A stretch of 64,000 nucleotides of DNA from Xenophilus azovorans DSM 13620. GTDB lineage: Bacteria; Pseudomonadota; Gammaproteobacteria; Burkholderiales; Burkholderiaceae_C. The stretch lies in the NCBI RefSeq assembly GCF_000745855.1, contig NZ_JQKD01000012.1:62001-126000 (forward strand), in the 5' to 3' direction. The notes beneath the pieces were generated by a model. That model was not told where the DNA came from, ran no database searches, and saw only the letters and a program-made list of their open reading frames with translations. Each line of letters opens with the position of its first letter. Within the stretch, counting starts at the first letter, position 1. The position numbers and the translations under genes were made by a program. Below are positions 1 to 64,000 of the stretch, piece by piece.

Positions 1-233
1 TCGCCGTCGTGTCGCCGGTGGCGGGCGGCTCGGTCGAGCCCGAAGCGCTGATCGAGTTCCTGCGCACCCACCTGCCGTACTTCATGATCCCCCGGTACAT
101 CCGCGTCATGCCGGCGCTCCCCCGGACCGCGACGCAGAAGATCGTCAAGCACCAGCTGCGCGCGGAGGGCGTGACGGCCGACACCTGGGACCGGGAAAAG
201 GCAGGCGTCGTCGTGAAGCGCGACCGCCTGTGA
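1..233 (+). CDS. Acyl-CoA synthetase (AMP-forming), C-terminal fragment
   Basis: Only the last ~77 codons are present; the gene begins upstream of the window. The visible part is the small C-terminal domain of the acyl/aryl-CoA ligase (ANL) superfamily. It has the stretch [19 protein letters not shown] followed by TATQKIVK, where the lysine near the end is the usual adenylation lysine. The enzyme would activate a carboxylic acid to its CoA thioester with ATP. A CaiB/BaiF-family gene follows after 34 bases, so the two probably form one unit handling the same acyl-CoA. The substrate cannot be told from this piece. Confidence 0.85.
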
Positions 234-267
234 CGACCCGCCTTCCTGCCGAACGAGGACAACAACG

Positions 268-1431
268 ATGCCATCTCCCAGCGGTCCGCTCCAGGGCCTG
301 AAAGTCGTCGAATTCGCTGGGCTCGGGCCGGCACCGTTCTGCGGCATGCTGCTGTCCGATCTCGGCGCCGACGTGATCCGCATCGACCGCAAGGGCGCGC
401 GTCCCTACCTGAAGACCTCCGTCACCTCGCGCGGGCGGCGGTCGGTGGCCGTGGACCTCAAGCACCCCCGCGCGGCCGACCTCTGCCTGCGCCTCATCGA
501 CCAGGCCGATGTCCTGATCGAGGGCTTCCGTCCCGGCGTGATGGAGCGGCTGGGCCTGGGTCCCGACGTCGTGCTCGCCCGCAGGCCGGCACTGGTCTAC
601 GGCCGGATGACCGGATGGGGACAGCAGGGGCCCAACGCGCACAAGGCCGGCCACGACATCAACTACATCGCGCTGTCGGGCGCCCTGCACGCCATCGGAA
701 CGGAGAAAGAGCCGGTGATCCCGATCAACCTGCTGGGCGATTTCGGCGGCGGTTCGCTCTACCTGGCCTTCGGCATCATGGCCGCACTGCACCACGCGCG
801 GGCGACCGGCCAGGGGCAGGTGGTGGATTGCGCGATGGTCGACGGCGCGAGTTCGCTGATGGGCATGATCTACGGCTACCTCGACTCGGGCTACTGGAAG
901 GACCGGCGCCAGGCCAACTCGATCGACGGCGGATCGCACTACTACAACGTCTACCAGTGCCATGACGGTGAGTGGATCGCGCTGGGCGCCTCCGAGCCGC
1001 AGTTCTACGCCAACCTGCTGCGCAAGCTGGGGCTCGACGGCCCGGACTTCCATCCGCAGCGCGACCGCACGAAGTGGCCGGCGCTGAAGAAGCGCTTCGC
1101 CGAGACGATCCGCCGCAAGACGCGGGCCGAATGGCTCGCGATCATGGAAGACAGCGACTGCTGCGTCACGCCGGTGCTGTCGCTGGCCGAGGCGCCGCGC
1201 CATCCGCACAACGTCGCGCGGTCGACCTTCGTGGAGATCGACGGCGTGGTGCAGCCGGGCCCGGCGCCACGCTTCTCGGCGACGCCGGGCGCGGTGCGCA
1301 ACCCGCCCGTCGCCATCGGTGCCGACAACGTCTCGGGCCTGGTCGCCTGGGGATTCGATGCGCAGGATGTCGAGCGGCTCGTGCGCGAGGGAGCGGTCCA
1401 GGACTGCCGCGAGGCGGCGGCCGCCGGGTGA
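268..1431 (+). CDS. CaiB/BaiF family protein, alpha-methylacyl-CoA racemase-like
   Basis: A 387-aa protein of the family III CoA-transferase/racemase fold. The N-terminal [19 protein letters not shown] and [11 protein letters not shown] are typical of the family. Two features favour the racemase branch over the transferases: [12 protein letters not shown] (His ~129) and [17 protein letters not shown] (Asp ~158). These match the His/Asp general acid-base pair described for alpha-methylacyl-CoA racemase. A racemase would invert the alpha-methyl centre of a 2-methylacyl-CoA so it can be oxidised. The upstream partial CoA ligase would supply the thioester. A formyl-CoA- or succinyl-CoA-type transferase is the alternative. 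It ends 15 bases from the convergent Bug gene. Confidence 0.88.
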
Positions 1432-1445
1432 GCGCGGCCGCCGCC
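1413..1445. terminator. GC-rich hairpin between convergent genes
   Basis: Perfect 12-base arms (1413-1424 and 1434-1445) around a 9-base loop. It spans the 3' end of the CaiB/BaiF gene and the gap to the convergent Bug gene. There is no clear T-tract, so it may be only a weak or bidirectional terminator. Confidence 0.45.
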
Positions 1446-1446
1446 G

Positions 1447-2505
1447 CTATTCCATCGTGATGTTCGCGGCGCGGATGATGCGGCCGAACTTCTCGCGGTC
1501 GCTGCGCATCAGCGCCGTGAACTGCGCGGGGTCCTGATAGAAGGGCACCTGCCCCTGCGCGTCCAGGTGCGCCTTCACGTCGGGCATCGCGAGGATGCGT
1601 CCGATCTCGGCCGTCAGCTTGGCGACCACGGGCGCGGGCGTGCCGGCCGGCGCCAGGATGCCGGTCCACGACTTCATGTCGAACGAGGGCAGCCCCGCCT
1701 GTGCGAAGGTCGGCACCTCGGGCAGCGCCGCCAGAGGGGTGTCGCCGGTGTAGGCGAGCGCGCGCAGCTTGCCGGTCTTGACGTGGCCGATCACGGACAC
1801 GGGCACCGAGAACATCGCCTGCACCTGCCCGCCCAGCAGGTCGTTGATGGCCGGGCCGCCGCCCTTGTAGGGCACGGCGGTCAGCTTCACGCCGGCCTCC
1901 ATGTTGAACAGCTCGCCCGCGAGCTGGTTGGCGTTGCCGGCGCCCGAGATCGCATAGTTGATCCGGCCCGGCTGCGCCTTCGCCTGCGCGATCAGCTCCT
2001 GCAGCGTGCGCGCCGGCAGCGAGGGATGGGTCACGAGCAGGAACTCGCTGCGGTACAGCGTGGCGACCGGCGCGAAGTCCTTCTCGCTGTCGTAGGGCAG
2101 CTTCGGCATCAGCAGCGCGTTGATCACGTGCGTGCTGGCCGTCAGCAGCAGCGTGTAGCCGTCGGCCGGCGCCTTGGCCAGCGCCTGGGTGCCGATGACG
2201 GTGTTGCCCCCGGGCCGGTTGTCGACGACCACCGGCTGGCCCCAGGCCTCGTTGAGCTTCTGGGCGATCAGGCGTGCGACCGGGTCGGTGCTGCCGCCTG
2301 CCGGGAAGGGAATCAGCAGGCGGATGGGCCGGTCGGGGAAAGAGGAGGAGGGCGCTGCATCGCCGGCTGCCGGCGCCGCGCCCGCGCAAAGGCCGAGCAG
2401 CGCGACCGACGCGGCCTGCGCGAGGCCGCGCAGGACCCGGCGCCTCGGCGGCTGAGAAACAGGCTGCGTGTTCTGGCGGGTTGTCGTCTCTTTCTGGTCT
2501 TTCAT
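1447..2505 (-). CDS. Bug-family (TctC-like) substrate-binding protein
   Basis: A 352-aa periplasmic receptor of the tripartite tricarboxylate transporter family. A twin-arginine-like N-terminus (PPRRRVLRGLAQAASVALLG) is followed by the family opening FPDRPIRLLIPFPAGGSTD, then DNRPGGNT and the PYKGGGPAINDLLGGQVQ region. The start at 2505 has GGAG a few bases upstream. No TctA/TctB lies beside it, as is common for the many orphan Bug proteins of Burkholderiales. A TTGACA-N18-TAGACT promoter with a LacI-type operator over the start point lies upstream, so it is probably induced with the rest of the catabolic cluster. The ligand is likely an organic acid, unidentified. Confidence 0.93.
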   Translation of the reverse strand: MKDQKETTTRQNTQPVSQPPRRRVLRGLAQAASVALLGLCAGAAPAAGDAAPSSSFPDRPIRLLIPFPAGGSTDPVARLIAQKLNEAWGQPVVVDNRPGGNTVIGTQALAKAPADGYTLLLTASTHVINALLMPKLPYDSEKDFAPVATLYRSEFLLVTHPSLPARTLQELIAQAKAQPGRINYAISGAGNANQLAGELFNMEAGVKLTAVPYKGGGPAINDLLGGQVQAMFSVPVSVIGHVKTGKLRALAYTGDTPLAALPEVPTFAQAGLPSFDMKSWTGILAPAGTPAPVVAKLTAEIGRILAMPDVKAHLDAQGQVPFYQDPAQFTALMRSDREKFGRIIRAANITME

Positions 2506-2547
2506 GTGTCTCCGTTCACCGCACGGAGGTTGGCGCGGCGCTGAATC

Positions 2548-2561
2548 TGATAGCGGTAACA
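2548..2561. promoter_or_regulatory. LacI-type operator A
   Basis: TGATAGCGGTAACA, an imperfect palindrome centred on CG at 2554-2555. It matches the shared pattern TGnTAnCGnTAnCA and covers the predicted start point (~2559) of the minus-strand Bug promoter, a classical repressor position. Five similar sites occur in this cluster. Confidence 0.75.
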
Positions 2562-2565
2562 TTCA

Positions 2566-2595
2566 AGTCTAGGTGCAGCGCCACGGGATTGTCAA
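2566..2595 (-). promoter_or_regulatory. Sigma70-type promoter of the first Bug gene
   Basis: On the minus strand, TTGACA (2595-2590), an 18-base spacer and TAGACT (2571-2566). The predicted start is ~2559, inside operator A, giving a leader of about 54 bases. The same arrangement recurs at 13843-13872. Confidence 0.7.
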
Positions 2596-2680
2596 GAAAG
2601 AGGAAGGGAAGACCTTTCCAGCGGCACGGCGCATGCCTCGATCCAAGGGAAAACCGGGATGGGAAAAGCCCTTCGGTCGT

Positions 2681-2710
2681 TTGACAAGCGCTGTTGGCGG
2701 TGCCTACAGT
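2681..2710 (+). promoter_or_regulatory. Sigma70-type promoter before the ThDP-enzyme operon
   Basis: TTGACA (2681-2686), 18-base spacer, TACAGT (2705-2710), with a TG extension (2701-2702). The predicted start is ~2717. Operator B lies about 47 bases downstream, so repression there would be by roadblock or through contact with operator A. Confidence 0.5.
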
Positions 2711-2762
2711 CCAAGCCTCCCCCCTCGTTTTTCTCAATCCGTCCGCTTCCGCGCATCCATAA

Positions 2763-4436
2763 ATGTTATCGCTAACTAAACTCAAGGAATCCCAGAAGAC
2801 GAGCGCCGCCGAGCAGCCGCTGCTCGTGGTCGACGTGCTGGCGCAGCGGCTCGCCGCGCGCGGCGTCAGGCGCATCTTCGGCGTGCCGGGCGGCGACTGC
2901 AGCCTGGACCTGATCGGCGCCTGTGCGAAGATCGGCATCGACTTCATCCTCGCGCGCACCGAATCGGCCGCGGGCATGATGGCCAGCATCACGGGCGAGC
3001 TCACGGGTGCGCCGGGCGTGCTGATGGTCACGCGCGGGCCGGGTCTGGCGCACGGCATGAATGGCGTGGCCTACGCGGCGCTCGACCGCGCGCCGCTGCT
3101 GGTGCTGGCCGACGGCTACGACAGCCCCCGCATGGACCACGTGGCGCACCAGCGCTACGACCAGCACGCGATGATCGCGCCGCTGTCCAAGGGCAGTTGT
3201 GGCCTGGCCGGCAGCGACCCGGGGCGCGACATCGATGCGCTGCTCGATCTCGCGAGCGCCGATCCGCCCGGGCCGGTGTACATCGAGATGCGCGGCGGGG
3301 AGATCCGGCGCGAGATCGGCGCGGAAGGCGGCCCCGGGCGCCCGGCCGCGCGCACCGGCACCACCGCGCCGGCGCCGCGCGCGGCGCTGCCCGAGCGCGC
3401 CAAGGCGCTGCTCGCGGGTGCCCGCCATCCGGTCATCGTCGCGGGGCTGCAGGCCTGCGATGCGGCGGCCTCGGCCGCGCTGCGCAAGCTGGCGGCGGGC
3501 TGGAACTGCCCGGTGCTCGAGAGCTACAAGGCCCTGGGCACGATGTCGGCGGACGATCCGCAGGCGGTGGGCTGCTACACCGGCGGCGCCTCCGACGCGG
3601 TCCTGCTGTCGCAGGCCGACCTGGTGGTGCTCTACGGTCTGGACGCGATCGAATTCCCGGCGCACAAGTGGCTGTTCGCCGGCCCGGTCGTGGAGTTCAC
3701 CACGCACGACTTCCCGCGCAACATCGTGCAGCCCGAAGTCAGCATGACAGGCCCGCTCGCCGGCTTCGCCGAGGCCGCGCTCCCGGTGGTCGGGAAAAGC
3801 GCCTGGACGGCCGACGCGCTCGCCGCGGCGCGCGCCGAACTCAAGCGCCGCGCCCGCGCCGACCAGGGCGAGGGGCCGATCACGCCGCAGGCGGTGGTCG
3901 ATGCCGTGTGCGCCGCGGCGCCGCCGCAGGCGCGCATCGCGCTCGATGCCGGGGCCCACATGCTGCCGGTGCTGCACGCCTGGCATGCGACCGAGCCGCG
4001 CCAGTCGCTGATCTCGCGCGGCCTGGCCACCATGGCCTTCGCGCTGCCGGCGGCCATCGGCTCGGCGCTGGCCGAACCGGACCGCCCCGTGATCGCCTTC
4101 ACCGGGGACGGCGGCCTGATGATGTGCCCGGGCGAGCTCGGCACCGCGGTGCAGTACGGCTGCAGGCTGGTGGTGGTGGTGTTCAACGACGAGAGCCTGA
4201 CGCTGATCGAGGTCAAGCAGCGCCAGCGCGGCTTCGAGCGGCGCGGGCTGGACTTCTCGCCCGCCGACTTCGCCAAGGTGGCCGAGGGCTTCGGCTGCCT
4301 CGGCCTGCGCGTGGAAAAGCCCGAGGAACTGGCGCCCGCGATGCGGCGCGCCTTCGCGCACGACGGCCCGGTGGTCATCGACGCCGTGGTCAACCCCCAC
4401 GCCTACACCGCGCAGCTCGCCGCCCTGCGCGGCTGA
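2763..4436 (+). CDS. ThDP-dependent enzyme, acetolactate synthase / 2-oxoacid decarboxylase type
   Basis: A 557-aa three-domain thiamine diphosphate enzyme. The PYR domain has GVPGGDCSLD and the catalytic Glu ~67 (LARTESAAGMM). The PP domain has GDGGLMMCPGEL (~448) and an Asn ~28 residues later (VVFNDESL), the ThDP/Mg motif. Family members decarboxylate 2-oxoacids or join the product to an acceptor; which applies here is not clear. It heads a tight operon with the TauD-type dioxygenase, SDR and Bug receptor. ATG 2763 has no Shine-Dalgarno sequence and lies in operator B; GTG 2826 is an alternative start. A clear paralogue lies at 9040-10686. Confidence 0.88.
   Translation: MLSLTKLKESQKTSAAEQPLLVVDVLAQRLAARGVRRIFGVPGGDCSLDLIGACAKIGIDFILARTESAAGMMASITGELTGAPGVLMVTRGPGLAHGMNGVAYAALDRAPLLVLADGYDSPRMDHVAHQRYDQHAMIAPLSKGSCGLAGSDPGRDIDALLDLASADPPGPVYIEMRGGEIRREIGAEGGPGRPAARTGTTAPAPRAALPERAKALLAGARHPVIVAGLQACDAAASAALRKLAAGWNCPVLESYKALGTMSADDPQAVGCYTGGASDAVLLSQADLVVLYGLDAIEFPAHKWLFAGPVVEFTTHDFPRNIVQPEVSMTGPLAGFAEAALPVVGKSAWTADALAAARAELKRRARADQGEGPITPQAVVDAVCAAAPPQARIALDAGAHMLPVLHAWHATEPRQSLISRGLATMAFALPAAIGSALAEPDRPVIAFTGDGGLMMCPGELGTAVQYGCRLVVVVFNDESLTLIEVKQRQRGFERRGLDFSPADFAKVAEGFGCLGLRVEKPEELAPAMRRAFAHDGPVVIDAVVNPHAYTAQLAALRG
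2764..2777. promoter_or_regulatory. LacI-type operator B
   Basis: TGTTATCGCTAACT matches the shared operator pattern except at the last base. It overlaps the first possible ATG (2763) of the ThDP enzyme. Its centre is 216 bp from that of operator A. Confidence 0.65.
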
Positions 4437-4466
4437 GCGGACGCACGCAACCCAAGGAGACAAGCA

Positions 4467-5330
4467 ATGGCATTGAAAGTGCGCCCCCTGGCGCCGGCGA
4501 TCGGCGCGGAGATCGTGGACTTCGACCTGGCGACGGACCTGGACGACGACAGCTTCGCGCAGATCGAGTCGGTGTTCAACGACCGCGGGCTGCTGCTCTT
4601 TCGCAAGCAGCGGCTGAGCGAGCAGCAGCACATCGACGTCAGCCGCCGCTTCGGCCCGCTGCAGGACCACGTGCTCAAGCCCTATCTCATCCCCGGCTAT
4701 CCGCAGATCCTGCGCATCACCAACCTGCTCGACAAGGACGGCCAGCCGATGGGCATCGGCGATGCGGGCCTGTTCTGGCATTCCGACACCTCGTACAGGA
4801 GGGACCCATGCCGCTGCTCGCTGCTCTACGCGATCGAGGTGCCGGCGCGCGACGGCGAGCGCAGCTACGGCGACACCCTGTTCGCCAGCCTCACCGAGGC
4901 CTACGACGCACTCGACGAAGGCACGCGCCGGCAGATCGACGGGCTGTCGGCCGAGCACTCCTACGGCAAGCACTACGCGCGCATGCAGGCGGCGGGCTCC
5001 AAGCGGCCCGACCTGACCGACGAACAGAAGCGCGAGGTGCCGAAGGTGATGCACCCGGTGGCCCGGCCGCATCCGATCACTAGGCGCAAGGCGCTGTACG
5101 TGAACGACGGCTACACCACGCACATCCAGGGCATGGCACCGGCCGAGAGCGACGCGCTGCTGGAGCGGCTGGTGGCGCAGACCATCCGCCCGGAGTTCAG
5201 CTACCGCCACCGCTGGAACGAGGGCGACCTGCTGATCTGGGACAACTCCTCCACGCAGCATCTGGCGATCGCCGACTACGCGCTGCCGCAGCGCCGCCTG
5301 ATGCACCGCACCACGGTGCTGGCGGCCTGA
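4467..5330 (+). CDS. TauD/TfdA family Fe(II)/2-oxoglutarate dioxygenase
   Basis: A 287-aa non-haem iron oxygenase. The metal triad is visible: His ~105 and Asp ~107 in FWHSDTSYRR, and a distal His ~265 in TQHLAIADY. Arg ~281 in MHRTTV would hold 2-oxoglutarate. Relatives (TfdA, TauD) hydroxylate a carbon next to an ether, sulfonate or similar group, which then collapses. AAGGAGA stands 9 bases before the ATG. It lies 30 bases after the ThDP gene and 4 bases before the SDR, so the three are cotranscribed and probably act on one pathway. Confidence 0.93.
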   Translation: MALKVRPLAPAIGAEIVDFDLATDLDDDSFAQIESVFNDRGLLLFRKQRLSEQQHIDVSRRFGPLQDHVLKPYLIPGYPQILRITNLLDKDGQPMGIGDAGLFWHSDTSYRRDPCRCSLLYAIEVPARDGERSYGDTLFASLTEAYDALDEGTRRQIDGLSAEHSYGKHYARMQAAGSKRPDLTDEQKREVPKVMHPVARPHPITRRKALYVNDGYTTHIQGMAPAESDALLERLVAQTIRPEFSYRHRWNEGDLLIWDNSSTQHLAIADYALPQRRLMHRTTVLAA

Positions 5331-5334
5331 GGCC

Positions 5335-6096
5335 ATGGCGCACGATTTCGACTTCGGCGGCATGACGGCCGCCGTCACCGGCGCCGGCCGCGGCATGGGC
5401 CGCGAGATCGCGCTGGCGCTCGGCGCGCGCGGCGCGCGGGTGATCGCGGCCGACATCCGGCCCGAGGCCTGCGCGGACACGGCCGAGGCGATCGTTCGCG
5501 CGGGCGGCAGCGCGCGCGCGCAGGTGCTGGACATCGCCGACGTGCCGGCCCTGCGCGCCTTCTTCCGCGGCCTGGACGAGGCGCTCGACATCGTCGTGTG
5601 CGCCGCCGCCATCCTCAAGGTCAAGCCCTTCCTCGAACACGAGGAGGAAGACTGGGACGCACTGGCGCGGGTGAACCTGAAGGGCACCTTCTTCACCGTG
5701 CAGGAAGCGGCGCGCCACATGGCGCCGCGCCGCAAGGGCACGATCGTGACCTTCTCGTCGACCTCCGCCTTCGTGGCATCGCGCGTGCCCGAGATCGCCT
5801 ACGACGTGACCAAGGGCGGCATCCGCCAGCTCACCGTGTCGGCCGCGGTGGAGCTCGCGCCGCTGGGCATCCGGGTCAACGGCCTGGCCCCGGGCACGAT
5901 CCTGACCGACTTCAACCGCGCCACGCTGGACACGCCCGAGCGCCTGCAGGCTGCCGCCAACGGCCTGCCGCTCGGCCGCGTGGGCACGCCGGACGACGTG
6001 ATCGGCGCCGCGCTCTACCTGTGTTCGCCGATGTCCTCGTACGTCACGGGGCAACTGCTCGTCGTGGATGGCGGGCGGCTGTGCCGCTCCGGCTAG
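5335..6096 (+). CDS. SDR family oxidoreductase
   Basis: A 253-aa classical short-chain dehydrogenase. The cofactor motif VTGAGRGMGREIA is at ~14-26, the catalytic Ser in FSSTSAF and YDVTKGG has Tyr ~156 and Lys ~160. The NAD(P) adenine-pocket acidic residue in AADIRPE suggests NAD. The C-terminal VTGQLLVVDGG is family-typical. It begins 4 bases after the dioxygenase stop, so translation is probably coupled. It likely oxidises an alcohol or reduces a carbonyl made by its neighbours; the substrate is unknown. Confidence 0.92.
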   Translation: MAHDFDFGGMTAAVTGAGRGMGREIALALGARGARVIAADIRPEACADTAEAIVRAGGSARAQVLDIADVPALRAFFRGLDEALDIVVCAAAILKVKPFLEHEEEDWDALARVNLKGTFFTVQEAARHMAPRRKGTIVTFSSTSAFVASRVPEIAYDVTKGGIRQLTVSAAVELAPLGIRVNGLAPGTILTDFNRATLDTPERLQAAANGLPLGRVGTPDDVIGAALYLCSPMSSYVTGQLLVVDGGRLCRSG

Positions 6097-6138
6097 GTCC
6101 GGCGGACCGAGCGGCCCCCGAATGAGAAGGAGACAAGC

Positions 6139-7149
6139 ATGCAATCCCACGATCCCACCCTCACGCGCCGCGAGGCCCTCGCCTCGCTGGCGCTCGCGGC
6201 CGCCGGCGGCGGCCTGCTCGCCGCGGGCGGCCACGCCGCTGCCGCCGACGCGCCGTGGCCGACGCGGCCGATCCGCTGGGTGATTCCCTACGCGGCCGGC
6301 GGCACCTCGGACATCATCGTGCGCGCGGCCGCCGTGAAGCTCGGCGAGCGCCTGGGCCAGGCGGTGGTCGTCGAGAACAAGACCGGCGCCGGCGGCAACC
6401 TCGGCACCGACTTCGTCGCCAAGTCGCCGCCCGACGGCTACACCTGGGTGGTGGGCAACACCGGGCCGATGGCGGTCAACGTCAGCCTCTACGCCAGCAT
6501 GCCCTTCGACCCGCAGAAGGACCTGGTGCCGATCACGCTGCTGGTGGCCTATCCCAACCTCGTCGTCGCGCATCCCGAGAAGGGGCCGAAGTCGATGCAG
6601 GAACTGCTCGCGCTGGCCCGGGCGCAGCCGATCGCCTATGCCGGCAACGGCGTCGGCACCTCGCTGCACCTGACGGGCCAGCTGCTCGCGCAGAGCGCCG
6701 GCATCCAGCTCACCCACGTCGCCTACCGCGGCGAGGCGCCTGGCCTGACCGACGTGATGGCCGGCGTGGTGCCGATCGGGATCACGCCGATCGCCTCCGG
6801 CCTGCCGCTGGTCAAGGGCGGCAAGCTGCGCGGGCTGGCGGTGACGGGCGCCGAGCGCTCGCCGCTGCTGCCCGAGGTGCCGACGGTCGCGGAATCGGGC
6901 GTGCCGGGCTTCGAGGCCACCGGCTGGGTCGGCATCCTGGTGCCGCGCGGCACGCCCCAGCCGGTTGTGGACCGTCTGGCCAGGGAGTTCGTCGCGGTGA
7001 TGCAACTGCCCGACATCCAGCACATCGTGAAGAACGACATGGCCTCCTTCGTGCCCCCGCTCGGGCCGGACCACTTCGCGGGCTTCATCGAAAGCGAGAC
7101 GCAGCGCTGGCGCAAGGTGGTGCGTTCCGCCAACCTCAAGGCCGAGTAG
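6139..7149 (+). CDS. Bug-family (TctC-like) substrate-binding protein
   Basis: A 336-aa periplasmic receptor and the last gene of the ThDP-TauD-SDR operon. A twin-arginine-like signal (TRREALASLALAAAGGGLLA) precedes WPTRPIRWVIPYAAGGTSD, ENKTGAGGN and HVAYRGEAPGLTDVMAG. AAGGAGA is 7 bases before the ATG. No membrane subunits are adjacent, so it must use permeases encoded elsewhere. Its cotranscription with catabolic enzymes suggests it binds the pathway substrate. It differs in sequence from the two other receptors in the cluster, so the three probably have different ligands. Confidence 0.92.
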   Translation: MQSHDPTLTRREALASLALAAAGGGLLAAGGHAAAADAPWPTRPIRWVIPYAAGGTSDIIVRAAAVKLGERLGQAVVVENKTGAGGNLGTDFVAKSPPDGYTWVVGNTGPMAVNVSLYASMPFDPQKDLVPITLLVAYPNLVVAHPEKGPKSMQELLALARAQPIAYAGNGVGTSLHLTGQLLAQSAGIQLTHVAYRGEAPGLTDVMAGVVPIGITPIASGLPLVKGGKLRGLAVTGAERSPLLPEVPTVAESGVPGFEATGWVGILVPRGTPQPVVDRLAREFVAVMQLPDIQHIVKNDMASFVPPLGPDHFAGFIESETQRWRKVVRSANLKAE

Positions 7150-7161
7150 CCTGAAACGGAA

Positions 7162-7183
7162 GCGGCGGCCCGCGGGCCGCCGC
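7162..7183. terminator. Perfect GC palindrome between convergent operons
   Basis: A 22-base perfect palindrome, flanked by GGAA and TTCC that extend the pairing, lies between the Bug gene stop (7149) and the convergent Rieske gene stop (7204). It has no long T-tract. It could act as a bidirectional terminator for both operons. Confidence 0.5.
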
Positions 7184-7203
7184 CTTCCGGGCAGGGTCCT
7201 TCC

Positions 7204-8508
7204 TCAGAGCCCCATGCGCTCGCGGTAGTAGCTGTAGAAGCCGCGGATCAGCGTCTCGGTGATCATGGTGTCCATCGGCTGGTGGTCCACGCCGCCCATC
7301 GTCACGACCTGCACCGCATCGGGCGCACCCTCGACTGAGGGCTGCATCTTCGCGAGCACCTCGCTGTCGTCGATCGCCACGTAGCCGGCCGGCCCCATCA
7401 GGTTGGCCTGCTTGAGGCGGCGGCGGGTCATCGCCTCGTCGTCGTCCTCGAAGCCGTAGTGCGTCCAGGCCAGCTCGGACTGCGAGGCCGACTTCGGGAT
7501 CAGGTGCCGCAGCGCCAGCGAGTTGCCGTGCTGCTGGAAGAAGATCGACGGCATGACCGAGAAGTTGATCATCGAGCTGTCGCCCATCTCGTCGACCGGC
7601 TTGACGACTTCCATGTCCTCCAGCCTGAAGTCGCTCTTGAGGTTGGCCAGCTCCTTCGTGACCTCGTTCTGCTGGCCCGCGGTGCTGGCCGAGTAGGTCG
7701 ACGCCATGATGCCGTGGCGGCCGCCGAGCGTGGGCACGGCCTTGAAGGCCGTGTCGGTGCGCAGCAGGCCGAAGGTGAGGAAGAAGCTGTGCAGCAGCGT
7801 GGCGTGGTAGGGGTCGCGGCTGTTCTCGAGGTAGAGCTTCCAGTTGCTGGGCAGCAGTTGCCGGTTGTAGCCGAGCAGGCGCAGCTTCTTCCCGCCGCCC
7901 CCCGTGGCGCGGTTGACCAGGCCGAGGATCTCCTCGCCCAGGTAGTCCTCGAGCGGCGGCGTCTCCTCCGAGAAGGTGGCCCAGACCACGCCGTTGAAGG
8001 TGGCCACGCGCAGCCGGCGCAGCCCGTGCTCGCTCTTCTTGAAGTCGCGCGGCATGCCGCCCTTGCCCATGGCGCCGCGCAGGAAGGGCAGGCCCAGCAG
8101 GTTGCCTTCGAGGTCGTAGCTCCAGTGGTGGTAGGGGCAGGTGAAGTCCTTCACCGTGCCCTTGCTCTCCCAGCACAACTGCGAGCCGCGGTGTGCGCAG
8201 CGGTTCTCCAGCACGTTCACCGCGCCGTCCTCGCCGCGCACCATCACCACCGAGCGGGTGCCGACCCAGCTGCGCTTGTAGGCGCCGGGCTGCTCGATCT
8301 CGCATTCGAGGCCGACGAAGTTCCAATGCGGGCCCTCGAAGAAGACCTGCATCTCGCGCTGGAAGATCGCGGGGTCGGAATAGATCCATGCCGGGATGCG
8401 CGTCCCGGCCGGCTCGGGCCAGCGCCGCAGCGCGAGCATGGAGACGGGGGCTTGCGCGGCCTGGGCGCAGGACGGGGCTTCGAGGGTGGTGCTGTCCGAA
8501 GAGGTCAT
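7204..8508 (-). CDS. Aromatic ring-hydroxylating dioxygenase, alpha (Rieske) subunit
   Basis: A 434-aa catalytic subunit. The Rieske [2Fe-2S] ligands are Cys104, His106, Cys124 and His127 (CAHRGSQ and CPYHHW). The mononuclear iron site is in RDPYHATLLH (Asp232, His235, His240). Such enzymes add both atoms of O2 to an aromatic ring to give a cis-diol, which may collapse with loss of a substituent. The beta subunit lies 10 bases upstream and the paralogous ThDP enzyme before that, forming a three-gene operon. Length and motifs resemble the benzoate/anthranilate/salicylate-type oxygenases, but the substrate is not determinable by eye. Confidence 0.95.
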   Translation of the reverse strand: MTSSDSTTLEAPSCAQAAQAPVSMLALRRWPEPAGTRIPAWIYSDPAIFQREMQVFFEGPHWNFVGLECEIEQPGAYKRSWVGTRSVVMVRGEDGAVNVLENRCAHRGSQLCWESKGTVKDFTCPYHHWSYDLEGNLLGLPFLRGAMGKGGMPRDFKKSEHGLRRLRVATFNGVVWATFSEETPPLEDYLGEEILGLVNRATGGGGKKLRLLGYNRQLLPSNWKLYLENSRDPYHATLLHSFFLTFGLLRTDTAFKAVPTLGGRHGIMASTYSASTAGQQNEVTKELANLKSDFRLEDMEVVKPVDEMGDSSMINFSVMPSIFFQQHGNSLALRHLIPKSASQSELAWTHYGFEDDDEAMTRRRLKQANLMGPAGYVAIDDSEVLAKMQPSVEGAPDAVQVVTMGGVDHQPMDTMITETLIRGFYSYYRERMGL

Positions 8509-8518
8509 GCTCGGGATC

Positions 8519-9019
8519 TCACAGGGGATAGACGAGGGAAGTGCGCACGCGGTAGTTGTCGAACACGCACACGCGCTCGCGCAGCAGCAGGCGGCCGTCC
8601 TGGCGCACCAGGCGATCGAGGTAGCGGCCCACCATGAAAAGGTGCGGCTCGCGGTCGGAGAGCGACTCGAAGACGGCGAAGCTGGCCTGGGCCTCGACGC
8701 TGCCGTCCTCATGCAGCGCATTGACGCGCACGCCGCTGACCATGCGCCGCACGGTGCGCGGCTCGAACACCGCGGTCTCGCGGATGGCCGCCGCCCGGTC
8801 GCGCAGCGAGCCCTGGCCCTGGCAGGCGATGGTGGACAGCGGCAGCTTCGCCTGGAAGTTCTCCAGCGACACCACCCGGTAGAGGCAGTCGTCGGTGAAG
8901 AAGGCGGTCCAGCGCGCGAAGTCGAGCTCGTCGAGCGACGCGGCGTAGTCGTCGTTGAGGTCGCGCAGCTCGGCGCGCAGGGCGGCATGGGCCGCCGTCG
9001 GGGGGTGTGTCATGTCCAT
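8519..9019 (-). CDS. Aromatic ring-hydroxylating dioxygenase, beta subunit
   Basis: A 166-aa protein of the NTF2/SnoaL-like fold used by dioxygenase beta subunits. Family-like segments are RDLNDDYAASLDELDFARW, FFTDDCLYRV and RERVCVFDNYRVRTSLVYPL. It supports the alpha3beta3 hexamer and has no catalytic residues of its own. The start at 9019 (MDM) follows a GAAGAGACGAG stretch; the second ATG at 9013 is possible. It lies between the ThDP paralogue and the alpha subunit. Confidence 0.93.
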   Translation of the reverse strand: MDMTHPPTAAHAALRAELRDLNDDYAASLDELDFARWTAFFTDDCLYRVVSLENFQAKLPLSTIACQGQGSLRDRAAAIRETAVFEPRTVRRMVSGVRVNALHEDGSVEAQASFAVFESLSDREPHLFMVGRYLDRLVRQDGRLLLRERVCVFDNYRVRTSLVYPL

Positions 9020-9039
9020 GCGTCTCGTCTCTTCGGGAT

Positions 9040-10686
9040 TCAGCCGCGCAGGGAGCGCAGCTGGGCGTCGTAGGTCTCGGGATCGACCACCACGTCGAGC
9101 ACGCAGGGGCGCTCGCAGGCCAGCGCCTTCTCGATGGCCGGGGCGAGCTCGGCGGCCTCGGTCACGCGCCAGCCCTCGCAGCCGAAGCCGCGCGCCACCT
9201 GCGCGAAGTCGCTGGCCGAGTAGTCCATGCCCTGGCGCTCGAAGCCGCGCTGCTTCTGCTTGACGCCGATCATCGCGATGGCCGAGTCGTTGAACACCAG
9301 CACCACCAGCCTGCAGCCGGCCTGGGCGGCGGTGGCGAGCTCGCCGGCGCACATCATCAGGCCGCCGTCGCCGGTGAAGGCCACCACCGGACGCTGCGGA
9401 TCCGCCAGTGCGGCGCCGATGGCCGAGGGCAGGGCGTAGGCCATGGTGGCCAGGCCGCGCGAGATCAGCACGTCGCCCGGGTTGCGCGCCTCCAGGAAGG
9501 CCAGGACCGGCAGCATGTGGGCGCCGGCGTCCACGCTGGCGCGCGCCTCGCGGGGCAGCAGGCTGCAGGCGGTGCGGGCCAGCAGCGTGGGCGTGATCGC
9601 GCCGTCCTTCAGCGTGGTGGCGCGCTCGCGCATGTGGGCCTTCAGGGCCGCCAGCTCCTGCGGCTGCCAGGCGCTGCGCGGCAGGTCCCGCGCCAGTTCG
9701 CCGGCCGAATGCGCGAGGTCGCCGATCAACGCCACCGCGGGGATCCAGTGGTTGCGCGGGAAGGGGCTGGCGCTCAGCTCGACCACGGCGGCGGGATAGC
9801 GCCAGGGCTTGGGCAGCAGCTCGATCGGGTCGGTGCCGAAGGTGAGGATCAGGTCGGCCGCGTTGAAGGTCTCGGCCTCGGCCCCGCCGGCCATGAAGTG
9901 GCCCATCGAGAGCGCGTCGGCATCGGCGATCGCGCCCTTGCCCATGTAGGTGGTGAACACCGGACAGTGCCAGCGCGCGGCGAGCGCGCGCAGCGCCTCC
10001 GCCGCGCCCGGCTCGCGCGTCTGCAGCCCGGCGACGATCACCGGCCGCCGGGCCGTCGCCAGCAGCCGGTGCGCCGCCTCGATTGAGGGCACGGGCGCAT
10101 GGGGCAACGGCACGGGCGCGGCCGGCGAGACCGGCACCGACAGTGCGGGCACCTGGTTGCGCAGGCCCTGGCCCGTGACCTCGAGGTAGACCGGGCCGGC
10201 GGGCCGGGCGACCGCGAGGTCGAGCAGGGGCCCCAGCGCCGGCAGCGCGGCCGGCGCGTCGATGCGCAGCGAGCCCTTCACCACCGGCTCCAGCACGCGC
10301 TGCTGGTCGAAACGCTGGTGGCTCACGAAGGCCTGCTCGTTCTCGTAGCCATCGCTGATGACCACGATGCCGCAGCGGTCGAGCATGGCGCAGGCCACGC
10401 CGTTCACGCCGTTCGCGAGCCCCGGGCCGCGCGTGGTCAGCACCACGCCGAGCCGGCCCGTGACCTGGTAGGCCGCGGCCGCCATCATCGCCGCCGCGTT
10501 CTCGCTGCGCGCGAGCACGAAGCGGATGCCCACCGCTTCCGCGGCCGCGATGACGTCCAGGCTGCAGTCGCCGCCCGGAACACCGTAGATGTGGGTGACG
10601 CCGCGTGCCTTGAACTGCGCAGCGAGCGCGGCGGCGCCGCCGAGCGTGGCGCCGGCGGACGCGCCGGACGGGGAGGGGCTGGTCAT
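9040..10686 (-). CDS. ThDP-dependent enzyme, acetolactate synthase / decarboxylase type (paralogue)
   Basis: A 548-aa relative of the enzyme at 2763-4436, with the same signature YGVPGGDCSLD, catalytic Glu in LARSENAAAMM, and ThDP motif GDGGLMMCAGEL followed by VFNDSAIAMIGV. The identical opening signature and co-linear domains show they are paralogues. The start at 10686 has GAAGGA upstream and removes a long N-terminal extension that has no family match. It heads the operon with the Rieske dioxygenase subunits. A possible role is decarboxylation or carboligation of a 2-oxoacid in the same pathway. Confidence 0.92.
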   Translation of the reverse strand: MTSPSPSGASAGATLGGAAALAAQFKARGVTHIYGVPGGDCSLDVIAAAEAVGIRFVLARSENAAAMMAAAAYQVTGRLGVVLTTRGPGLANGVNGVACAMLDRCGIVVISDGYENEQAFVSHQRFDQQRVLEPVVKGSLRIDAPAALPALGPLLDLAVARPAGPVYLEVTGQGLRNQVPALSVPVSPAAPVPLPHAPVPSIEAAHRLLATARRPVIVAGLQTREPGAAEALRALAARWHCPVFTTYMGKGAIADADALSMGHFMAGGAEAETFNAADLILTFGTDPIELLPKPWRYPAAVVELSASPFPRNHWIPAVALIGDLAHSAGELARDLPRSAWQPQELAALKAHMRERATTLKDGAITPTLLARTACSLLPREARASVDAGAHMLPVLAFLEARNPGDVLISRGLATMAYALPSAIGAALADPQRPVVAFTGDGGLMMCAGELATAAQAGCRLVVLVFNDSAIAMIGVKQKQRGFERQGMDYSASDFAQVARGFGCEGWRVTEAAELAPAIEKALACERPCVLDVVVDPETYDAQLRSLRG

Positions 10687-10774
10687 CGTGAGGAATCCTT
10701 CGGGGTGGTGAACGCGTTGCGGGCCGCTGCCGTGCCGGCGCGGCGCCTCGCGAGTGCATGCATGTCTCGGGAAT

Positions 10775-10802
10775 ATGGTATCGATACCATTCGGATTTAC
10801 AA
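10775..10802 (-). promoter_or_regulatory. Candidate promoter of the ThDP-dioxygenase operon
   Basis: On the minus strand, TTGTAA (10802-10797), 16-base spacer, TACCAT (10780-10775). Operator D fills the spacer and -10 region. Moderate match to sigma70, supported by the operator position. Confidence 0.4.
10776..10789. promoter_or_regulatory. LacI-type operator D
   Basis: TGGTATCGATACCA, the most symmetric of the six sites; with one more base on each side it is a perfect 16-base palindrome (10775-10790). It lies over the candidate promoter of the minus-strand ThDP-dioxygenase operon, 81 bp centre to centre from operator C. Confidence 0.78.
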
Positions 10803-10819
10803 GCCACCGATGCGGCCGG

Positions 10820-10848
10820 TTGACGCGCACATCAGTGGTCAATAACAT
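10820..10848 (+). promoter_or_regulatory. Sigma70-type promoter of the FAD reductase gene
   Basis: TTGACG (10820-10825), 17-base spacer, TAACAT (10843-10848). The predicted start point falls at 10855-10856, on the first base of the ATG, so the mRNA would be leaderless. Confidence 0.6.
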
Positions 10849-10855
10849 CGAATCT

Positions 10856-12115
10856 ATGGTAACGCTAACACATAAGCAAGGTGGCGACAAGACATTCGTG
10901 GTCGTCGGTGGCGGTCATGCCGCGGGCAGGGCCATCGAGGCGCTGCGCGAGAGCGGCTTCGGCGGGCGCATCGTTCTCATCGGCGAGGAGCCCTCTCCGC
11001 CCTACGAGCGGCCGCCGTTGTCGAAGGACCTGCTCTCGGGCAAGGCCGCGCTCGACAGCCTCTGGGTGCGGCCGCAGGACTGGTATGCGCAGCAGGGCAT
11101 CGAGCTGCTGCTGGGGCAGCGCGCCGACGCCATCGACAGGAAGGCCGCGCGCGTGCTGCTGGCCGACGGCCGCTCGGTCGCCTACGACCGGCTGCTGCTG
11201 ACCACCGGCGCGCGAGCGCGTCCGCTGACGGTGGAAGGCGCGGACCTGCCCGGCGTGCACGCGGTGCGGACCATCGCGGACGCGCTGGCGCTGCGCGAGC
11301 GGCTGTGGCCCGGGGCGCGGCTGCTGGTGGTCGGCGCGGGCTTCATCGGGCTGGAGGTGGCGGCCGTGGCGCGCGAGCGCGGCTGCGAGGTGACGGTGAT
11401 CGAGGCCGCGGCGCATCCGCTGGGCCGCGTGGCGCCGGCCTCGGTCGGAACGATGTTCGCCGAACTGCACCGCTCCTTCGGCGCGATGCTGCGCATGGAT
11501 ACGGTGCTCACCCGCATCGCGCGCGGCCCCGATGGCCGGGGCCTGGTCGCCTTCACGGCCGACGGCTTCGAATGGCAGGGCGATGCGGTGGTGGCAGGCA
11601 TCGGCTCGGTGCCGAACACCGAACTGGCGGCTGCGGCCGGGCTGGCGGTGGACAACGGCGTCCGTACGGACGAATACGGCCGCACCAGCGACCCGGCCAT
11701 CTACGCGGCCGGCGACGTCACCTCCCACTTCAACCCGCTGCTGGGCCGGCACCTGCGGCTGGAGACCTGGCAGAACGCCCAGAACCAGGCGATCGCCGTC
11801 GCCCGGGCGATGGCCGGCGGCGACCAGCCCCATGCCGAGGTACCGTGGTTCTGGACCGACCAGCACGGCATCAACTTCCAGTCGGCGGGCGCGCCGCTGG
11901 GCTGGGACGAGGTGCTGTGGCGCGGCGACCCGGGCGCGCGGCCGTCAATGGTGTTCTATCGGCAGGACGGCATCGTGGTGGGTGGCGCCACCATCAACCA
12001 GGGGCGCCTGATGCGCCATCTTAAGCAGCTGATCGCCCGCCGCGCACGCGTGGACGGCGCGCTGCTGCAGGACCCGTCCTCGCCGCTGGACAGGATCGCG
12101 AACTCAGCGCCGTGA
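10856..12115 (+). CDS. FAD-dependent ferredoxin reductase-type oxidoreductase
   Basis: A 419-aa reductase of the putidaredoxin/rhodocoxin-reductase family. FAD binds at VVVGGGHAAG (~15-24), NADH at LLVVGAGFIGLEVA (~157-170), and the second FAD contact is IYAAGDVTSH. The C-terminal domain contains WFWTDQHGINFQSAG, typical of this family. It would pass electrons from NADH to a ferredoxin serving the divergently encoded Rieske dioxygenase. No ferredoxin gene is visible nearby. ATG 10856 coincides with the predicted transcription start and has no ribosome-binding site; a start further in would cut close to the FAD motif, so leaderless translation is plausible. Confidence 0.9.
   Translation: MVTLTHKQGGDKTFVVVGGGHAAGRAIEALRESGFGGRIVLIGEEPSPPYERPPLSKDLLSGKAALDSLWVRPQDWYAQQGIELLLGQRADAIDRKAARVLLADGRSVAYDRLLLTTGARARPLTVEGADLPGVHAVRTIADALALRERLWPGARLLVVGAGFIGLEVAAVARERGCEVTVIEAAAHPLGRVAPASVGTMFAELHRSFGAMLRMDTVLTRIARGPDGRGLVAFTADGFEWQGDAVVAGIGSVPNTELAAAAGLAVDNGVRTDEYGRTSDPAIYAAGDVTSHFNPLLGRHLRLETWQNAQNQAIAVARAMAGGDQPHAEVPWFWTDQHGINFQSAGAPLGWDEVLWRGDPGARPSMVFYRQDGIVVGGATINQGRLMRHLKQLIARRARVDGALLQDPSSPLDRIANSAP
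10857..10870. promoter_or_regulatory. LacI-type operator C
   Basis: TGGTAACGCTAACA fits TGnTAnCGnTAnCA exactly. It begins inside the ATG of the reductase gene and directly follows the predicted start point, so a bound repressor would block initiation. Confidence 0.72.
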
Positions 12116-12286
12116 AGGCGGCGCGGACGCTTCCCCGGCGCGGCGCTGCTCCGGCGGGCGCTCGCTGGCCTGCGGCTCGCCCTGGGGAGCCACCCCCTCC
12201 CACGACTGCGCCTCCGCCGCGAGCCCGGCCCGGGCGAGCCGCACGCAGCGCGCCAGGAAGCGCAACAGCCGCCGGCGCGCATCCAT
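12104..12286 (-). CDS. Small arginine-rich hypothetical protein (doubtful)
   Basis: A possible 60-aa reading frame starting 10 bases after the stop of the ABM-like gene, with AAAGG upstream. It begins MDARRRLLRFLARCVRLARA and is rich in Arg, Ala and Pro, with no recognisable domain. Its end overlaps the end of the convergent reductase gene by 12 bases. High GC favours chance frames of this kind, so it may not be a gene. Confidence 0.3.
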   Translation of the reverse strand: MDARRRLLRFLARCVRLARAGLAAEAQSWEGVAPQGEPQASERPPEQRRAGEASAPPSRR

Positions 12287-12296
12287 CCGCAGCCTT

Positions 12297-12632
12297 TCAG
12301 TCCGCCGCGCTGCACACCGTCAGCACGGCGCGCTGGCGCGGCCACAGCTCGAACTCGTCCTGGTCCGCCGTGCTCGCGCGCGGCACGTAGGCCTTGAAGT
12401 GCGCCAGCGAGGCCCAGCGTTCCACCATCACGAAGGTCACGCAGCCGGGATTGCCCGCGAGATGGAAGCTGTTGAGGCCGGCAGGCAGTTCGGCGTGCGC
12501 ATCCACGCGCGTGAGCGTCTTGCCGATGAAGCCTTCCGCCGTCACCGCCGGCTGGCGGGCAACCCAGGCCTCGTACTCGGAGGCGCGTTCCGGCTTGACG
12601 AAGCGGCGGATCAACACGATGCATTCGGTCAT
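12297..12632 (-). CDS. ABM-like dimeric alpha-beta barrel protein
   Basis: A 111-aa protein. TECIVLIRRFVKPERASEYE, AEGFIGKTLTRVD and VTFVMVERWASLAHFKAYV have the beta-alpha-beta pattern of the dimeric ferredoxin-like barrel (antibiotic biosynthesis monooxygenase/EthD group). Members include cofactor-free monooxygenases and isomerases. Start 12632 is preceded by GGAGGAAG. Operator E lies 36 bases upstream and the LacI gene diverges from it, so it belongs to the regulon. Family assignment is by pattern only; the exact reaction is unknown. Confidence 0.72.
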   Translation of the reverse strand: MTECIVLIRRFVKPERASEYEAWVARQPAVTAEGFIGKTLTRVDAHAELPAGLNSFHLAGNPGCVTFVMVERWASLAHFKAYVPRASTADQDEFELWPRQRAVLTVCSAAD

Positions 12633-12667
12633 TTCGATGTCTTCCTCCATCAGGTGGGAAAGGAAAA

Positions 12668-12681
12668 TGATACCGCTATCA
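12668..12681. promoter_or_regulatory. LacI-type operator E
   Basis: TGATACCGCTATCA fits the shared pattern exactly and lies between the ABM-like gene and the divergent lacI-type gene. It can serve both, which suggests autoregulation of the repressor. Confidence 0.75.
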
Positions 12682-12801
12682 GTTCCATGTGTCTGCTGCC
12701 GGGCCCGGCGCACTGCGGTCGATCGAAGGCAGAATCGCCCCGCGCCCGCGTCGGCCACGGAGGAAGGCAGCGCGCACGACATCAACACGACGAGGATTGG
12801 C

Positions 12802-13818
12802 GTGGGAAGGAAGAAGACGGAACCCGGGTTGTCGATGAAGCTGGTCGGCAGCCTGGCAGGCGTGTCCGCGATGACGGTCTCGCGGGCGCTCCGGGACCCG
12901 GGGGCCGTGTCCGATGCGGTGCTCGAACGCATCCGGGCGGTGATCGACGAGTTGGGCTACGTGCCCAACCGCGTCGCCGGCAGCCTGTCTTCCAACAAGA
13001 CGACCCAGGTCGCGCTGGTGGTGCCCAGCCTGCGCACGGCCATCCACGCGGAGATGATCCAGGGCATCTCGGATGCGCTGCGGCAGCACCACTTCCAGCT
13101 CATGATCTCCGACTGCGGCAACTCGATGGCGCTGGAGGAAGCGCAGATCCGTGGCTATGTCGCGCAGCGCGTGTGCGGCATCATCCTGCACAACACCCGC
13201 CACAGCGAGGCGGCGCTGCGCATCCTGGCCGGGGCGGGCATCGCCTGCGTGGAGACCGGCGACCTCACCCGCCAGCCGGTCGATTCGGTGGTGAGCTATT
13301 CCAACGCCGCTGCCGGCGCGGCGATGGCGGCGCACTTCGTGGAGGCCGGCTACACGCGCATCGCCTTCGCCAGCCTGCCGGTGAAGAACCGGGAACGCAT
13401 CCGGGCACTGCGCCAGGGCTTCGTCACGGGGTTGCGCAAGGCAGGCATCGTGGTCCCGCCGGCGCTGCGGCTGGAGGTCGAGCCCGGCATGCAGGGCGGC
13501 GCCCGCGCGCTGTCGACCATCCTCGAGACCGCGCCGCGGACGCAGGCCGTGCTCTTTGCGGGTGACGTGCTCGCCGCCGGCGCGGTCTTCGAATGCCAGC
13601 GCCGGGGCATTCCGATCCCCGCCGGGATCGCGATCGCGAACTCGGACGACGGCGAACTCATCCAGAACATGGTGCCCGGCGTCACCGCGATCCAGTACCC
13701 GCGCTACGACATCGGCGTGCGCGCCGCGAGGATCGTGATCGAGCGCGCGCTCGGACGGCAGAGCGGGCCGGTGGTGCAGGACGTGGGCTTCTCGGTGGTG
13801 CGCCGCGGCAGCACCTGA
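12802..13818 (+). CDS. LacI-family transcriptional regulator
   Basis: A 338-aa repressor. The N-terminal HTH is at ~12-31 (MKLVGSLAGVSAMTVSRAL), followed by a hinge region (GYVPNRVAGSLSS) and a periplasmic-binding-protein-like effector domain (VALVVPSLRTAIHAEMIQGI to the C-terminus). GTG 12802 with GAGGA 5 bases upstream gives the normal family length; longer upstream frames lack similarity. The recognition helix VS-x-MTVSR resembles that of GntR of E. coli, whose sites are of the ATGTTA-N4-TAACAT type. The six TGnTAnCGnTAnCA palindromes in this cluster fit that type. The effector is probably a pathway intermediate. Confidence 0.95.
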   Translation: MGRKKTEPGLSMKLVGSLAGVSAMTVSRALRDPGAVSDAVLERIRAVIDELGYVPNRVAGSLSSNKTTQVALVVPSLRTAIHAEMIQGISDALRQHHFQLMISDCGNSMALEEAQIRGYVAQRVCGIILHNTRHSEAALRILAGAGIACVETGDLTRQPVDSVVSYSNAAAGAAMAAHFVEAGYTRIAFASLPVKNRERIRALRQGFVTGLRKAGIVVPPALRLEVEPGMQGGARALSTILETAPRTQAVLFAGDVLAAGAVFECQRRGIPIPAGIAIANSDDGELIQNMVPGVTAIQYPRYDIGVRAARIVIERALGRQSGPVVQDVGFSVVRRGST

Positions 13819-13842
13819 GCAGGGTCTTCCGGGCCTCGGTGC

Positions 13843-13872
13843 TTGACCTTGTGCGCCGGCCCGAACTAGACT
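13843..13872 (+). promoter_or_regulatory. Sigma70-type promoter of the third Bug gene
   Basis: TTGACC (13843-13848), 18-base spacer, TAGACT (13867-13872). The predicted start (~13879) is inside operator F. Same layout and same -10 hexamer as the promoter at 2566-2595. Confidence 0.7.
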
Positions 13873-13873
13873 A

Positions 13874-13887
13874 TGTGACCGGTAACA
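13874..13887. promoter_or_regulatory. LacI-type operator F
   Basis: TGTGACCGGTAACA; one base (position 4) departs from the shared pattern, and flanking TA on both sides extends the symmetry to 18 bases (13872-13889). It covers the start point of the promoter just upstream. Confidence 0.7.
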
Positions 13888-13941
13888 TAAAGGCAGCAGA
13901 GCACTTCGATGCCGTGCCTGCCCACGACAAGGAGACGCCCC

Positions 13942-14913
13942 GTGATCCGCCTGTTCTGCGGTTTCGCCACCCTGGTGGCCCTCGCGCTGCCTGCCGTGCC
14001 CGCGGCCGGGCAGGACTATCCGGCCAAGCCGATCAAGATCGTCGTCGCCAGCGCGGCCGGCGGCGCCTCGGACATCCTGTCGCGCCTGGTGGCCGAGAAG
14101 ATGCAGCAGGCGCTGGGCCAGCCGGTGGTGGTCGAGCCCCGTCCCGGCGCCAACGGCAACATCGCGGCAGAGTACGTGGCCGCCGCGCCGCCCGACGGCT
14201 ACACGCTGATGATGGGCACGATCGGCGCGCTGGCGATCAACGCCTCGCTCTACAGGAACGTGCACTACGACCCGCTCAAGGACTTCGTGGCCGTGGCACG
14301 GCTGGTGTCGTTCTCCAACCTGCTGGTGGTCAAGGCGGCACTGCCGGTGAACGACGTGAAGGAGCTGATCGCCTATGCCAAGGCGCATCCCGGCAAGCTC
14401 AGTTTCGGTTCCCCCGGAGCAGGCGGCTCGCCGCACATGGCGATGGTGCAGTTCGCGCAGATGGCGGACATCGACCTGGTCCATGCGCCGTACAAGGGCG
14501 CGGCGCCGGCCCTGAACGACCTGATGGGCGGCTACATCGACCTGGCCTTCAGCGATCCGCTGCTGACGCAGCCGCATCTCGAGGGCAAGCGCATCCGCGC
14601 GCTGGCGGTGAGCGGCAGCAAGCGCCTGCCCTCGCTGCCCGACGTGCCGACGGTGGCCGAGGCCGGCGTGCCCGGCTACGCGGTGAGCGGATGGCTCGGC
14701 ATCGCGGCGCCCGCGCGCACGCCGCCGGCGATCGTGAACAAGCTCAATGCCACGCTCAACGAGATCATGAAGCAGCCCGACATGGTCGCCAAGATGCGCG
14801 AGCAGGGCGCCGAGATCATCACCACCACGCCGGAGGAGTTCGGCCGCTTCGTGGCTTCCGAGCACGCGCGCTGGAAGCAGGTGATCGCGCGCGGGAAGCT
14901 CGTCGCCGATTGA
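13942..14913 (+). CDS. Bug-family (TctC-like) substrate-binding protein
   Basis: A 323-aa periplasmic receptor. GTG 13942 with AAGGAG 7 bases upstream gives a clean signal peptide (IRLFCGFATLVALALPAVPA, then AGQD). ATG 13909 is in frame but has no ribosome-binding site. Family segments are YPAKPIKIVVASAAGGASD, EPRPGANGN and APYKGAAPALNDLMGG. It is the third orphan Bug gene of the cluster and is placed under operator F. The SMP-30-like lactonase follows after 74 bases and is probably cotranscribed. Confidence 0.93.
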   Translation: MIRLFCGFATLVALALPAVPAAGQDYPAKPIKIVVASAAGGASDILSRLVAEKMQQALGQPVVVEPRPGANGNIAAEYVAAAPPDGYTLMMGTIGALAINASLYRNVHYDPLKDFVAVARLVSFSNLLVVKAALPVNDVKELIAYAKAHPGKLSFGSPGAGGSPHMAMVQFAQMADIDLVHAPYKGAAPALNDLMGGYIDLAFSDPLLTQPHLEGKRIRALAVSGSKRLPSLPDVPTVAEAGVPGYAVSGWLGIAAPARTPPAIVNKLNATLNEIMKQPDMVAKMREQGAEIITTTPEEFGRFVASEHARWKQVIARGKLVAD

Positions 14914-14987
14914 GGCCACGGCGGCCGGACGGCGTCGCGGCGCGTGCCGGCATGATCAGTGCAATGCATTTTTTTGAAGGAGCAGCC

Positions 14988-15905
14988 ATGGCAGATGGCA
15001 TCGAGGTCATCGCGCAGGGCCTGCAGTTTCCGGAAGGACCCGTCGCCCTGCGCGACGGTTCGGTCCTGGTCGTGGAGATCCGTGGCCGCACGATCCGGCG
15101 CGTGGCGCCGGACCGCACGGTGACGCTGGTGGCCGACTGCGGCGGTGGACCCAACGGCGCGGCCATCGGCCCCGACGGTGCGCTGTACGTGTGCAACAAC
15201 GGGGGCGCCAGCTACCGGCCCGGGCAGGTGCTGTCCGCCGGCCCGGCGGCCGACTACACCGGCGGCTCGATCCAGCGCGTGGACCTGGCCACCGGCCGGG
15301 TGGCGACGCTGTACGACAGCCACGAGGGCACGCGGCTGTCGGCGCCGAACGACCTCGTCTTCGATCGCGAGGGCGGCTTCTACTTCACCGACATGGGAAA
15401 GAAGCACCCCACGCACCGGATGCACGGCGCGCTGTACTACGCGCGGCCCGATGGCTCCGAGATCCGCCAGCTCGCCTACCACCTGCAGCAGCCCAACGGG
15501 GTGGCGCTGTCGCCCGATGGCCGCACCGTCTACGTCGCCGAGACCGACACCGCGCGGCTGTGGGCCTTCGACGTCGCCGGGCCCGGCGAGATCCGCAGGC
15601 AGTCCGGCCCGGCGCCGCACGGCGGCCGCCTGGTCTGCGGGCTGGCGGGCTACCAGGGCTTCGACAGCATGGCGGTGGATGCGCGCGGCAACATCTGCGT
15701 GGCCACGCTGACGACGGGACACATCACCGTCATCGCGCCCGGTGGCGAGGTGCTGCGGCAGGTGAAGGTGCCCGACACGCATGTCACCAACATCTGCTTC
15801 GGCGGGCCCGACCTGCGCACCGCCTACATGACCTTCGCGGGGCGCGGCGAGTTGGCATCCATGCCGTGGCCGGAGGGCGGGCTGGCGCTCAACTTCAATG
15901 CGTGA
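14988..15905 (+). CDS. SMP-30/gluconolactonase-like hydrolase
   Basis: A 305-aa six-bladed beta-propeller of the SMP-30/gluconolaconase/LRE family. Metal-ligand segments are visible: Glu in LQFPEGPVAL, Asn in SAPNDLVFD and Asp in FDSMAVDARGN, with repeated PNG-x-ALSPDG turns. The family opens sugar-acid or other lactones using Ca2+ or Zn2+. GAAGGAG is 5 bases before ATG 14988. It lies downstream of a Bug gene in the operator F unit. In this context it could open a lactone formed by ring cleavage, or remove a lactone by-product. Confidence 0.9.
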   Translation: MADGIEVIAQGLQFPEGPVALRDGSVLVVEIRGRTIRRVAPDRTVTLVADCGGGPNGAAIGPDGALYVCNNGGASYRPGQVLSAGPAADYTGGSIQRVDLATGRVATLYDSHEGTRLSAPNDLVFDREGGFYFTDMGKKHPTHRMHGALYYARPDGSEIRQLAYHLQQPNGVALSPDGRTVYVAETDTARLWAFDVAGPGEIRRQSGPAPHGGRLVCGLAGYQGFDSMAVDARGNICVATLTTGHITVIAPGGEVLRQVKVPDTHVTNICFGGPDLRTAYMTFAGRGELASMPWPEGGLALNFNA

Positions 15906-15934
15906 AGGTGACGAGGCGTCGCGATCCGCGCCGC

Positions 15935-16321
15935 TCAGTTGTTCAGCAGCAGGGATGTGATCAGCCCGGTGGCCACGGCCACCAGCGCGAAGTCGGTGCC
16001 GACCTGCACCCACTGCTGGCCGCGGGGCGGCGGCGCCAGGTGGCGGGCGCGCCAGTCCGTCACGACATGCTGGCGCTGGCGCCATTCGGACGGCAGCCGC
16101 TGGCCCCGGTGGAGGCGGTGCTGCGGACCGGCGCCCCGCGCCATGCCGGGGGCGTACCGGTCGTGCGTCTGCCACGAGGGACCGTGCTGGCGCATCGGCT
16201 GGTGCTGTTGCGGGCCGTGCCCGAACCGCTGGCCCGGACCGGGGAAGGGCTGCGCGCTGGCGATCGAGGCCAGGCCCAGGGAGGCGGCCAGTGCGACGGT
16301 GGTGAGCTTCGAGAACTTCAT
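15935..16321 (-). CDS. RcnB-family periplasmic protein
   Basis: A 128-aa protein with a signal peptide (MKFSKLTTVALAASLGLASI, cut near ASAQ). A Gln/His/Pro-rich linker is followed by the RcnB pattern: RLPSEW, VVTDWRARHLAPPP, WVQVGTDFALVAVATGLI. E. coli RcnB modulates Ni/Co export; most beta-proteobacterial members are uncharacterised. AAAGGAG precedes the start. It converges on the lactonase gene and does not appear to be part of the catabolic regulon. Confidence 0.82.
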   Translation of the reverse strand: MKFSKLTTVALAASLGLASIASAQPFPGPGQRFGHGPQQHQPMRQHGPSWQTHDRYAPGMARGAGPQHRLHRGQRLPSEWRQRQHVVTDWRARHLAPPPRGQQWVQVGTDFALVAVATGLITSLLLNN

Positions 16322-16538
16322 GCGCTTTCTCCTTTGAAAGGTCAGTGGAGTCAGCGTAGTGGTCGTGTCCTGCACGGCTTGTGCATGCGAACCATCGCAG
16401 CGGCAAAGACTGTGTAAACCCCCGGGAGGATTTCACGCGCGGCGTGGTCCGGTCATGCCATGTAGCCGCAGCCACACGTTTCCGGTGGTGCCGGACCGGA
16501 CGGCTTGTGCTGTGCATCGAACCGACGCAAAGAAAAAA

Positions 16539-16563
16539 GCCTGCTACCGAATCGATAGCAGGC
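16539..16563 (-). terminator. Rho-independent terminator of tRNA-Lys
   Basis: On the minus strand, an 8-base stem GCCTGCTA / TAGCAGGC (16563-16539) followed by TTTTTT. It begins 16 bases after the 3' end of tRNA-Lys. Confidence 0.85.
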
Positions 16564-16578
16564 TTTCCTTTGTAGACT

Positions 16579-16654
16579 TGGTGGGCCCTGAGTGACTCGA
16601 ACACTCGACCTACGGATTAAGAGTCCGCTGCTCTACCAACTGAGCTAAGAGCCC
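16579..16654 (-). tRNA. tRNA-Lys(CTT)
   Basis: A 76-base cloverleaf on the minus strand: acceptor GGGCTCT/AGGGCCC, D arm TAGCTCAGTTGGTAGAGC, anticodon loop CTCTTAA (anticodon CTT, reads AAG), T arm with TTCGAGT, discriminator A and encoded CCA. All stems pair. Confidence 0.97.
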
Positions 16655-16783
16655 CCGCCCTGTGCCGTTTGCGATGCAAGGCGGCGTTTTCAGGCAAGAC
16701 AATGATTATATGTCAGATTCGGACCGTGGTGCCAGCGCCCCCGGCCGCATCGGATGAAGTCGACGCCAACGAAGGAGCCCCTC

Positions 16784-17494
16784 ATGCCCGACACCCCCGC
16801 AGCGGCAGCACCGCAGATCGTCATCACCGGCGCCGCCGGCGCGCTCGGGCGCGCGGTGACGCAGCACTTCCTCGATCAGGGCGCGCGCGTGGCCTTGCTG
16901 GACCGCGATGCGGCGCACTTGCACCACGCCTTCCCCGGGCTGGAGAACTCGCCCCACCTGCTGCTGCCGGCCGATGTCTCATCGGCCGGCTCGGTCGCGG
17001 AGGCGGCCGCCCAGATCCTCAGGACCTTCGGCACGGTCGACGTCGTCGTCCACATCGCCGGCGGCTTCGAGATGGGCGAGCCGGTGCACGCGCTGGACCG
17101 CGCCGCGTGGGACAGGATGATGGACCTCAACGCCTGGTCCTTCGTCGCCGTCACGCAGGCCTTCGCGCCGGCGATGATCGAGCGCGGCGCAGGTGCCTTC
17201 GTGGCGGTGAGCGCGAAGTCCGCCAGCCGGGGTGTCGCGCACATGGCCGCCTATTGCGCTTCCAAGAGCGCGCTGCAGCGGCTGGTGGAAAGCGCGGCGG
17301 CGGAACTGGCCCCGCACGGCATCCGCGTCAACAGCATCGCGCCCAGCGTGCTCGACACGCCGGCCAACCGCCAGGCGATGCCCGATGCGAACCCGGCGGA
17401 ATGGGTGTCCACCACGGTGGCCGCGCAGACCATCGCCTTCCTGGCCGGCGGCGGCGCGCAGGCGCTGCACGGGCAGCACCTGGTGCTGGACTGA
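16784..17494 (+). CDS. SDR family oxidoreductase
   Basis: A 236-aa short-chain dehydrogenase. The cofactor motif VITGAAGALGRAV is near residue 15. Ser is in VAVSAKSASR, and YCASKSA gives Tyr ~157 and Lys ~161. A GAAGGAG sequence precedes ATG 16784. The substrate is unknown. It is a single plus-strand gene set between two minus-strand tRNA genes, with no operon partners, so nothing in its context suggests a pathway. Confidence 0.9.
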   Translation: MPDTPAAAAPQIVITGAAGALGRAVTQHFLDQGARVALLDRDAAHLHHAFPGLENSPHLLLPADVSSAGSVAEAAAQILRTFGTVDVVVHIAGGFEMGEPVHALDRAAWDRMMDLNAWSFVAVTQAFAPAMIERGAGAFVAVSAKSASRGVAHMAAYCASKSALQRLVESAAAELAPHGIRVNSIAPSVLDTPANRQAMPDANPAEWVSTTVAAQTIAFLAGGGAQALHGQHLVLD

Positions 17495-17499
17495 CACAA

Positions 17500-17530
17500 G
17501 AAAAAAGCCCCGCTGCCGAAGCAGCGGGGC
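17500..17530 (-). terminator. Rho-independent terminator of tRNA-Ala
   Basis: A 10-base perfect stem (17507-17516 with 17521-17530), a tetraloop reading TTCG on the minus strand, and a run of T on the minus strand (17506-17501). It terminates the minus-strand tRNA-Ala transcript and may also stop the convergent SDR transcript. Confidence 0.85.
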
Positions 17531-17545
17531 TGATGCGATGGGTTG

Positions 17546-17621
<76 letters not shown>

Positions 17622-17679
17622 ACAACGAGCCACGTATTTTACAACGAACGGCGGCCGCGTGGCGCCCGGGCCCAGGCGC

Positions 17680-18657
17680 TCACATCAGCAGGTGCTCGCC
17701 GGCGTTGTCGCCGCCCAGGATGACGTAGTTCACCTTGCGGATGTCCATCAGGCGCTTGCCGCCAGCGTAGCTGATGGAGCTCTGCACGTCCTGTTCCATC
17801 TCCACCAGGGTGTCGGCCAGCCGGCCCTTGATGGGCTCCAGGATGCGCTTGCCCTCGACGTGGCGGTATTCGCCCTTGTTGAAGTCGCTGGCCGAGCCGT
17901 AGTACTCCTTGAACAGCTGGCCGTCGACCTCCACGGTCTTGCCCGGCGACTCCTCGTGGCCTGCGAACAGCGAGCCGATCATCACCATCGTGGCGCCGAA
18001 GCGGATGCTCTTGGCGATGTCGCCGTGGTCGCGGATGCCGCCGTCGGCAATGATGGGCTTGGTCGCCACCCGCGCGCACCACTTGAGCGCCGAGAGCTGC
18101 CAGCCGCCGGTGCCGAAGCCGGTCTTGAGCTTGGTGATGCACACCTTGCCGGGCCCGATGCCGACCTTGGTGGCGTCGGCGCCCCAGTTCTCCAGGTCGA
18201 TCACCGCCTCGGGCGTGCCCACGTTGCCGGCGATGACGAAGGTCTGCGGCAGCTTCTGCTTGAGGTACGCGATCATGTTCTTCACGCTGTCGGCGTGGCC
18301 GTGCGCGATGTCGATGGTCACGTATTCGGGGGCCAGGCCCTCGGCCACCAGCTGGTCCACCGTCCGGTAGTCGGCCGGCTTGACGCCCAGCGAGATGGAG
18401 GCGAACACGCCGGCCTCCTTCATGCGCCGCGTGAAGGCGACGTTGTCCAGGTCGAAGCGGTGCATCACGTAGAAGTAGCCGTTCTTCGCCAGCCACAGGC
18501 AGATGGACTCGTCCACCACGGTCTTCATGTTGGCCGGCACCACCGGCAGGCGGAAGCTGCGTCCGCCCAGCTCCACGCTGGCGTCGCATTCGGAGCGGCT
18601 TTCCACGCGGCACTTGCGCGGCAGCAGCAGGACGTTGTCGTAGTCGAAGATTTCCAT
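17680..18657 (-). CDS. guaC: GMP reductase
   Basis: A 325-aa NADPH-dependent GMP reductase (GMP to IMP plus ammonia), of the IMPDH/GMPR TIM-barrel family. Key segments are [19 protein letters not shown], the catalytic Cys ~173 in [11 protein letters not shown], and [21 protein letters not shown] for phosphate binding. The length and sequence fit the shorter GuaC type known from Firmicutes. There is no CBS pair, which argues against IMP dehydrogenase. AAAGGAGA stands 9 bases before ATG 18657. A terminator-like hairpin lies in its leader. Confidence 0.95.
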
Positions 18658-18756
18658 GGCCAGGCTCTCCTTTGAGCGCAATGACGTCGTTGAACGGTTC
18701 GGAGGGATGAGCGCTTGGCTTGGCCGGCCTTGGTGCCGCGCGGGAGGAGGGCGGCA

Positions 18757-18802
18757 ACAAAAAACCGGGCGCAAGAAAACTTGGGCCCGGTGATTGATTC
18801 TA
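18757..18802 (-). promoter_or_regulatory. guaC leader: TAGAAT box and promoter-proximal terminator-like hairpin
   Basis: On the minus strand, TAGAAT (18802-18797) is followed at once by a hairpin with 7-base arms ACCGGGC / GCCCGGT (18791-18785 and 18770-18764) and a T-run. It lies about 100 bases before the guaC start. It could be an attenuator, or a terminator left from other transcription. The rest of the 363-base guaC-azurin gap holds the azurin promoter; nothing else was seen in it. Confidence 0.45.
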
Positions 18803-18900
18803 GCGAGGCGTGTGCGCCGGCGGATTCTGCCGGTGGATATGGCCGCCATATGGGAAGGGCCATGGCCGGTTCGTGGAAGACGCGCCCGGGGCGACGGGAT

Positions 18901-18942
18901 TTGATCCAGGTCATGCCGCCTCCCCGCGCCGCCGTCCAGAAT
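18901..18942 (+). promoter_or_regulatory. FNR/ANR-like box and -10 of the azurin promoter
   Basis: TTGATCCAGGTCAT (18901-18914) differs by one base from the common FNR/FixK-type site TTGATCCAGGTCAA. CAGAAT at 18937-18942 sits where a -10 should be if the box is centred at -41.5 (start ~18949). This is class II FNR spacing and would give oxygen-limited induction of azurin. Confidence 0.6.
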
Positions 18943-19020
18943 GCCTGCATCGGGCGGCCCGGCCGTGCCGGGCGCCGCCCGCCCGCAGCCCTGCTGCACA
19001 TCCCCAAGGAAAGTACCTTC

Positions 19021-19467
19021 ATGAAGCACTATTTCGTTGCCGCCCTCCTGGCCGTCGGTTCCGTGGCCGTCCATGCCGCCGACTGCGCCATCACCGTCGA
19101 GAGCAATGACGCCATGCAGTTCGACAAGAAGGAGATCGTCGCGCCCAAGAGCTGCAAGACCTTCAACGTGCAGCTCAAGCATGTCGGCAAGCTGCCCAAG
19201 GCCGCGATGGGCCACAACTGGGTGCTGACGAAGACGGCCGACGTGCAGGCCGTGGCCAACGACGGCATCCCTGCCGGCCTGAACGCGCAGTACCTCAAGG
19301 CCGGCGACGCGCGGGTGATCGCGCACACCAAGGTGATCGGCGGCGGCGAGACCGATTCGGTCGCCGTGGACATGTCCAAGCTCAAGGCCGGCGAGTCCTA
19401 CACCTTCTTCTGCTCCTTCCCGGGCCATTCCGGCATCATGAAGGGCACCTTCAAAATCGGAAGCTGA
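19021..19467 (+). CDS. azu: Azurin
   Basis: A 148-aa blue copper protein. After a 19-residue signal peptide the copper ligands are His65 (MGHNW), Cys131, His136 and Met140 ([11 protein letters not shown]). In mature numbering these are the classical 46, 112, 117 and 121. Cys22 and Cys45 form the expected disulfide. It carries electrons in the periplasm, for example to cytochrome c peroxidase or nitrite reductase. AAGGAAAG precedes the start. It diverges from guaC and has an FNR-like box upstream. Confidence 0.97.
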
Positions 19468-19473
19468 GGAACT

Positions 19474-19588
19474 CCCCCAGTCTCCGCGGACTTCGTTCCG
19501 CTGCGCCAACCCCCTCAAGGGGGCACACGCCACGGCCCGGCAAAGCCGGTTCCGTGCGTGTTCCCGCGTGGCCTGCTCCGCGGCCTTC
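19474..19588. repeat. Dispersed ~115-bp repeat, copy 1
   Basis: It lies just after the azurin gene. Its reverse complement recurs at 33109-33223 with most bases identical, including a 50-plus-base block covering CAGTCTCCGCGGACTTCG and CCAACCCCCTCAAGGGGG. The core CCCCCTCAAGGGGG is a palindrome. It is probably a REP-type intergenic repeat of this lineage. Confidence 0.85.
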
Positions 19589-19660
19589 TGATCGCCACCA
19601 TCGTCGTTGATGCCGTGAGCTGACGTGGGTGCGCGGCACCGGCGTTCCTACAATGCGGGC

Positions 19661-22063
19661 ATGTCTCTTCCGGGCTTCGACGCCGGGCCCAGCGCGGCCG
19701 CTTCCTCCGCTTCTTCCTCTCCCCTGCTCGCCAACCTCAACGAGGAGCAACTGGCCGCGGTGACGCTGCCCGCGGGCAACGCGCTCATCCTCGCCGGCGC
19801 CGGCTCGGGCAAGACGCGGGTGCTGACCACGCGCATCGCCTGGCTGCTGTCCACCGGGCAGGTGTCGCCGGGCGGGGTGATGGCCGTCACCTTCACCAAC
19901 AAGGCCGCCAAGGAGATGATGACGCGCCTGACGGCGATGCTGCCCGTCAACGTGCGCGGCATGTGGATCGGCACCTTCCACGGCCTGTGCAACCGCTTCC
20001 TGCGCGCGCACTGGAAGCTGGCCGGCCTGCCGCAGAGCTTCCAGATCCTCGACACGCAGGACCAGCTCTCGGCCATCAAGCGGCTGATGAAGCAGTTCAA
20101 CGTCGACGACGAGCGCTTCCCGGCCAAGCAGACGCAGTGGTTCATCGCCGGCGCCAAGGAGGAGGGCCAGCGCCCGCGCGACATCCAGCCGCGCGGCGAG
20201 GAGGAGCGCAAGAAGGTCGAGCTCTACCAGCTCTACGAGGAGCAGTGCCAGCGCGAGGGCGTGGTGGACTTCGGCGAGCTGATGCTGCGCAGCTACGAGC
20301 TGCTGCGCGACAACGACCCCGTGCGAGAGCACTACCAGCGGCGCTTCCGCCACATCCTGATCGACGAGTTCCAGGACACCAACCGGCTGCAGTACGCGTG
20401 GATCAAGATGCTCTCGGGCAGCAACGACGAGCAGGGCCGCTTCCACCCCGGCGCCGGCAGCGTGCTGGCGGTGGGCGACGACGACCAGAGCATCTACGCC
20501 TTCCGCGGCGCGCGCGTGGGCAACATGAGCGACTTCGTGCGCGAGTTCGACGTCGCGCACCAGATCAAGCTGGAGCGCAACTACCGCAGCTTCAGCAACA
20601 TCCTCGACTCGGCCAACGCGCTGATCAGCCACAACCGCCACCGCCTGGGCAAGAACCTGCGCACCGACCAGGGCCCCGGCGAGCCGGTGCGCGTGTACGA
20701 GGCGCCGAGCGACTTCGCCGAGGCGCAGTGGATGGTGGAGGAGATCCGCCAGCTGGTGCGCGACGACGTGCCTCGCAGCGAGATCGCCGTGCTCTACCGC
20801 AGCAACGCGCAGAGCCGGGTGATGGAGACGGCGCTGTTCAATGCCGCCGTGCCCTACCGCGTCTACGGCGGCCTGCGCTTCTTCGAGCGGGCCGAGATCA
20901 AGCATGCGCTGGCCTACCTGCGCCTGCTGGAGAACCCGGGCGACGACACCAGCTTCATGCGGGTGGTGAATTTTCCGCCGCGCGGCATCGGCGCGCGCAG
21001 CGTGGAGCAGTTGCAGGATGCGGCGCGCGCCAGGGGCCTCGCGCTGTACACGGCGGTGGAGGGCCTGAGCGGGCGCGCGGGCGCCAACCTGGCGGCCTTC
21101 GTCGCGAAGATCGATGTGCTGCGCGAGCAGACGCAGGGCCTGTCGCTCAAGGAGATCATCGAGCAGGTGCTGGATTCGAGCGGCCTGGTCGAGCACTACC
21201 GCGCCGACCGCGAGGGCGCCGACCGGCTGGAGAACCTGGAGGAACTGGTCAACGCGGCCGAGAGCTTCGTCACGCAGGAGGGCTTCGGCCGCGACGCGGT
21301 GGCGCTGCCGGTGGACGAACTGCGCCAGAGCCCGGCCAGCCAGGGCATCGACCCCTCGCGACCGCTGACGGACGAGGCCCTGGTCCCCGATGCCGAGACC
21401 GGCGAGACGCTCAGTCCGCTGGCGGCCTTCCTCACGCACGCGGCGCTCGAGTCCGGCGACAACCAGGCGCAGGCCGGGCAGGACGCGGTGCAGCTGATGA
21501 CCGTGCACGCCGCCAAGGGCCTGGAGTTCGACGTCGTCTTCATCAGCGGCCTGGAAGAGGGCCTGTTCCCCCACGAGAACGCGATGAGCGACTTCGACGG
21601 GCTGGAGGAGGAGCGCCGCCTGATGTATGTCGCCATCACCCGCGCGCGCAAGCGGCTGTACCTGAGCCATTCGCAGACGCGGCTGCTGCACGGCCAGACG
21701 CGCTACAACGTCAAGAGCCGCTTCTTCGACGAACTGCCGGAGGAGGCGCTGAAGTGGCTGACGCCGCGCAACGCGGGCTTCGGCCAGTTCGGCGCCGGCC
21801 CGGGTTCGATGGGCAGCCGGGCGTCGCGCGCCGGCTTCGACGGCGGCTACTTTTCCGGCGGCGCCGCGGCGGCGCCGGTGCCCCGGCAGGCGCAGACGCC
21901 GCAGGGCCTGCGCGTGGGCCAGCAGGTGTTCCACACCAAGTTCGGCGAGGGCACGCTGCTGGCGCTGGAAGGCAGCGGCGACGACGCGCGCGCCAAGGTC
22001 CGCTTCAACCGGCACGGCGAGAAGTGGCTGGCGCTCAGCGTCGCCAAGCTCACGCCGGTGTGA
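19661..22063 (+). CDS. uvrD: UvrD-type DNA helicase II
   Basis: An 800-aa superfamily 1A helicase. Motif I is AGAGSGKT (~45-52), motif II DEFQDTN, motif III GDDDQSIYAFRGA, motif V MTVHAAKGLEFDVVF and motif VI YVAITRARKRLYLS. The C-terminal ~60 residues (VGQQVFHTKFGEGTLLALEG) form the Tudor-like UvrD tail that binds RNA polymerase or UvrB. It unwinds 3'-5' in nucleotide excision and mismatch repair. An upstream in-frame GTG 19625 is possible, but family alignment favours 19661. Rep or PcrA naming is the alternative. Confidence 0.93.
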   Translation: MSLPGFDAGPSAAASSASSSPLLANLNEEQLAAVTLPAGNALILAGAGSGKTRVLTTRIAWLLSTGQVSPGGVMAVTFTNKAAKEMMTRLTAMLPVNVRGMWIGTFHGLCNRFLRAHWKLAGLPQSFQILDTQDQLSAIKRLMKQFNVDDERFPAKQTQWFIAGAKEEGQRPRDIQPRGEEERKKVELYQLYEEQCQREGVVDFGELMLRSYELLRDNDPVREHYQRRFRHILIDEFQDTNRLQYAWIKMLSGSNDEQGRFHPGAGSVLAVGDDDQSIYAFRGARVGNMSDFVREFDVAHQIKLERNYRSFSNILDSANALISHNRHRLGKNLRTDQGPGEPVRVYEAPSDFAEAQWMVEEIRQLVRDDVPRSEIAVLYRSNAQSRVMETALFNAAVPYRVYGGLRFFERAEIKHALAYLRLLENPGDDTSFMRVVNFPPRGIGARSVEQLQDAARARGLALYTAVEGLSGRAGANLAAFVAKIDVLREQTQGLSLKEIIEQVLDSSGLVEHYRADREGADRLENLEELVNAAESFVTQEGFGRDAVALPVDELRQSPASQGIDPSRPLTDEALVPDAETGETLSPLAAFLTHAALESGDNQAQAGQDAVQLMTVHAAKGLEFDVVFISGLEEGLFPHENAMSDFDGLEEERRLMYVAITRARKRLYLSHSQTRLLHGQTRYNVKSRFFDELPEEALKWLTPRNAGFGQFGAGPGSMGSRASRAGFDGGYFSGGAAAAPVPRQAQTPQGLRVGQQVFHTKFGEGTLLALEGSGDDARAKVRFNRHGEKWLALSVAKLTPV

Positions 22064-22069
22064 AGCTCG

Positions 22070-22867
22070 TCAATCCGCCTGGAAGCAGTCGCGGAAGCTG
22101 AACCAGGTGGAGCCGAGGAACATGGCGGTCAGGACGAAGGAGCCGCCGACCATCACCGCCAGGCCCAGTCCGCCGGCCACGGCCATCGCCAGGCCGCCGA
22201 CCAGCGACAGCACGATGCTGGCCGCCAGCACCACGCCGAACCAGACGATGCCGTAGACCGCCATCGCGCCGAAGTTGCGCAGGCAGGTCACGAGGCTGAA
22301 GAACAGGCTCTTGACCGGCGGCACCGCATGCCAGTGCACCAGGGCCGGCGCGTGCCAGAAGGCGAGCGCCAGCGGCAGGTACAGCACCATGCGCAGCAGC
22401 AGCGCGCCCTGGAAGCCGGCGCTCTGGATCACCTCCGGCCGGGGCGCGCCCTGGTCGTCGAAGGCCGAGGCGAAGGGGTCGCCGGTGATGGCCGTGGCCA
22501 GCAGGCCGACCAGCAGCACGCCCACCGCATACAGCGCGCCCAGCATGGCCAGCGGCCGGATGCGGTCGCGCACGGCGCGCAGCGCAGCCATGAACAGCAC
22601 GGCCGAGACGGGCCGGCCGTCGGGCGCGAGGCGCCCGGGCGGCAAGCGGCTGGCCTGCTCGGCCGCGACCATCATCGCCAGGGTGCTGGCCGGCGCCAGT
22701 GCCACCGCCAGCGCGCCGCCCACCAGCGGCACGCGCGAGAGCAGCGCGATGGCCGACATGAACAGCATGAACAGCGAGAAGAAGGCCATCGGCTGCCGGC
22801 GGAAGGCCGACAGCCCCTCGCGCACCCATCGGGCGCCCGTTCCCGGTGCGACGACGAGCAGCCTCAT
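22070..22867 (-). CDS. BPSS1780-type membrane protein
   Basis: A 265-aa integral membrane protein with about six hydrophobic segments (for example MAFFSLFMLFMSAIALL, LAMLGALYAVGVLLVGLLA, AVYGIVWFGVVLAASIVLSL). The opening MRLLVVAPGTGARWVREG and the SLVTCLRNFGAMAVYG segment match the BPSS1780 family known in Burkholderiales. Function is unknown. Its ATG overlaps the stop of the homoserine kinase gene by 4 bases, so the two are translationally coupled. It converges on uvrD with a 6-base gap. Confidence 0.85.
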   Translation of the reverse strand: MRLLVVAPGTGARWVREGLSAFRRQPMAFFSLFMLFMSAIALLSRVPLVGGALAVALAPASTLAMMVAAEQASRLPPGRLAPDGRPVSAVLFMAALRAVRDRIRPLAMLGALYAVGVLLVGLLATAITGDPFASAFDDQGAPRPEVIQSAGFQGALLLRMVLYLPLALAFWHAPALVHWHAVPPVKSLFFSLVTCLRNFGAMAVYGIVWFGVVLAASIVLSLVGGLAMAVAGGLGLAVMVGGSFVLTAMFLGSTWFSFRDCFQAD

Positions 22868-23925
22868 GCGGCGAGCGCGGGCTGCGGGGCGACCCACGTG
22901 GTCGCGGGCGCCTGCGGCGTGCACGCGCGCCGGCGCAGCACGCGCTCGAAGTGCGCGGGATCGTGCGCCTTGAGCATGCTGGCCTCGCGCGGCAGGTGGA
23001 AGTCCCACAGCCGCGAGATCCAGAAGCGCAGCGCGCCGGCGCGCAGCATGGCGGGCAGCAGCGTGCGCTCGGCGGCGGTCAGCGGGCGCACCGACTGGTA
23101 GGCGTCCAGCAGCGCGGCACCGCGCGCGGCGTCGGGCGTGCCGGTGGGCAGGTCGATCGCCCAGTCGTTCAGGCACACGGCGATGTCGAACAGCCAGGTG
23201 TCGGTGCCGGCGAAGTAGAAGTCGAACACGCCGGTCAGGCGAGGGGGCTCGCCGGGCGCGCCCTCGCTGAACATCGCGTTGTCGCGGAACAGGTCGGCAT
23301 GCACCGGCCCGCGCGGCAGAGCGGCATAGGCGGAAGAGGCGGCCACGTGGTTCTGGTAGGCCAGCTCGCCCGCCAGCAGGGCGGCCTGATGTTCGTCCAG
23401 GTGGGGCATGACCACCGGAGCGGTTTCGTTCCACCAGGCCAGGCCGCGCAGGTTGGGCTGGATGCGCGGGAAGTCGCGCGCTGCCAGGTGCATGCGCGCC
23501 AGCAGGGCGCCGAGCTCGCGGCAGTGGTGCTCGCCCGGCGCCAGCTCGCTGTGGCCGGCCAGCCGGCGGACCACGGCGGCGGGCTTGCCGGCCACGGTGT
23601 GCAACAGGGCGCAGGGGGCGTTGGCCGTCACTTCCAGCGGATGCGCGTCGGCGGCGGGGGCCGCCTGGGTCGGGTCGGCCGCGGGCTCGGGCACCGGCAG
23701 GCCGCGCTCGGCCAGGTGCTTCATCAGGCACAGGTAGTAGGGCAGTTGGTCGGCATGCAGGCGCTCGAACAGCGTCAGCACCCATTCGCCCTGGTCGGTG
23801 CTGGCGAAGTAGTTGGTGTTCTCGATGCCGCCCTCGATGCCGCGCAGCGACTGCAGCTCGCCCAGGCCCAGCCGGCGCATGAGGGCGCCGGCCTCTTCGG
23901 CGCCGACTTCGGTGAAGACCGCCAC
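22864..23925 (-). CDS. thrB: Homoserine kinase (ThrB2, APH-fold type)
   Basis: A 353-aa homoserine kinase of the aminoglycoside-phosphotransferase fold, the type found in many proteobacteria instead of GHMP ThrB. Typical segments are MAVFTEVGAEEAGALMRRLG, GIEGGIENTNYF (nucleotide loop), catalytic HADLFRDNAMF and metal-binding GVFDFYFAGTDTWLFD. It makes O-phospho-L-homoserine for threonine synthesis. The start is GTG 23925, 10 bases after the DUF2782 stop; the family opening MAVFTEV confirms it. It forms an operon with the DUF2782 and BPSS1780-type genes. Confidence 0.93.
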   Translation of the reverse strand: MAVFTEVGAEEAGALMRRLGLGELQSLRGIEGGIENTNYFASTDQGEWVLTLFERLHADQLPYYLCLMKHLAERGLPVPEPAADPTQAAPAADAHPLEVTANAPCALLHTVAGKPAAVVRRLAGHSELAPGEHHCRELGALLARMHLAARDFPRIQPNLRGLAWWNETAPVVMPHLDEHQAALLAGELAYQNHVAASSAYAALPRGPVHADLFRDNAMFSEGAPGEPPRLTGVFDFYFAGTDTWLFDIAVCLNDWAIDLPTGTPDAARGAALLDAYQSVRPLTAAERTLLPAMLRAGALRFWISRLWDFHLPREASMLKAHDPAHFERVLRRRACTPQAPATTWVAPQPALAA

Positions 23926-23935
23926 GGTGCGGCCG

Positions 23936-24292
23936 TCAGAACTTCAGCACGTTCCAGACCCGCGGGCCCTTGTCGCCGCCGCCGGTGGCGGCGCTGCCCT
24001 GGCGCGACGGGTCGGCCGGCATGACCTCGTAGGAGGGCATGTTGTTCTTCGGCTGCACGGTGATGTTCTGGGTGACGCCGCCGTAGCGAAGCTCCTCCAC
24101 GCGGGCGCCCTTGTCCTCGACCGTGATGTGCTCGATCTTCTGGTTGCGGCGCCCGTCCAGCGGCTCGCCCTGCGCCGGCTGCGCCTCGGCGGGGGCCGGC
24201 GCGGGCTGGGCATGGAGCAGGGCCGGGGCCAGGGCGCAACCCGCCGCCAGCAGCGCGGCGTGCAGGGGGGCGAAGAGGTGCGTGCGGGTCAT
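23936..24292 (-). CDS. DUF2782 family periplasmic protein
   Basis: A 118-aa secreted protein. The signal peptide (TRTHLFAPLHAALLAAGCAL) is followed by a Pro/Ala linker and a domain with NQKIEHITVEDKGARVEELR, VTQNITVQPKN and RVWNVLKF, typical of DUF2782. This family usually sits between polA and homoserine kinase in Burkholderiales, as here. Function is unknown. ATG 24301 is an alternative start. Confidence 0.85.
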   Translation of the reverse strand: MTRTHLFAPLHAALLAAGCALAPALLHAQPAPAPAEAQPAQGEPLDGRRNQKIEHITVEDKGARVEELRYGGVTQNITVQPKNNMPSYEVMPADPSRQGSAATGGGDKGPRVWNVLKF

Positions 24293-24454
24293 GCCCGGCA
24301 TTGTAGGTGGGGGCCTGCGCGCGCGCTGTCGGCCGCTGCCGCCTCCCGGGCGCCGAATGGGCCTTCGCGCCGGGCGGGCACAATGGTTTTTTCCGCGCCG
24401 CTGCAAGGGTCGCCGTGTCCCCCGGCGGCCTGCGTGCGCCAAGGTGTAGTTCCA

Positions 24455-27238
24455 ATGACCGACAAGAAGACGCTGTTGCTCGTCGACGGCTCCAGCTACC
24501 TGTACCGTGCCTTCCACGCCATGCCCGACCTGCGGGCGGTGCCGGGCGACCCCAAGAGCCCGGCCACCGGCGCCATCCGGGGCATGATCAACATGATGCA
24601 GGCGCTGCGCCGCGAGGTGCGGGCGGACTACGTGGCCTGCATCTTCGACGCACCCGGCAAGACCTTCCGTGACGACTGGTACCCCGAGTACAAGGCGCAC
24701 CGCTCGCCCATGCCCGACGACCTGCGCACGCAGATCGAGCCGATCCACCACGTGGTCAAGCTGCTCGGCTGGCCGGTCCTCAGCGTGCCCGACGTGGAGG
24801 CCGACGACGTGATCGGCACGCTGGCGCGCACGGCGGCCGGGCAGGGCGTCGAGGTGATCGTCTCCAGCGGCGACAAGGACCTGTCGCAACTGGTGGACGA
24901 GCACATCACCATCATCGACACCATGAACGGCAAGCGCCGCGACGTGGCCGGCGTGACGGCGGAGTTCGGCGTGCCGCCGGCGCTGATGATCGACTACCAG
25001 ACGCTGGTGGGCGACGCGGTGGACAACGTGCCCGGCGTGGACAAGGTGGGGCCCAAGACGGCCGCCAAGTGGCTGCTCCAGTACGGCTCGCTCGACGCGC
25101 TGATGACGGCGGCCGGCGAGGTGAAGGGCGCGGCCGGCGAGAGCCTGCGGCGCGCGCTGCCGCAGCTGCCGCTGTCGCGCCGGCTGGTCACCATCCGCAC
25201 CGACTGCGACCTGGACGGCCACGTGCCCGGCCTGCCCGCGCTGGAGGCGTTGGCCATCCGCGAGCAGGACAGCGATGCGCTCAAGGCCTTCTACGAGCAG
25301 TACGGCTTCAAGAGCCTGGTCAAGACGCTGGAGGCGCACGCCGTGCAGCCCGAGCGGCTGGAGGAGGCGGATGTCCCGGAAGGCGGCACCGGGCTGCTCG
25401 ACGGCTTCGAGGCCGCGGCGGCCGAGCGCGCCTCCAACCTTGTCTACGAGACTGTGCTGACCTGGGAGCAGTTCGATGCCTGGCTGGCGAAGATCGAGGC
25501 GGCCGAACTGACGGCCCTGGACACCGAGACCACCTCACTGGACGAGATGCGCGCCGAGATCGTGGGCATCAGCTTCAGCGTCAAGCCCGCCGAGGCGGCC
25601 TACATCCCGCTCATGCACGACTACCCCGGCGCGCCCGAACAACTGCCGCGCGAGGAGGTGCTGGCGCGCCTGAAGCCGTGGCTGGAGAACCCCGAGCGCC
25701 GCAAGCTCGGCCAGCACATCAAGTACGACCGCCACGTCTTCGCCAACCACGGCATCGAGGTGCAGGGCTACGTGCACGACACCATGCTGCAGAGCTACGT
25801 GCTGGAAGTGCACAAGCCCCACGGCCTGGCCAGCCTGGCCGAGCGCCACCGCGGCCGCACCGGCATCGACTACGAGGACCTGTGCGGCAAGGGCGCGCAC
25901 CAGATCCCCTTCAGCCAGGTGGCGATCGAGAAGGCGGCCGAATACTCCTGCGAGGACAGCGACCAGACGCTGGACGTGCACCTGGCGCTGTGGCCGAGGC
26001 TGCAGGCCGACGAACGGCTGCGCTTCGTCTACGAGCTGGAGATCGCCAGCAGCGAGACGCTCTACCGCATGGAGCGCAACGGCGTGCTGATCGACGCGGC
26101 CACGCTGTCGGCGCAGAGCCACGAGCTGGGCCAGCGCATCATGGCGCTGGAGCAGGAGGCCTACACCATCGCCGGCCAGCCCTTCAACCTGGGCAGCCCC
26201 AAGCAGATCGGCGAGATCTTCTTCGAGAAGCTGGGCCTGCCCGTCGTCAAGAAGACCGCCAAGGGCGCGCCCAGCACCGACGAGGAGGTGCTGGAGAAGC
26301 TGGCCGAGGACTACCCGCTGCCGGCCAAGATCCTGCAGCACCGGGGCCTGTCGAAGCTCAAGGGCACCTACACCGACAAGCTGGCGCAGATGGCGCTGCC
26401 GCGCACCGGCCGCGTGCACACCCACTACGCCCAGGCGGTGGCGGTGACGGGGCGCCTGTCGAGCAACGACCCGAACCTGCAGAACATCCCGGTGCGCACG
26501 GCCGAGGGCCGCCGCATCCGCGAGGCCTTCATCGCCGCGCCGGGCCACGTGATCGCCAGCGCCGACTACTCGCAGATCGAGCTGCGCATCATGGCCCACA
26601 TCAGCGGCGACGAGGCGCTGCTGGCCGCCTTCCACGACGGCATGGACGTGCACCGCGCCACCGCCGCCGAGGTCTTCGGCGTGGCGCCCGACCAGGTCAG
26701 CAGCGAGCAGCGCCGCTACGCCAAGGTGATCAACTTCGGCCTGATCTACGGCATGAGCAGCTACGGCCTGGCGCGCAACCTGGGCATCGACAACACGGCC
26801 GCCAAGACCTACATCGAGCGCTATTTCGCGCGCTTCGCCGGCGTGAAGCACTACATGGACGAGACGCGCGCCAGCGCCAAGGAGCGCGGCTACGTGGAGA
26901 CCGTGTTCGGCCGGCGCCTGTACCTGCCCGAGATCAACTCGCCCAACGGCCCGCGTCGCGGCGCCGCCGAGCGCGCCGCCATCAACGCGCCCATGCAGGG
27001 CACGGCCGCCGATCTGATCAAGCTGAGCATGAACAAGGTGCAGTCGGTGCTCGACGCGGAGGGCCGTGCGACGAAGATGATCATGCAGGTGCACGACGAA
27101 CTGGTGTTCGAGGTGCCCGAGGCCGAGGTCGAGTGGGTGCGTGCCGAGGTGCCGCGCCTGATGGCCGGCGTGGCGCAGCTCAAGGTGCCGCTGGTGGCCG
27201 AGATCGGCACCGGGCCGAACTGGGAGAAGGCGCACTGA
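24455..27238 (+). CDS. polA: DNA polymerase I
   Basis: A 927-aa three-domain enzyme. The 5'-nuclease is residues ~1-300 (LLLVDGSSYLYRAFHAM, SGDKDLSQLV, DNVPGVDKVGPKTAAKWL). An active 3'-5' exonuclease follows, with LDTETTSLD (Asp356, Glu358) and QHIKYDRHVF. The polymerase domain has motif A SADYSQIELRI (Asp ~704), motif B RRYAKVINFGLIYG and motif C QVHDELVFE (~880). It does Okazaki fragment processing and gap repair. AAGGTG is 8 bases before ATG 24455. It diverges from the DUF2782-thrB operon. Confidence 0.98.
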   Translation: MTDKKTLLLVDGSSYLYRAFHAMPDLRAVPGDPKSPATGAIRGMINMMQALRREVRADYVACIFDAPGKTFRDDWYPEYKAHRSPMPDDLRTQIEPIHHVVKLLGWPVLSVPDVEADDVIGTLARTAAGQGVEVIVSSGDKDLSQLVDEHITIIDTMNGKRRDVAGVTAEFGVPPALMIDYQTLVGDAVDNVPGVDKVGPKTAAKWLLQYGSLDALMTAAGEVKGAAGESLRRALPQLPLSRRLVTIRTDCDLDGHVPGLPALEALAIREQDSDALKAFYEQYGFKSLVKTLEAHAVQPERLEEADVPEGGTGLLDGFEAAAAERASNLVYETVLTWEQFDAWLAKIEAAELTALDTETTSLDEMRAEIVGISFSVKPAEAAYIPLMHDYPGAPEQLPREEVLARLKPWLENPERRKLGQHIKYDRHVFANHGIEVQGYVHDTMLQSYVLEVHKPHGLASLAERHRGRTGIDYEDLCGKGAHQIPFSQVAIEKAAEYSCEDSDQTLDVHLALWPRLQADERLRFVYELEIASSETLYRMERNGVLIDAATLSAQSHELGQRIMALEQEAYTIAGQPFNLGSPKQIGEIFFEKLGLPVVKKTAKGAPSTDEEVLEKLAEDYPLPAKILQHRGLSKLKGTYTDKLAQMALPRTGRVHTHYAQAVAVTGRLSSNDPNLQNIPVRTAEGRRIREAFIAAPGHVIASADYSQIELRIMAHISGDEALLAAFHDGMDVHRATAAEVFGVAPDQVSSEQRRYAKVINFGLIYGMSSYGLARNLGIDNTAAKTYIERYFARFAGVKHYMDETRASAKERGYVETVFGRRLYLPEINSPNGPRRGAAERAAINAPMQGTAADLIKLSMNKVQSVLDAEGRATKMIMQVHDELVFEVPEAEVEWVRAEVPRLMAGVAQLKVPLVAEIGTGPNWEKAH

Positions 27239-27264
27239 GTCCGGCACACGCCATCGCCGCGGGG

Positions 27265-28494
27265 GTGGCCCTGCTCGGGCTGGCGGTGGCGCTGGCCGCT
27301 GCGCAATCGTACGCAGCCGGGGCGGGCCCTTTGGCGAAGATGCCTCCCACAGGCGTGCAGACCTGTCTGGCCCTCGATGCGAACAAGGACGACTGGCCGA
27401 CGCCGCAGCCCTGCAACGGCACCGGCCCCCTGCGCCTGCTCCCCAAGCAGGACGGCATGCTGGGCGCGGGCCTGCCTGCCTACGAGGCCGTGGCCGGCCG
27501 CCCCTTGACCGAATGCGTGCGTGACCGCGTGTCCGGCCTGGTCTGGGAGGGCAAGCCCGACAGCGGCCAACTGCAGCGGATGGCGACGACGGCCGGGCCG
27601 CAGGGCACGGGCAAGCTGCTCGACAGCTATGGGCCGCACAACGCGCCCCGGCCGGGCAGCCGGGCCAACACCGACGCCTATTCCTACCACGGCGACGGCC
27701 GGCCCGGCGACGCCATGGCCTATGTGACGCAGGTCAACGCCATGCGGCTGTGCGGCTACACCGATTGGCGGCTGCCCACCACGGCCGAACTGTTCGGCAT
27801 CGCCGACGTGAACACGCTGATGGACACCGACGAGGCGTCCCGGAGGCTGGCGGCCAGGCGACCGTCCATCGACGAGCGATGGTTTCCCAACACGGTGGCG
27901 GGGCACTACCTGACATCCGAGCCGATGGACCAGACGAGGATGTGGTGCGTCGATTTCAGGAAGGCCTTTGTGTACGGCTGCAATCGCCGGATGCGCAGCC
28001 ACACGCAGCCGCTGTTCGTGCGCCTGGTGCGCGGCCCCGAGGCGCCCGAAACCGGCCGCTGGCGCGAGGCAGCCGACGAGCGCGGCGTGCCCGGCGGCGT
28101 GGTGGAGGACCGCCTGACCGGCCTGGTGTGGCGCCGCTGCGAGGAGCCTCAGACGTGGAATGGCAGACGCTGCACCGGGTCCGCCAGGCGCTACGGCTAC
28201 GTGCAGGCCGTGCGGCACGCCGGTGGCCAGCCGGGCTGGCGCCTGCCCACCGTCAAGGAAATGAACAGCCTGGTGGAGCGCTGGTTCGAGAAGCTGGACA
28301 TCCCCCCTGCGGACTTTCCCGCGACGGGCGCCGAGCCGCTGCGCCGGGGCTTCTGGTCCTCCACGGTCTGCACCGCCAGCCCGGAGACCGACACCGCGCG
28401 CGCCGCCATCAGCGCCTGGGCGCTGGGCGATGAAGGCAACCTCTACTGCGAGGCGCGCGTCATGGGGCTCGGCGTGCGGCTCGTGCGCGAGTGA
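27265..28494 (+). CDS. Secreted protein with two DUF1566 (Lcl C-terminal-like) modules
   Basis: A ~409-aa protein that follows polA directly. Two related modules are visible. The first runs from ECVRDRVSGLVWEGK to LCGYTDWRLPTTAELFGIAD and ends LFVRLVRG. The second runs from GVVEDRLTGLVWRRC to GWRLPTVKEMNSLVERWF, FWSSTVC and LGVRLVRE. This is the DUF1566 pattern, seen in secreted or adhesin-like proteins. The N-terminus is hydrophobic (ALLGLAVALAAAQSYAAG), consistent with a signal peptide. The start is uncertain: GTG 27265 has no good ribosome-binding site, and an overlap with the polA stop region is possible. Function is unknown. Confidence 0.75.
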   Translation: MALLGLAVALAAAQSYAAGAGPLAKMPPTGVQTCLALDANKDDWPTPQPCNGTGPLRLLPKQDGMLGAGLPAYEAVAGRPLTECVRDRVSGLVWEGKPDSGQLQRMATTAGPQGTGKLLDSYGPHNAPRPGSRANTDAYSYHGDGRPGDAMAYVTQVNAMRLCGYTDWRLPTTAELFGIADVNTLMDTDEASRRLAARRPSIDERWFPNTVAGHYLTSEPMDQTRMWCVDFRKAFVYGCNRRMRSHTQPLFVRLVRGPEAPETGRWREAADERGVPGGVVEDRLTGLVWRRCEEPQTWNGRRCTGSARRYGYVQAVRHAGGQPGWRLPTVKEMNSLVERWFEKLDIPPADFPATGAEPLRRGFWSSTVCTASPETDTARAAISAWALGDEGNLYCEARVMGLGVRLVRE

Positions 28495-28615
28495 GGACGC
28501 CGCCGGCGCGGCGCGCGGCATGCCCGTGCCGCGCCAGTGGCTTCGCCGGCGCGTTCGCCGCGGCGCCCCTAGACTGCGCCTTCCTCCCCCTCAACTCCGA
28601 AGGAAGGCCTTTCTC

Positions 28616-29512
28616 ATGCTCGACGACGACCTGAAACGCGACTTCGACTCCCTGCGCCCGGGCGAGAGCACCGAGTCCGGTGCCACGCGGCGCACCGCCC
28701 TGAAGGCGGCGCTGGGCGTGGGCTACGCGGCCGCCACCCTGCCGATCGCCGCGCAGACCGCCATCCAGACCTCGGACGAGGGCCTGAAGGCCGGCCCGGT
28801 GAAGTACCCGGTGGCCGGCTTCGAGGTGCCGGCCTACGCCGCCGCGCCGGCCGGCAGGACGGGGCTGCCGGTGGTGCTGGTGATCCAGGAGATCTTCGGC
28901 GTGCATGCGTACGTCGCCGACACCTGCCGCCGCTTCGCCAAGCAGGGCTACCTGGCCATCGCGCCGGAGCTGTACGCGCGGCAGGGCGACCCGAAGGGCT
29001 ACACCGAGGTGCCGAAGCTCATGGCCGAGGTCGTCTCCAAGGTGCCCGACGCACAGGTGATGGCCGACCTCGACGGCGCCCTGGCCTGGGCCCGCGCCAA
29101 CGGCGGCAACACCGACAAGGCCGGCATCACCGGCTTCTGCTGGGGCGGGCGCATCGTGTGGCTGTACGCCGCCACCGGCAAGGTCAAGGCCGGCGTGGCG
29201 TGGTACGGGCGCCTGGTCGGCCAGGCCAGCGAGCTGACGCCGAAGCACCCGATCGACGTCGCGGCCGGCCTGCAGGCCCCGGTGCTGGGCCTGTACGGCG
29301 GCAAGGACCAGGGCATCCCCCTTGACACGGTCGATAAGATGAAAGCGGCATTGGCCACCGGCACCCCGGCAGCCAGGGCTTCGCAGTTCGTCGTGTACCC
29401 GGATGCGGGCCACGCCTTCCATGCCGACTACCGGCCCAGCTACGTCCAGGCGGCGGCCGAGGACGGCTGGCAGCGGGCGCTGGCCTGGTTCAAGGCGCAC
29501 GGCGTGGCGTAG
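28616..29512 (+). CDS. Dienelactone hydrolase family protein, Tat-exported type
   Basis: A 298-aa alpha/beta hydrolase. The triad is Cys175 (GFCWGG), Asp231 (GGKDQGIP) and His266 (DAGHAFHAD), with Glu92 in IQEIFGVH. The ~50-residue N-terminus carries TRRTALKAALGVGYAAATLP, a twin-arginine-like signal also seen in the YghX-type members of this family. It would hydrolyse a dienelactone-like or other ester outside the cytoplasm. GAAGGAAGG precedes ATG 28616. It is monocistronic with its own terminator. Confidence 0.92.
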   Translation: MLDDDLKRDFDSLRPGESTESGATRRTALKAALGVGYAAATLPIAAQTAIQTSDEGLKAGPVKYPVAGFEVPAYAAAPAGRTGLPVVLVIQEIFGVHAYVADTCRRFAKQGYLAIAPELYARQGDPKGYTEVPKLMAEVVSKVPDAQVMADLDGALAWARANGGNTDKAGITGFCWGGRIVWLYAATGKVKAGVAWYGRLVGQASELTPKHPIDVAAGLQAPVLGLYGGKDQGIPLDTVDKMKAALATGTPAARASQFVVYPDAGHAFHADYRPSYVQAAAEDGWQRALAWFKAHGVA

Positions 29513-29543
29513 CGGCCGGCCGTTCTTCGCCGGCTGCAGGCGC

Positions 29544-29577
29544 GGGCCGTCCTTCGGGGCGGCCCTTTGTTTTTCTC
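29544..29577 (+). terminator. Rho-independent terminator after the dienelactone hydrolase gene
   Basis: Stem GGGCCGTCC / GGGCGGCCC with a TTCG loop (29544-29565), followed by TTTGTTTTTC. Confidence 0.85.
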
Positions 29578-29607
29578 GAGGAGCGGCGGGCAGCGGCGCC
29601 CGACCGG

Positions 29608-30519
29608 ATGGCAGTCATGACCTTGATGGCAGTTCTTGCCGCGACGCTGATCGCGGGCATCGGCAGTGTGTGGGTGGCGGCGGCGCTGTTGCGCCTGGGC
29701 GTGCGCGGCAGCACCGGCGGCGGCGCGCACGGGCCGCAGTACCTGCTCAGCCTGGCGGCCGGCGCGCTGCTGGCGACGGCCTTCATGCACCTGCTGCCCG
29801 AGGCCTTCGAGAGCCGCGTCGAGCCCGGCGTGCTGTTCGCCGTGCTGCTGGGCGGGCTGGTGCTGTTCTTCCTGCTCGACAAGGCCGAGCTGTGGCACCA
29901 CGGGCACGAGCATCACCACGGCGGCGAGGCGCCGGCGCACGACCACGACGGGCACGACCACCACGGCCACGGCGCGCACGCGCACGCCGCCCCCCGCGCG
30001 ACGGGCGGCTGGACCGTGCTCACCGGCGACAGCGTCCACTGCTTCGGCGACGGCGTACTGATCGCCTCCGCCTTCATCGCCGACCTGCGCCTGGGCGTGC
30101 TGGCGGCGCTGGCGGTGCTGGCGCACGAGGTGCCGCACCACATCGGCGATCTGGTGGTGCTGCGCCAGAACGCGCCCGACCTGCGGGCCGCGCTGCTCAA
30201 GGTCTCGCTGGCCGGCACCATGACGGCGCTGGGTGGGCTGGTGGGCTGGTGGCTGGTCGAGCAGTTCGCGCCCTGGCTGCCCTACTTCCTGGTGCTGGCC
30301 GGCAGCAGCTTCGTCTACGTCGCGCTGGCCGACCTGATCCCCCAGCTGCAGCGCCGCCTGACGGCGGGCCAGACGGCGGCCCAGATCGGCTGGCTGCTGG
30401 CGGGCATCGTGCTGGTCACCGCCGTCAGCCGGCTGGCGCACGGCGAGGGCCACGAGCACGGCCATGACCACGGCCACGCCGAGCAGGTGCGCGACGAACA
30501 CGACGGCCACAAGCACTGA
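29608..30519 (+). CDS. ZIP family metal transporter
   Basis: A 303-aa inner-membrane protein with about eight hydrophobic segments. The metal-site helices are seen as HCFGDGVLIASAFI (helix IV) and HEVPHHIGDLVVL (helix V, HExPH). A long His/Asp loop (residues ~98-131, HHGHEHHHGGEAP and DHDGHDHHGHGAHAH) and a His-rich C-terminus (HEHGHDHGHAEQ) would bind zinc or another divalent ion. No clear ribosome-binding site was found; ATG 29617 is an alternative. A ZrgA-like zinc operon lies a few kb away. Confidence 0.92.
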   Translation: MAVMTLMAVLAATLIAGIGSVWVAAALLRLGVRGSTGGGAHGPQYLLSLAAGALLATAFMHLLPEAFESRVEPGVLFAVLLGGLVLFFLLDKAELWHHGHEHHHGGEAPAHDHDGHDHHGHGAHAHAAPRATGGWTVLTGDSVHCFGDGVLIASAFIADLRLGVLAALAVLAHEVPHHIGDLVVLRQNAPDLRAALLKVSLAGTMTALGGLVGWWLVEQFAPWLPYFLVLAGSSFVYVALADLIPQLQRRLTAGQTAAQIGWLLAGIVLVTAVSRLAHGEGHEHGHDHGHAEQVRDEHDGHKH

Positions 30520-30668
30520 CGGCCGCGGCGCGCAAGCAATGGCCCCACCCGGTGCATGCCCGGAGGGTGGCGCCGCGGCGCCCGCAGGTTCAACATCGGG
30601 GCCATGCCGCCAGCGGCCGCCAGGAGAGGGCCGCCGGCGGAGCCACCCGAGAAGAAGGAGCGCTCGCC

Positions 30669-30899
30669 ATGCCTGCCACCGATCCCTCCCGCCCTGCCCA
30701 CATCCGTGCCGAGGAGCCGGACGATGCGGCGATCGACGACGACCTGGACGATGACGAGGCTGCCGCCGAGGAGGAGGACGACCTGCCCGACGACGACCTC
30801 ACCGACACCGGCCTGGACCTGAGCGAGGCCAGCGACCTCGACGCCGACAACGTGCTGGCCGACGAGGAAAGCGCCCGGGTGGTGCAGGCGCCGGATTGA
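30669..30899 (+). CDS. Small highly acidic protein
   Basis: A 76-aa protein with AAGGAG 9 bases before the ATG. More than a third of residues are Asp or Glu, in runs such as DDDLDDDEAAAEEEDDLPDD. It has no membrane segment, Cys or recognisable domain and is probably disordered. It converges on dodecin. The strong ribosome-binding site and extreme composition suggest a real gene; function is unknown. Confidence 0.65.
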   Translation: MPATDPSRPAHIRAEEPDDAAIDDDLDDDEAAAEEEDDLPDDDLTDTGLDLSEASDLDADNVLADEESARVVQAPD

Positions 30900-30919
30900 G
30901 CGCCCTGCCGCGGGGCCGG

Positions 30920-31126
30920 CTATTCCAGCGTGAAGCCGACCTTGATCGTCACCTGCCAGTGGGCCACCTTGCCGTCCTGCACGTGGCCGCGCGTCTCGAT
31001 CACCTCGAACCACTGGATGTTGCGCACCGACTCGCTGGCCTTGGCGATGGCGCGCTGCACCGCGTCGTCGCTGCTGGTGGGGGAGGAGCCGGTCAGTTCG
31101 ATGCTCTTGTAGACATGGGCGCTCAT
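30920..31126 (-). CDS. Dodecin
   Basis: A 68-aa flavin-binding protein. [40 protein letters not shown] and [13 protein letters not shown] are the dodecin beta-alpha-beta-beta pattern, with the Trp that stacks on flavin. It forms a hollow dodecamer that stores flavin. AGGAGA lies 5 bases before the start. Confidence 0.95.
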
Positions 31127-31223
31127 GGTGTGTCTCCTGGTTGGGAGCTGCCATCCTACGCATCCGCGCCGCGCCCCGCCGCCTTGCCGTCGCGCGCGGT
31201 GGGGGCAAATCCGGGAAGCCGCG

Positions 31224-32474
31224 ATGTCTGACGCCGCTTCGCTAAGCACCCGCTGCTGCATCGTCGGCGGCGGCCCGGCCGGCCTGATGCTGGCCCTGCT
31301 GCTCGTGCGCGCCGGCGTGCCGGTCACGGTGCTGGAGAAGCACGGCGACTTCCTGCGCGACTTCCGCGGCGACACGGTGCACCCTTCCACCCTGCGCGTG
31401 ATGGACGACCTGGGGCTGCTGGACGCCTTCCTCGCGCGCCCGCACGACGAGGTGCGGCAACTGGAGGCGGTGGTGTTCGGCCGGCGCGTGCCGGTGGCGG
31501 ACTTCACGCGCCTGCGCGGCCTGCCGCGCGACTTCATCGCGCTGGTGCCGCAGTGGGACTTCCTCGACTTCCTGCGCGACGAGGCCGAGCGCCTCCCGCA
31601 CTTCCGCCTGCTGCTGAACACCGAGGGCCTGGGCCTGGTGGAGCGCGGCGGCCGCGTGGCCGGCGTCACCGCGCGCGGGCCGCAGGGGCCGCTGACTGTC
31701 GAGGCCGACCTCGTGGTGGCCTGCGACGGCCGCCGCTCGGTGCTGCGCGAGGCTGCCGGCATGACGGTGCGTGCGCTGGGTGCACCCATCGACGTGCTGT
31801 GGATGCGCCTGCCCAAGGCGCCGGGCGAAGGCAACCAGACCGGCGGCTTCGTCAGCCCGGGCCACTTCATGGCCACCATCGACCGCCACGACTACTGGCA
31901 GTGCGCCTACCTGATCGCCAAGGGCGGCTTCGAGGCGGTGCGCGAGCGCGGGCTGGAGGCTTTCCGTGCCGAGGTGGCCGCCGCCGCGCCGCCGCTGGCC
32001 GACCGCGTGCAGCACATCGCCGGCTGGGACGACGTGAAGCTGCTGTCCGTCGCGGTGGACCGCCTGGAGCGCTGGTGGAAACCCGGCCTGCTGTGCATCG
32101 GCGACGCGGCGCACGCGATGTCGCCGATCGGCGGCGTGGGCATCAACCTGGCCGTGCAGGACGCGGTGGCGGCGGCGAACCTCCTGCGCGCCGCACTGGC
32201 CGCGCCTGCGGTGCAGCCGGCGCGGCTCGACCCGCTGCTGGCGCAGGTGCAGCGCCGCCGCCTGCTGCCGGCGCGCGCCACGCAGGCGGTGCAGGTGGCG
32301 ATCCAGCGGCGCGTGCTGGCCCCGGTGCTGCAGGGCGCCCCGCCGCCCGAGCGGCTGCCCCTGCCGCTGCGGCTGCTGCAGCGCTGGCCGGCGCTGCGCG
32401 CGCTGCCGGCCTATGCGGTCGGCGTCGGGCTGCGCCCCGAGCGGGCGCGCGGCTACTTGCCGCCGTCGGTGTAG
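31224..32474 (+). CDS. FAD-dependent aromatic hydroxylase-type oxidoreductase
   Basis: A 416-aa flavoprotein of the PHBH/UbiH group A monooxygenase family. FAD binds at [17 protein letters not shown] near the N-terminus. The DG motif is [16 protein letters not shown] and the second FAD motif [16 protein letters not shown]. The active-site segment [19 protein letters not shown] is typical. These enzymes hydroxylate an aromatic ring with NAD(P)H and O2. It is monocistronic, so the substrate is open. The 3' end overlaps the convergent DUF3299 gene by 22 bases. Confidence 0.9.
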
Positions 32475-33052
32475 CGGGTCACGCTGTCGGCGGCCATGCT
32501 GTAGCCGCTGGTGCCCATCATCGAGTCGTTGCGCTGCGTCGCCAGCCGGCCCGTGACCCAGACCGTGTCCATCGCGCGGAACTTCGCGGGCGTGCGCGGC
32601 CGCACGTGCAGGATCTGGTTGGCCGGCGGCGGCGGCGTGTGGATGCAGGCGCCGAAGTAGGGCACCAGCAGGAACTCGGTGACGCCGCCGCCCTTGGCCT
32701 CCTCCAGCGGCACGATGAAGCCCGGCAGCTTCACCAACTGCCCGTTCATCTCGGGATTGACGGGCGCGTTGTTCGATACCTCCTGCATTTTCATCAACAG
32801 CTCGCTGGCGCGCGGGTCGGCGTCGTCCAGTTTCGAGAGATCGATGTCCTTGAATGCCTGGGACGGGTCCCAGTCCTTCGGCACCAGTTCCTCCCAGGTG
32901 ATCTGGCGCGCCTGGCCCGATGCCGCCTTGGCCTGAGCGCCCTTGCCGCCCAGCGGGTTGGCGGCGGTGGTGGCCTCGGGCGCAGGGCCGGCGGCCAGGG
33001 CGGCGGTGGTGACGAAGGCGGCGAGCAGGGCGAGGGGATGGCGGTATTTCAT
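32453..33052 (-). CDS. DUF3299 family secreted protein
   Basis: A 199-aa protein with a signal peptide (KYRHPLALLAAFVTTAALAA). The DUF3299 domain shows ITWEELVPKDWDPSQAF, LVKLPGFIVPLEEAKGG, VTEFLLVPYFGACIHTPPPP and VWVTGRLATQRNDSMMGTSGY. It is the last gene of the ZrgA-ABC unit. An analogous protein occurs in the zinc-responsive zrg operon described in Vibrio cholerae. Its role in metal handling is not established. A repeat element separates it from the permease gene. Confidence 0.85.
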   Translation of the reverse strand: MKYRHPLALLAAFVTTAALAAGPAPEATTAANPLGGKGAQAKAASGQARQITWEELVPKDWDPSQAFKDIDLSKLDDADPRASELLMKMQEVSNNAPVNPEMNGQLVKLPGFIVPLEEAKGGGVTEFLLVPYFGACIHTPPPPANQILHVRPRTPAKFRAMDTVWVTGRLATQRNDSMMGTSGYSMAADSVTRYTDGGK

Positions 33053-33108
33053 TTCAATGATCCATGGCGCAGTGCGTCGCCGGTCGCGTGTGAATCGCAG
33101 GCATTCCA

Positions 33109-33223
33109 GAGGCCGCGGAGCAGGCCATGCGTGGACATCCGCGGAACTGGCTTCGCCGGGCCGCAGGATGTGCCCCCTTGAGGGGGTTGGCGCAGCGGAA
33201 CGAAGTCCGCGGAGACTGGGGGT
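33109..33223. repeat. Dispersed ~115-bp repeat, copy 2 (inverted relative to copy 1)
   Basis: Reverse complement of 19474-19588 with few differences. It fills most of the 174-base gap between the FtsX-type permease gene and the DUF3299 gene and contains CCCCCTTGAGGGGG. It could form a hairpin within the operon mRNA and reduce expression of the last gene. Confidence 0.85.
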
Positions 33224-33226
33224 GCT

Positions 33227-34477
33227 TCATAGTCTTGGGGAGAGGCCGTCGGCCAGCGAGAGGCGGTAGGCGCGCACGCCGGGCAGCAGGCTGGCCAGCC
33301 AGCCGGCGGCGAGCAGGGCGGCCAGCAGCAGGCCCTCGTTCAGTGTAGGAGCGGCCAGGCGCAGCGCCAGGCCGTAGTGCGTCTGCAGCCAGGGCCCCAG
33401 CGCGGCGATGCCCAGCGCCGCCAGCAGCGTGCCCAGGGCCACGCCCAGCACGGTGACGATGGCGCCTTCGAGCGCCAGCAGCGCCAGCACGTGGCGCGCG
33501 CCCGCGCCCACCGCGCGCAGCACCGCCAGCTCGCGGCGGCGCTCGTTCAGCCCCGCCATCACCACCGACACCAGCCCGGCCAGGCTGACGATGCCGACCA
33601 GGCCCGACAGCGCCAGCAGCGCCTTCTCGCCCACGCCGATCACCTGCCACAGCTCGTCCAGCGCGACGCCGGGGAGGATCGCCATCAGCGGCTCTTCCGG
33701 GTAGGCCTGCACCCAGCGCTGCACGGCGAACACGGCGGCGCGGTTCTTCAGGCCCACCAGCGCGGCCGTCACGTTCTTGGGGCGCAGGTCGAACTTGCGC
33801 ACCTGCTCGGCCGGGATCTTCAGGCCCGGCATCGGCGCGCCGCCCGCCCATTCGAGGTGGATGGCCTCCATCGCCTCCAGGCCGATGTGCACCGTGCGGT
33901 CGATCGGCGTGCCGGTGCGCTTGAGGATGCCGACCACGGTGAAGGGCTTGTCGGCATGCTCGGGCGTGAGTTCGCCGGTGCCGTGCGCCAGGGTGATCTT
34001 CCGGCCGACGTGGTAGCCGAGCTGCTCGGCCACGTCGGCGCCGATGACGGCGTCGAACAGGCCGGAGAAGGGCTGCCCCTCGTCCAGCAACTGCTCCCCG
34101 CGCCGCACGTGCGCGAAGTAGGCGGGCGTGGTCGCCACCACCGCAAAACCGCGGTGCGAGTCGCCCAGCGACAGCGGCACCACCCAGGCCACGCCCGGGT
34201 GCTGCTCCAGTGCCTGCACGCTCCTCCAGCCGATGTTGTTGGTCGCGCTGCCGATGTGGAACACCGAGTACAGCAGCAGCTGCGTGCTGCCGGTGCGCGC
34301 GCCGACGATCAGGTCGGTGCCCGAGACGGCCGAGGCGAAGTTCTCGCGCAGCTCGGTGCGGATGCGCTCCACGCCCAGCAGCAGCAGCGTGGCCAGCGCA
34401 ATGGAGAAGACAGTGAGGGCGAGGGTGAAGCGCCGGTTCCAGGCGCTCTTCCAGGCGATGGAGAGCAGGGCGGTCAT
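33227..34477 (-). CDS. FtsX/MacB-type ABC transporter permease
   Basis: A 416-aa permease. One N-terminal membrane segment (RFTLALTVFSIALATLLLLG) is followed by a large periplasmic domain (residues ~50-270). Three C-terminal segments follow: LLALSGLVGIVSLAGLVSVV, LALLALEGAIVTVLGVALG and LLLAALLAAGWLASLLPGV. Its ATG overlaps the stop of the ATPase gene by 4 bases. With ZrgA and the ATPase it forms the membrane core of a zinc-linked system whose direction of transport is unclear, since FtsX-type systems often act on periplasmic or lipoprotein partners. Confidence 0.9.
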   Translation of the reverse strand: MTALLSIAWKSAWNRRFTLALTVFSIALATLLLLGVERIRTELRENFASAVSGTDLIVGARTGSTQLLLYSVFHIGSATNNIGWRSVQALEQHPGVAWVVPLSLGDSHRGFAVVATTPAYFAHVRRGEQLLDEGQPFSGLFDAVIGADVAEQLGYHVGRKITLAHGTGELTPEHADKPFTVVGILKRTGTPIDRTVHIGLEAMEAIHLEWAGGAPMPGLKIPAEQVRKFDLRPKNVTAALVGLKNRAAVFAVQRWVQAYPEEPLMAILPGVALDELWQVIGVGEKALLALSGLVGIVSLAGLVSVVMAGLNERRRELAVLRAVGAGARHVLALLALEGAIVTVLGVALGTLLAALGIAALGPWLQTHYGLALRLAAPTLNEGLLLAALLAAGWLASLLPGVRAYRLSLADGLSPRL

Positions 34478-35181
34478 GCGGGCTGTGCGTGGGCAGCGGC
34501 CCGGTTGATCTCGGGCAGCAGCACGTGCCGGCCGAAACGTTCGGCGATGCGCCGGTCGTGGCTCACGAAGACCAGGGCGCTGCCGTGCGATGCGCAGGCC
34601 GCCAGCAGCACGTCGAGGAAGGCTTCGCGCCGGTCCTCGTCCAGCGCCGAGGTCGGCTCGTCGGCGATCACCACCTCGGGCCGGCCGACCAGCGCGCGCG
34701 CGGCGGCCACGCGCTGCTGCTGGCCCACCGAGAGCTGCAGCGCGCTGCGTCCCCACAGCTGCGCGCCGATGCCCATGCCGGCGAGCAGTTGCTCGGCCTG
34801 CGCGCGCGAGCCCTGCGCACGCCGCCGCGCCGAGAAGCGGCAGGGCAGCAGCACGTTGTCCATCACGCTCAGGTAGGGCAGCAGGTTGAACTGCTGGAAG
34901 ATGTAGCCCACGTGCGCCACGCGGCGCCGGTCGCGGGCGCTGCCGCCCAGCGCGGCCCAGTCCTGGCCCAGCAGGCTGACCCGGCCGCTGCTCGCCACCA
35001 GCACGCCGGCCAGCAGCGACAGCAGCGTGCTCTTGCCGCAGCCGCTGGGCCCGTGCAGGAACACCGCCTCGCCGGCGCGCACCTCGAACTGCGCGATGTC
35101 GATGCAGGGCGCCGCAGCGCCCGGCCAGGTGAAGCGCAGTTCGTGTGCCTGCAGGACCGCGATGGACCCGGCCGGGCTCAC
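34474..35181 (-). CDS. ABC transporter ATP-binding protein
   Basis: A 235-aa MacB/LolD-like ATPase. Walker A is GPSGCGKST (~44-52). The signature is LSVGQQQRVAAARAL, with Val for the usual second Gly of LSGGQ. Walker B is VVIADEPTSALD and the H-loop FVSHDRR. The start is GTG 35181 overlapping the ZrgA-like stop (GTGA), because no ATG is available. It couples to the permease downstream. Confidence 0.93.
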   Translation of the reverse strand: MSPAGSIAVLQAHELRFTWPGAAAPCIDIAQFEVRAGEAVFLHGPSGCGKSTLLSLLAGVLVASSGRVSLLGQDWAALGGSARDRRRVAHVGYIFQQFNLLPYLSVMDNVLLPCRFSARRRAQGSRAQAEQLLAGMGIGAQLWGRSALQLSVGQQQRVAAARALVGRPEVVIADEPTSALDEDRREAFLDVLLAACASHGSALVFVSHDRRIAERFGRHVLLPEINRAAAHAQPA

Positions 35182-35744
35182 TTGCCCCACTCGATGCGGG
35201 CGGCCGGGCGTTTGAGGCTGCGCTTGAACTGGCCGTCGGGCGCCGCGATCTCGGCGTCGATCTGGCGCAGGTTCGGGAAAGCCTCGAACAGCTCGGTGTC
35301 GACGGCCCTGACCTTGGCGGTGTTGGCGCAGTTGAAGGCGAAGCTGGCCTGCAGTTCGGCGTGGCCGTCCTTCGGCGCCTCGCCCTGGCCCAGGCCGATC
35401 ACCGGCGCGTCGAGCTGCACCGGGCCGAGCTTGCAGCCGGCGGCGGCATCGAGCTTGAACAGGTGGTCGGCGGCGCGCAGGCGGGCGGCCATCTGCTCCA
35501 CCAGGTTCTTCTCGACGTCGGTGCGCGGCGCGCGCTCGAAGCCCAGCAGGCTGTCCAGCGGCGCCTCCATGCCGATGGTGACGGCCGGGCCGTCGACCGC
35601 GACGGTCAGTTCGGCCTTGCCGTGCACGTGGGCGTGCTGGGTGCGGGCCTGGGCATGCGCTGTGGTCCATGCCGGCGCCATCAGGGCGCCGAGGGCCAGC
35701 AGCGAGGGAAGAAGAAGGGTGCGGCGTAGGAAGGTGCGTGTCAT
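35178..35744 (-). CDS. ZrgA (DUF2796) family zinc-uptake protein
   Basis: A 188-aa periplasmic protein. The signal peptide (RRTLLLPSLLALGALMAPAW) ends near AHAQ. HAHVHGKAELTVAVDGP at the mature N-terminus and EAPLDSLLGFERAPRTDVE are characteristic. The usual His-rich metal loop is short here (APKDGHAEL). ZrgA of Vibrio cholerae belongs to a zinc-regulated uptake operon; the ABC genes and DUF3299 gene that follow match that arrangement. It begins 13 bases after the sulfurtransferase stop, so no separate promoter is evident. Confidence 0.85.
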   Translation of the reverse strand: MTRTFLRRTLLLPSLLALGALMAPAWTTAHAQARTQHAHVHGKAELTVAVDGPAVTIGMEAPLDSLLGFERAPRTDVEKNLVEQMAARLRAADHLFKLDAAAGCKLGPVQLDAPVIGLGQGEAPKDGHAELQASFAFNCANTAKVRAVDTELFEAFPNLRQIDAEIAAPDGQFKRSLKRPAARIEWGK

Positions 35745-35757
35745 GCGTCGATGGCTC

Positions 35758-36672
35758 TCAGGGCTCGGCCCCCTGGCGGGTCGGCAGCCCGGGCGTGTTG
35801 CTCCATTCGCTCCAACTGCCTGCGTACAGGCCGGTGCTGCCCAGGCCGGCGATGCGCATGGCCAGGACGTTGGGCACCGCGCTCACGCCGCTGCCGCAGT
35901 GGTGCACCACCGTGGCGGGGTCGCGGCCGCCCAGCAGCGCCTCGAACTCGGCACGCAGTTGCGCGGCGGGCTTGAAGCGGCCGTCAGGCGCGAGGTTGTC
36001 GGAGAAGGGGCGGTTCAGCGCCCCGGGGATGTGACCGGCGATCGGATCCAGAGGTTCCACTTCGCCGCGGTAACGGGGTGCAGCGCGGGCATCGATCAGT
36101 GTCTGCGCCGGGTCGTCCAGGCGGGCGGCGACGGTGCGCGTGTCCACCAGCGCCACGCGCGGCGGGCCGGGCTCGAAGTGGGACTGGAAGTGCGCCGGCT
36201 CGTCGCCGGAGGCCACCGGCCGGCCCGCGGCCTGCCAGGCCTGGAGGCCGCCGTCGAGCACGGCCGCGGCCTCGTGGCCCATCCACTGCAGCATCCACCA
36301 CAGGCGGCCGCAGTAGTTGGCGCCGTTGCGGTCGTACACGACGGCCTGCATGTCGCCGGCGAAGCCGACGGAGGACAGCCAGGCCGCGAACTTCTCGCGG
36401 CTGGGCAGCGGATGGCGGCCGCCGGACGCCGGACGATCGGCCTCGTGCGCCACGATCACCCGGCCGTCGGGGCCGGGCGCGCCGTGCTTGGCGCTCAGGT
36501 CGGCGTCGAGGTGGGCGTAGACGGCGCCGGGGATGTGCGCCTCGCGGTACTGTGCGGCGCCCGTCTCGGGCTTCATCAGGTCGAAGCTGCAGTCGAACAC
36601 CATCAGCTTCGCCTTGGCGTCCATCAGGGCCTGGAGTTCGTCGGCGGTGATGAGGGTGCTGTAGGTCGTCAT
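35758..36672 (-). CDS. Sulfurtransferase (thiosulfate / 3-mercaptopyruvate type)
   Basis: A 304-aa tandem rhodanese. The N-terminal domain (LMVFDCSFDLMKPETG) is inactive. The C-terminal domain carries the catalytic Cys259 in HHCGSGVSA. The loop CGSGV-x-A is of the 3-mercaptopyruvate sulfurtransferase type, though thiosulfate can also be used. It moves sulfane sulfur to cyanide or thiols. It sits at the head of the ZrgA-ABC unit with a 13-base gap, an unusual partner. Confidence 0.92.
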   Translation of the reverse strand: MTTYSTLITADELQALMDAKAKLMVFDCSFDLMKPETGAAQYREAHIPGAVYAHLDADLSAKHGAPGPDGRVIVAHEADRPASGGRHPLPSREKFAAWLSSVGFAGDMQAVVYDRNGANYCGRLWWMLQWMGHEAAAVLDGGLQAWQAAGRPVASGDEPAHFQSHFEPGPPRVALVDTRTVAARLDDPAQTLIDARAAPRYRGEVEPLDPIAGHIPGALNRPFSDNLAPDGRFKPAAQLRAEFEALLGGRDPATVVHHCGSGVSAVPNVLAMRIAGLGSTGLYAGSWSEWSNTPGLPTRQGAEP

Positions 36673-36740
36673 GGCGCGCGCAAGGAAAGGCAAGCGGCCA
36701 TTGTGCGGGCACTCGGCGCCCCGTGCACGCGGCCGGTGCC

Positions 36741-37663
36741 TCAGTGCTCCTCGGCCGGTGCCTTCGGCACCGCCCGCTGGCGCAGCACGGTGGCGGCCAC
36801 GCCGCTGCCGATGATCAGCGCGATGCCGGCCCAGCCGGCCGCGTCGATGCGGTCGCCGAACAGCAGCACGCTGTACAGCGCCGCGAACACGATGCCCGAA
36901 TACTGGAGGTTGGCCACCACCAGCGTGGCGGCGGGCGTGCGGGCGCTGGCGTACGCGTACGTCAGGCACAGCTGGCCCAGGGCCGCCAGCACGCCCACCG
37001 GCACCAGCCACGCCGCGTGCCGCCACGACCAGGCCGACACGCCGGTGAACAGCATCCACAGCACGCCGGCCACCATGGAGCCGACGGCGAAGTAGAAGAC
37101 GGTGCGCGTCTCGGGCTCGCCGATGCGCGACAGCGCCATCACCTGCATGTAGGCGAAGGCGGCGCCAATGCCCGACAGCAGGCCCACCATGCCGGCGAAG
37201 GCGTCGGTGCCCTGGGTGGTCGGCTTGAGCAGCAGGATCACGCCCGCGAAGCCGGCCACCACGGTCAGCGTCAGCGCGCCCTGCATGGGCGGCAGCGGCA
37301 TGCGCCCGTTGCGGCCGGGCACCGGCGCCCAGGCCAGCAGCGCGCCGCCGACCAGGAAGGCGGCGATCCAGATGCTGCTCATGTAGTTGAGCGTCATGGC
37401 GGTGGCCAGCGGGATGTGCGCGATGGCGTAGAACCACGAGCCCATCGAGGCGGTGCCGATCACGCTGCGCCAGGCATGCATGCCGGGGTAGCGGGTGGCC
37501 AGCGGCACGCCCTGGCGCCGCGCCAGCACCGCGATGAGGCGATGCCGATGACGCCGCGCCAGAACACGATCTCGGCGCTGGTGAAGTGCGCCGAGGCGTA
37601 CTTGACGCACACGCCCATGCTGGCGAACAGCAGGGCCGACAGCACCATCCACAGCCCTTGCAT
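36741..37663 (-). pseudogene. EamA/DMT-family transporter, frameshifted
   Basis: The N-terminal ~40 residues (MQGLWMVLSALLFASMGVCV to EIVFWRGVIGI) and the rest (LIAVLARRQGVPL to the end) are in different frames. They join near 37536-37542, and one missing base there would restore a normal ~307-aa ten-helix drug/metabolite exporter. The remainder is intact, with EamA repeats such as ATAMTLNYMSSIWIAAFLVG and ATLVVANLQYSGIVFAALYS. This is either a recent inactivating deletion or a sequencing error. GGGGGAG precedes ATG 37663. Confidence 0.82.
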
Positions 37664-37695
37664 GCCCGCTCCCCCGGTCAACGACCCGTGAATTG

Positions 37696-37723
37696 AAAAG
37701 GGCGCCCCCGGCCGGAGGCGCCC
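37696..37723 (-). terminator. Rho-independent terminator of the Rieske oxygenase gene
   Basis: On the minus strand, 7-base arms GGGCGCC / GGCGCCC (37723-37717 with 37706-37700) and a following TTTT. It sits 26 bases after the stop of the minus-strand Rieske gene. Confidence 0.75.
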
Positions 37724-37748
37724 CGCAGCGCAGGTGAACCCGCGCCGT

Positions 37749-38915
37749 TCACCGGCGGCCCGGCGTGGTCAGCCGCTGCAGCGCGCCCGGCACCGCGGCC
37801 AGGCGCTGGCGGTACCACTCGTGGAAGTGCTGCATGCCGTCCTCCATCGGGCTCTGGTAGGGGCCGACCTCGCTGTCGCCGCGCGCCATCAGGGCCTTGC
37901 GGCCGGCGTCCATGCGCTCGGCGATCTCGTCGTCCTCGATGCAGGTCTCCATGTAGGCGGCCTGCTGCGCCTCGACGAACTCGCGCTCGAACAGGGCGAT
38001 CTCCTCCGGGTAGTAGAACTCGACCATGTTCATGGTCTTGCCCGGGCCCATCGGATGCAGCGTGGAGACGGTGAGGACGTGCGGATACCACTCCACCATG
38101 ATGTGCGGGTAGTACGTCAGCCAGATGGCGCCGTACTCGGGCGGCTGGCCCTCGCGGTACTTCAGCAGCTGCTCGTGCCAGCGCTGGTACACCGGGCTGC
38201 CGGCGCGGCCCAGGCGGTTGGCCACGCCCACCGTCTGCACCGAGTACTCGGGCTTGAACTCCCAGCGCAGGTCGTCGCAGGTGACGAAGTTGCCCAGGCC
38301 GGGGTGGAAGGGGCCGACGTGGTAGTCCTCCAGGTAGACCTCGATGAAGGTCTTCCAGTTGTAGTTGCACTCGTGCATCTCCACCCGGTCGAGGTGGAAG
38401 CCGGTGAAGTCCAGCGCGGCGCGCGGGCCCATGTTCGCCAGGTCGGCGGCGATGTCGCGGCCGTTGTCCTCGAACAGCAGGCCGTTCCACTCGCGCAGGG
38501 GCCAGGTCTTGAGGTTCAGGCACGGGTCCTGCGCGAAGTGCGGCGCGCCCAGCAGCGTGCCGGTGGGCTGCGCGCCGGCGGCGTTGTAGGTCCAGCGGTG
38601 CAGCGGGCACACGATGTGGCCGCTGGCGCGCGCATCGAGCTGGCCGCGCCCGCGCAGGATCACGGCCTGGCGGTGGCGGCAGACGTTGGACACCAGCTCC
38701 ACGCCGCGCGGCGTATGGACGAGCGCGCGGCCCTCGCCCTCCTGGGGCAGGGCGTGGTAGCTGCCGGGTTCGGGCACCGCGAGGCGGTGGCCCACGTAGC
38801 GGGGGCCGTTGGCGAAGAAGGTCTCCATCTCGAGGGCGTACAGGGCCTCGTCGAAATACGCGGAAACCGGAAGTTGGCTCGAAGCCTGCTGCAGTCGAAG
38901 ACTTAAATCAGACAT
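37749..38915 (-). CDS. Rieske-type aromatic ring-hydroxylating oxygenase, alpha subunit
   Basis: A 388-aa single-gene Rieske oxygenase. The [2Fe-2S] ligands are in NVCRHRQAVI and IVCPLHRWTY; the mononuclear iron site is in EVYLEDYHVGPFHPG. No beta subunit, ferredoxin or reductase is beside it, so it resembles alpha-only (choline/GbcA-like or phthalate-type) oxygenases that borrow a reductase. It begins MSDLSLRLQQAS. It is monocistronic and divergent from xseB. The substrate is unknown. Confidence 0.92.
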   Translation of the reverse strand: MSDLSLRLQQASSQLPVSAYFDEALYALEMETFFANGPRYVGHRLAVPEPGSYHALPQEGEGRALVHTPRGVELVSNVCRHRQAVILRGRGQLDARASGHIVCPLHRWTYNAAGAQPTGTLLGAPHFAQDPCLNLKTWPLREWNGLLFEDNGRDIAADLANMGPRAALDFTGFHLDRVEMHECNYNWKTFIEVYLEDYHVGPFHPGLGNFVTCDDLRWEFKPEYSVQTVGVANRLGRAGSPVYQRWHEQLLKYREGQPPEYGAIWLTYYPHIMVEWYPHVLTVSTLHPMGPGKTMNMVEFYYPEEIALFEREFVEAQQAAYMETCIEDDEIAERMDAGRKALMARGDSEVGPYQSPMEDGMQHFHEWYRQRLAAVPGALQRLTTPGRR

Positions 38916-39145
38916 GGGTGACCTGACCAAGCTCCCCACAGGGAGGTGTAAAACCGAGAACCCCCGCCTCTTTCCTGCGACTGAGCCGCCCGGCGGATTG
39001 CAGGGCCAACGTCTCCGCGGAAAAAGTTGCGCCGGCCACCAAGGAAACGATGACCGGCGCGGGAATGAGCAGGGATTGTACCCCGGAGATATCTGCGCGC
39101 CGGGGTGCGGCCTTCTAGAATCACCGGTTTCTTTCCGGTCTTTGC

Positions 39146-39397
39146 ATGCCCAAGGCGCCTTCCTCTCCCGCCGGCTCCGACGCCGCGCCCCTGCCTGCCA
39201 CCTACGAGGCGGGCGTGCAGGAACTCGAACAATTGGTCGCCGCACTCGAATCGGGCCAGCTGCCGCTGGACCAACTGCTGGTCAGCTACCAGCGCGGCGC
39301 GGCGCTGCTGGCCTTCTGCCGCGACAGGCTGCAGGCCGTGGAGGATCAGATCAAGGTGCTGGACGCCGGCAGCCTGAAGGCGTGGTCGGGCCAATGA
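39146..39397 (+). CDS. xseB: Exodeoxyribonuclease VII small subunit
   Basis: An 83-aa coiled-coil-like subunit. [20 protein letters not shown] and [19 protein letters not shown] are the XseB pattern. It partners XseA in degrading single-stranded DNA. Its stop overlaps the ispA start by 4 bases, the common xseB-ispA-dxs arrangement. Confidence 0.95.
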
Positions 39398-40344
39398 CGG
39401 CGACGACGGCTGCGCAGGCCCCGCGCTGGAGTGCGGGCGAACTCTCCGACTGGATGACGCCGCAGCTCGACAGGGTCGAGGCGGCCCTGGCGCGCTGGGT
39501 GGGCGCCGATGCGCCGGCCCACCTGGGCGAGGCCATGCGCTACGCGGTGCTCGACGGCGGCAAGCGCCTGCGCCCGCTGCTGGTGGTGGCCGCCAGCCAG
39601 GCGGTGGCGCCGCTGGCCGGCGCGCCGACGCCGGCCGTCGAGGAGGCCGCGCTGCGCGCCGCCTGCGCCGTCGAACTGATCCACGCTTATTCGCTGGTGC
39701 ACGACGACCTGCCGTGCATGGACAACGACGTGCTGCGCCGCGGCAAGCCCACGGTGCACGTGAAGTTCGGCGAGGCCGACGCGCTGCTGGCCGGCGACGC
39801 GCTGCAGGCACTGGCCTTCGAGTTGCTGGTGCCCGACGGCGAGCGCGTGCCCGACGCCGTGCAGGCGCGGCTGGTGCGCCTGCTGGCCCGCGCCGCCGGT
39901 GGGCAGGGCATGGCCGGCGGCCAGGCGATCGACCTGGCCAGCGTCGGCCGGCGCCTGACCGAGGCCGAGCTGCGCGAGATGCACCGCCTCAAGACCGGCG
40001 CGCTGCTGCAGGGCAGCGTCGAGATGGGCGCCGCCTGCGCCGGCGAGCTGCCGGCCGAGGTGCTGGCCGGCCTGCGCGACTACGGCGCTGCCCTCGGCCT
40101 GGCCTTCCAGGTGGTGGACGACATCCTCGACGTGGTCGCCGATTCCGCGACCCTGGGCAAGACGGCCGGCAAGGATGCCGCCGCCGACAAGCCCACCTAC
40201 GTCTCGCTGCTCGGCCTGGACGGCGCGCGCGCCAATGCCGCCCGGCTGCTGGACGAGGCCCTGGCCGCCCTCGCGCGCACGCGGCTGTCCGACACCGCCG
40301 CGCTGCGCGCGCTGGCCCACATGGTGGTCGACCGCGACCGATAA
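39394..40344 (+). CDS. ispA: Farnesyl diphosphate synthase (polyprenyl synthetase)
   Basis: A 316-aa isoprenyl chain-length synthase. The first Asp-rich motif is [10 protein letters not shown] (~104-112) and the second [17 protein letters not shown] and [15 protein letters not shown] are family segments. It condenses DMAPP and IPP to farnesyl diphosphate for ubiquinone and undecaprenyl-phosphate. Position between xseB and dxs supports the name; geranyl-type specificity cannot be excluded. Confidence 0.93.
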
Positions 40345-40371
40345 CGGCCGAAGCGCCGCCCCCACGCATCC

Positions 40372-42243
40372 ATGGCTCCCCTTCTTCCCACGATCACCGA
40401 CCCCGCCGACCTGCGCCGACTGGACCGCGAGCAGCTCAAGCAACTCGCCGACGAGGTGCGCACCTGCGTGCTCGACAACGTCTCGCGCACCGGCGGGCAC
40501 CTCAGCTCCAACCTCGGCACGGTGGAGCTCACGGTTGCGCTGCACTACGTCTTCGACACGCCGCAGGACCGGCTGGTGTGGGACGTGGGCCACCAGACCT
40601 ACCCGCACAAGATCCTCACCGGCCGGCGCGAGCGCATGCCCACGCTGCGCCAGCAGGGCGGCATCTCGGGCTTCCCGCAGCGTGCCGAGAGCCCCTACGA
40701 CACCTTCGGCACCGCCCATTCGTCGACCAGCATCTCGGCGGCGCTGGGCATGGCGCTGGCCGCGCGGCAGAAGGGCGAGGACCGCCACGCCGTGGCGATC
40801 ATCGGCGACGGCGCGATGACTGCCGGCATGGCCTTCGAGGCGCTGAACAACGCGGGCGTCTACGACGACATCAACTTCCTGGTCATCCTGAACGACAACG
40901 ACATGTCGATCAGCCCGCCGGTGGGCGCGCTCAACCGCTACCTGGCGCAGCTCATGAGCGGCCAGTTCTACGCGGCCGCCAAGCACGTCGGCAAGAGCGT
41001 GCTGCGGGCGGCGCCGCCGCTGTTCGAGTTCGCCAAGCGCTTCGAGCAGCAGGCCAAGGGCATGGTGGTGCCGGCCACGCTGTTCGAGAAGTTCGGCTTC
41101 AACTACATCGGGCCGATCGACGGGCACGACCTCGACTCGCTGATCCCGACGCTGGAGAACATCAAGCAGCTCAAGGGTCCGCAGTTCCTGCACGTGGTGA
41201 CGAAAAAGGGCCAGGGCTACAAGCTGGCCGAGGCCGACCCGGTGGCCTATCACGGGCCGGGCAAGTTCGATCCCTCCGTCGGCCTGGTCAAGCCGGCCGC
41301 GGCGCCGAAGAAGACCTTCACCCAGGTCTTCGGCCAGTGGCTGTGCGACATGGCGGCCGAGGACGGCCGGCTGGTCGGCATCACGCCGGCGATGCGCGAG
41401 GGCTCGGGCCTGGTGGAGTTCGAGCAGCGCTTTCCCGGCCGCTACTACGACGTGGGCATCGCCGAGCAGCACGCCGTCACCTTCGCCGCCGGGCTGGCCT
41501 GCGAGGGGCTCAAGCCGGTGGTGGCGATCTACTCCACCTTCCTGCAGCGCGGCTACGACCAGCTCATCCACGACGTGGCGATCCAGAACCTGCCGGTGGT
41601 CTTCGCGCTGGACCGCGCCGGCCTGGTGGGCGCGGACGGCGCCACGCACGCCGGCGCCTACGACATCGCCTACCTGCGCTGCGTGCCCAACATCAGCATC
41701 GCCTGCCCGGCCGACGAGGCCGAGTGCCGGCAACTGCTGAGCTCGGCCTATGCGCAGAGCCACCCGGTGGCGGTGCGCTATCCGCGCGGCGCCGGCGTCG
41801 GCAAGGAGCCGCCGCTCACGCTCGATGCGCTGCCCTTCGGCAAGGGCGAGCTGCGCCGCCAGGGCCGGCAGTCAGGCAGACGTGTGGCCATCCTCGCCTT
41901 CGGCACGCTGCTGTACCCGGCGCTGGAGGCGGCCGAGGCGCTGGACGCCACGGTGGCCAACATGCGCTGGGCCAAGCCGCTGGACCTGGAACTGCTCAAG
42001 CAGATCGCCTCCACGCACGAGGCGCTGGTCACGGTCGAGGAGGGCGCGGTGATGGGCGGCGCCGGCAGCGCGGTGGCCGAGGCGCTGCAGGCCGCCGGCA
42101 TCGCCATGCCGCTGCTGCAACTGGGCCTGCCCGACCGCTTCATCGAACATGGCGACCCGGCCCGGCTGCTGGCCGGCGTGGGCCTGGATGCGCAGGGCAT
42201 CCGGGCGGCCATCGAAACGCGTTTTCCCGAAGACAAGGCGTGA
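40372..42243 (+). CDS. dxs: 1-deoxy-D-xylulose-5-phosphate synthase
   Basis: A 623-aa ThDP enzyme that joins pyruvate and glyceraldehyde-3-phosphate, the first step of the MEP pathway. [38 protein letters not shown] (ThDP/Mg), [20 protein letters not shown] and [16 protein letters not shown] are diagnostic. The transketolase C-terminal domain follows. It is cotranscribed with ispA, and a terminator follows it. Confidence 0.97.
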
Positions 42244-42334
42244 CGCCGTGCGCATTGCCGTGCGTGCGTCCACCGTGCGCAGGGAAAACCCGCAAGGGGC
42301 ACTTGTAAGGCGTTTTTACAATTGTTCCGCTCAG

Positions 42335-42366
42335 AGAACGCGGCCACGAGCCGCGTTCGTGTTTTT
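42335..42366 (+). terminator. Rho-independent terminator after dxs
   Basis: 9-base arms GAACGCGGC / GCCGCGTTC (42335-42343, 42349-42357) and a T-run GTGTTTTTC. It separates the xseB-ispA-dxs operon from the TRAP receptor gene that starts 25 bases later. Confidence 0.82.
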
Positions 42367-42390
42367 CATTCCTAACGGAGTTGCTCTCAG

Positions 42391-43473
42391 ATGGATCGTC
42401 GTTCCCTTATCAAGAATGCCGGCATCGCCGGCGTGCTGGCTGCCGGTGCCGCGCCGGCCGTGCACGCGCAGGCCGCGGTGCGCTGGCGCCTGGCTTCCAG
42501 CTTTCCCCGTTCGCTCGACACCATCTTCGGCAGCGCCGAAAAACTGTCGCAGACCGTCAAGGCGCTGTCCGGCGGCAAGTTCGAGATCTCCGTCCACCCC
42601 GCGGGCGAGCTGATGCCCGCCTTCGGCGTGGTCGACGCGCTGCAGGGCGACAACATCGAGATGGCCCAGACGGCCGCCTACTACTTCACCGGCAAGGACC
42701 CGGTCTTCGCCTTCAGCTGCGCCGTGCCCTTCGGCCTGACCGCCCGCCAGAACACCGCCTGGAAGCTCTACGGCAACGGCGGCAAGCTGATGGACGAGTT
42801 CTTCGCCCAGTACAACTTCAAGACCGCCAGCGCCGGCAACACCGGCACGCAGATGGGCGGCTGGTACCGCAAGGAGATCAAGACCGTCAACGATCTCAAG
42901 GGCCTGAAGATGCGCATGGGCGGCGGCGTGTTCGGCGAAGGCATGGCCAAGCTGGGCGTGGTCTCGCAGAACCTGCCGGCCGGCGACGTCTACCAGGCGC
43001 TGGAGAAGGGCACCCTGGATGCGGCCGAGTTCGTCGGCCCCCACGACGACCAGAAGCTCGGCTTCAACAAGGTCGCGCCCTTCTACTACTACCCCGGCTG
43101 GTGGGAAGGCGGCGCCGACCTGGAGTTCTTCATCAACGTCAAGAAGTACAACGCGCTGTCGGCCGAGAACAAGGCCATCCTCGACGCCGCCATGGCCGTC
43201 GCGGCGACCGACATGACCGCCAAGTACGACACCTACAACCCCATCGCGCTGAAGAAGCTGGTGGCCGAGAAGACCCAGCTCAAGGCCTTCCCGAAGGCGG
43301 TGATCGATGCCGGCTTCAAGGCCTGCATGGAGGTGTTCGCCGAGCACGAGGCCAAGTCGCCGGTGTTCAAGAAGATCCACCAGGACATGCGCGCCTTCCA
43401 GCGCGACCAGATCCTGTGGAACCGCTTCTCGGAGTTCCCGTTCAACCAGTACATGAACGGCGTGAAGATCTGA
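42391..43473 (+). CDS. TRAP transporter substrate-binding protein (DctP family)
   Basis: A 360-aa periplasmic receptor of the TakP-like branch. A signal peptide (DRRSLIKNAGIAGVLAAGAA) precedes WRLASSFPRSLDTIFGSAEK. GLKMRMGGGVFGEGMAKLGV contains the conserved carboxylate-binding Arg. DAAEFVGPHDDQKLGF and YYYPGWWEGGADLEFFIN are typical of TRAP receptors for 2-oxoacids or similar. The matching QM permease operon is ~1.6 kb downstream on the other strand, with NhaA between. ACGGAG precedes the start. Confidence 0.94.
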   Translation: MDRRSLIKNAGIAGVLAAGAAPAVHAQAAVRWRLASSFPRSLDTIFGSAEKLSQTVKALSGGKFEISVHPAGELMPAFGVVDALQGDNIEMAQTAAYYFTGKDPVFAFSCAVPFGLTARQNTAWKLYGNGGKLMDEFFAQYNFKTASAGNTGTQMGGWYRKEIKTVNDLKGLKMRMGGGVFGEGMAKLGVVSQNLPAGDVYQALEKGTLDAAEFVGPHDDQKLGFNKVAPFYYYPGWWEGGADLEFFINVKKYNALSAENKAILDAAMAVAATDMTAKYDTYNPIALKKLVAEKTQLKAFPKAVIDAGFKACMEVFAEHEAKSPVFKKIHQDMRAFQRDQILWNRFSEFPFNQYMNGVKI

Positions 43474-43500
43474 CGGCCGCTGCGTCGACCGGACAAGAAA

Positions 43501-43575
43501 GACCCCTCGGTCAACCGCTTCGCGCTTGCCCGATCCCCCGAGGGGATGCTTTTTGTCTTGGGGCGGCCCGGCGAC
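43501..43575 (-). repeat. Structured ~75-bp repeat, inverted copy
   Basis: Reverse complement of the two tandem units at 56027-56183. It contains the 17-base core CTTGGGGCGGCCCGGCG (43557-43573) and the self-complementary arms CCCCTCGG...CCGAGGGG. It lies after the TRAP receptor gene, just before a terminator. Confidence 0.88.
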
Positions 43576-43588
43576 AAAAAAAGAAGAA

Positions 43589-43615
43589 GGCCCGCTGGCG
43601 ACAGCGGGCCTTTTT
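43589..43615. terminator. Rho-independent terminator between TRAP receptor and nhaA
   Basis: 9-base arms GGCCCGCTG / CAGCGGGCC (43589-43597, 43602-43610) with a GCGA loop and TTTTT downstream. It mainly serves the plus-strand TRAP receptor gene; the A-rich left flank may allow use by the convergent nhaA. Confidence 0.85.
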
Positions 43616-43638
43616 GCTGGCGCGGGCGTGTGGCGCGG

Positions 43639-44991
43639 TCAGGCCGTACGGCTCGTGCGCCGGTACACGGCGCCCCAGGCCAGCCCCAGCACGGCCGCCG
43701 CCAGCGAGCCCGCCAGCACGCCCAGCTTGGCCGCGCCCAGGAGGCGCTCGTCGGCGAAGGCGAGCATGGCGATGAAGATGGACATCGTGAAGCCGATGCC
43801 TGCCAGCAGGCCGATCAGGCAGATGCCGCCCCAGGACACGCCTGGCGGCAGCCGGCACCAGCCCAGCCGCACCACGAGCCAGCTCGTGCCGATCACGCCC
43901 AGCGGCTTGCCGAGCACCAGCGCCAGCGCGATGCCGCCCATGATCCACTGCGGGCCGCCGGCGGACAGGTCGATGCCGTCCACGCTGACGCCGGCATTGG
44001 CCAGGGCGAACAGGGGCATGACCCCGTAGGCGACCCAGGGGTGCAGCGCCGCCTGCACCCGAACCACGGGCGGCAGCAGTTCCCGCTGACCCAGCCGCAA
44101 CTGCCTGAGCGCTCCTGCGGGGCGGTGCGCGCCGGCCTCGGCGCGGCCGTCGTGCACGCGCAGCTGCTCCGCCGCGTGCGCCACCAGGTCCACCGGATGC
44201 TCGCGCGTGCGCAGCGGCACCACCGGGGTCATCATGCCGAGCACGACGCCGGCGAGCGTCGGATGCGCGCCGGTCATCAGCAGGCCGGTCCAGACGATGG
44301 CGCCGGGCAGCACATAGGCCCAGGCCGAGCCGATGCCGATCCGCTGGAACCCGAGCACGGCCAGGAGGCCCAGCCCGGCGACGATGAAGCCGTGGTAGTC
44401 GAGCCCGCCGGAATAGAACAGCGCGATGATCAGCACGGCGATGATGTCGTCGATGATCGCCAGCGCCAGCAGGAAGACACGCACGTTGGAGGGGATCGAG
44501 CGGCCCAGCAGCGCCAGCACGCCCACGGCGAACGCGATGTCGGTGGCCGTCGGCACCGCCCAGCCGTGCCGGCCTGCCGCATCGCTGTTCAGCCCCAGGT
44601 AGATCAGCGCAGGCACGGCGACGCCGCCCAGCGCGGCCACGATCGGCAGGCTCGCCTGCTTCACATTGCTCAGCGCCCCTTCTTGGATCTCCCGCCGGAT
44701 CTCCAGGCCGACGACCAGGAAGAAGACGGTCATCAACGCATCGTTGATCCAGAAGTGCAGCGGCTGGGACCAGGTGACGCCGCCGATGCCGGCCGACACC
44801 GGCAGGTGCCACAGCGCGTGGTAGGCGTGGGCGAATGGGGAGTTGGCCCAGATCAGCGCGGCGGCCGCCGCGATCAGCAGCGCGCTGCCGCTGGCGGCTT
44901 CGATGTGCAGGAAGCGCTCGAGGGTGGCGAAGGCGCGTTCGGCCAGGAACTGGGCGCGCGGAAGATCCTTCCGGAGGGTGGGATGGTGCAT
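43639..44991 (-). CDS. nhaA: Na+/H+ antiporter NhaA
   Basis: A 450-aa inner-membrane antiporter. The essential Asp pair is 181-182 in [13 protein letters not shown], and Asp151 is in [18 protein letters not shown], matching the ion site of E. coli Nha[14 protein letters not shown] and [13 protein letters not shown] are also characteristic. It exports Na+ for H+ at alkaline pH. A hydrophilic insert of about 50 residues ([18 protein letters not shown]) makes it longer than the E. coli enzyme. Monocistronic. Confidence 0.95.
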
Positions 44992-45116
44992 GGTCGTGGC
45001 AACTCCGCGTGGCGGCCCGACCAGCGCATGAACCTGTCCCGCCGCGGCATGCGGCTGACACCCTCGGCGATTCTACGCAGCGGCGGCGGCCCGACGGGGA
45101 TCGGCCGCCGCGCCGC

Positions 45117-46964
45117 TCAGGGTTTCGACGCAGGCTGCTGCTGCAGCGCGTCCTGCATGGCCTTCATCGGATCGTCGTCCTGCGCCGCCGGCGCTTCCGG
45201 CGTGGCGGCGGCGCCCGGCTCCTGGGGCGCCGCTTCCGGCGACGGCTGCTCCTGCGGCGCCGGCTCCTCGTCCGAGCCGTAGCCGGCATCGCTGCCGTAG
45301 CCGCCGCCTTCCTCCGGCGCCAGCTGCTCGCGCATCTGCTCGCCGACGGCCTTCAGGTCGTAGTTCTGCGCCTTGTCCAGGTTGCCCGTGACCAGGCCGG
45401 GGAAGGCGATCATCACGCCGACCATGAAGAGCTGGATCAGCACGAAGGGGATGGCGCCCTTGTAGATCTGCATCGTGGTCACCGGCTGCATGATCTTCTG
45501 CGTCACGCGGTCCAGGTAGGGCTTGTCGGGCGCCACGGAGCGCAGGAAGAACAGCGCGAAGCCGAAGGGCGGGTGCATGAACGAGGTCTGCATGTTCATC
45601 GCCAGCAGCACGCCGAACCAGATCAGGTCGATGCCCAGCTTGTCCGCCACCGGCGCCAGCAGAGGCACGACGATGAAGGACAGCTCGAAGTAGTCGAGGA
45701 AGAACGCCAGGAAGAACACCAGCACGTTCACGAACACCAGGAAGCCGACCTGCCCGCCCGGCAGGCTGGACAGCAGGTGCTCCACCCAGATCGGGCCGTC
45801 CGCCGCCTGGAACACCAGGCTGAAGATGGTGGCGCCGATCAGGATGAACATCACGAAGCTGCCCAGCTTGGTGGTGGTGGCCAGGGCCTGCGTGAGCAGC
45901 TTCATGCTCAGCCGCCCGCGCGACCAGGCCATGACCAGCGCGCCCACGGCCCCCATGGCGCCGCCCTCGGTGGGCGTGGCCACGCCCAGGAAGATGGTGC
46001 CCAGCACCAGGAAGATCAGCAGCAGCGGCGGGATCAGCACGAAGGTCACGCGCTCGGCCAGGCGCGAGAGCAGCCCCAGCCTGGCGTACTTGTTGACCAG
46101 CGCGATCAGCAGCGCCACGGCCGTGCCGCCGCACATGGCGACCACGACCTTCTCGTCGGTGGCGACGAACTTGACCTCCTCGCCCAGCCACCAGGTGTGC
46201 ACCGCCTCCATGTGGCGCGCCAGCAGCACCGAGACGATGAAGGAGATCGTCATCAGCACCCCCAGCGAGCGGTAGCCGCCGCTGCCGTCGGCCTGGCGGT
46301 AGACGCGCGCCTCGGGCGGCAGTGCCGGCACAGCGGCCGGCCTGAAGATGGCCAGCACGGCGACGTAGGCCACGTAGCAGCCGACCAGCAGGAAGGCCGG
46401 CGCGAAGGCGCCCTTGTACATGTCGCCCACGCTGCGGCCGAGCTGGTCGGCCATGATGATCAGCACCAGCGAGGGCGGGATGATCTGCGCCAGCGTGCCC
46501 GAGGCGGCGATCACGCCGCTGGAGAAGCGCCTGTCGTAGCCGTAGCGCAGCATGATGGGCAGCGAGATCAGGCCCATCGAGATGACCGATGCGGCGACCA
46601 CGCCGGTCGTCGCGGCCAGCAGCGCGCCGACGAAGATCACGGCCAGCGCCAGGCCGCCGCGCAGCGGGCCGAAGACCTGGCCGACCGTGTCGAGCAAGTC
46701 CTCGGCCATGCCGCTGCGCTCAAGGATCAGGCCCATCAGGGTGAAGAAGGGCACGGCCAGCAGCGTGTCGTTGGACATGATGCCGATCAGGCGCTGCGGC
46801 AGCCAGGCCAGCACCGAGGAGGGGAACACGCCCAGCTCGATGCCGATGAGGCCGAAGGTCAGGCCGGCGGCGCCCAGGCTGAAGGCCACCGGGAAGCCCA
46901 GCAGCAGGAAGAGGACCAGCCCCGCGAACATGATCGGGGCGAAGTTGGCGGTGATGAATTCCAT
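45117..46964 (-). CDS. TRAP transporter large permease (DctM family) with acidic C-terminal tail
   Basis: A 615-aa permease of about twelve segments. FITANFAPIMFAGLVLFLLL, GYDRRFSSGVIAASGTLAQI, IPPSLVLIIMADQ, GVATPTEGGAMGAVGALVMA and MQTSFMHPPFGFALFFLRS are DctM hallmarks. It is longer than usual because of an ~80-residue tail rich in Glu, Gln, Pro and Ala (GGGYGSDAGYGSDEE, then QEQPSPEAAPQEPG), predicted to be disordered and cytoplasmic or periplasmic. It follows the small permease by 17 bases. CGGAGAG precedes the start. Confidence 0.93.
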   Translation of the reverse strand: MEFITANFAPIMFAGLVLFLLLGFPVAFSLGAAGLTFGLIGIELGVFPSSVLAWLPQRLIGIMSNDTLLAVPFFTLMGLILERSGMAEDLLDTVGQVFGPLRGGLALAVIFVGALLAATTGVVAASVISMGLISLPIMLRYGYDRRFSSGVIAASGTLAQIIPPSLVLIIMADQLGRSVGDMYKGAFAPAFLLVGCYVAYVAVLAIFRPAAVPALPPEARVYRQADGSGGYRSLGVLMTISFIVSVLLARHMEAVHTWWLGEEVKFVATDEKVVVAMCGGTAVALLIALVNKYARLGLLSRLAERVTFVLIPPLLLIFLVLGTIFLGVATPTEGGAMGAVGALVMAWSRGRLSMKLLTQALATTTKLGSFVMFILIGATIFSLVFQAADGPIWVEHLLSSLPGGQVGFLVFVNVLVFFLAFFLDYFELSFIVVPLLAPVADKLGIDLIWFGVLLAMNMQTSFMHPPFGFALFFLRSVAPDKPYLDRVTQKIMQPVTTMQIYKGAIPFVLIQLFMVGVMIAFPGLVTGNLDKAQNYDLKAVGEQMREQLAPEEGGGYGSDAGYGSDEEPAPQEQPSPEAAPQEPGAAATPEAPAAQDDDPMKAMQDALQQQPASKP

Positions 46965-46981
46965 CGCGATCTCTCCGGGGC

Positions 46982-47590
46982 TCAGTGAGGCACGGCCCCG
47001 GTCTTCTTTTCCTCTTCGCGCTGGCGCAGGATCTCCGCCAGTTCCTCCTCGGCCGATTTCTCGCCCGCCTTGACGGTGGGGTCGGGGCCGTCGCCGGTCA
47101 GGAAGGCGATGCGCTTGATCAGCTCGGACCAGCCCTGGACCATCAGCAGCACGAAGCCGATCGGCAGCGCCAGCCACACCGGCCAGCGGATCAGGCCGCC
47201 GGGGTTGCCGGACATCTCGCCCGTCTCGAACTTCTGCACCAGCATCGGGATGCCGTAGTACAGGACCAGCAGGCACACCGGCGTCAGGAAGAGGGCGAAG
47301 CCCACGATGTCGATCCAGATCTGCGCCTTCTTGGGCAGCCGGCTGTTGACGACGTCGATGCGCACGTGCTCGCGGTGCAGCAGCGTGAAGCCGGCGGCCA
47401 CCAGGAACGACCAGGCGAACAGGTACCACTGCACTTCGAGGAAGGCGTTCGAGCTGGTGTTGAACACCTTCCGGACGACGGCGTTGATGGCGCTGATGGC
47501 GGTGGATGCCAGGATCAGCCAGATCACGTATTTGCCCACCTGGGCGTTGAGCCAGTCGATGGCCCGCGAAAGCTTGAGCAAGCCTTGCAT
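46982..47590 (-). CDS. TRAP transporter small permease (DctQ family)
   Basis: A 202-aa four-segment membrane protein. IDWLNAQVGKYVIWLILAST, NAFLEVQWYLFAWSFLVAAG, HREHVRIDVVNSRLPKKAQI and LPIGFVLLMVQGWSELIKRI are DctQ-like. The charged C-terminus (EEELAEILRQREEEKKTG) is likely cytoplasmic. It precedes the large permease in a two-gene operon. The receptor is probably the DctP-like gene at 42391. Confidence 0.93.
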   Translation of the reverse strand: MQGLLKLSRAIDWLNAQVGKYVIWLILASTAISAINAVVRKVFNTSSNAFLEVQWYLFAWSFLVAAGFTLLHREHVRIDVVNSRLPKKAQIWIDIVGFALFLTPVCLLVLYYGIPMLVQKFETGEMSGNPGGLIRWPVWLALPIGFVLLMVQGWSELIKRIAFLTGDGPDPTVKAGEKSAEEELAEILRQREEEKKTGAVPH

Positions 47591-47632
47591 GTCGTCTCTA
47601 CCCCATTTTGAGTTGGATGCCCGTAAACACGA

Positions 47633-47677
47633 CTGCACCCGACGCACCGGCCTCGTGAGCCGGCGGGTCGGGTGCAG
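47633..47677. promoter_or_regulatory. Long inverted repeat upstream of the TRAP permease operon
   Basis: Perfect 11-base arms CTGCACCCGAC / GTCGGGTGCAG (47633-47643 and 47667-47677) enclose a smaller CCGGC / GCCGG stem. It lies 43 bases before the dctQ start, between divergent genes. It could be a leader hairpin or a regulator site; no T-tract follows. Confidence 0.5.
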
Positions 47678-47749
47678 CGGGCGGCGAATTCTAAATGTGC
47701 GGCCATGTCCTGCCCGTTGGGGACGACCCTCGCCGACCATAATCGCCCG

Positions 47750-49039
47750 ATGCCCGACCCCCAGCGCCCGGCTGCCAGCCCGCACGGCACGGCGTCGATC
47801 GACGCCCCCGGCATGCGCCATGCCGGCCGCGAACTGCTGTCGCTGGCGCTGATCGACGCACGCAACCACACGCTGCACCTGCTGTCGCTGTTCGAGCAGG
47901 CGCTGCACTCGCCCGAACTGGACCTGCCGGCGCCGGTGCCGCCCGGCCTGCCTTCGCCGCGCTGGCTGGCCGGCCACATCGGCTGGTTCGCCGAGGCCTG
48001 GATCGCGCGCAACACGCAGCGCGCCCTGGGCGTGGCCTGTCCGGCGCGGCCGATGCGGCTGGCGGCCGTCGACCCCGGCGCCGACGCCACCTGGGACCCG
48101 CAGGTGTGCCCCCCGTCCGAGCGCGCCGGCCCCGGCGTGCCCGGCATGGCGACCACCCGCGCCTACCTGCTGGAGACGCTGGAGGGCACGCTGGAGCTGC
48201 TGGACCGCGCGGCCGAAACCGACGCGGGCCTCTACTTCTACCGCCTGGCCCTGTTCCACGAGGACTGGCGCGGCGAGCAACTGGTGCAGATGGCGCAGGC
48301 GCTGGGCCTGCCGATCGGCGCCGGGCTGCCGCCGCCCGGCGCGCCGCGTGCGCCGCTGGCCGTGCCGGCCACGCGCTGGACGCTGGGCGCCGGCGAGGCG
48401 GCGGGCTTCCACCTGGCGCAGGAGACGGGCGCGCTGGCGCTGGACGTGCCCGAGTTCGAGATCGACGCCCAGCCCGTGACCTGGCAGCAGTTCTGCGAGT
48501 TCGTGGACGACGGCGGCTACGACCGGCCCGAATGGTGGTCGCCCGAGGGCTGGGCCTGGGTGCAGGCGAGCGGGCGGCGCGCCCCGCGCCACGTGGAGCA
48601 GATCGGCCTGGGCCACGGCGCCGGCGCCGGCGGCTCGGTGCTGCTGCGGCGCTTCGGCGAGACCGTGCGCGCGGCGGGGCCGCATGCGGCCATGCACGTG
48701 AGCTGGTGGGAGGCCGATGCCTGGGCGCGCTGGGCCGGACGGCGCCTGGCCACCGAGGTGGAGTGGGAGATCGCCGCCTGCAGCGCCGCGCGCCGCGGCT
48801 TCCGCTGGGGCGAGGTGCAGGAGTGGACCGCCGGCACGCTGCGGCCCTGGCCGGGCCAGCAGGCCGACCCGTGGAGCGCCGGCACCGAGTTCGATCCGGC
48901 GCCGGCCTGGTCGCGGGCGCGCGTGCTGCGCGGCGCTTCCTTCGCGGCCCGTTCGCGCATGCGCTCGCCGCGCTGGCGCGGCTTCGCGGCGCCGGGGTGG
49001 GATGCCGGCTTCCTCGGCTTTCGCACCTGCGCACCATGA
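47750..49039 (+). CDS. EgtB/SenA-like SUMF1-domain non-haem iron enzyme
   Basis: A 429-aa protein. The N-terminal DinB-like helical domain holds a likely iron-binding segment, YRLALFHEDWRGEQLVQMA. The C-terminal formylglycine-enzyme (SUMF1) domain runs from VPEFEIDAQPVTWQQFCEFV to VLRGASFAARSRM and GFLGFRTCAP. This is the domain order of the ergothioneine synthase EgtB and of SenA, the selenoneine synthase described in Variovorax. No egtD or senB/senC lies beside it, so which thiol/selenol histidine product it makes, if any, is open. ATG 47750 has no strong ribosome-binding site. Confidence 0.8.
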   Translation: MPDPQRPAASPHGTASIDAPGMRHAGRELLSLALIDARNHTLHLLSLFEQALHSPELDLPAPVPPGLPSPRWLAGHIGWFAEAWIARNTQRALGVACPARPMRLAAVDPGADATWDPQVCPPSERAGPGVPGMATTRAYLLETLEGTLELLDRAAETDAGLYFYRLALFHEDWRGEQLVQMAQALGLPIGAGLPPPGAPRAPLAVPATRWTLGAGEAAGFHLAQETGALALDVPEFEIDAQPVTWQQFCEFVDDGGYDRPEWWSPEGWAWVQASGRRAPRHVEQIGLGHGAGAGGSVLLRRFGETVRAAGPHAAMHVSWWEADAWARWAGRRLATEVEWEIAACSAARRGFRWGEVQEWTAGTLRPWPGQQADPWSAGTEFDPAPAWSRARVLRGASFAARSRMRSPRWRGFAAPGWDAGFLGFRTCAP

Positions 49040-49111
49040 CCTGACAGGTCATCGACCGGCGGCCGCGGCGCGGCGACCATGCGTGCACCCCAACGCACAC
49101 AGGAGATCGCC

Positions 49112-49489
49112 ATGACCACCACCACCGTCGACGCCCGGGCCCTCGCCGGACACTACATCGCGCTGTGGAACGAGCCCGACGCCGCGCGCCGCGCCGAGCT
49201 GCTGCGCAGCCACTGGTGCGAGGACGCCGCCTACGCCGACCCGCTGGCCGCCGTGCGCGGCCACGAGCAGATCAGCGCCCTGGTCGGCGCGGTGCAGGAA
49301 CGCTACCCGGGCTTCCGCTTCGCGCTGGTCGGCACGCCCGACGCGCACGGCGAGCACCTGCGCTTCTCGTGGACGCTCGGCCCGCAGGAGGCGCGCGACC
49401 TGATCCAGGGCACCGACTTCGCCGACCTGCAGGGCGGCAGGCTGCGCCGCGTGACCGGCTTCCTGGACAAGGTGCCGGAAGGCGCCTGA
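49112..49489 (+). CDS. SnoaL/NTF2-like protein
   Basis: A 125-aa single-domain protein. HYIALWNEPDAARRAELLRS, DAAYADPLAAVRGHEQI and YPGFRFALVGTPDAHGEHLR fit the SnoaL-like NTF2 fold. Such proteins are small isomerases, hydrolases or binding proteins. AGGAGA is 5 bases before ATG 49112. It converges on the SDR gene. No substrate can be proposed. Confidence 0.8.
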   Translation: MTTTTVDARALAGHYIALWNEPDAARRAELLRSHWCEDAAYADPLAAVRGHEQISALVGAVQERYPGFRFALVGTPDAHGEHLRFSWTLGPQEARDLIQGTDFADLQGGRLRRVTGFLDKVPEGA

Positions 49490-49502
49490 GCGGGGTCGCT
49501 GC

Positions 49503-50264
49503 TCAGGCCGCGATCGAGTAGCCGCCGTCCACCGGGATCGCCGTGCCGGTGACGAAGTCCGAGGCGGCGCTGGCCAGGAACACGGCCGTGCCCGCCAGGT
49601 CCTTCGGCTGGCCCCAGCGGCCGGCCGCGGTGCGGGCGATGACGCGTTCGTTCAGGCCCTGCACCTGGCTGCGGGCGGCGTCGGTCAGCTCGGTGGCGAT
49701 CCAGCCCGGCAGGATCGCGTTGACCTGGATGTTGTCGACGGCCCACGAGGCCGCCGTCGCCCGGGTCAGTTGCACGATGCCGCCCTTGCTGGCGCCGTAG
49801 GCCGGCGCGTAGGGGGCGCCGAAGATCGACATCATCGAGCCGATGTTGATGATCTTGCCGCCGCCGGCGCGCTTCATCAGCGGATGCGCGGCGCGGCTGC
49901 ACAGGAAGGCGCTGGTCAGGTTGGTGTCCATCACCTGCTGCCACTCGGCCAGCGCAAGGTGGTCCACCGGCTTGCGCACCGTGGTGCCGGCGTTGTTGAC
50001 GAGGATGTGCAGCGCGCCGCAGCGCTCGGCCAGGGCGTCGAAGCCGCGCTGCACCGAGGCCTCGTCGGCCACGTCCATCGGCAGCGCGAAGCTGTCCGTG
50101 CTGCCGGCCGCGCGCAGCTGCTCGACGGCGCCTGCGGACTTGGCCTCGTTGCGCGCCGCGACCGCCACGCGCGCGCCGGCCTGCGCCAGCCCCAGCGCCA
50201 GCCCCAGGCCGATGCCCCCGTTGCCGCCCGTCACCAGGGCGACCTTGCCGCTCAGATCGAACAT
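49503..50264 (-). CDS. SDR family oxidoreductase
   Basis: A 253-aa classical SDR. VALVTGGNGGIGLGLALGL, NNAGTTVRKP, INIGSMMSIFG and AYGASKGGI give the cofactor site and the Ser-Tyr-Lys triad. NAAARNEAK-like residues after beta-2 (VAVAARNEAK) suggest NADP. It resembles gluconate 5-dehydrogenase and 2-deoxygluconate 3-dehydrogenase in length and motifs. It lies 29 bases after the VWA gene and may be the last gene of that operon. Start 50264 is preceded by GAGGAAGG. Confidence 0.9.
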   Translation of the reverse strand: MFDLSGKVALVTGGNGGIGLGLALGLAQAGARVAVAARNEAKSAGAVEQLRAAGSTDSFALPMDVADEASVQRGFDALAERCGALHILVNNAGTTVRKPVDHLALAEWQQVMDTNLTSAFLCSRAAHPLMKRAGGGKIINIGSMMSIFGAPYAPAYGASKGGIVQLTRATAASWAVDNIQVNAILPGWIATELTDAARSQVQGLNERVIARTAAGRWGQPKDLAGTAVFLASAASDFVTGTAIPVDGGYSIAA

Positions 50265-50293
50265 GTCCCGACTGCCTTCCTCGTTGCCGCAGG

Positions 50294-51364
50294 TCAAAGC
50301 AGCCTATTGAACCAGAGCAGCGACAGCGCGGCCGACAGCAGCGCCAGCAGCGCGGCGCCCAGGGCGAAGAGGGCGGAGATCTCGGTTTCCTTCTTCTCCA
50401 CCGTCAGGCGCGAACTGAGCGTGTCGTAGACCTTCTTCAGGTCGGTGGCGGTGCCGGCGTAGAAGTACTCGGCGGCGGTCTGCTTGGCCACGGCCTTGAG
50501 CGTCTCCTCGTCCAGCCGCACCCGCATCGACCAGCCCTCGAAGCCGATGGTCTCGCCGTCGACCGTGCCGATGCCCACCGTGTAGACGCGCACGCCGCGG
50601 TCGGCAGCGGCCTTGGCGGCGTCCATCGGGTCCACGCCGGTGGTGCGCTGGCCGTCGGTGAGCATGATGATCGCGGCCGAGCTGTACGAGCCCGGCGGCA
50701 CCGGGGTGAACTCCTTCTTCTGCCGCCCGGCCTGCTCGATCGGGATGCCCTGCCGGCGGCTCGCCGGGCTGAAGTCCGTCACCTCGATGCCCGCGTCGGG
50801 GAACAGCGTGGCCAGCGAGACGACGATGGCGTTGCCGGTGGCGGTGGCGCGCTGCAGGTGGAAGGAGTCGATCGCCGCCGTCAGGTCGTCGCGGTTGGTG
50901 GTGGGCAGCTGGGCCACGTTGGCGCTGCCGGCGAAGGCCACCACGCCCACCTTCACGTTGCGCGGCAGGTCCTTGATGAAGCCCTTGGCCGCCTCCTGCG
51001 CGGCCATCAGGCGGTTGGGCTTGACGTCCTCGGCGCGCATGCTGCCCGAGACGTCCATCGCCAGGATGATGGTCTGCTGGTTGGAGGGCAGCGTCACCAC
51101 CGCCAGCGGCCGCGCGGCCGCGATCATCATCGCCACCAGGGCCAGCAGGAACAGCAGCGGCGGCAGGTGGCGGCGGATCGACTGGCCCGGGCCCATCGCC
51201 TCGCGCACGATCGACAGGCTGGCATAGCGCACCGCCAGCTTCTTCTTGCGGCGCAGCAGCCACACGTACAGCAGCACCAGCACCGGCACCGCGGCCAGCA
51301 GCCAGAGGAGTTGGGGCCAGAGGAAGCCCATCGGCAGGCCCCGGAGCAAGGTGGAGAAGTCCAT
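50294..51364 (-). CDS. BatA-like von Willebrand factor A membrane protein
   Basis: A 356-aa protein. Two N-terminal membrane segments (LLWLLAAVPVLVLLYVWLL and LLFLLALVAMMIAAARPLAV) precede a VWA domain with the MIDAS motif DVSGSM (Asp104, Ser106, Ser108) and MLTDGQRTTG. A final membrane helix (LFALGAALLALLSAALSLLW) follows. It works with the MoxR ATPase and DUF58 protein upstream, a chaperone-like system for complex or enzyme maturation and envelope stress. ATG 51370 (MHMD) is an alternative. Confidence 0.92.
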   Translation of the reverse strand: MDFSTLLRGLPMGFLWPQLLWLLAAVPVLVLLYVWLLRRKKKLAVRYASLSIVREAMGPGQSIRRHLPPLLFLLALVAMMIAAARPLAVVTLPSNQQTIILAMDVSGSMRAEDVKPNRLMAAQEAAKGFIKDLPRNVKVGVVAFAGSANVAQLPTTNRDDLTAAIDSFHLQRATATGNAIVVSLATLFPDAGIEVTDFSPASRRQGIPIEQAGRQKKEFTPVPPGSYSSAAIIMLTDGQRTTGVDPMDAAKAAADRGVRVYTVGIGTVDGETIGFEGWSMRVRLDEETLKAVAKQTAAEYFYAGTATDLKKVYDTLSSRLTVEKKETEISALFALGAALLALLSAALSLLWFNRLL

Positions 51365-51388
51365 ATGCATACCGGTAGGGATGATGCG

Positions 51389-52374
51389 TCACGCCATCGC
51401 GGCGGCGGCGCGGCCGTGGCGCACGCGGCGCCGGCGCATGTCGGCGAAGCGCACCACGGCATCGACCAGGTCGTCGTCGGTGGAGAGTTCGAGCGTGTCC
51501 ACGCCGGCACGGGCCAGCGCCTCGCGCAGCCGCGCCTCGCGCTCGGCCGCGATGCGGGCGAAGCGGCGGCGGAAGCCCGCGTCGTGCGTGTCCACCCACA
51601 TCTGCTCGCCGGTCTCGGCGTCGGTCAGCGGCACCAGGCCCAGGTCGGGCAGCTCGCGCTCCAGCGGGTCGAACAGGCGCACCGCCACCACCTCGTGGCG
51701 CTGCACCAGGTGGCCCAGCGGCTTTTCCCAGCCCGGCTCGGAGAGGAAGTCGGACACCACGAACACCATCGAGCGCCGCGGCATCATGGCCGCCGCCGAG
51801 CGCAGCAGCTCGGCCAGCCGCGTCATGCCCTTCTGCGCCTTGGTGCCGCGGGCCTCCGGCACACGGCGCGCCATGCGGTGCAGGAGCTGCAGCACCTGCG
51901 GGCGGCCGCCGCGCGGCGGCAGCACCGCCTCCAGTTCGGTGCCGTAGACCAGCGCGCCGACCCGGTTGCCGTGGCGCGTGAGCAGCCGTGCCAGCACGCC
52001 GACGAAACCCTGCGAGATCTCGCGCTTGGCGCGCGTGCCGGAGCCGAAGTCCACCGAGCGGCTGAGGTCCAGCACGAACCAGGCGGCCATCTCGCGGTCT
52101 TCGGTGAACACGCGCACGTGCGGCTGCTGCAGCCGCGCGGTCACGTTCCAGTCGATGTGGCGCACGTCGTCGTGCAGCTGGTACTCGCGCAGGTCGGCCA
52201 GGTCCAGGCCGGCGCCGCGCATCAGCGTGCGGTAGTCGCCCTGCAGCAGGCCGTCGAGGCGGCGCACCACCGTCCATTCGAGCCGGCGCAGCAGCCGCTC
52301 GGCGGCCTGCGCCGTCTCCAGCGGGCGCTCGTCGTTGGCGGCGCCGCCGGGCTTGGACTTGCGCCACCAGGCCA

Positions 52375-52378
<4 letters not shown>
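51389..52378 (-). CDS. DUF58 domain protein
   Basis: A 329-aa protein, middle gene of the MoxR-DUF58-VWA operon. LREYQLHDDVRHIDWNVTAR is the DUF58 signature, with a VWA-like core around FVLDLSRSVDFGSG and FVVSDFLSEPGW. The GTG 52378 start overlaps the MoxR stop (GTGATG); ATG 52375 is equally possible. It likely binds MoxR and the VWA protein. Confidence 0.92.
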
Positions 52379-53397
<1,019 letters not shown>

Positions 53398-53419
53398 GCG
53401 TCGGTCCTCGGACTAAAGG

Positions 53420-54400
53420 TCAGAAGGGCGGCGAGCCCGCGGCCGAGGCCGCGTTCTCGATGGGCACCGCGAAGCCGATGCCGATGAAGGTGCGCTGCTG
53501 CGTCGGGTTCAGGATGGCGGTGACGATGCCCAGCACCTCGCCGTCCATGTTCACCAGCGGCCCGCCGGAGTTGCCGGGGTTGGCCGCCGCGTCGAACTGG
53601 ATCAGGTTGTCCAGTTCCTGCTTGCCCTCGGGCGAGCGGAAGGAGCGCTTCAGGCCCGACACCACGCCGGCCGACACCGACGGCCCGATGCCGAAGGGAA
53701 AGCCCACCGCCGCCACCTGGTCGCCCGACCGCAGATCGGCGGTGGAGCGCATCGTGGCGGCGATCAGGTCGTCGGGGATCTTCTGCGCCTGCAGTACCGC
53801 GAGGTCGTTCTCGGGCTGCACGCCGGTGAGGGTGGCGGGCGACTCCAGCCCGTCGAAGAAGGTGACCTTGATGGTGTCGGCGCCGGCGACCACGTGCAGG
53901 TTGGTGAGGATCACGCCCTTGTCGACGATCACTACGCCGGTGCCCACGCCTCGCTCGACCTCGCCCGGCGGCTCGGCGGCTTCGGGCGCCTTGCCCTTGG
54001 CCAGGTTGCGACCGCGCTTTTCCGTCTTGGCGGCGGGCGTCTTCTTCTCCTCGCCGTAGCCGACCACGCGCACCACCGAGGGCCGCACCGCCTCGGCCGC
54101 GCGGGCGGCGGGGGAGGGCAGCGTCTCCTTCTGCAGCGTGCGCAGCACGGCGGCGTCGATGTCTTTCTGCGTCAGCACCTGGCCCGGCGCGCGCGGCCAC
54201 AGGTAGCCGGCACCGCCGGCCAGGCCGAGGGCGGCCGCGGCGAGCACGGCGGCCGCCGCGGCGCGGCGGCCACGCCGGGCCTTCGGGGGGGCCGAAGCCG
54301 GCGCGACGGCCGGCGCCTCGGCGGCGGCCTCCGGCGGCGCGCCTTCGGCCTCGGGCGCGGCGCTCCGGGGCGAGCTGCTGTAGTGGGCTGGCCTGCGCAT
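53420..54400 (-). CDS. Membrane-anchored trypsin-like serine protease (DegP/HtrA-like, no PDZ)
   Basis: A 326-aa protein. A Pro/Ala/Glu-rich N-terminus of ~45 residues is followed by one membrane helix (AVLAAAALGLAGGAGYLW) and a protease domain with His169 (LTNLHVVAGAD), Asp199 (ENDLAVLQ) and Ser278 (NPGNSGGPL). It ends right after the protease core, so the PDZ domains of DegP are absent. Its stop is 22 bases before moxR, so it heads the MoxR operon. GGAGGT precedes the start. Confidence 0.9.
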   Translation of the reverse strand: MRRPAHYSSSPRSAAPEAEGAPPEAAAEAPAVAPASAPPKARRGRRAAAAAVLAAAALGLAGGAGYLWPRAPGQVLTQKDIDAAVLRTLQKETLPSPAARAAEAVRPSVVRVVGYGEEKKTPAAKTEKRGRNLAKGKAPEAAEPPGEVERGVGTGVVIVDKGVILTNLHVVAGADTIKVTFFDGLESPATLTGVQPENDLAVLQAQKIPDDLIAATMRSTADLRSGDQVAAVGFPFGIGPSVSAGVVSGLKRSFRSPEGKQELDNLIQFDAAANPGNSGGPLVNMDGEVLGIVTAILNPTQQRTFIGIGFAVPIENAASAAGSPPF

Positions 54401-54489
54401 CGTGGACCTCCGCAATGTGTCGGATGCAGGAACGACTTCACGGTAGCACGCTTCGTTGCGCCGTGCATGCGTTGCGGCATCATCCCCGC

Positions 54490-55341
54490 ATGGCGGTCTT
54501 CATCGATACACACTGTCACCTCGACGCGCCGGAGTTCGGCGCCGAGGCGCCCGCCGTGAGCGAGCGCACACGCGCCGCCGGCGTGGCGCTGTGCGTCATC
54601 CCCGCCGTCGCGCCCGGCAACTTCGCCACGGTGCGCGAGATGGCGCACCGGCAGGGCGACGCCTACGCGCTGGGCATCCATCCGATGTGCACCGGCACCG
54701 AGGCGGAAGGGCCGGCGCTGGACGCGCTGGCCGGCGAGCTGCAGCGGCGGCAGGACGATCCGCGCCTGGTCGCGGTGGGCGAGATCGGCCTGGACTTCTT
54801 CGTGCCCGGCCTGGACGGCCCGCGGCAGGAGCGCTTCCTGCGCCGGCAGCTCGAGCTGGCGCGCACGCACGGCCTGCCGGTGCTGCTGCACGTGCGCCGC
54901 TCCGTCGACAAGGTGCTGATGCACCTGCGCCAGGCCGGCGCCGGCGTGCCCTGGCACGGCATCGCGCATGCCTTCAACGGCAGCGCGCAGCAGGCGCAGG
55001 CCTGCATCGAACTGGGCCTGAAGCTCGGCTTCGGCGGCGCCGTGACCTTCGAGCGCGCGCTGCAGCTGCGCCGCCTGGCCGCCTCGTTGCCGCTCGAGTC
55101 GATGGTGCTGGAGACGGACGCGCCCGACATCCCGCCCTTCTGGCTCTACCGCACGCGCACCGAGCGCGAGGCCGGGCAGCCGCAGGGGCGCAACGAGCCG
55201 TCGCAGTTGCCGCGCATCGCCCGCGACATCGCTGCCCTGCGCGGCCTGGCCGTCGACGCGCTGGCGGCGGCCACCACCCGCAACGCCTGCGCCGCCCTGC
55301 CGCGGCTCGCGCCGCTGCTGGCGCCGGACGGCGGCGTGTAG
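54490..55341 (+). CDS. TatD-family metal-dependent hydrolase
   Basis: A 283-aa TIM-barrel hydrolase. The metal site is seen as DTHCHLD (~6-12), GEIGLDFF (Glu), HVRRSVDKV and ETDAPDIPP (Asp). Relatives are 3'-5' exonucleases or quality-control nucleases. It is divergent from the protease-MoxR operon. The start follows family alignment (MAVFIDTHCHLD). Confidence 0.93.
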   Translation: MAVFIDTHCHLDAPEFGAEAPAVSERTRAAGVALCVIPAVAPGNFATVREMAHRQGDAYALGIHPMCTGTEAEGPALDALAGELQRRQDDPRLVAVGEIGLDFFVPGLDGPRQERFLRRQLELARTHGLPVLLHVRRSVDKVLMHLRQAGAGVPWHGIAHAFNGSAQQAQACIELGLKLGFGGAVTFERALQLRRLAASLPLESMVLETDAPDIPPFWLYRTRTEREAGQPQGRNEPSQLPRIARDIAALRGLAVDALAAATTRNACAALPRLAPLLAPDGGV

Positions 55342-55523
55342 CCGGCGTCCCATCGCCGTGTCATCGCCAGGCCGACGCGCCCTGTAGGCCGAAGGCGCAA
55401 CCCGCCGGCCAGCCGCGCCAGGCGGCGTTTTTGGTGTCATCCTGCGGTGCATGGCAGGCGTTCGACCTGCGTGGCACCACGCCACGGGCGCGATGCCCCA
55501 TTCCACAGAAGGAGAACCATTCC

Positions 55524-55970
55524 ATGAAGCAAACGACTCTGCGATTCCTCCCCGCTGCCCTCGTGCTGGCGCTGGCCTCGATGGGCCTGACGGCCGTTGC
55601 GCAGACGAATGCCACCACCACCTCCGAGCCCACGGCGACCGAGAAGGCCAAGGAAGTCGGACGCGACGTGAAGGAAACCGGCAAGGACGCCGTGGACGCC
55701 ACCGAGCGCGGCGCCAAGAAGGCCTGGAGCGCCACCAAGAACACCAGCGAGAAGGCCTACGACGCCACGAAGTCGGGCACCAAGAAGGCCTACAACGCCA
55801 CCAAGAAGACCAGCAAGAAGGCCTACGACGCGACCAAGAAGGGCGTGGGCAAGGCCGTCGACGCCACCGAGAACGTCGGCCACAAGGCAGCCGACGGCAT
55901 GCGCAACACGGGCGACAAGATCGGCGAGAAGATCCCCGGCACGCCGCAGCATGACGCGACCAAGCAGTAA
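55524..55970 (+). CDS. Secreted Lys/Ala-rich protein with 11-residue repeats (LEA-like)
   Basis: A 148-aa protein. A signal peptide (KQTTLRFLPAALVLALASMG, cut near AVAQ) is followed by about seven 11-residue units of the type GTKKAYNATKK / TSKKAYDATKK / GVGKAVDATEN. These would form an amphipathic helix, as in group 3 LEA and apolipoprotein-like proteins. Its role may be desiccation or envelope protection, by analogy only. AAGGAGAA precedes the start, and a strong terminator follows the gene. Confidence 0.82.
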   Translation: MKQTTLRFLPAALVLALASMGLTAVAQTNATTTSEPTATEKAKEVGRDVKETGKDAVDATERGAKKAWSATKNTSEKAYDATKSGTKKAYNATKKTSKKAYDATKKGVGKAVDATENVGHKAADGMRNTGDKIGEKIPGTPQHDATKQ

Positions 55971-55992
55971 GCAGGTTGCGAGAGCGCCATGC

Positions 55993-56026
55993 AAAAAAAG
56001 ACCCGCTTCGGCGGGTCTTTTTTTTT
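55993..56026 (+). terminator. Rho-independent terminator after the LEA-like gene
   Basis: 7-base arms GACCCGC / GCGGGTC around TTCG (56000-56017), flanked by A-run and nine T. Strong terminator. Confidence 0.92.
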
Positions 56027-56102
56027 GTCGCCGGGCCGCCTCAAGACAAAAAAGCATCCCCTCGGGGGATCGGGCAAGCGCGAAGCGGTTGCCCGAGGGG
56101 TC
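56027..56102 (+). repeat. Structured ~75-bp repeat, tandem unit 1
   Basis: Unit running from GTCGCCGGGCCGCCTCAAG to GCCCGAGGGGTC. It has nested complementary arms (CCCCTCGGG...CCCGAGGGG and GGGCAA...TTGCCC), so it can fold as one long hairpin. It is nearly identical to the next unit and to the inverted copy at 43501-43575. Confidence 0.9.
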
Positions 56103-56108
56103 TTTTTT

Positions 56109-56183
56109 GTCGCCGGGCCGCCCCAAGACAAAAAGCATCCCCTCGGGGGATCGGGCAAGCGCGAAGCGGTTGCCCGAGGGGCC
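56109..56183 (+). repeat. Structured ~75-bp repeat, tandem unit 2
   Basis: Second unit, with the exact 17-base core CGCCGGGCCGCCCCAAG at 56111-56127. It ends 7 bases before the stop of the minus-strand mscS-type gene, separated by a short T-rich stretch that may help terminate transcription from either side. Confidence 0.9.
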
Positions 56184-56190
56184 TTTTTCG

Positions 56191-57012
56191 TCAGGCCGTC
56201 CGGCGCTGCACCATCGGCGTTTCGGGCACCGGGTAGCCCGCCGCACCGAAAGTCTGCACGATGGCCTTGTGCGTGTCGAAGTAGACCTGCCAGTAGTGGT
56301 CGGTGTGGGTGTAGGGCCGCACGGCCAGCAGCGGGCCTTCGGGGGTGAACTGGAGGATCTCGACGTCCGGTGCCGGGTCCTTCGTCACGTTGGGGATGGC
56401 GGCCACCGCCGTCTTCAGCCGGGCGATGGCGTCGTTCACGTCGACGCCGTTGGCGACCTTGGCGGTGGTGTCCACCCGCCGCCAGCCCAGCGTGCTGTAG
56501 TTCTGGATGGTGCCCGAGAGCACGCTGTTGTTGCCCACCGTGGCGACCACGTTGTCGGGCAGCACCAGCGTGGTGCCGAACAGGCCCAGCTCCTTCACGG
56601 TGCCGGTCACGCCCGCCACGGCGACGAAGTCGCCCACCTTGTACGGGCGCAGCACCTGCAGGAACACGCCGGCCGCGAAGTGTGTCAGCAGCCCGCCCCA
56701 GGCCGTGCCGATGGCCAGCCCCGCGCCGGCCAGCAGCGCGGCGAAGGAGGTGGTGCGCACGCCGAACAGCTCCAGGATGGCGAGAATCAGCACCACGTTC
56801 AGCAGCACGCCGACGATGGACTGCAGGTAGCCGCTGAGGGTGGGGTCGATCGAGCCGCCGCGCTGCAGGGCGCCGCCCATCAGCCGCAGCGCCATCTTGA
56901 TGAGCCAGCGCCCGATGAGCCAGGCCACGATGGCGCCCAGCACCTTCAGGCCGAAGTCCACGCCCTGCGTGGTGAGGAAGGCCCAGGCGGATGCCGCAGT
57001 GATGTTCTCCAT
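56191..57012 (-). CDS. mscS: MscS-family mechanosensitive channel
   Basis: A 273-aa small-conductance channel. Three membrane segments include VDFGLKVLGAIVAWLIGRWL and VVLILAILELFGV. The pore helix is AALLAGAGLAIGTAWGGLLT and the beta-domain segment YKVGDFVAVAGVTGTVKELG is typical. Length matches E. coli MscS. It opens under membrane tension during osmotic downshock. GAGGG precedes the start. Confidence 0.94.
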   Translation of the reverse strand: MENITAASAWAFLTTQGVDFGLKVLGAIVAWLIGRWLIKMALRLMGGALQRGGSIDPTLSGYLQSIVGVLLNVVLILAILELFGVRTTSFAALLAGAGLAIGTAWGGLLTHFAAGVFLQVLRPYKVGDFVAVAGVTGTVKELGLFGTTLVLPDNVVATVGNNSVLSGTIQNYSTLGWRRVDTTAKVANGVDVNDAIARLKTAVAAIPNVTKDPAPDVEILQFTPEGPLLAVRPYTHTDHYWQVYFDTHKAIVQTFGAAGYPVPETPMVQRRTA

Positions 57013-57039
57013 GTTCCCTCTTCCTTCGTTTCTGGTTCG

Positions 57040-57567
57040 ATGACGCCGACCCGCTCCGACGGCCCCGTGCAAGAAGGGCCCTGGCTGGAGGGGCTGCCGC
57101 CGCTCGCGTCGCCGCACACGGTGGTGCTGGTGCTCGGCAGCTTTCCCAGCGCCCGCTCCCTCGCGCAGCGCCAGTATTATGCGCACCCCCACAACCAGTT
57201 CTGGAAGATCTTGCAAGCCATCTGGCCCCAGGAGCCGCTGCCCGCGGACAGCTATCAGGAACGTGGCAGATGGCTGCTCGACCGCGGCCTGGGCCTGTGG
57301 GACGTCTACGCCCGCTGCCGCCGTGTCGGCAGCCTGGACGCCGCCATCCGCGATGCCGAGGCCAACGACATCGCCGGCCTGCACCTGCCGCGGCTGGCGG
57401 CCGTGGCGCACAACGGTGCCGAGAGCCACAGGCAGGCGCGCCATGCGGCGCCGCCCGGCGTGCCGGCCTATCGGCTGCCCTCCACCAGCCCGGCGCATGC
57501 GGCGATGCGCTTCGAGGACAAGGCCCGCGCCTGGCGCGAGGTGATGGTCCGCCACGGGCTGGTCTGA
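57040..57567 (+). CDS. DNA-deoxyinosine (hypoxanthine) glycosylase, UDG superfamily
   Basis: A 175-aa protein of the uracil-DNA glycosylase fold. VLVLGSFPSARSLAQRQYY and AHPHNQFWKIL form motif 1, and LPSTSPAHA matches motif 2 of the hypoxanthine-DNA glycosylase family. It would remove deaminated adenine from DNA. Its stop overlaps the start of the next gene (TGATG). It is divergent from mscS. Confidence 0.9.
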   Translation: MTPTRSDGPVQEGPWLEGLPPLASPHTVVLVLGSFPSARSLAQRQYYAHPHNQFWKILQAIWPQEPLPADSYQERGRWLLDRGLGLWDVYARCRRVGSLDAAIRDAEANDIAGLHLPRLAAVAHNGAESHRQARHAAPPGVPAYRLPSTSPAHAAMRFEDKARAWREVMVRHGLV

Positions 57568-58331
57568 TGGCGGGCCGCGCTCCCCTTTCTTCGTTGTTGC
57601 CCGAGGTCAATTTCTCCGACTGGGGCGACGTGCGCTACCTGCACCTGGGCACCGAATGGGTGCAGGGCTCGATGCGGCTGGACGCGCCCTACGAGATCGA
57701 GCTGGAGTACGTGCAGCGCATGATGGCCTGGCTGCTGTTCGTGGCGCCGGCCGAGGTGCCGAAGCGCCATGCGATGCAGCTCGGCCTGGGCGCCGGCGCG
57801 CTCACCAAGTTCTGCCGCAAGCAGCTGCGCATGCGCACCACCGCCATCGAGCTCAACCCGCAGGTGCTGGCCGCCTGCCGCGGCTGGTTCAAGCTGCCGC
57901 CCGAGGACGCGAAGCTGCGCGTGGTGATCGCCGACGCGGCCGGCGAGATCCGCAAGGACGAGTGGCAGGGCGCCGTCGACGCGCTGCAGGTGGACCTGTA
58001 CGACCACGAGGCCGCCGCGCCGGTGCTCGACAGCGAGGCCTTCTACATCGACTGCCGCCGCCTGCTGACCGAGGACGGCTGCATGACCGTGAACCTCTTC
58101 GGCCGCTCGTCCAGCTACGAGCGCAGCCTGGCCAAGATCGCCGCCGCCTTCGGCCCCGAGGCGCTGTGGGCCTTCAAGCCCACGCGCGAGGGCAACACGG
58201 TGGTGCTGGCCCAGCGCAGCCCCGAGCGGCCGAAGCGCGAGCGCCTGGCCGAGCGGGCGCAGGCGATCCAGACGCGCTGGGGGCTGCCCGCGCCGAAATG
58301 GTTGCGGGTGTTCAAGCCCGTGTCATCATGA
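57567..58331 (+). CDS. Spermidine synthase-like methyltransferase-fold protein
   Basis: A 254-aa protein. MQLGLGAGALTKFCRKQL is the SAM-binding loop, TAIELNPQVLAACRGWFKLP the acidic ribose contact and DALQVDLYDHEAAAPVLDSE the active-site region of spermidine synthase relatives. A true spermidine synthase would have GGGDGG and a D-rich gatekeeper, not seen in this form, so the substrate may differ. Translationally coupled to the glycosylase gene. Confidence 0.82.
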   Translation: MAGRAPLSSLLPEVNFSDWGDVRYLHLGTEWVQGSMRLDAPYEIELEYVQRMMAWLLFVAPAEVPKRHAMQLGLGAGALTKFCRKQLRMRTTAIELNPQVLAACRGWFKLPPEDAKLRVVIADAAGEIRKDEWQGAVDALQVDLYDHEAAAPVLDSEAFYIDCRRLLTEDGCMTVNLFGRSSSYERSLAKIAAAFGPEALWAFKPTREGNTVVLAQRSPERPKRERLAERAQAIQTRWGLPAPKWLRVFKPVSS

Positions 58332-58401
58332 ATGGCATGAGCGCCGCGCCGGGCCGCCCCAAGCAAGCTCGCACCGCAGTGCGAAGCACGGAGGTTATCC
58401 A
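58328..58401 (+). repeat. Repeat-derived leader before the GspE/PilB gene
   Basis: It carries the exact 17-base core CGCCGGGCCGCCCCAAG (58347-58363) of the window's repeat family. Next comes a stretch from CAAGCTCGCACCGCAG to GGAGGTTATCCA, whose GGAGGT (58390-58395) is the Shine-Dalgarno sequence of the next gene. A short frame (MNGMSAAPGRPKQARTAVRS) can be read through it but is probably not a gene. Confidence 0.65.
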
Positions 58402-60261
58402 ATGAGCGCTGTCCCTTCCGCTTCCACCCGTGGGCCCGAGGGGCCGCTGCAACTGCGCCAGCTCATCGAGTGGCTGGCGCGCGACGCCGTCATCTCGCCG
58501 GCCGAGGCGCAGCGCACCATCGCCCGCTGCGCGCAGGTGGAAAGCCGCCAGCACCCGCTGGTGCGTCTGGCCAACGTGGCGATGGCGCGCGAGGCCGACG
58601 GCAAGCCGCTGGACCTGGAATCGCTCACCCAGTGGCTGGCTGGCCGTGCCGGGCTGGAGTACCTGCGCATCGATCCGCTGAAGGTGGACGTGGGCAAAGT
58701 GGCCGACACCATGAGCGCCGCCTACGCCGAGCGCCACAAGGTGCTGCCGGTGCAGGTCACGCCCAGCGAGGTGGTGGTCGCCACCGCCGAGCCCTTCCTC
58801 GCCGACTGGATCGCCGAGGTGGAGCGCCAGGCGCGCCGCACCGTGCGGCGCGTGGTGGCCAACCCGCAGGACATCCAGCGCTACACGGCCGAGTTCTTCG
58901 CGCTGGCCAAGTCGGTGCGCGCGGCGCAGAAGCTCGGCGGCAGCAGCGGCAGCGCCAGCTTCGAGCAGCTGGTGGAGCTGGGCAAGTCCAACAAGCAGCT
59001 CGACGCCAACGACCAGAGCGTGGTGCAGGTGGTGGACTGGCTGTGGCAGTACGCCTTCGACCAGCGCGCCAGCGACATCCACCTGGAGCCGCGGCGCGAG
59101 CAGGGCGTGATCCGCTTCCGCATCGACGGCGTGCTGCACCCCGCCTACCAGATGCCGCTGGGCGTGATGAACGCCATGATCGCGCGCATCAAGCTGCTCG
59201 GCCGCATGGACGTGGTCGAGAAGCGCCGCCCGCTGGACGGCCGCATCAAGACCCGAAGAATGCGTGCCCCCACGCCCGGCTCCGCCGTGCTGCCCCCCGA
59301 GGGGGCGCAGCCGCCTTGGGGCGGCCCGGCGGCGGCTGGCGCGACGGAGGAGGTGGAGATGCGCCTGTCGACCCTGCCCACCGCCTTCGGCGAGAAGATG
59401 GTGATGCGCATCTTCGACCCCGACAACGCCGTCAAGGACCTGGACGCGCTGGGCTTCCCGCCGCAGGACGCGCAGCGCTGGGAGCAGCTGGTGTCGCGGC
59501 CGCACGGCATCGTGCTCGTCACCGGTCCCACCGGCTCGGGCAAGACCACCACGCTCTATTCCACGCTCAAGCGCGTGGCGACGGAGGAGGTCAACGTCAG
59601 CACCGTGGAGGACCCGATCGAGATGATCGAGCCGGCCTTCAACCAGACGCAGGTGCAGCCGCAGCTCGATTTCGGCTTCACCGAGGGCCTGCGCGCCCTG
59701 ATGCGGCAGGACCCGGACATCATCATGGTCGGCGAGATCCGCGACCTCGACACCGCCGAGATGGCGGTGCAGGCCGCGCTCACCGGCCACCTGGTGTTCA
59801 GCACCCTGCACACCAACGACGCGCCCAGCGCCACCACGCGGCTGATGGAACTCGGCGTGCCGGCCTACCTGATCAACGCCACGCTGCTGGGCGTGCTGGC
59901 CCAGCGCCTGGTGCGCACGCTGTGCCCGGCCTGCAAGCAGCCCGACGAGAGCCTCGACGCCGAGCGCCTGGCCGAGGTGGTGGCGCCGTGGAAGATCAAC
60001 GGGCAGGTCAGGGCCTACCGCCCGGTAGGATGCGTGGACTGCCGCATGACGGGCTACCGCGGCCGCATGGGCCTGTACGAACTGCTGGCCGTCACCGAGC
60101 CCTTCAAGAACCTGCTGGGCAAGGCGCCGAGCATCGACGCGCTGCGGCGGCAGGCGGTGGCCGACGGCATGCGCCCGCTGCGCCTGGCCGGCGTGCTGCG
60201 CGTGGCCGAGGGGCTGACCACGCTCGACGAAGTGCTCAGCGCGACGCCGCCGATCGAGTAG
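58402..60261 (+). CDS. GspE/PilB-family secretion or pilus ATPase with in-frame repeat insertion
   Basis: A 619-aa type II secretion / type IV pilus-family ATPase. Walker A is GPTGSGKTTTLYSTL (~374-381), the Asp box EDPIEMIEP, Walker B RQDPDIIMVGEIRD and the His box GHLVFSTLHTND. The zinc-binding Cys pairs are CPACK (~511) and CVDCR (~544). Between DGRIKTR and EVEMRLSTLPTAFGEK an extra ~30 residues (RAPTPGSAVLPPEGAQPPWG) are encoded by a repeat carrying the window's 17-base core. No pil or gsp neighbours are present. GGAGGT is 6 bases before the start. Confidence 0.92.
   Translation: MSAVPSASTRGPEGPLQLRQLIEWLARDAVISPAEAQRTIARCAQVESRQHPLVRLANVAMAREADGKPLDLESLTQWLAGRAGLEYLRIDPLKVDVGKVADTMSAAYAERHKVLPVQVTPSEVVVATAEPFLADWIAEVERQARRTVRRVVANPQDIQRYTAEFFALAKSVRAAQKLGGSSGSASFEQLVELGKSNKQLDANDQSVVQVVDWLWQYAFDQRASDIHLEPRREQGVIRFRIDGVLHPAYQMPLGVMNAMIARIKLLGRMDVVEKRRPLDGRIKTRRMRAPTPGSAVLPPEGAQPPWGGPAAAGATEEVEMRLSTLPTAFGEKMVMRIFDPDNAVKDLDALGFPPQDAQRWEQLVSRPHGIVLVTGPTGSGKTTTLYSTLKRVATEEVNVSTVEDPIEMIEPAFNQTQVQPQLDFGFTEGLRALMRQDPDIIMVGEIRDLDTAEMAVQAALTGHLVFSTLHTNDAPSATTRLMELGVPAYLINATLLGVLAQRLVRTLCPACKQPDESLDAERLAEVVAPWKINGQVRAYRPVGCVDCRMTGYRGRMGLYELLAVTEPFKNLLGKAPSIDALRRQAVADGMRPLRLAGVLRVAEGLTTLDEVLSATPPIE
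59254..59346. repeat. Repeat inserted in frame in the GspE/PilB gene
   Basis: About 93 bases including CTTGGGGCGGCCCGGCG (59315-59331), the exact core also present at 43557-43573, and in reverse complement at 56111 and 58347, plus CCCCCCGAGGGGG. It replaces nothing evident; the ATPase frame continues on both sides. Confidence 0.75.
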
Positions 60262-60365
60262 CTGCCGGCCGCGCTGCGCCGGTGGCCCATAGGTGTTTTC
60301 CCTGGCGCTTCGCTAGGTGGAATCCACATCGAAGCTGACCGCAGGCTGACTAAGAATTCACGGGT

Positions 60366-60379
60366 TTGATCTGTATCAG
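60366..60379. promoter_or_regulatory. FNR-like palindrome at the tctB ribosome-binding site
   Basis: TTGATCTGTATCAG, one base from TTGAT-N4-ATCAA, overlapping the GGAG that serves tctB. If bound, it would repress. It could also be chance. Confidence 0.3.
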
Positions 60380-60388
60380 GAGAGCTTC

Positions 60389-60877
60389 GTGAAACTGAAA
60401 AGCCGCAAGGACTTTTTTGCGGGCCTGATGTTCGCGGTGGTGGGCGTGGCCTTCGCGTGGGGCGCGACCACCTACACCGTGGGCACCGGCGCCCGCATGG
60501 GGCCGGGGTACTTCCCGCTCATGCTGGGCATCCTCATGGCCCTCATCGGCCTCGGCGTGATCTTCGGCTCGCTGGTGGTAGAGACGTCCGACGGCGAGCC
60601 GATCGGCAGCATCGCCTGGCGCCCGCTGGTTTTCATCATCGCCGCCAACGTGGCGTTCGGCATCCTGCTGGGCGGCCTGCCCAGCATCGGGCTGCCGGCG
60701 ATGGGGCTGATCATCGCCATCTATGCGCTGGTCATCATCAGCGGGTTCGCAGCGCCGAACTCGTCGTTCAAGCTGTCGCTGATCCTCGGCACCGTCCTGG
60801 CCGTGGGCAGCTATCTCACCTTCATCGTCGGCCTGAACCTGCAGTTCCAGGTCTGGCCGACCTTCATCACCGGCTGA
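60389..60877 (+). CDS. tctB: Tripartite tricarboxylate transporter small membrane subunit TctB
   Basis: A 162-aa protein with four hydrophobic segments: KDFFAGLMFAVVGVAFAWG, GYFPLMLGILMALIGLGVIF, PLVFIIAANVAFGILLGG and LSLILGTVLAVGSYLTFIVG. GTGARMGPGYFPLMLG is a TctB hallmark. It is the small membrane partner of TctA, 10 bases upstream of it. The start is GTG 60389 with CAGGAGAG upstream. Confidence 0.93.
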   Translation: MKLKSRKDFFAGLMFAVVGVAFAWGATTYTVGTGARMGPGYFPLMLGILMALIGLGVIFGSLVVETSDGEPIGSIAWRPLVFIIAANVAFGILLGGLPSIGLPAMGLIIAIYALVIISGFAAPNSSFKLSLILGTVLAVGSYLTFIVGLNLQFQVWPTFITG

Positions 60878-60887
60878 GACCCGCACC

Positions 60888-62399
60888 ATGGAATTGATCG
60901 AACATCTCTCGCTCGGGTTCAGCCACGCGATCTCGCTGCAGAACCTGATGTACGCCTTCATCGGCTGCCTGCTGGGCACGCTGATCGGCGTGCTGCCGGG
61001 CCTGGGCCCGGTGGCCACCATCGCCATGCTGCTGCCGGCCACCTACGCGCTGCCGCCGGTGGCGGCGCTGATCATGCTGGCCGGCATCTACTACGGCTCG
61101 CAGTACGGCGGCTCCACCACCGCCATCCTGGTCAACCTGCCGGGCGAATCGGCCTCGGTGGTCACGGTGATCGACGGGCACCAGATGGCCAAGGCCGGGC
61201 GCGGCGGACCTGCGCTGGCGGCGGCCGGCCTGGGCTCCTTCTTCGCCGGCTGCGTGGGCACGCTGATCCTGGCCGCCTTCGCGCCGCCGCTGACCGAGCT
61301 GGCCTTCAAGTTCGGCCCGGCCGAGTACTTCAGCCTGATGGTGCTGGGCCTGATCGGCGCCGTCGTGCTGGCCTCGGGTTCGCTGCTCAAGGCGATCGGC
61401 ATGATCGTGCTGGGCCTGCTGCTGGGCCTGGTGGGCACCGACGTCAACTCGGGCGTGGCGCGCTACAGCTTCGACGTCCCGGAGCTGACCGACGGCATCG
61501 GCTTCATCGCCATCGCCATGGGTGTGTTCGGCTACGGCGAGATCATCTCCAACCTGGCCAAGCCGGAGGAAGAGCGCGACGTGATGGTCTCCGAGGTCAA
61601 GCACCTGTGGCCGACCAAGGAAGACTTCAAGAACATGGTGCCCGCCGTGCTGCGCGGCACCTCGCTCGGCTGCTGCCTGGGCATCCTGCCGGGCGGCGGC
61701 GCGCTGCTGTCGTCCTTTGCGGCCTACACGCTCGAGAAGAAGATGAAGCTCAAGCCGGGCGAAGTGCCCTTCGGCAAGGGCAACATCCGCGGCGTGGCGG
61801 GCCCCGAGTCGGCCAACAACGCCGGCGCCCAGACCTCCTTCATCCCGATGCTGACGCTGGGCATCCCGCCCAACCCGGTGATGGCGCTGATGGTGGGTGC
61901 GATGACCATCCACAACATCCAGCCCGGTCCGCAGGTGATGACCAGCAACCCGGACCTGTTCTGGGGCCTGATCGCCTCGATGTGGGTCGGCAACCTGATG
62001 CTGATCATCCTGAACCTGCCGATGATCGGCATGTGGATCAAGCTGCTGACCATCCCCTACAAGTGGCTGTTCCCCGCCATCGTGCTGTTCTGCGCGATCG
62101 GCGTGTACTCCACCAACAACAACACCTGGGACATCTGGATGGTCGCCATCTTCGGCGTGATCGGCTACGGCTTCATCAAGCTGGGCTGCGAACCCGCGCC
62201 GCTGATGCTGGGCTTCATCCTGGGGCCGATGATGGAGGAGAACCTGCGCCGAGCGCTGCTGCTCTCGCGCGGCGACTGGTCGGTGCTGGTCACGCGGCCG
62301 ATCTCGGCGGGGCTGCTGATCGCCTCGGCCCTGATGATCGTGATCGTGCTGCTGCCGGCCGTGAAGTCCAAACGCGAGGAAGCCTTCGTGGAGGAATGA
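60888..62399 (+). CDS. tctA: Tripartite tricarboxylate transporter permease TctA
   Basis: A 503-aa permease of about twelve segments. GTLIGVLPGLGPVATIAMLL, YYGSQYGGSTTAILVNLPGE, LGCCLGILPGGGALLSSFAA and NNAGAQTSFIPMLTLGIPPN are the two conserved TctA motif regions. It drives Na+- or H+-coupled uptake of organic acids delivered by a Bug receptor. It is the only TctAB pair in the window, and could serve the orphan receptors at 1447, 6139 and 13942 as well as the adjacent one. Confidence 0.96.
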   Translation: MELIEHLSLGFSHAISLQNLMYAFIGCLLGTLIGVLPGLGPVATIAMLLPATYALPPVAALIMLAGIYYGSQYGGSTTAILVNLPGESASVVTVIDGHQMAKAGRGGPALAAAGLGSFFAGCVGTLILAAFAPPLTELAFKFGPAEYFSLMVLGLIGAVVLASGSLLKAIGMIVLGLLLGLVGTDVNSGVARYSFDVPELTDGIGFIAIAMGVFGYGEIISNLAKPEEERDVMVSEVKHLWPTKEDFKNMVPAVLRGTSLGCCLGILPGGGALLSSFAAYTLEKKMKLKPGEVPFGKGNIRGVAGPESANNAGAQTSFIPMLTLGIPPNPVMALMVGAMTIHNIQPGPQVMTSNPDLFWGLIASMWVGNLMLIILNLPMIGMWIKLLTIPYKWLFPAIVLFCAIGVYSTNNNTWDIWMVAIFGVIGYGFIKLGCEPAPLMLGFILGPMMEENLRRALLLSRGDWSVLVTRPISAGLLIASALMIVIVLLPAVKSKREEAFVEE

Positions 62400-62450
62400 C
62401 GGGCCTGCGAGCGCGGCAGCCGTTCGGCTGCAGCGGCGCAAGCGCACGCA

Positions 62451-62477
62451 ACGGCACCTTCGGGTGCCGTTTTCTTT
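62451..62477 (+). terminator. Rho-independent terminator after tctA
   Basis: 8-base arms ACGGCACC / GGTGCCGT with a TTCG loop (62451-62470) and TTTCTTT. It separates tctBA from the following Bug gene, which must then have its own promoter or depend on readthrough. Confidence 0.88.
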
Positions 62478-62645
62478 GGCGCGGCGCCTCGGTCGGGCCT
62501 GAGATAAATGCGCAGAAATCATGGATTCATCAGATAAATCCATTTCCTTCGCGCGGGGCCTCCGGTTCCAATCGGCCGCGACAGCGCCGCGCGCAGGAGG
62601 GCCGCGGCGCTTTCCGCCGTGCCGGCGCCTTCACCCGAGACATCC

Positions 62646-63611
62646 ATGCAACGCAGACACCTGATGCTGGCCGCCGCCGCGGCCAACCTGCTTCCCGCTT
62701 CCCGCGCCTTCGCGCAGACGTACCCAGGCAAGCCGATCCGCCTGATCGTGCCCTTCCCGGCCGGCGGCGCGACCGACCTGTTCGCGCGCACCCTGTCGCA
62801 GAAGATGAGCGAGAAGCTGGGCGCGGCGGTGGTGGTGGACAACAAGCCCGGCGCCGGCGGCGCCATCGGCTCGGACCTGGCCGCCAAGGCGCCGGCCGAC
62901 GGCTACACGCTGCTGCTGGCCACCACCAGCACCCATTCGATCGGGCCGTCGATCAACAAGCTGCCCTACGACACGGTGCGCGACTTCACGCCCATCGGCC
63001 ACGTTGGCGACGCGCCCAGCATCATGCTGGTGCCCAACGACTCGCCGGCCAAGAGCGTGCGCGAGTGGATCGACTACGCGAAGAAGAACCCCGGCAAACT
63101 CAACTACGCGTCCAGCGGGCCGGGCACCATCGTCCAGCTCACGGCGGAGCTGTTCAAGTCGATGGCGGGCGTGTTCGTCACGCACATTCCCTACAAGGGC
63201 ACGGCGCTGGCGATGCCCGACCTGATGAGCGGCAAGGTGGACCTGCTGTTCGACGCGCTGCCCACCGGCCTGCCCTTCGTGCGCGACGGGCGGCTGCGCG
63301 CGCTGGCCGTCACCTCGCCGAAGCGCAGCCCGCTGGCGCCCGACCTGCCGCCGGTGGCCGACACGCTGCCCGGCTTCGAGTCGACCACCTGGTTCGGCCT
63401 GTTCGGGCCCAGGAGCCTGCCGGCCGATCTGGTGGCGCGCGTGAACGCGGCCGCCAACCAGGCGGTGAGCGACCCCGAACTGCGCGACAAGCTGGCCAAG
63501 CTGGGCATCGAGCCCGCCACCGGCACGCCGGCGCAGTTCGCCGCCCTGGTGGCGCAGGACGCGGCCAAATGGAAGAAGATCATCGTCGAGCGCAAGATCG
63601 TCAACGAGTGA
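62646..63611 (+). CDS. Bug-family (TctC-like) substrate-binding protein
   Basis: A 321-aa periplasmic receptor. The signal peptide (QRRHLMLAAAAANLLPASRA) is followed by YPGKPIRLIVPFPAGGATD, DNKPGAGGA, PYKGTALAMPDLMSG and the C-terminal VARVNAAANQAVSDPE region. It is most likely the receptor of the adjacent TctAB, though a terminator separates them. The gamma-glutamyltransferase gene starts 37 bases later, so the two may be cotranscribed. Start ATG 62646; GTG 62619 is in frame but leaves an uncharged N-terminal extension. Confidence 0.93.
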   Translation: MQRRHLMLAAAAANLLPASRAFAQTYPGKPIRLIVPFPAGGATDLFARTLSQKMSEKLGAAVVVDNKPGAGGAIGSDLAAKAPADGYTLLLATTSTHSIGPSINKLPYDTVRDFTPIGHVGDAPSIMLVPNDSPAKSVREWIDYAKKNPGKLNYASSGPGTIVQLTAELFKSMAGVFVTHIPYKGTALAMPDLMSGKVDLLFDALPTGLPFVRDGRLRALAVTSPKRSPLAPDLPPVADTLPGFESTTWFGLFGPRSLPADLVARVNAAANQAVSDPELRDKLAKLGIEPATGTPAQFAALVAQDAAKWKKIIVERKIVNE

Positions 63612-63648
63612 TCGCCTTCGGTCCTTTCCCCTGTCCGAGCAGCAGCCC

Positions 63649-64000
63649 ATGAAGCATTTCGACCACGCCAACCCCTACACCTCCACGCGCATCCCGGTGT
63701 TCGCGCGCAACGTCGTCTCCACCTCGCACCCGTTGGCCGCGCAGGCCGGCCTGCGCATCCTGCACCAGGGCGGCAACGCGGTGGACGCGGCGGTGGCCGC
63801 CGCCGCGGCGATGACGCTGGTGGAGCCCGTGAGCAACGGTCTGGGCGGCGACGCCTTCTGCATCCTGTGGGACGGCCGGCAGCTGCACGGGCTGAACAGC
63901 TCCGGCCCGGCTCCCGCGGCCTGGACGCCCGATTACTTCCGGCGCAAGTACGGCAACGACGCGCAGCATCCGCCGCTGCGCGGCATCGATGCGGTGACGG
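63649..64000 (+). CDS. Gamma-glutamyltransferase, N-terminal part
   Basis: The first 117 codons; the gene runs off the window. NVVSTSHPLAAQAGLRILHQ, GGNAVDAAVAAAAAMTLVEP and NGLGGDAFCILWDG are the opening of the Ntn-hydrolase gamma-glutamyltransferase family; the catalytic Thr lies beyond the end. No signal peptide is seen, unlike E. coli Ggt, so it may be a cytoplasmic GGT-like acylase. It follows the Bug gene after 37 bases. Confidence 0.9.
   Translation, partial: MKHFDHANPYTSTRIPVFARNVVSTSHPLAAQAGLRILHQGGNAVDAAVAAAAAMTLVEPVSNGLGGDAFCILWDGRQLHGLNSSGPAPAAWTPDYFRRKYGNDAQHPPLRGIDAVT

Follow-up and report, generated by a model that had tools for sequence, protein, structure and literature searches.

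The window analysed here is a stretch of 64,000 nucleotides of Xenophilus azovorans DSM 13620 (C10:62001-126000, where C10 is its contig, so that C10:64548 is window position 2548). Its first part carries the end of a catabolic island, whose genes were called with a codon-position script; starts and transcription units are thus approximate. The genes of this part, named from Pfam and NCBIfam matches or from homologues in Variovorax sp. SRS16, were as follows.

268..1431, + strand: CaiB/BaiF CoA-transferase (Pfam CoA_transf_3), last gene of a unit with the upstream site C10:58656 at its head
1447..2505, - strand: Bug/TctC solute receptor (Pfam TctC)
2763..4436, + strand: ThDP-dependent enzyme, acetolactate-synthase-like (below cut-offs)
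4467..5330, + strand: TauD/TfdA-type dioxygenase (Pfam)
5335..6096, + strand: SDR oxidoreductase (Pfam)
6139..7149, + strand: Bug/TctC receptor (Pfam)
7204..8439, - strand: ring-hydroxylating dioxygenase alpha subunit, AndAc-like (375 bits, cut-off 750)
8519..9019, - strand: ring-hydroxylating dioxygenase beta subunit, AndAd-like (133 bits, cut-off 230)
9040..10686, - strand: ThDP-dependent enzyme (Pfam, NCBIfam)
10856..12115, + strand: ferredoxin reductase, AndAa-like (410 bits, cut-off 650)
12297..12650, - strand: 117-aa ORF (SRS16 counterpart, 72%, annotated antibiotic biosynthesis monooxygenase)
12802..13818, + strand: LacI-A, GntR-like LacI-family regulator of 338 aa, GTG start at 12802 after GAGGA
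13909..14913, + strand: Bug/TctC receptor (Pfam)
14988..15905, + strand: SMP-30-like lactonase, final island gene (named from a 54% SRS16 homologue)

The 117-aa ORF had no match in Pfam or NCBIfam, and the SMP-30-like gene had only a sub-cut-off ScyE match in NCBIfam. Twenty proteins were compared with NCBIfam; considering the best 25 matches of each, a cut-off was passed by two of them only, an HMG-CoA-lyase-like protein and a ThDP protein. Pfam was run on 50 of the 53 island genes, all except the SMP-30 gene and two genes of ABC transporters, and on part of the sequence for one of the 50, an MBL gene; no gluconate kinase or permease was recognised among the genes scanned.

Six palindromes are present in this part, and a direct scan of the window placed them exactly where the earlier note had reported them.

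2548..2561: predicted operator, exact, TGATAGCGGTAACA; heads the - strand Bug/TctC unit
2764..2777: predicted operator, one mismatch (last base), TGTTATCGCTAACT; 5' end of the ThDP-enzyme unit
10776..10789: predicted operator, exact, TGGTATCGATACCA; heads the - strand ThDP/dioxygenase unit
10857..10870: predicted operator, exact, TGGTAACGCTAACA; heads the ferredoxin reductase unit
12668..12681: predicted operator, exact, TGATACCGCTATCA; divergent gap between the 117-aa ORF (-) and LacI-A (+)
13874..13887: predicted operator, one mismatch (fourth base), TGTGACCGGTAACA; between LacI-A and the Bug/TctC gene

The complete scan yielded no further site with zero or one mismatch in the window. Compared with 300 dinucleotide shuffles of the window, the four exact sites stood against a shuffle mean of 0.003 (at most one per shuffle), the two one-mismatch sites against a mean of 0.19, and the six together against a maximum of two per shuffle. 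The earlier chance estimate of approximately 0.06 exact sites per window was thus conservative. Two matches with two mismatches were also present, at 37804 and 42862; at this stringency the window total of eight did not stand out from chance, the shuffles averaging 6.31 and 26 in 100 reaching eight.

The predicted promoters were then placed relative to the sites. The promoter for the 2548 site (- strand, TTGACA-N18-TAGACT) would start near 2559 and that for the 13874 site (TTGACC-N18-TAGACT) near 13879, both within the site itself. The promoter for the 10857 site (TTGACG-N17-TAACAT) would start near 10855, and this site overlaps the likely ATG at 10856. The 2764 site overlaps the called ATG at 2763, and its predicted promoter (TTGACA-N18-TACAGT) would start near 2717, approximately 47 bp ahead of the site. 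At the 10776 site, a predicted - strand -10 element (TACCAT) overlaps the palindrome, the promoter match being weak (8/12), and the 12668 site (C10:74668) had a match in the - direction only (9/12). Considering all 13 sites of the island, TTGAC was found at a -35-like distance from eight, compared to 4.6% and 1.2% of non-coding positions used as controls, and was absent at the expected distance from the other five. No promoter match was found at the C10:58656 site, and the sole match at the C10:47932 site is directed away from its unit. It was also observed that the operator sequence (TATCAT) itself contributes to the -10 matches.

In the whole 6.5-Mb genome, the exact palindrome occurs nine times, and all nine copies fall at C10:19891-74681, five of them upstream of the window. 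Of the 17 one-mismatch copies, four lie in the island stretch (C10:31081, C10:58656, and window 2764 and 13874) and 13 elsewhere. An equal abundance of the motif at unrelated genes, which the earlier note had named as evidence against a regulon, was therefore not what the genome-wide search returned for the exact motif. The 13 island sites span 56 kb (C10:19.9-75.9 kb). The proposal of a regulon of catabolic units is supported, but the "whole catabolic cluster" of the earlier note is only the right-hand quarter of a larger one; the stretch with sites begins approximately 42 kb upstream of the window. Among 250 genomes of the family, the exact-site count was the highest here (nine, the next being seven, as raw counts per genome), and none of 14 other genus members had more than two. 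A chance origin of the sites was ruled out by the shuffles and the genome-wide search.

The gene map of the island comprised 53 catabolic genes in 58 kb, with the 13 sites in 10 gaps. Sites were present in all six divergent gaps, in none of the six convergent gaps, and in four tandem gaps. The 16 predicted units headed by a site together include all 53 genes. Non-coding DNA makes up 5.8% of the island; 11 of the 13 sites lie entirely in it, and a further one includes just one coding base.

A second LacI gene, LacI-B, was found outside the window (C10:46879-47859); its product is 45% identical to LacI-A. Both proteins carry the LacI HTH and Peripla_BP_3 domains (PF00356 and PF13377) above cut-off, and the best NCBIfam match of both was the Pseudomonas GntR model, with 258 bits for LacI-A and 303 bits for LacI-B, neither of which reaches its equivalog cut-off of 400 bits. 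Among the five LacI-HTH genes found in the genome, only these two have the xMTVSR recognition helix. A search of genome contigs with LacI-A, by a method that finds close relatives only, returned one distant locus at 23% identity. The earlier note had one site adjoining the LacI gene; the 12668 site indeed lies on the 5' side of LacI-A, in the divergent gap, but the 13874 site adjoins it on the 3' side. In SRS16, a site lies 5' of LacI-B. Autoregulation is given for 72% of LacI-family cases in PMC4052901.

The association of the palindrome with such regulators was examined in other genomes, using a LacI-A query protein that began five codons ahead of the GTG start. The query had matches in 86 other genomes, from which 29 homologue loci were taken, one per genome. 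At 25 of the 29 loci, a site with no more than one mismatch lay within 400 bp of the gene; the other four had none, and six altered control palindromes were found at 0, 0, 0, 0, 1, and 5 of the same loci. Judged by sequence, the operator is of the GntR-like LacI subfamily. The 41 kb examined at the Sphingobium pEP1 LacI gene, whose product is 52% identical to LacI-B, contained no site at zero or one mismatch. A palindrome with two mismatches, noticed after the fact, lies just 3' of this gene.

A 560-kb plasmid of SRS16 carries an orthologous but rearranged island, with LacI-B at 88% identity and nine sites; these are nine of the 11 plasmid sites with up to one mismatch. A reversed control pattern was commoner than the motif on the whole plasmid (16 vs 11, up to one mismatch), but rarer in the 90-kb stretch with the island (4 vs 9). 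In three aligned gaps, two of four of our sites (C10:64764 and C10:47932) fell in aligned columns with an SRS16 site. The former is the window 2764 site, at which ATGTTAnCGCTAACTAAA is common to both genomes. The other two, C10:64548 and C10:58656, were out of aligned columns, yet SRS16 carries a site in the same gap. The Bug-HyuA-HyuB unit of SRS16 has no site and is adjoined by a LysR gene. The 22 sites of the two islands (13 here and nine in SRS16) gave the consensus wTGwTAgCGcTAwCAw, with the central CG in 22 of 22, and the information outside the core dropped to 0.3-0.4 bit within four bases.

The earlier note had attributed the sites to a LacI-family, GntR-like regulon under the LacI-A of the window. 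The first part of this attribution is borne out by the best NCBIfam model and by the 25 homologue loci; the second is not. If LacI-A alone regulated all sites, its position between two sites and the same operator beside its homologues elsewhere would be accounted for. However, the orthologous units of SRS16 are headed by the same operators with LacI-B present, and a search confined to that plasmid found no orthologue of LacI-A. Furthermore, LacI-B sits inside the island with the same helix core, and no record in a plasmid collection matched LacI-A at 60% identity or more. We consider control by LacI-A alone unlikely, and it was set aside as the sole regulator after the SRS16 comparison. LacI-B is probably the core regulator belonging to the island, and LacI-A probably an added paralogue. 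Since its recognition-helix core is the same as that of LacI-B, LacI-A probably shares the operators.

We therefore favour, as the likely reading, that the sites are operators of a GntR-like LacI repressor pair that switches the 53-gene, 58-kb island as one regulon. The computed basis of this reading is the clustering of sites, their placement at unit starts, their occurrence alongside LacI-B in a relative whose island is rearranged, and the link between operator and subfamily. From these we infer physical binding: a dimer of LacI-B, and probably also of LacI-A, would occupy each 14-16-bp palindrome when no inducer is present. As the palindromes lie over or near the -10/+1 region of a predicted sigma-70 promoter, the bound dimer would block transcription. 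A pathway compound held in the periplasmic-binding-protein-like domain would then release the dimer, and all 16 units would open together. The substrate of the pathway is perhaps an aromatic or related acid, a guess prompted by the AndA-like dioxygenase parts.

Repression is the likely mode of control. Operators serving an activator or a dual LacI-type protein would be compatible with the C10:58656 site and its lack of a promoter match, and with the one-directional match at 12668; some LacI-type proteins do activate, E. coli GntH for one being called an activator in the title of a reference in PMC4052901. Nevertheless, the 2548, 10857, and 13874 sites cover or abut the predicted transcription start, where an activator is unexpected, and we give this alternative little credit. 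Binding of the palindromes by an unrelated factor is highly improbable: the assignment of protein to palindrome comes from sequence, but the motif accompanies LacI-type genes elsewhere and resembles footprinted Pseudomonas GntR sites. Finally, dispersed repeats or chance matches of no regulatory role can practically be dismissed, because, although short palindromes can be mobile repeats and the flank comparison spans four bases, the sites stand at unit starts of one island and their information falls off within those four bases.

Beyond the favoured repressor-pair reading, we tentatively suggest, as a possibility that we hold with some doubt, that the island carries a complete regulatory code of its own, in which two LacI paralogues of the same DNA specificity but with diverged effector domains read the 13 operators and integrate two chemical signals that govern a pathway of aromatic or acyl-CoA type. 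If so, operator-tagged units could be exchanged across genera, between a plasmid and an inserted island, and still belong to the regulon. The operators accompany their units through rearrangement, which makes the island a test case for regulon assembly on mobile catabolic DNA, and of whether two paralogous regulators use one operator set. The LacI family has apparently been enlarged here to cover an island among whose 53 genes are those for a ring-hydroxylating dioxygenase, CoA-transferase, and ABC transport. The operators and regulators are also possible biosensor parts for the pathway substrate.

The regulator and the operator are of known kinds; what is unusual is the size of the predicted, island-confined regulon and its setting. 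The sites of global LacI-family regulons are generally dispersed over the chromosome, whereas all exact sites here are confined to one accessory island. PMC4052901 calls a LacI-type regulon global when it controls multiple pathways and exceeds 15 genes, spread over seven operons or more; in silico, the island has 53 genes in 16 predicted units. A large number of target units is also typical of CcpA, PurR, FruR, PckR, and GapR, whose regulons, according to the same paper, concern central or purine metabolism. Reconstructed LacI-type regulons listed there comprise one operon in 31% and two in 38% of cases, usually for sugars, and no case in which a LacI-type protein controls aromatic catabolism or Bug receptors was found among the matches listed from open-licence literature. 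The island sites are even palindromes with a central CG, as are most LacI-family operators in PMC4052901 (of 1303, 1251 are even and 1173 have the central CG).

E. coli GntR and IdnR are, like LacI-A and LacI-B, two closely related LacI-family regulators. IdnR-binding sites can be recognised by E. coli GntR, as stated in PMC4052901, a precedent for paralogues with common operators; however, theirs are sugar-acid regulons, and the island LacIs scored lower against those two models. The best model for both proteins was that of the Pseudomonas gluconate repressor GntR. The footprinted sites of P. plecoglossicida GntR, e.g. TAAGGTAGCGCTGTCTCAGGACAC, contain an AGCGCT core (PMC12195362), and the P. 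aeruginosa GntR operator ends in TAGCGCT (PMC5902321). The TAgCGcTA of our 22-site consensus matches this core. Nevertheless, Pseudomonas GntR controls a few gluconate genes, whereas the putative regulon described here comprises 53 catabolic genes with no gluconate gene recognised.

The earlier note had proposed a LacI/GntR-like regulon over the catabolic cluster from six palindromes in the window. The sites (matches to TGnTAnCGnTAnCA, exact or with one mismatch) and the two LacI genes of the catabolic island on C10, the contig whose bases 62001-126000 make up the window, are as follows.

C10:19891, exact site, upstream of the window
C10:31081, one-mismatch site
C10:37023, exact site, upstream of the window
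C10:40408, exact site, upstream of the window
C10:40499, exact site, upstream of the window
C10:46879-47859, LacI-B, outside the window
C10:47932, exact site, upstream of the window
C10:58656, one-mismatch site
Window 2548 (C10:64548), exact site
Window 2764 (C10:64764), one-mismatch site
Window 10776, exact site
Window 10857, exact site
Window 12668, exact site
Window 12802-13818, LacI-A
Window 13874 (C10:75874), one-mismatch site

The palindrome is identical to its own reverse complement, and no further copy at zero or one mismatch was present in the window. When the window was shuffled 300 times with dinucleotides preserved, the per-shuffle means were 0.003 exact and 0.19 one-mismatch sites and the maxima were 1 exact site and 2 sites with up to one mismatch, far below the 4 exact and 2 one-mismatch sites found; the six palindromes were thus borne out at the level claimed. 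With up to two mismatches, the 8 matches in the window were at chance level (shuffle mean 6.31; 8 reached in 26 of 100 shuffles). When the motif was searched in the whole genome (6.54 Mb, 132 contigs), all nine exact sites fell on C10 at 19891-74681, in the island stretch, while four of 17 further one-mismatch sites were found there and 13 elsewhere. The palindrome read backwards, a control that is only rough since TA steps become AT steps, gave 2 exact matches and 149 with up to one mismatch. Each of the other 14 genomes of the genus (15 in all) held 0 to 2 exact sites, and among 250 family genomes, 107 of which held any, this genome had the highest raw count (9; next 7).

On a gene map built from codon-position composition, the island spans C10:20.05-77.9 kb and has 53 genes. 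Its 13 sites are spread over 10 gaps, including all six divergent gaps, none of the six convergent gaps and four tandem gaps, which lie 5' of the first gene, before one internal gene for a Bug solute receptor, 3' of LacI-A and 3' of LacI-B. These gaps head 16 units that together cover 53/53 genes. The non-coding share of the island is 5.8%, and 11 of the 13 sites are fully non-coding; of the remaining two, one shares a single base with the end of a gene and the other, window 2764, runs over the called start of a ThDP-enzyme gene. The proposed regulon is real and larger than the note had described. Called start codons are overlapped by operators at window 2763, window 10856 and C10:40408-40426 (ATGTTATCGCTAACT, ATGGTAACGCTAACA), which suggests that the starts are misplaced or the leaders very short.

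A TTGAC is spaced like a -35 element from 8 of the 13 sites, compared with 297 of 6515 non-coding control positions beyond the island and 25 of 2131 such positions within it that lie away from sites. Several sites, among them window 2548, 10857 and 13874, cover or abut a predicted -10/+1. Both features would favour repression through blocking RNA polymerase. Counting against such repression, 58656 showed no promoter match, the sole promoter match at 47932 is directed away from its unit, and the operator sequence itself accounts in part for the -10 matches. By analogy with the family, a pathway compound would release the LacI proteins from the operators.

Of the five LacI-type HTH genes in the genome (PF00356), two lie in the island. 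LacI-A and LacI-B share 45% identity and carry the recognition helices VSAMTVSRALR and VSLMTVSRALR; those of the other three are STATVSR, SKATVSR and SVATVSK. The best-scoring model for both was Pseudomonas GntR, the gluconate repressor (258 and 303 bits, below the cut-off of 400), and they are GntR-like LacI-family proteins not classed as GntR. LacI-A homologues (E <=1e-40) were present in 87 of 200 family genomes including its own, with a best identity elsewhere of 40-41%. At one locus in each of 29 of the 86 other genomes, searched 400 bp each side of the gene, a site with up to one mismatch was found at 25 loci and an exact site at 7, and the [MI]T[VA]SRA helix was present in 29/29. Six altered palindromes matched at 1 (reversed), 0, 0, 5, 0 and 0 of these loci, the one with five having AG...CT ends and the core retained. 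The nearest LacI-B relatives in other genomes also had sites: G402 (45%) carried an exact one on each side of the gene, G548 (52%) carried one some 170 bp upstream of it, and in G046 (47%) a site adjoined a divergently transcribed Bug gene. The G046 site, about 740-790 bp away from the LacI gene, lay beyond 400 bp and was therefore scored as a miss in the survey. As judged by sequence comparison, the operator belongs to the LacI-A/LacI-B subfamily of LacI proteins. The LacI gene of Sphingobium pEP1 (52% to LacI-B) had no site with up to one mismatch across 41 kb; a two-mismatch palindrome lies immediately 3' of it. On this plasmid of Sphingobium sp. EP60837 (L058:20001-24373), the genes that come after the LacI gene are of SDR, NAD-dependent oxidoreductase and MmgE/PrpD types, like those 3' of LacI-B in the island; from this gene order, a common core module in an alphaproteobacterium is possible.

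A rearranged relative of the island is carried by plasmid 3 of Variovorax sp. SRS16 (NZ_LR594668.1; dioxygenase alpha subunit 90% and LacI-B 88% identity), where gene order differs. By tblastn against 90 kb of this plasmid, 51 of the 53 island proteins were matched, 48 of them at 62-92% identity, and the dienelactone hydrolase and ferredoxin reductase gave no match. The low matches, a Bug (54%), SMP-30 (54%) and LacI-A (43%), are probably not orthologues; over the whole plasmid, the sole match of LacI-A was the LacI-B locus itself. The plasmid (560 kb) has 11 sites with up to one mismatch, nine of them in the island (three exact) and all nine in a gap 5' of an annotated gene; the reversed pattern gave 16 on the plasmid (versus 11) and 4 in the 90 kb (versus 9). 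Sites occupy the same gaps as here in the ThDP/Bug gap (both sites), the SDR/MaoC gap and the gap 3' of LacI-B, and SRS16-specific positions include those directly 5' of the ferredoxin gene and 5' of the first ThDP gene. In the alignment of three gaps, 64764 and 47932 coincide with SRS16 sites; for 64548 and 58656, an SRS16 site is present in the corresponding gap in unaligned columns. The Bug-HyuA-HyuB unit has a site in this genome and none in SRS16. The operator-free SRS16 hydantoinase unit adjoins a LysR-type gene, and LacI-B is kept (L057:10441-11463, L056:41409-42410). Because the SRS16 island has LacI-B and operators without a LacI-A orthologue, the simplest reading is that LacI-B would be the island's own regulator, with LacI-A added in this genome. 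The regulon, for which the window LacI gene had been named as regulator, is thus probably centred on LacI-B instead.

The island's place, C10:19.8-78.8 kb, is flanked by genes that, from their sequences, resemble a DEAD-box helicase on one side and an SDR/GMP-reductase pair on the other. The helicase and GMP-reductase genes are 60 kb apart here. Five of the 14 further genus genomes have both on one contig, spaced by 1.8 kb (G206), 8.2 kb (G071 and G203), 11 kb (G200) and 57 kb (G204); because they are on separate contigs in 9/14, this place is not general in the genus. In the three intervals examined (G206, G071 and G204), which have an SDR gene in common, neither an island gene at >=40% identity nor a site with up to one mismatch was found, the 57 kb of G204 being other DNA, which makes the island's location a variable one. 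With LacI-B matches (E <=1e-80) in 3 of 399 family genomes including its own, the system is rare among those sampled.

A Pfam scan of 50 of the 53 island genes, 3 of which had no match, revealed two dioxygenases, one of TauD type and one of Rieske type together with its ferredoxin and reductase, three ThDP enzymes and four SDRs. It also revealed an acyl-CoA dehydrogenase, CoA-transferases, a thiolase, an enoyl-CoA hydratase, MaoC/FAS1-type dehydratases, two MmgE/PrpD proteins, a protein resembling HMG-CoA lyase, hydantoinase A and B, dienelactone hydrolase, and components of an ABC transporter of the branched-chain type. The best models for the dioxygenase components were those of AndA (anthranilate dioxygenase), with scores below cut-off, and we infer an aromatic or related acid as the island substrate. 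Two CaiB/BaiF double-domain proteins (C10:22670-25198 and 54230-56779; 842 and 849 aa) have two CoA-transferase stretches per chain. The eight Bug/TctC receptors are listed below.

Window 1447-2505, Bug/TctC receptor
Window 6139-7149, Bug/TctC receptor
Window 13909-14913, Bug/TctC receptor
C10:31.1-60.6 kb, five more Bug/TctC receptors

Five of the eight head their unit, and no TctA or TctB membrane partner was found among the 50 genes scanned.

An AGCGCT core like that of the operator here is described for Pseudomonas GntR footprints (PMC5902321, PMC12195362), and an even palindrome with CG at its centre is the rule for the LacI family (PMC4052901). The parts of the regulon are of known kinds; what sets it apart is its extent (13 operators and 53 genes in a single accessory island), its non-sugar content and its twin regulators.
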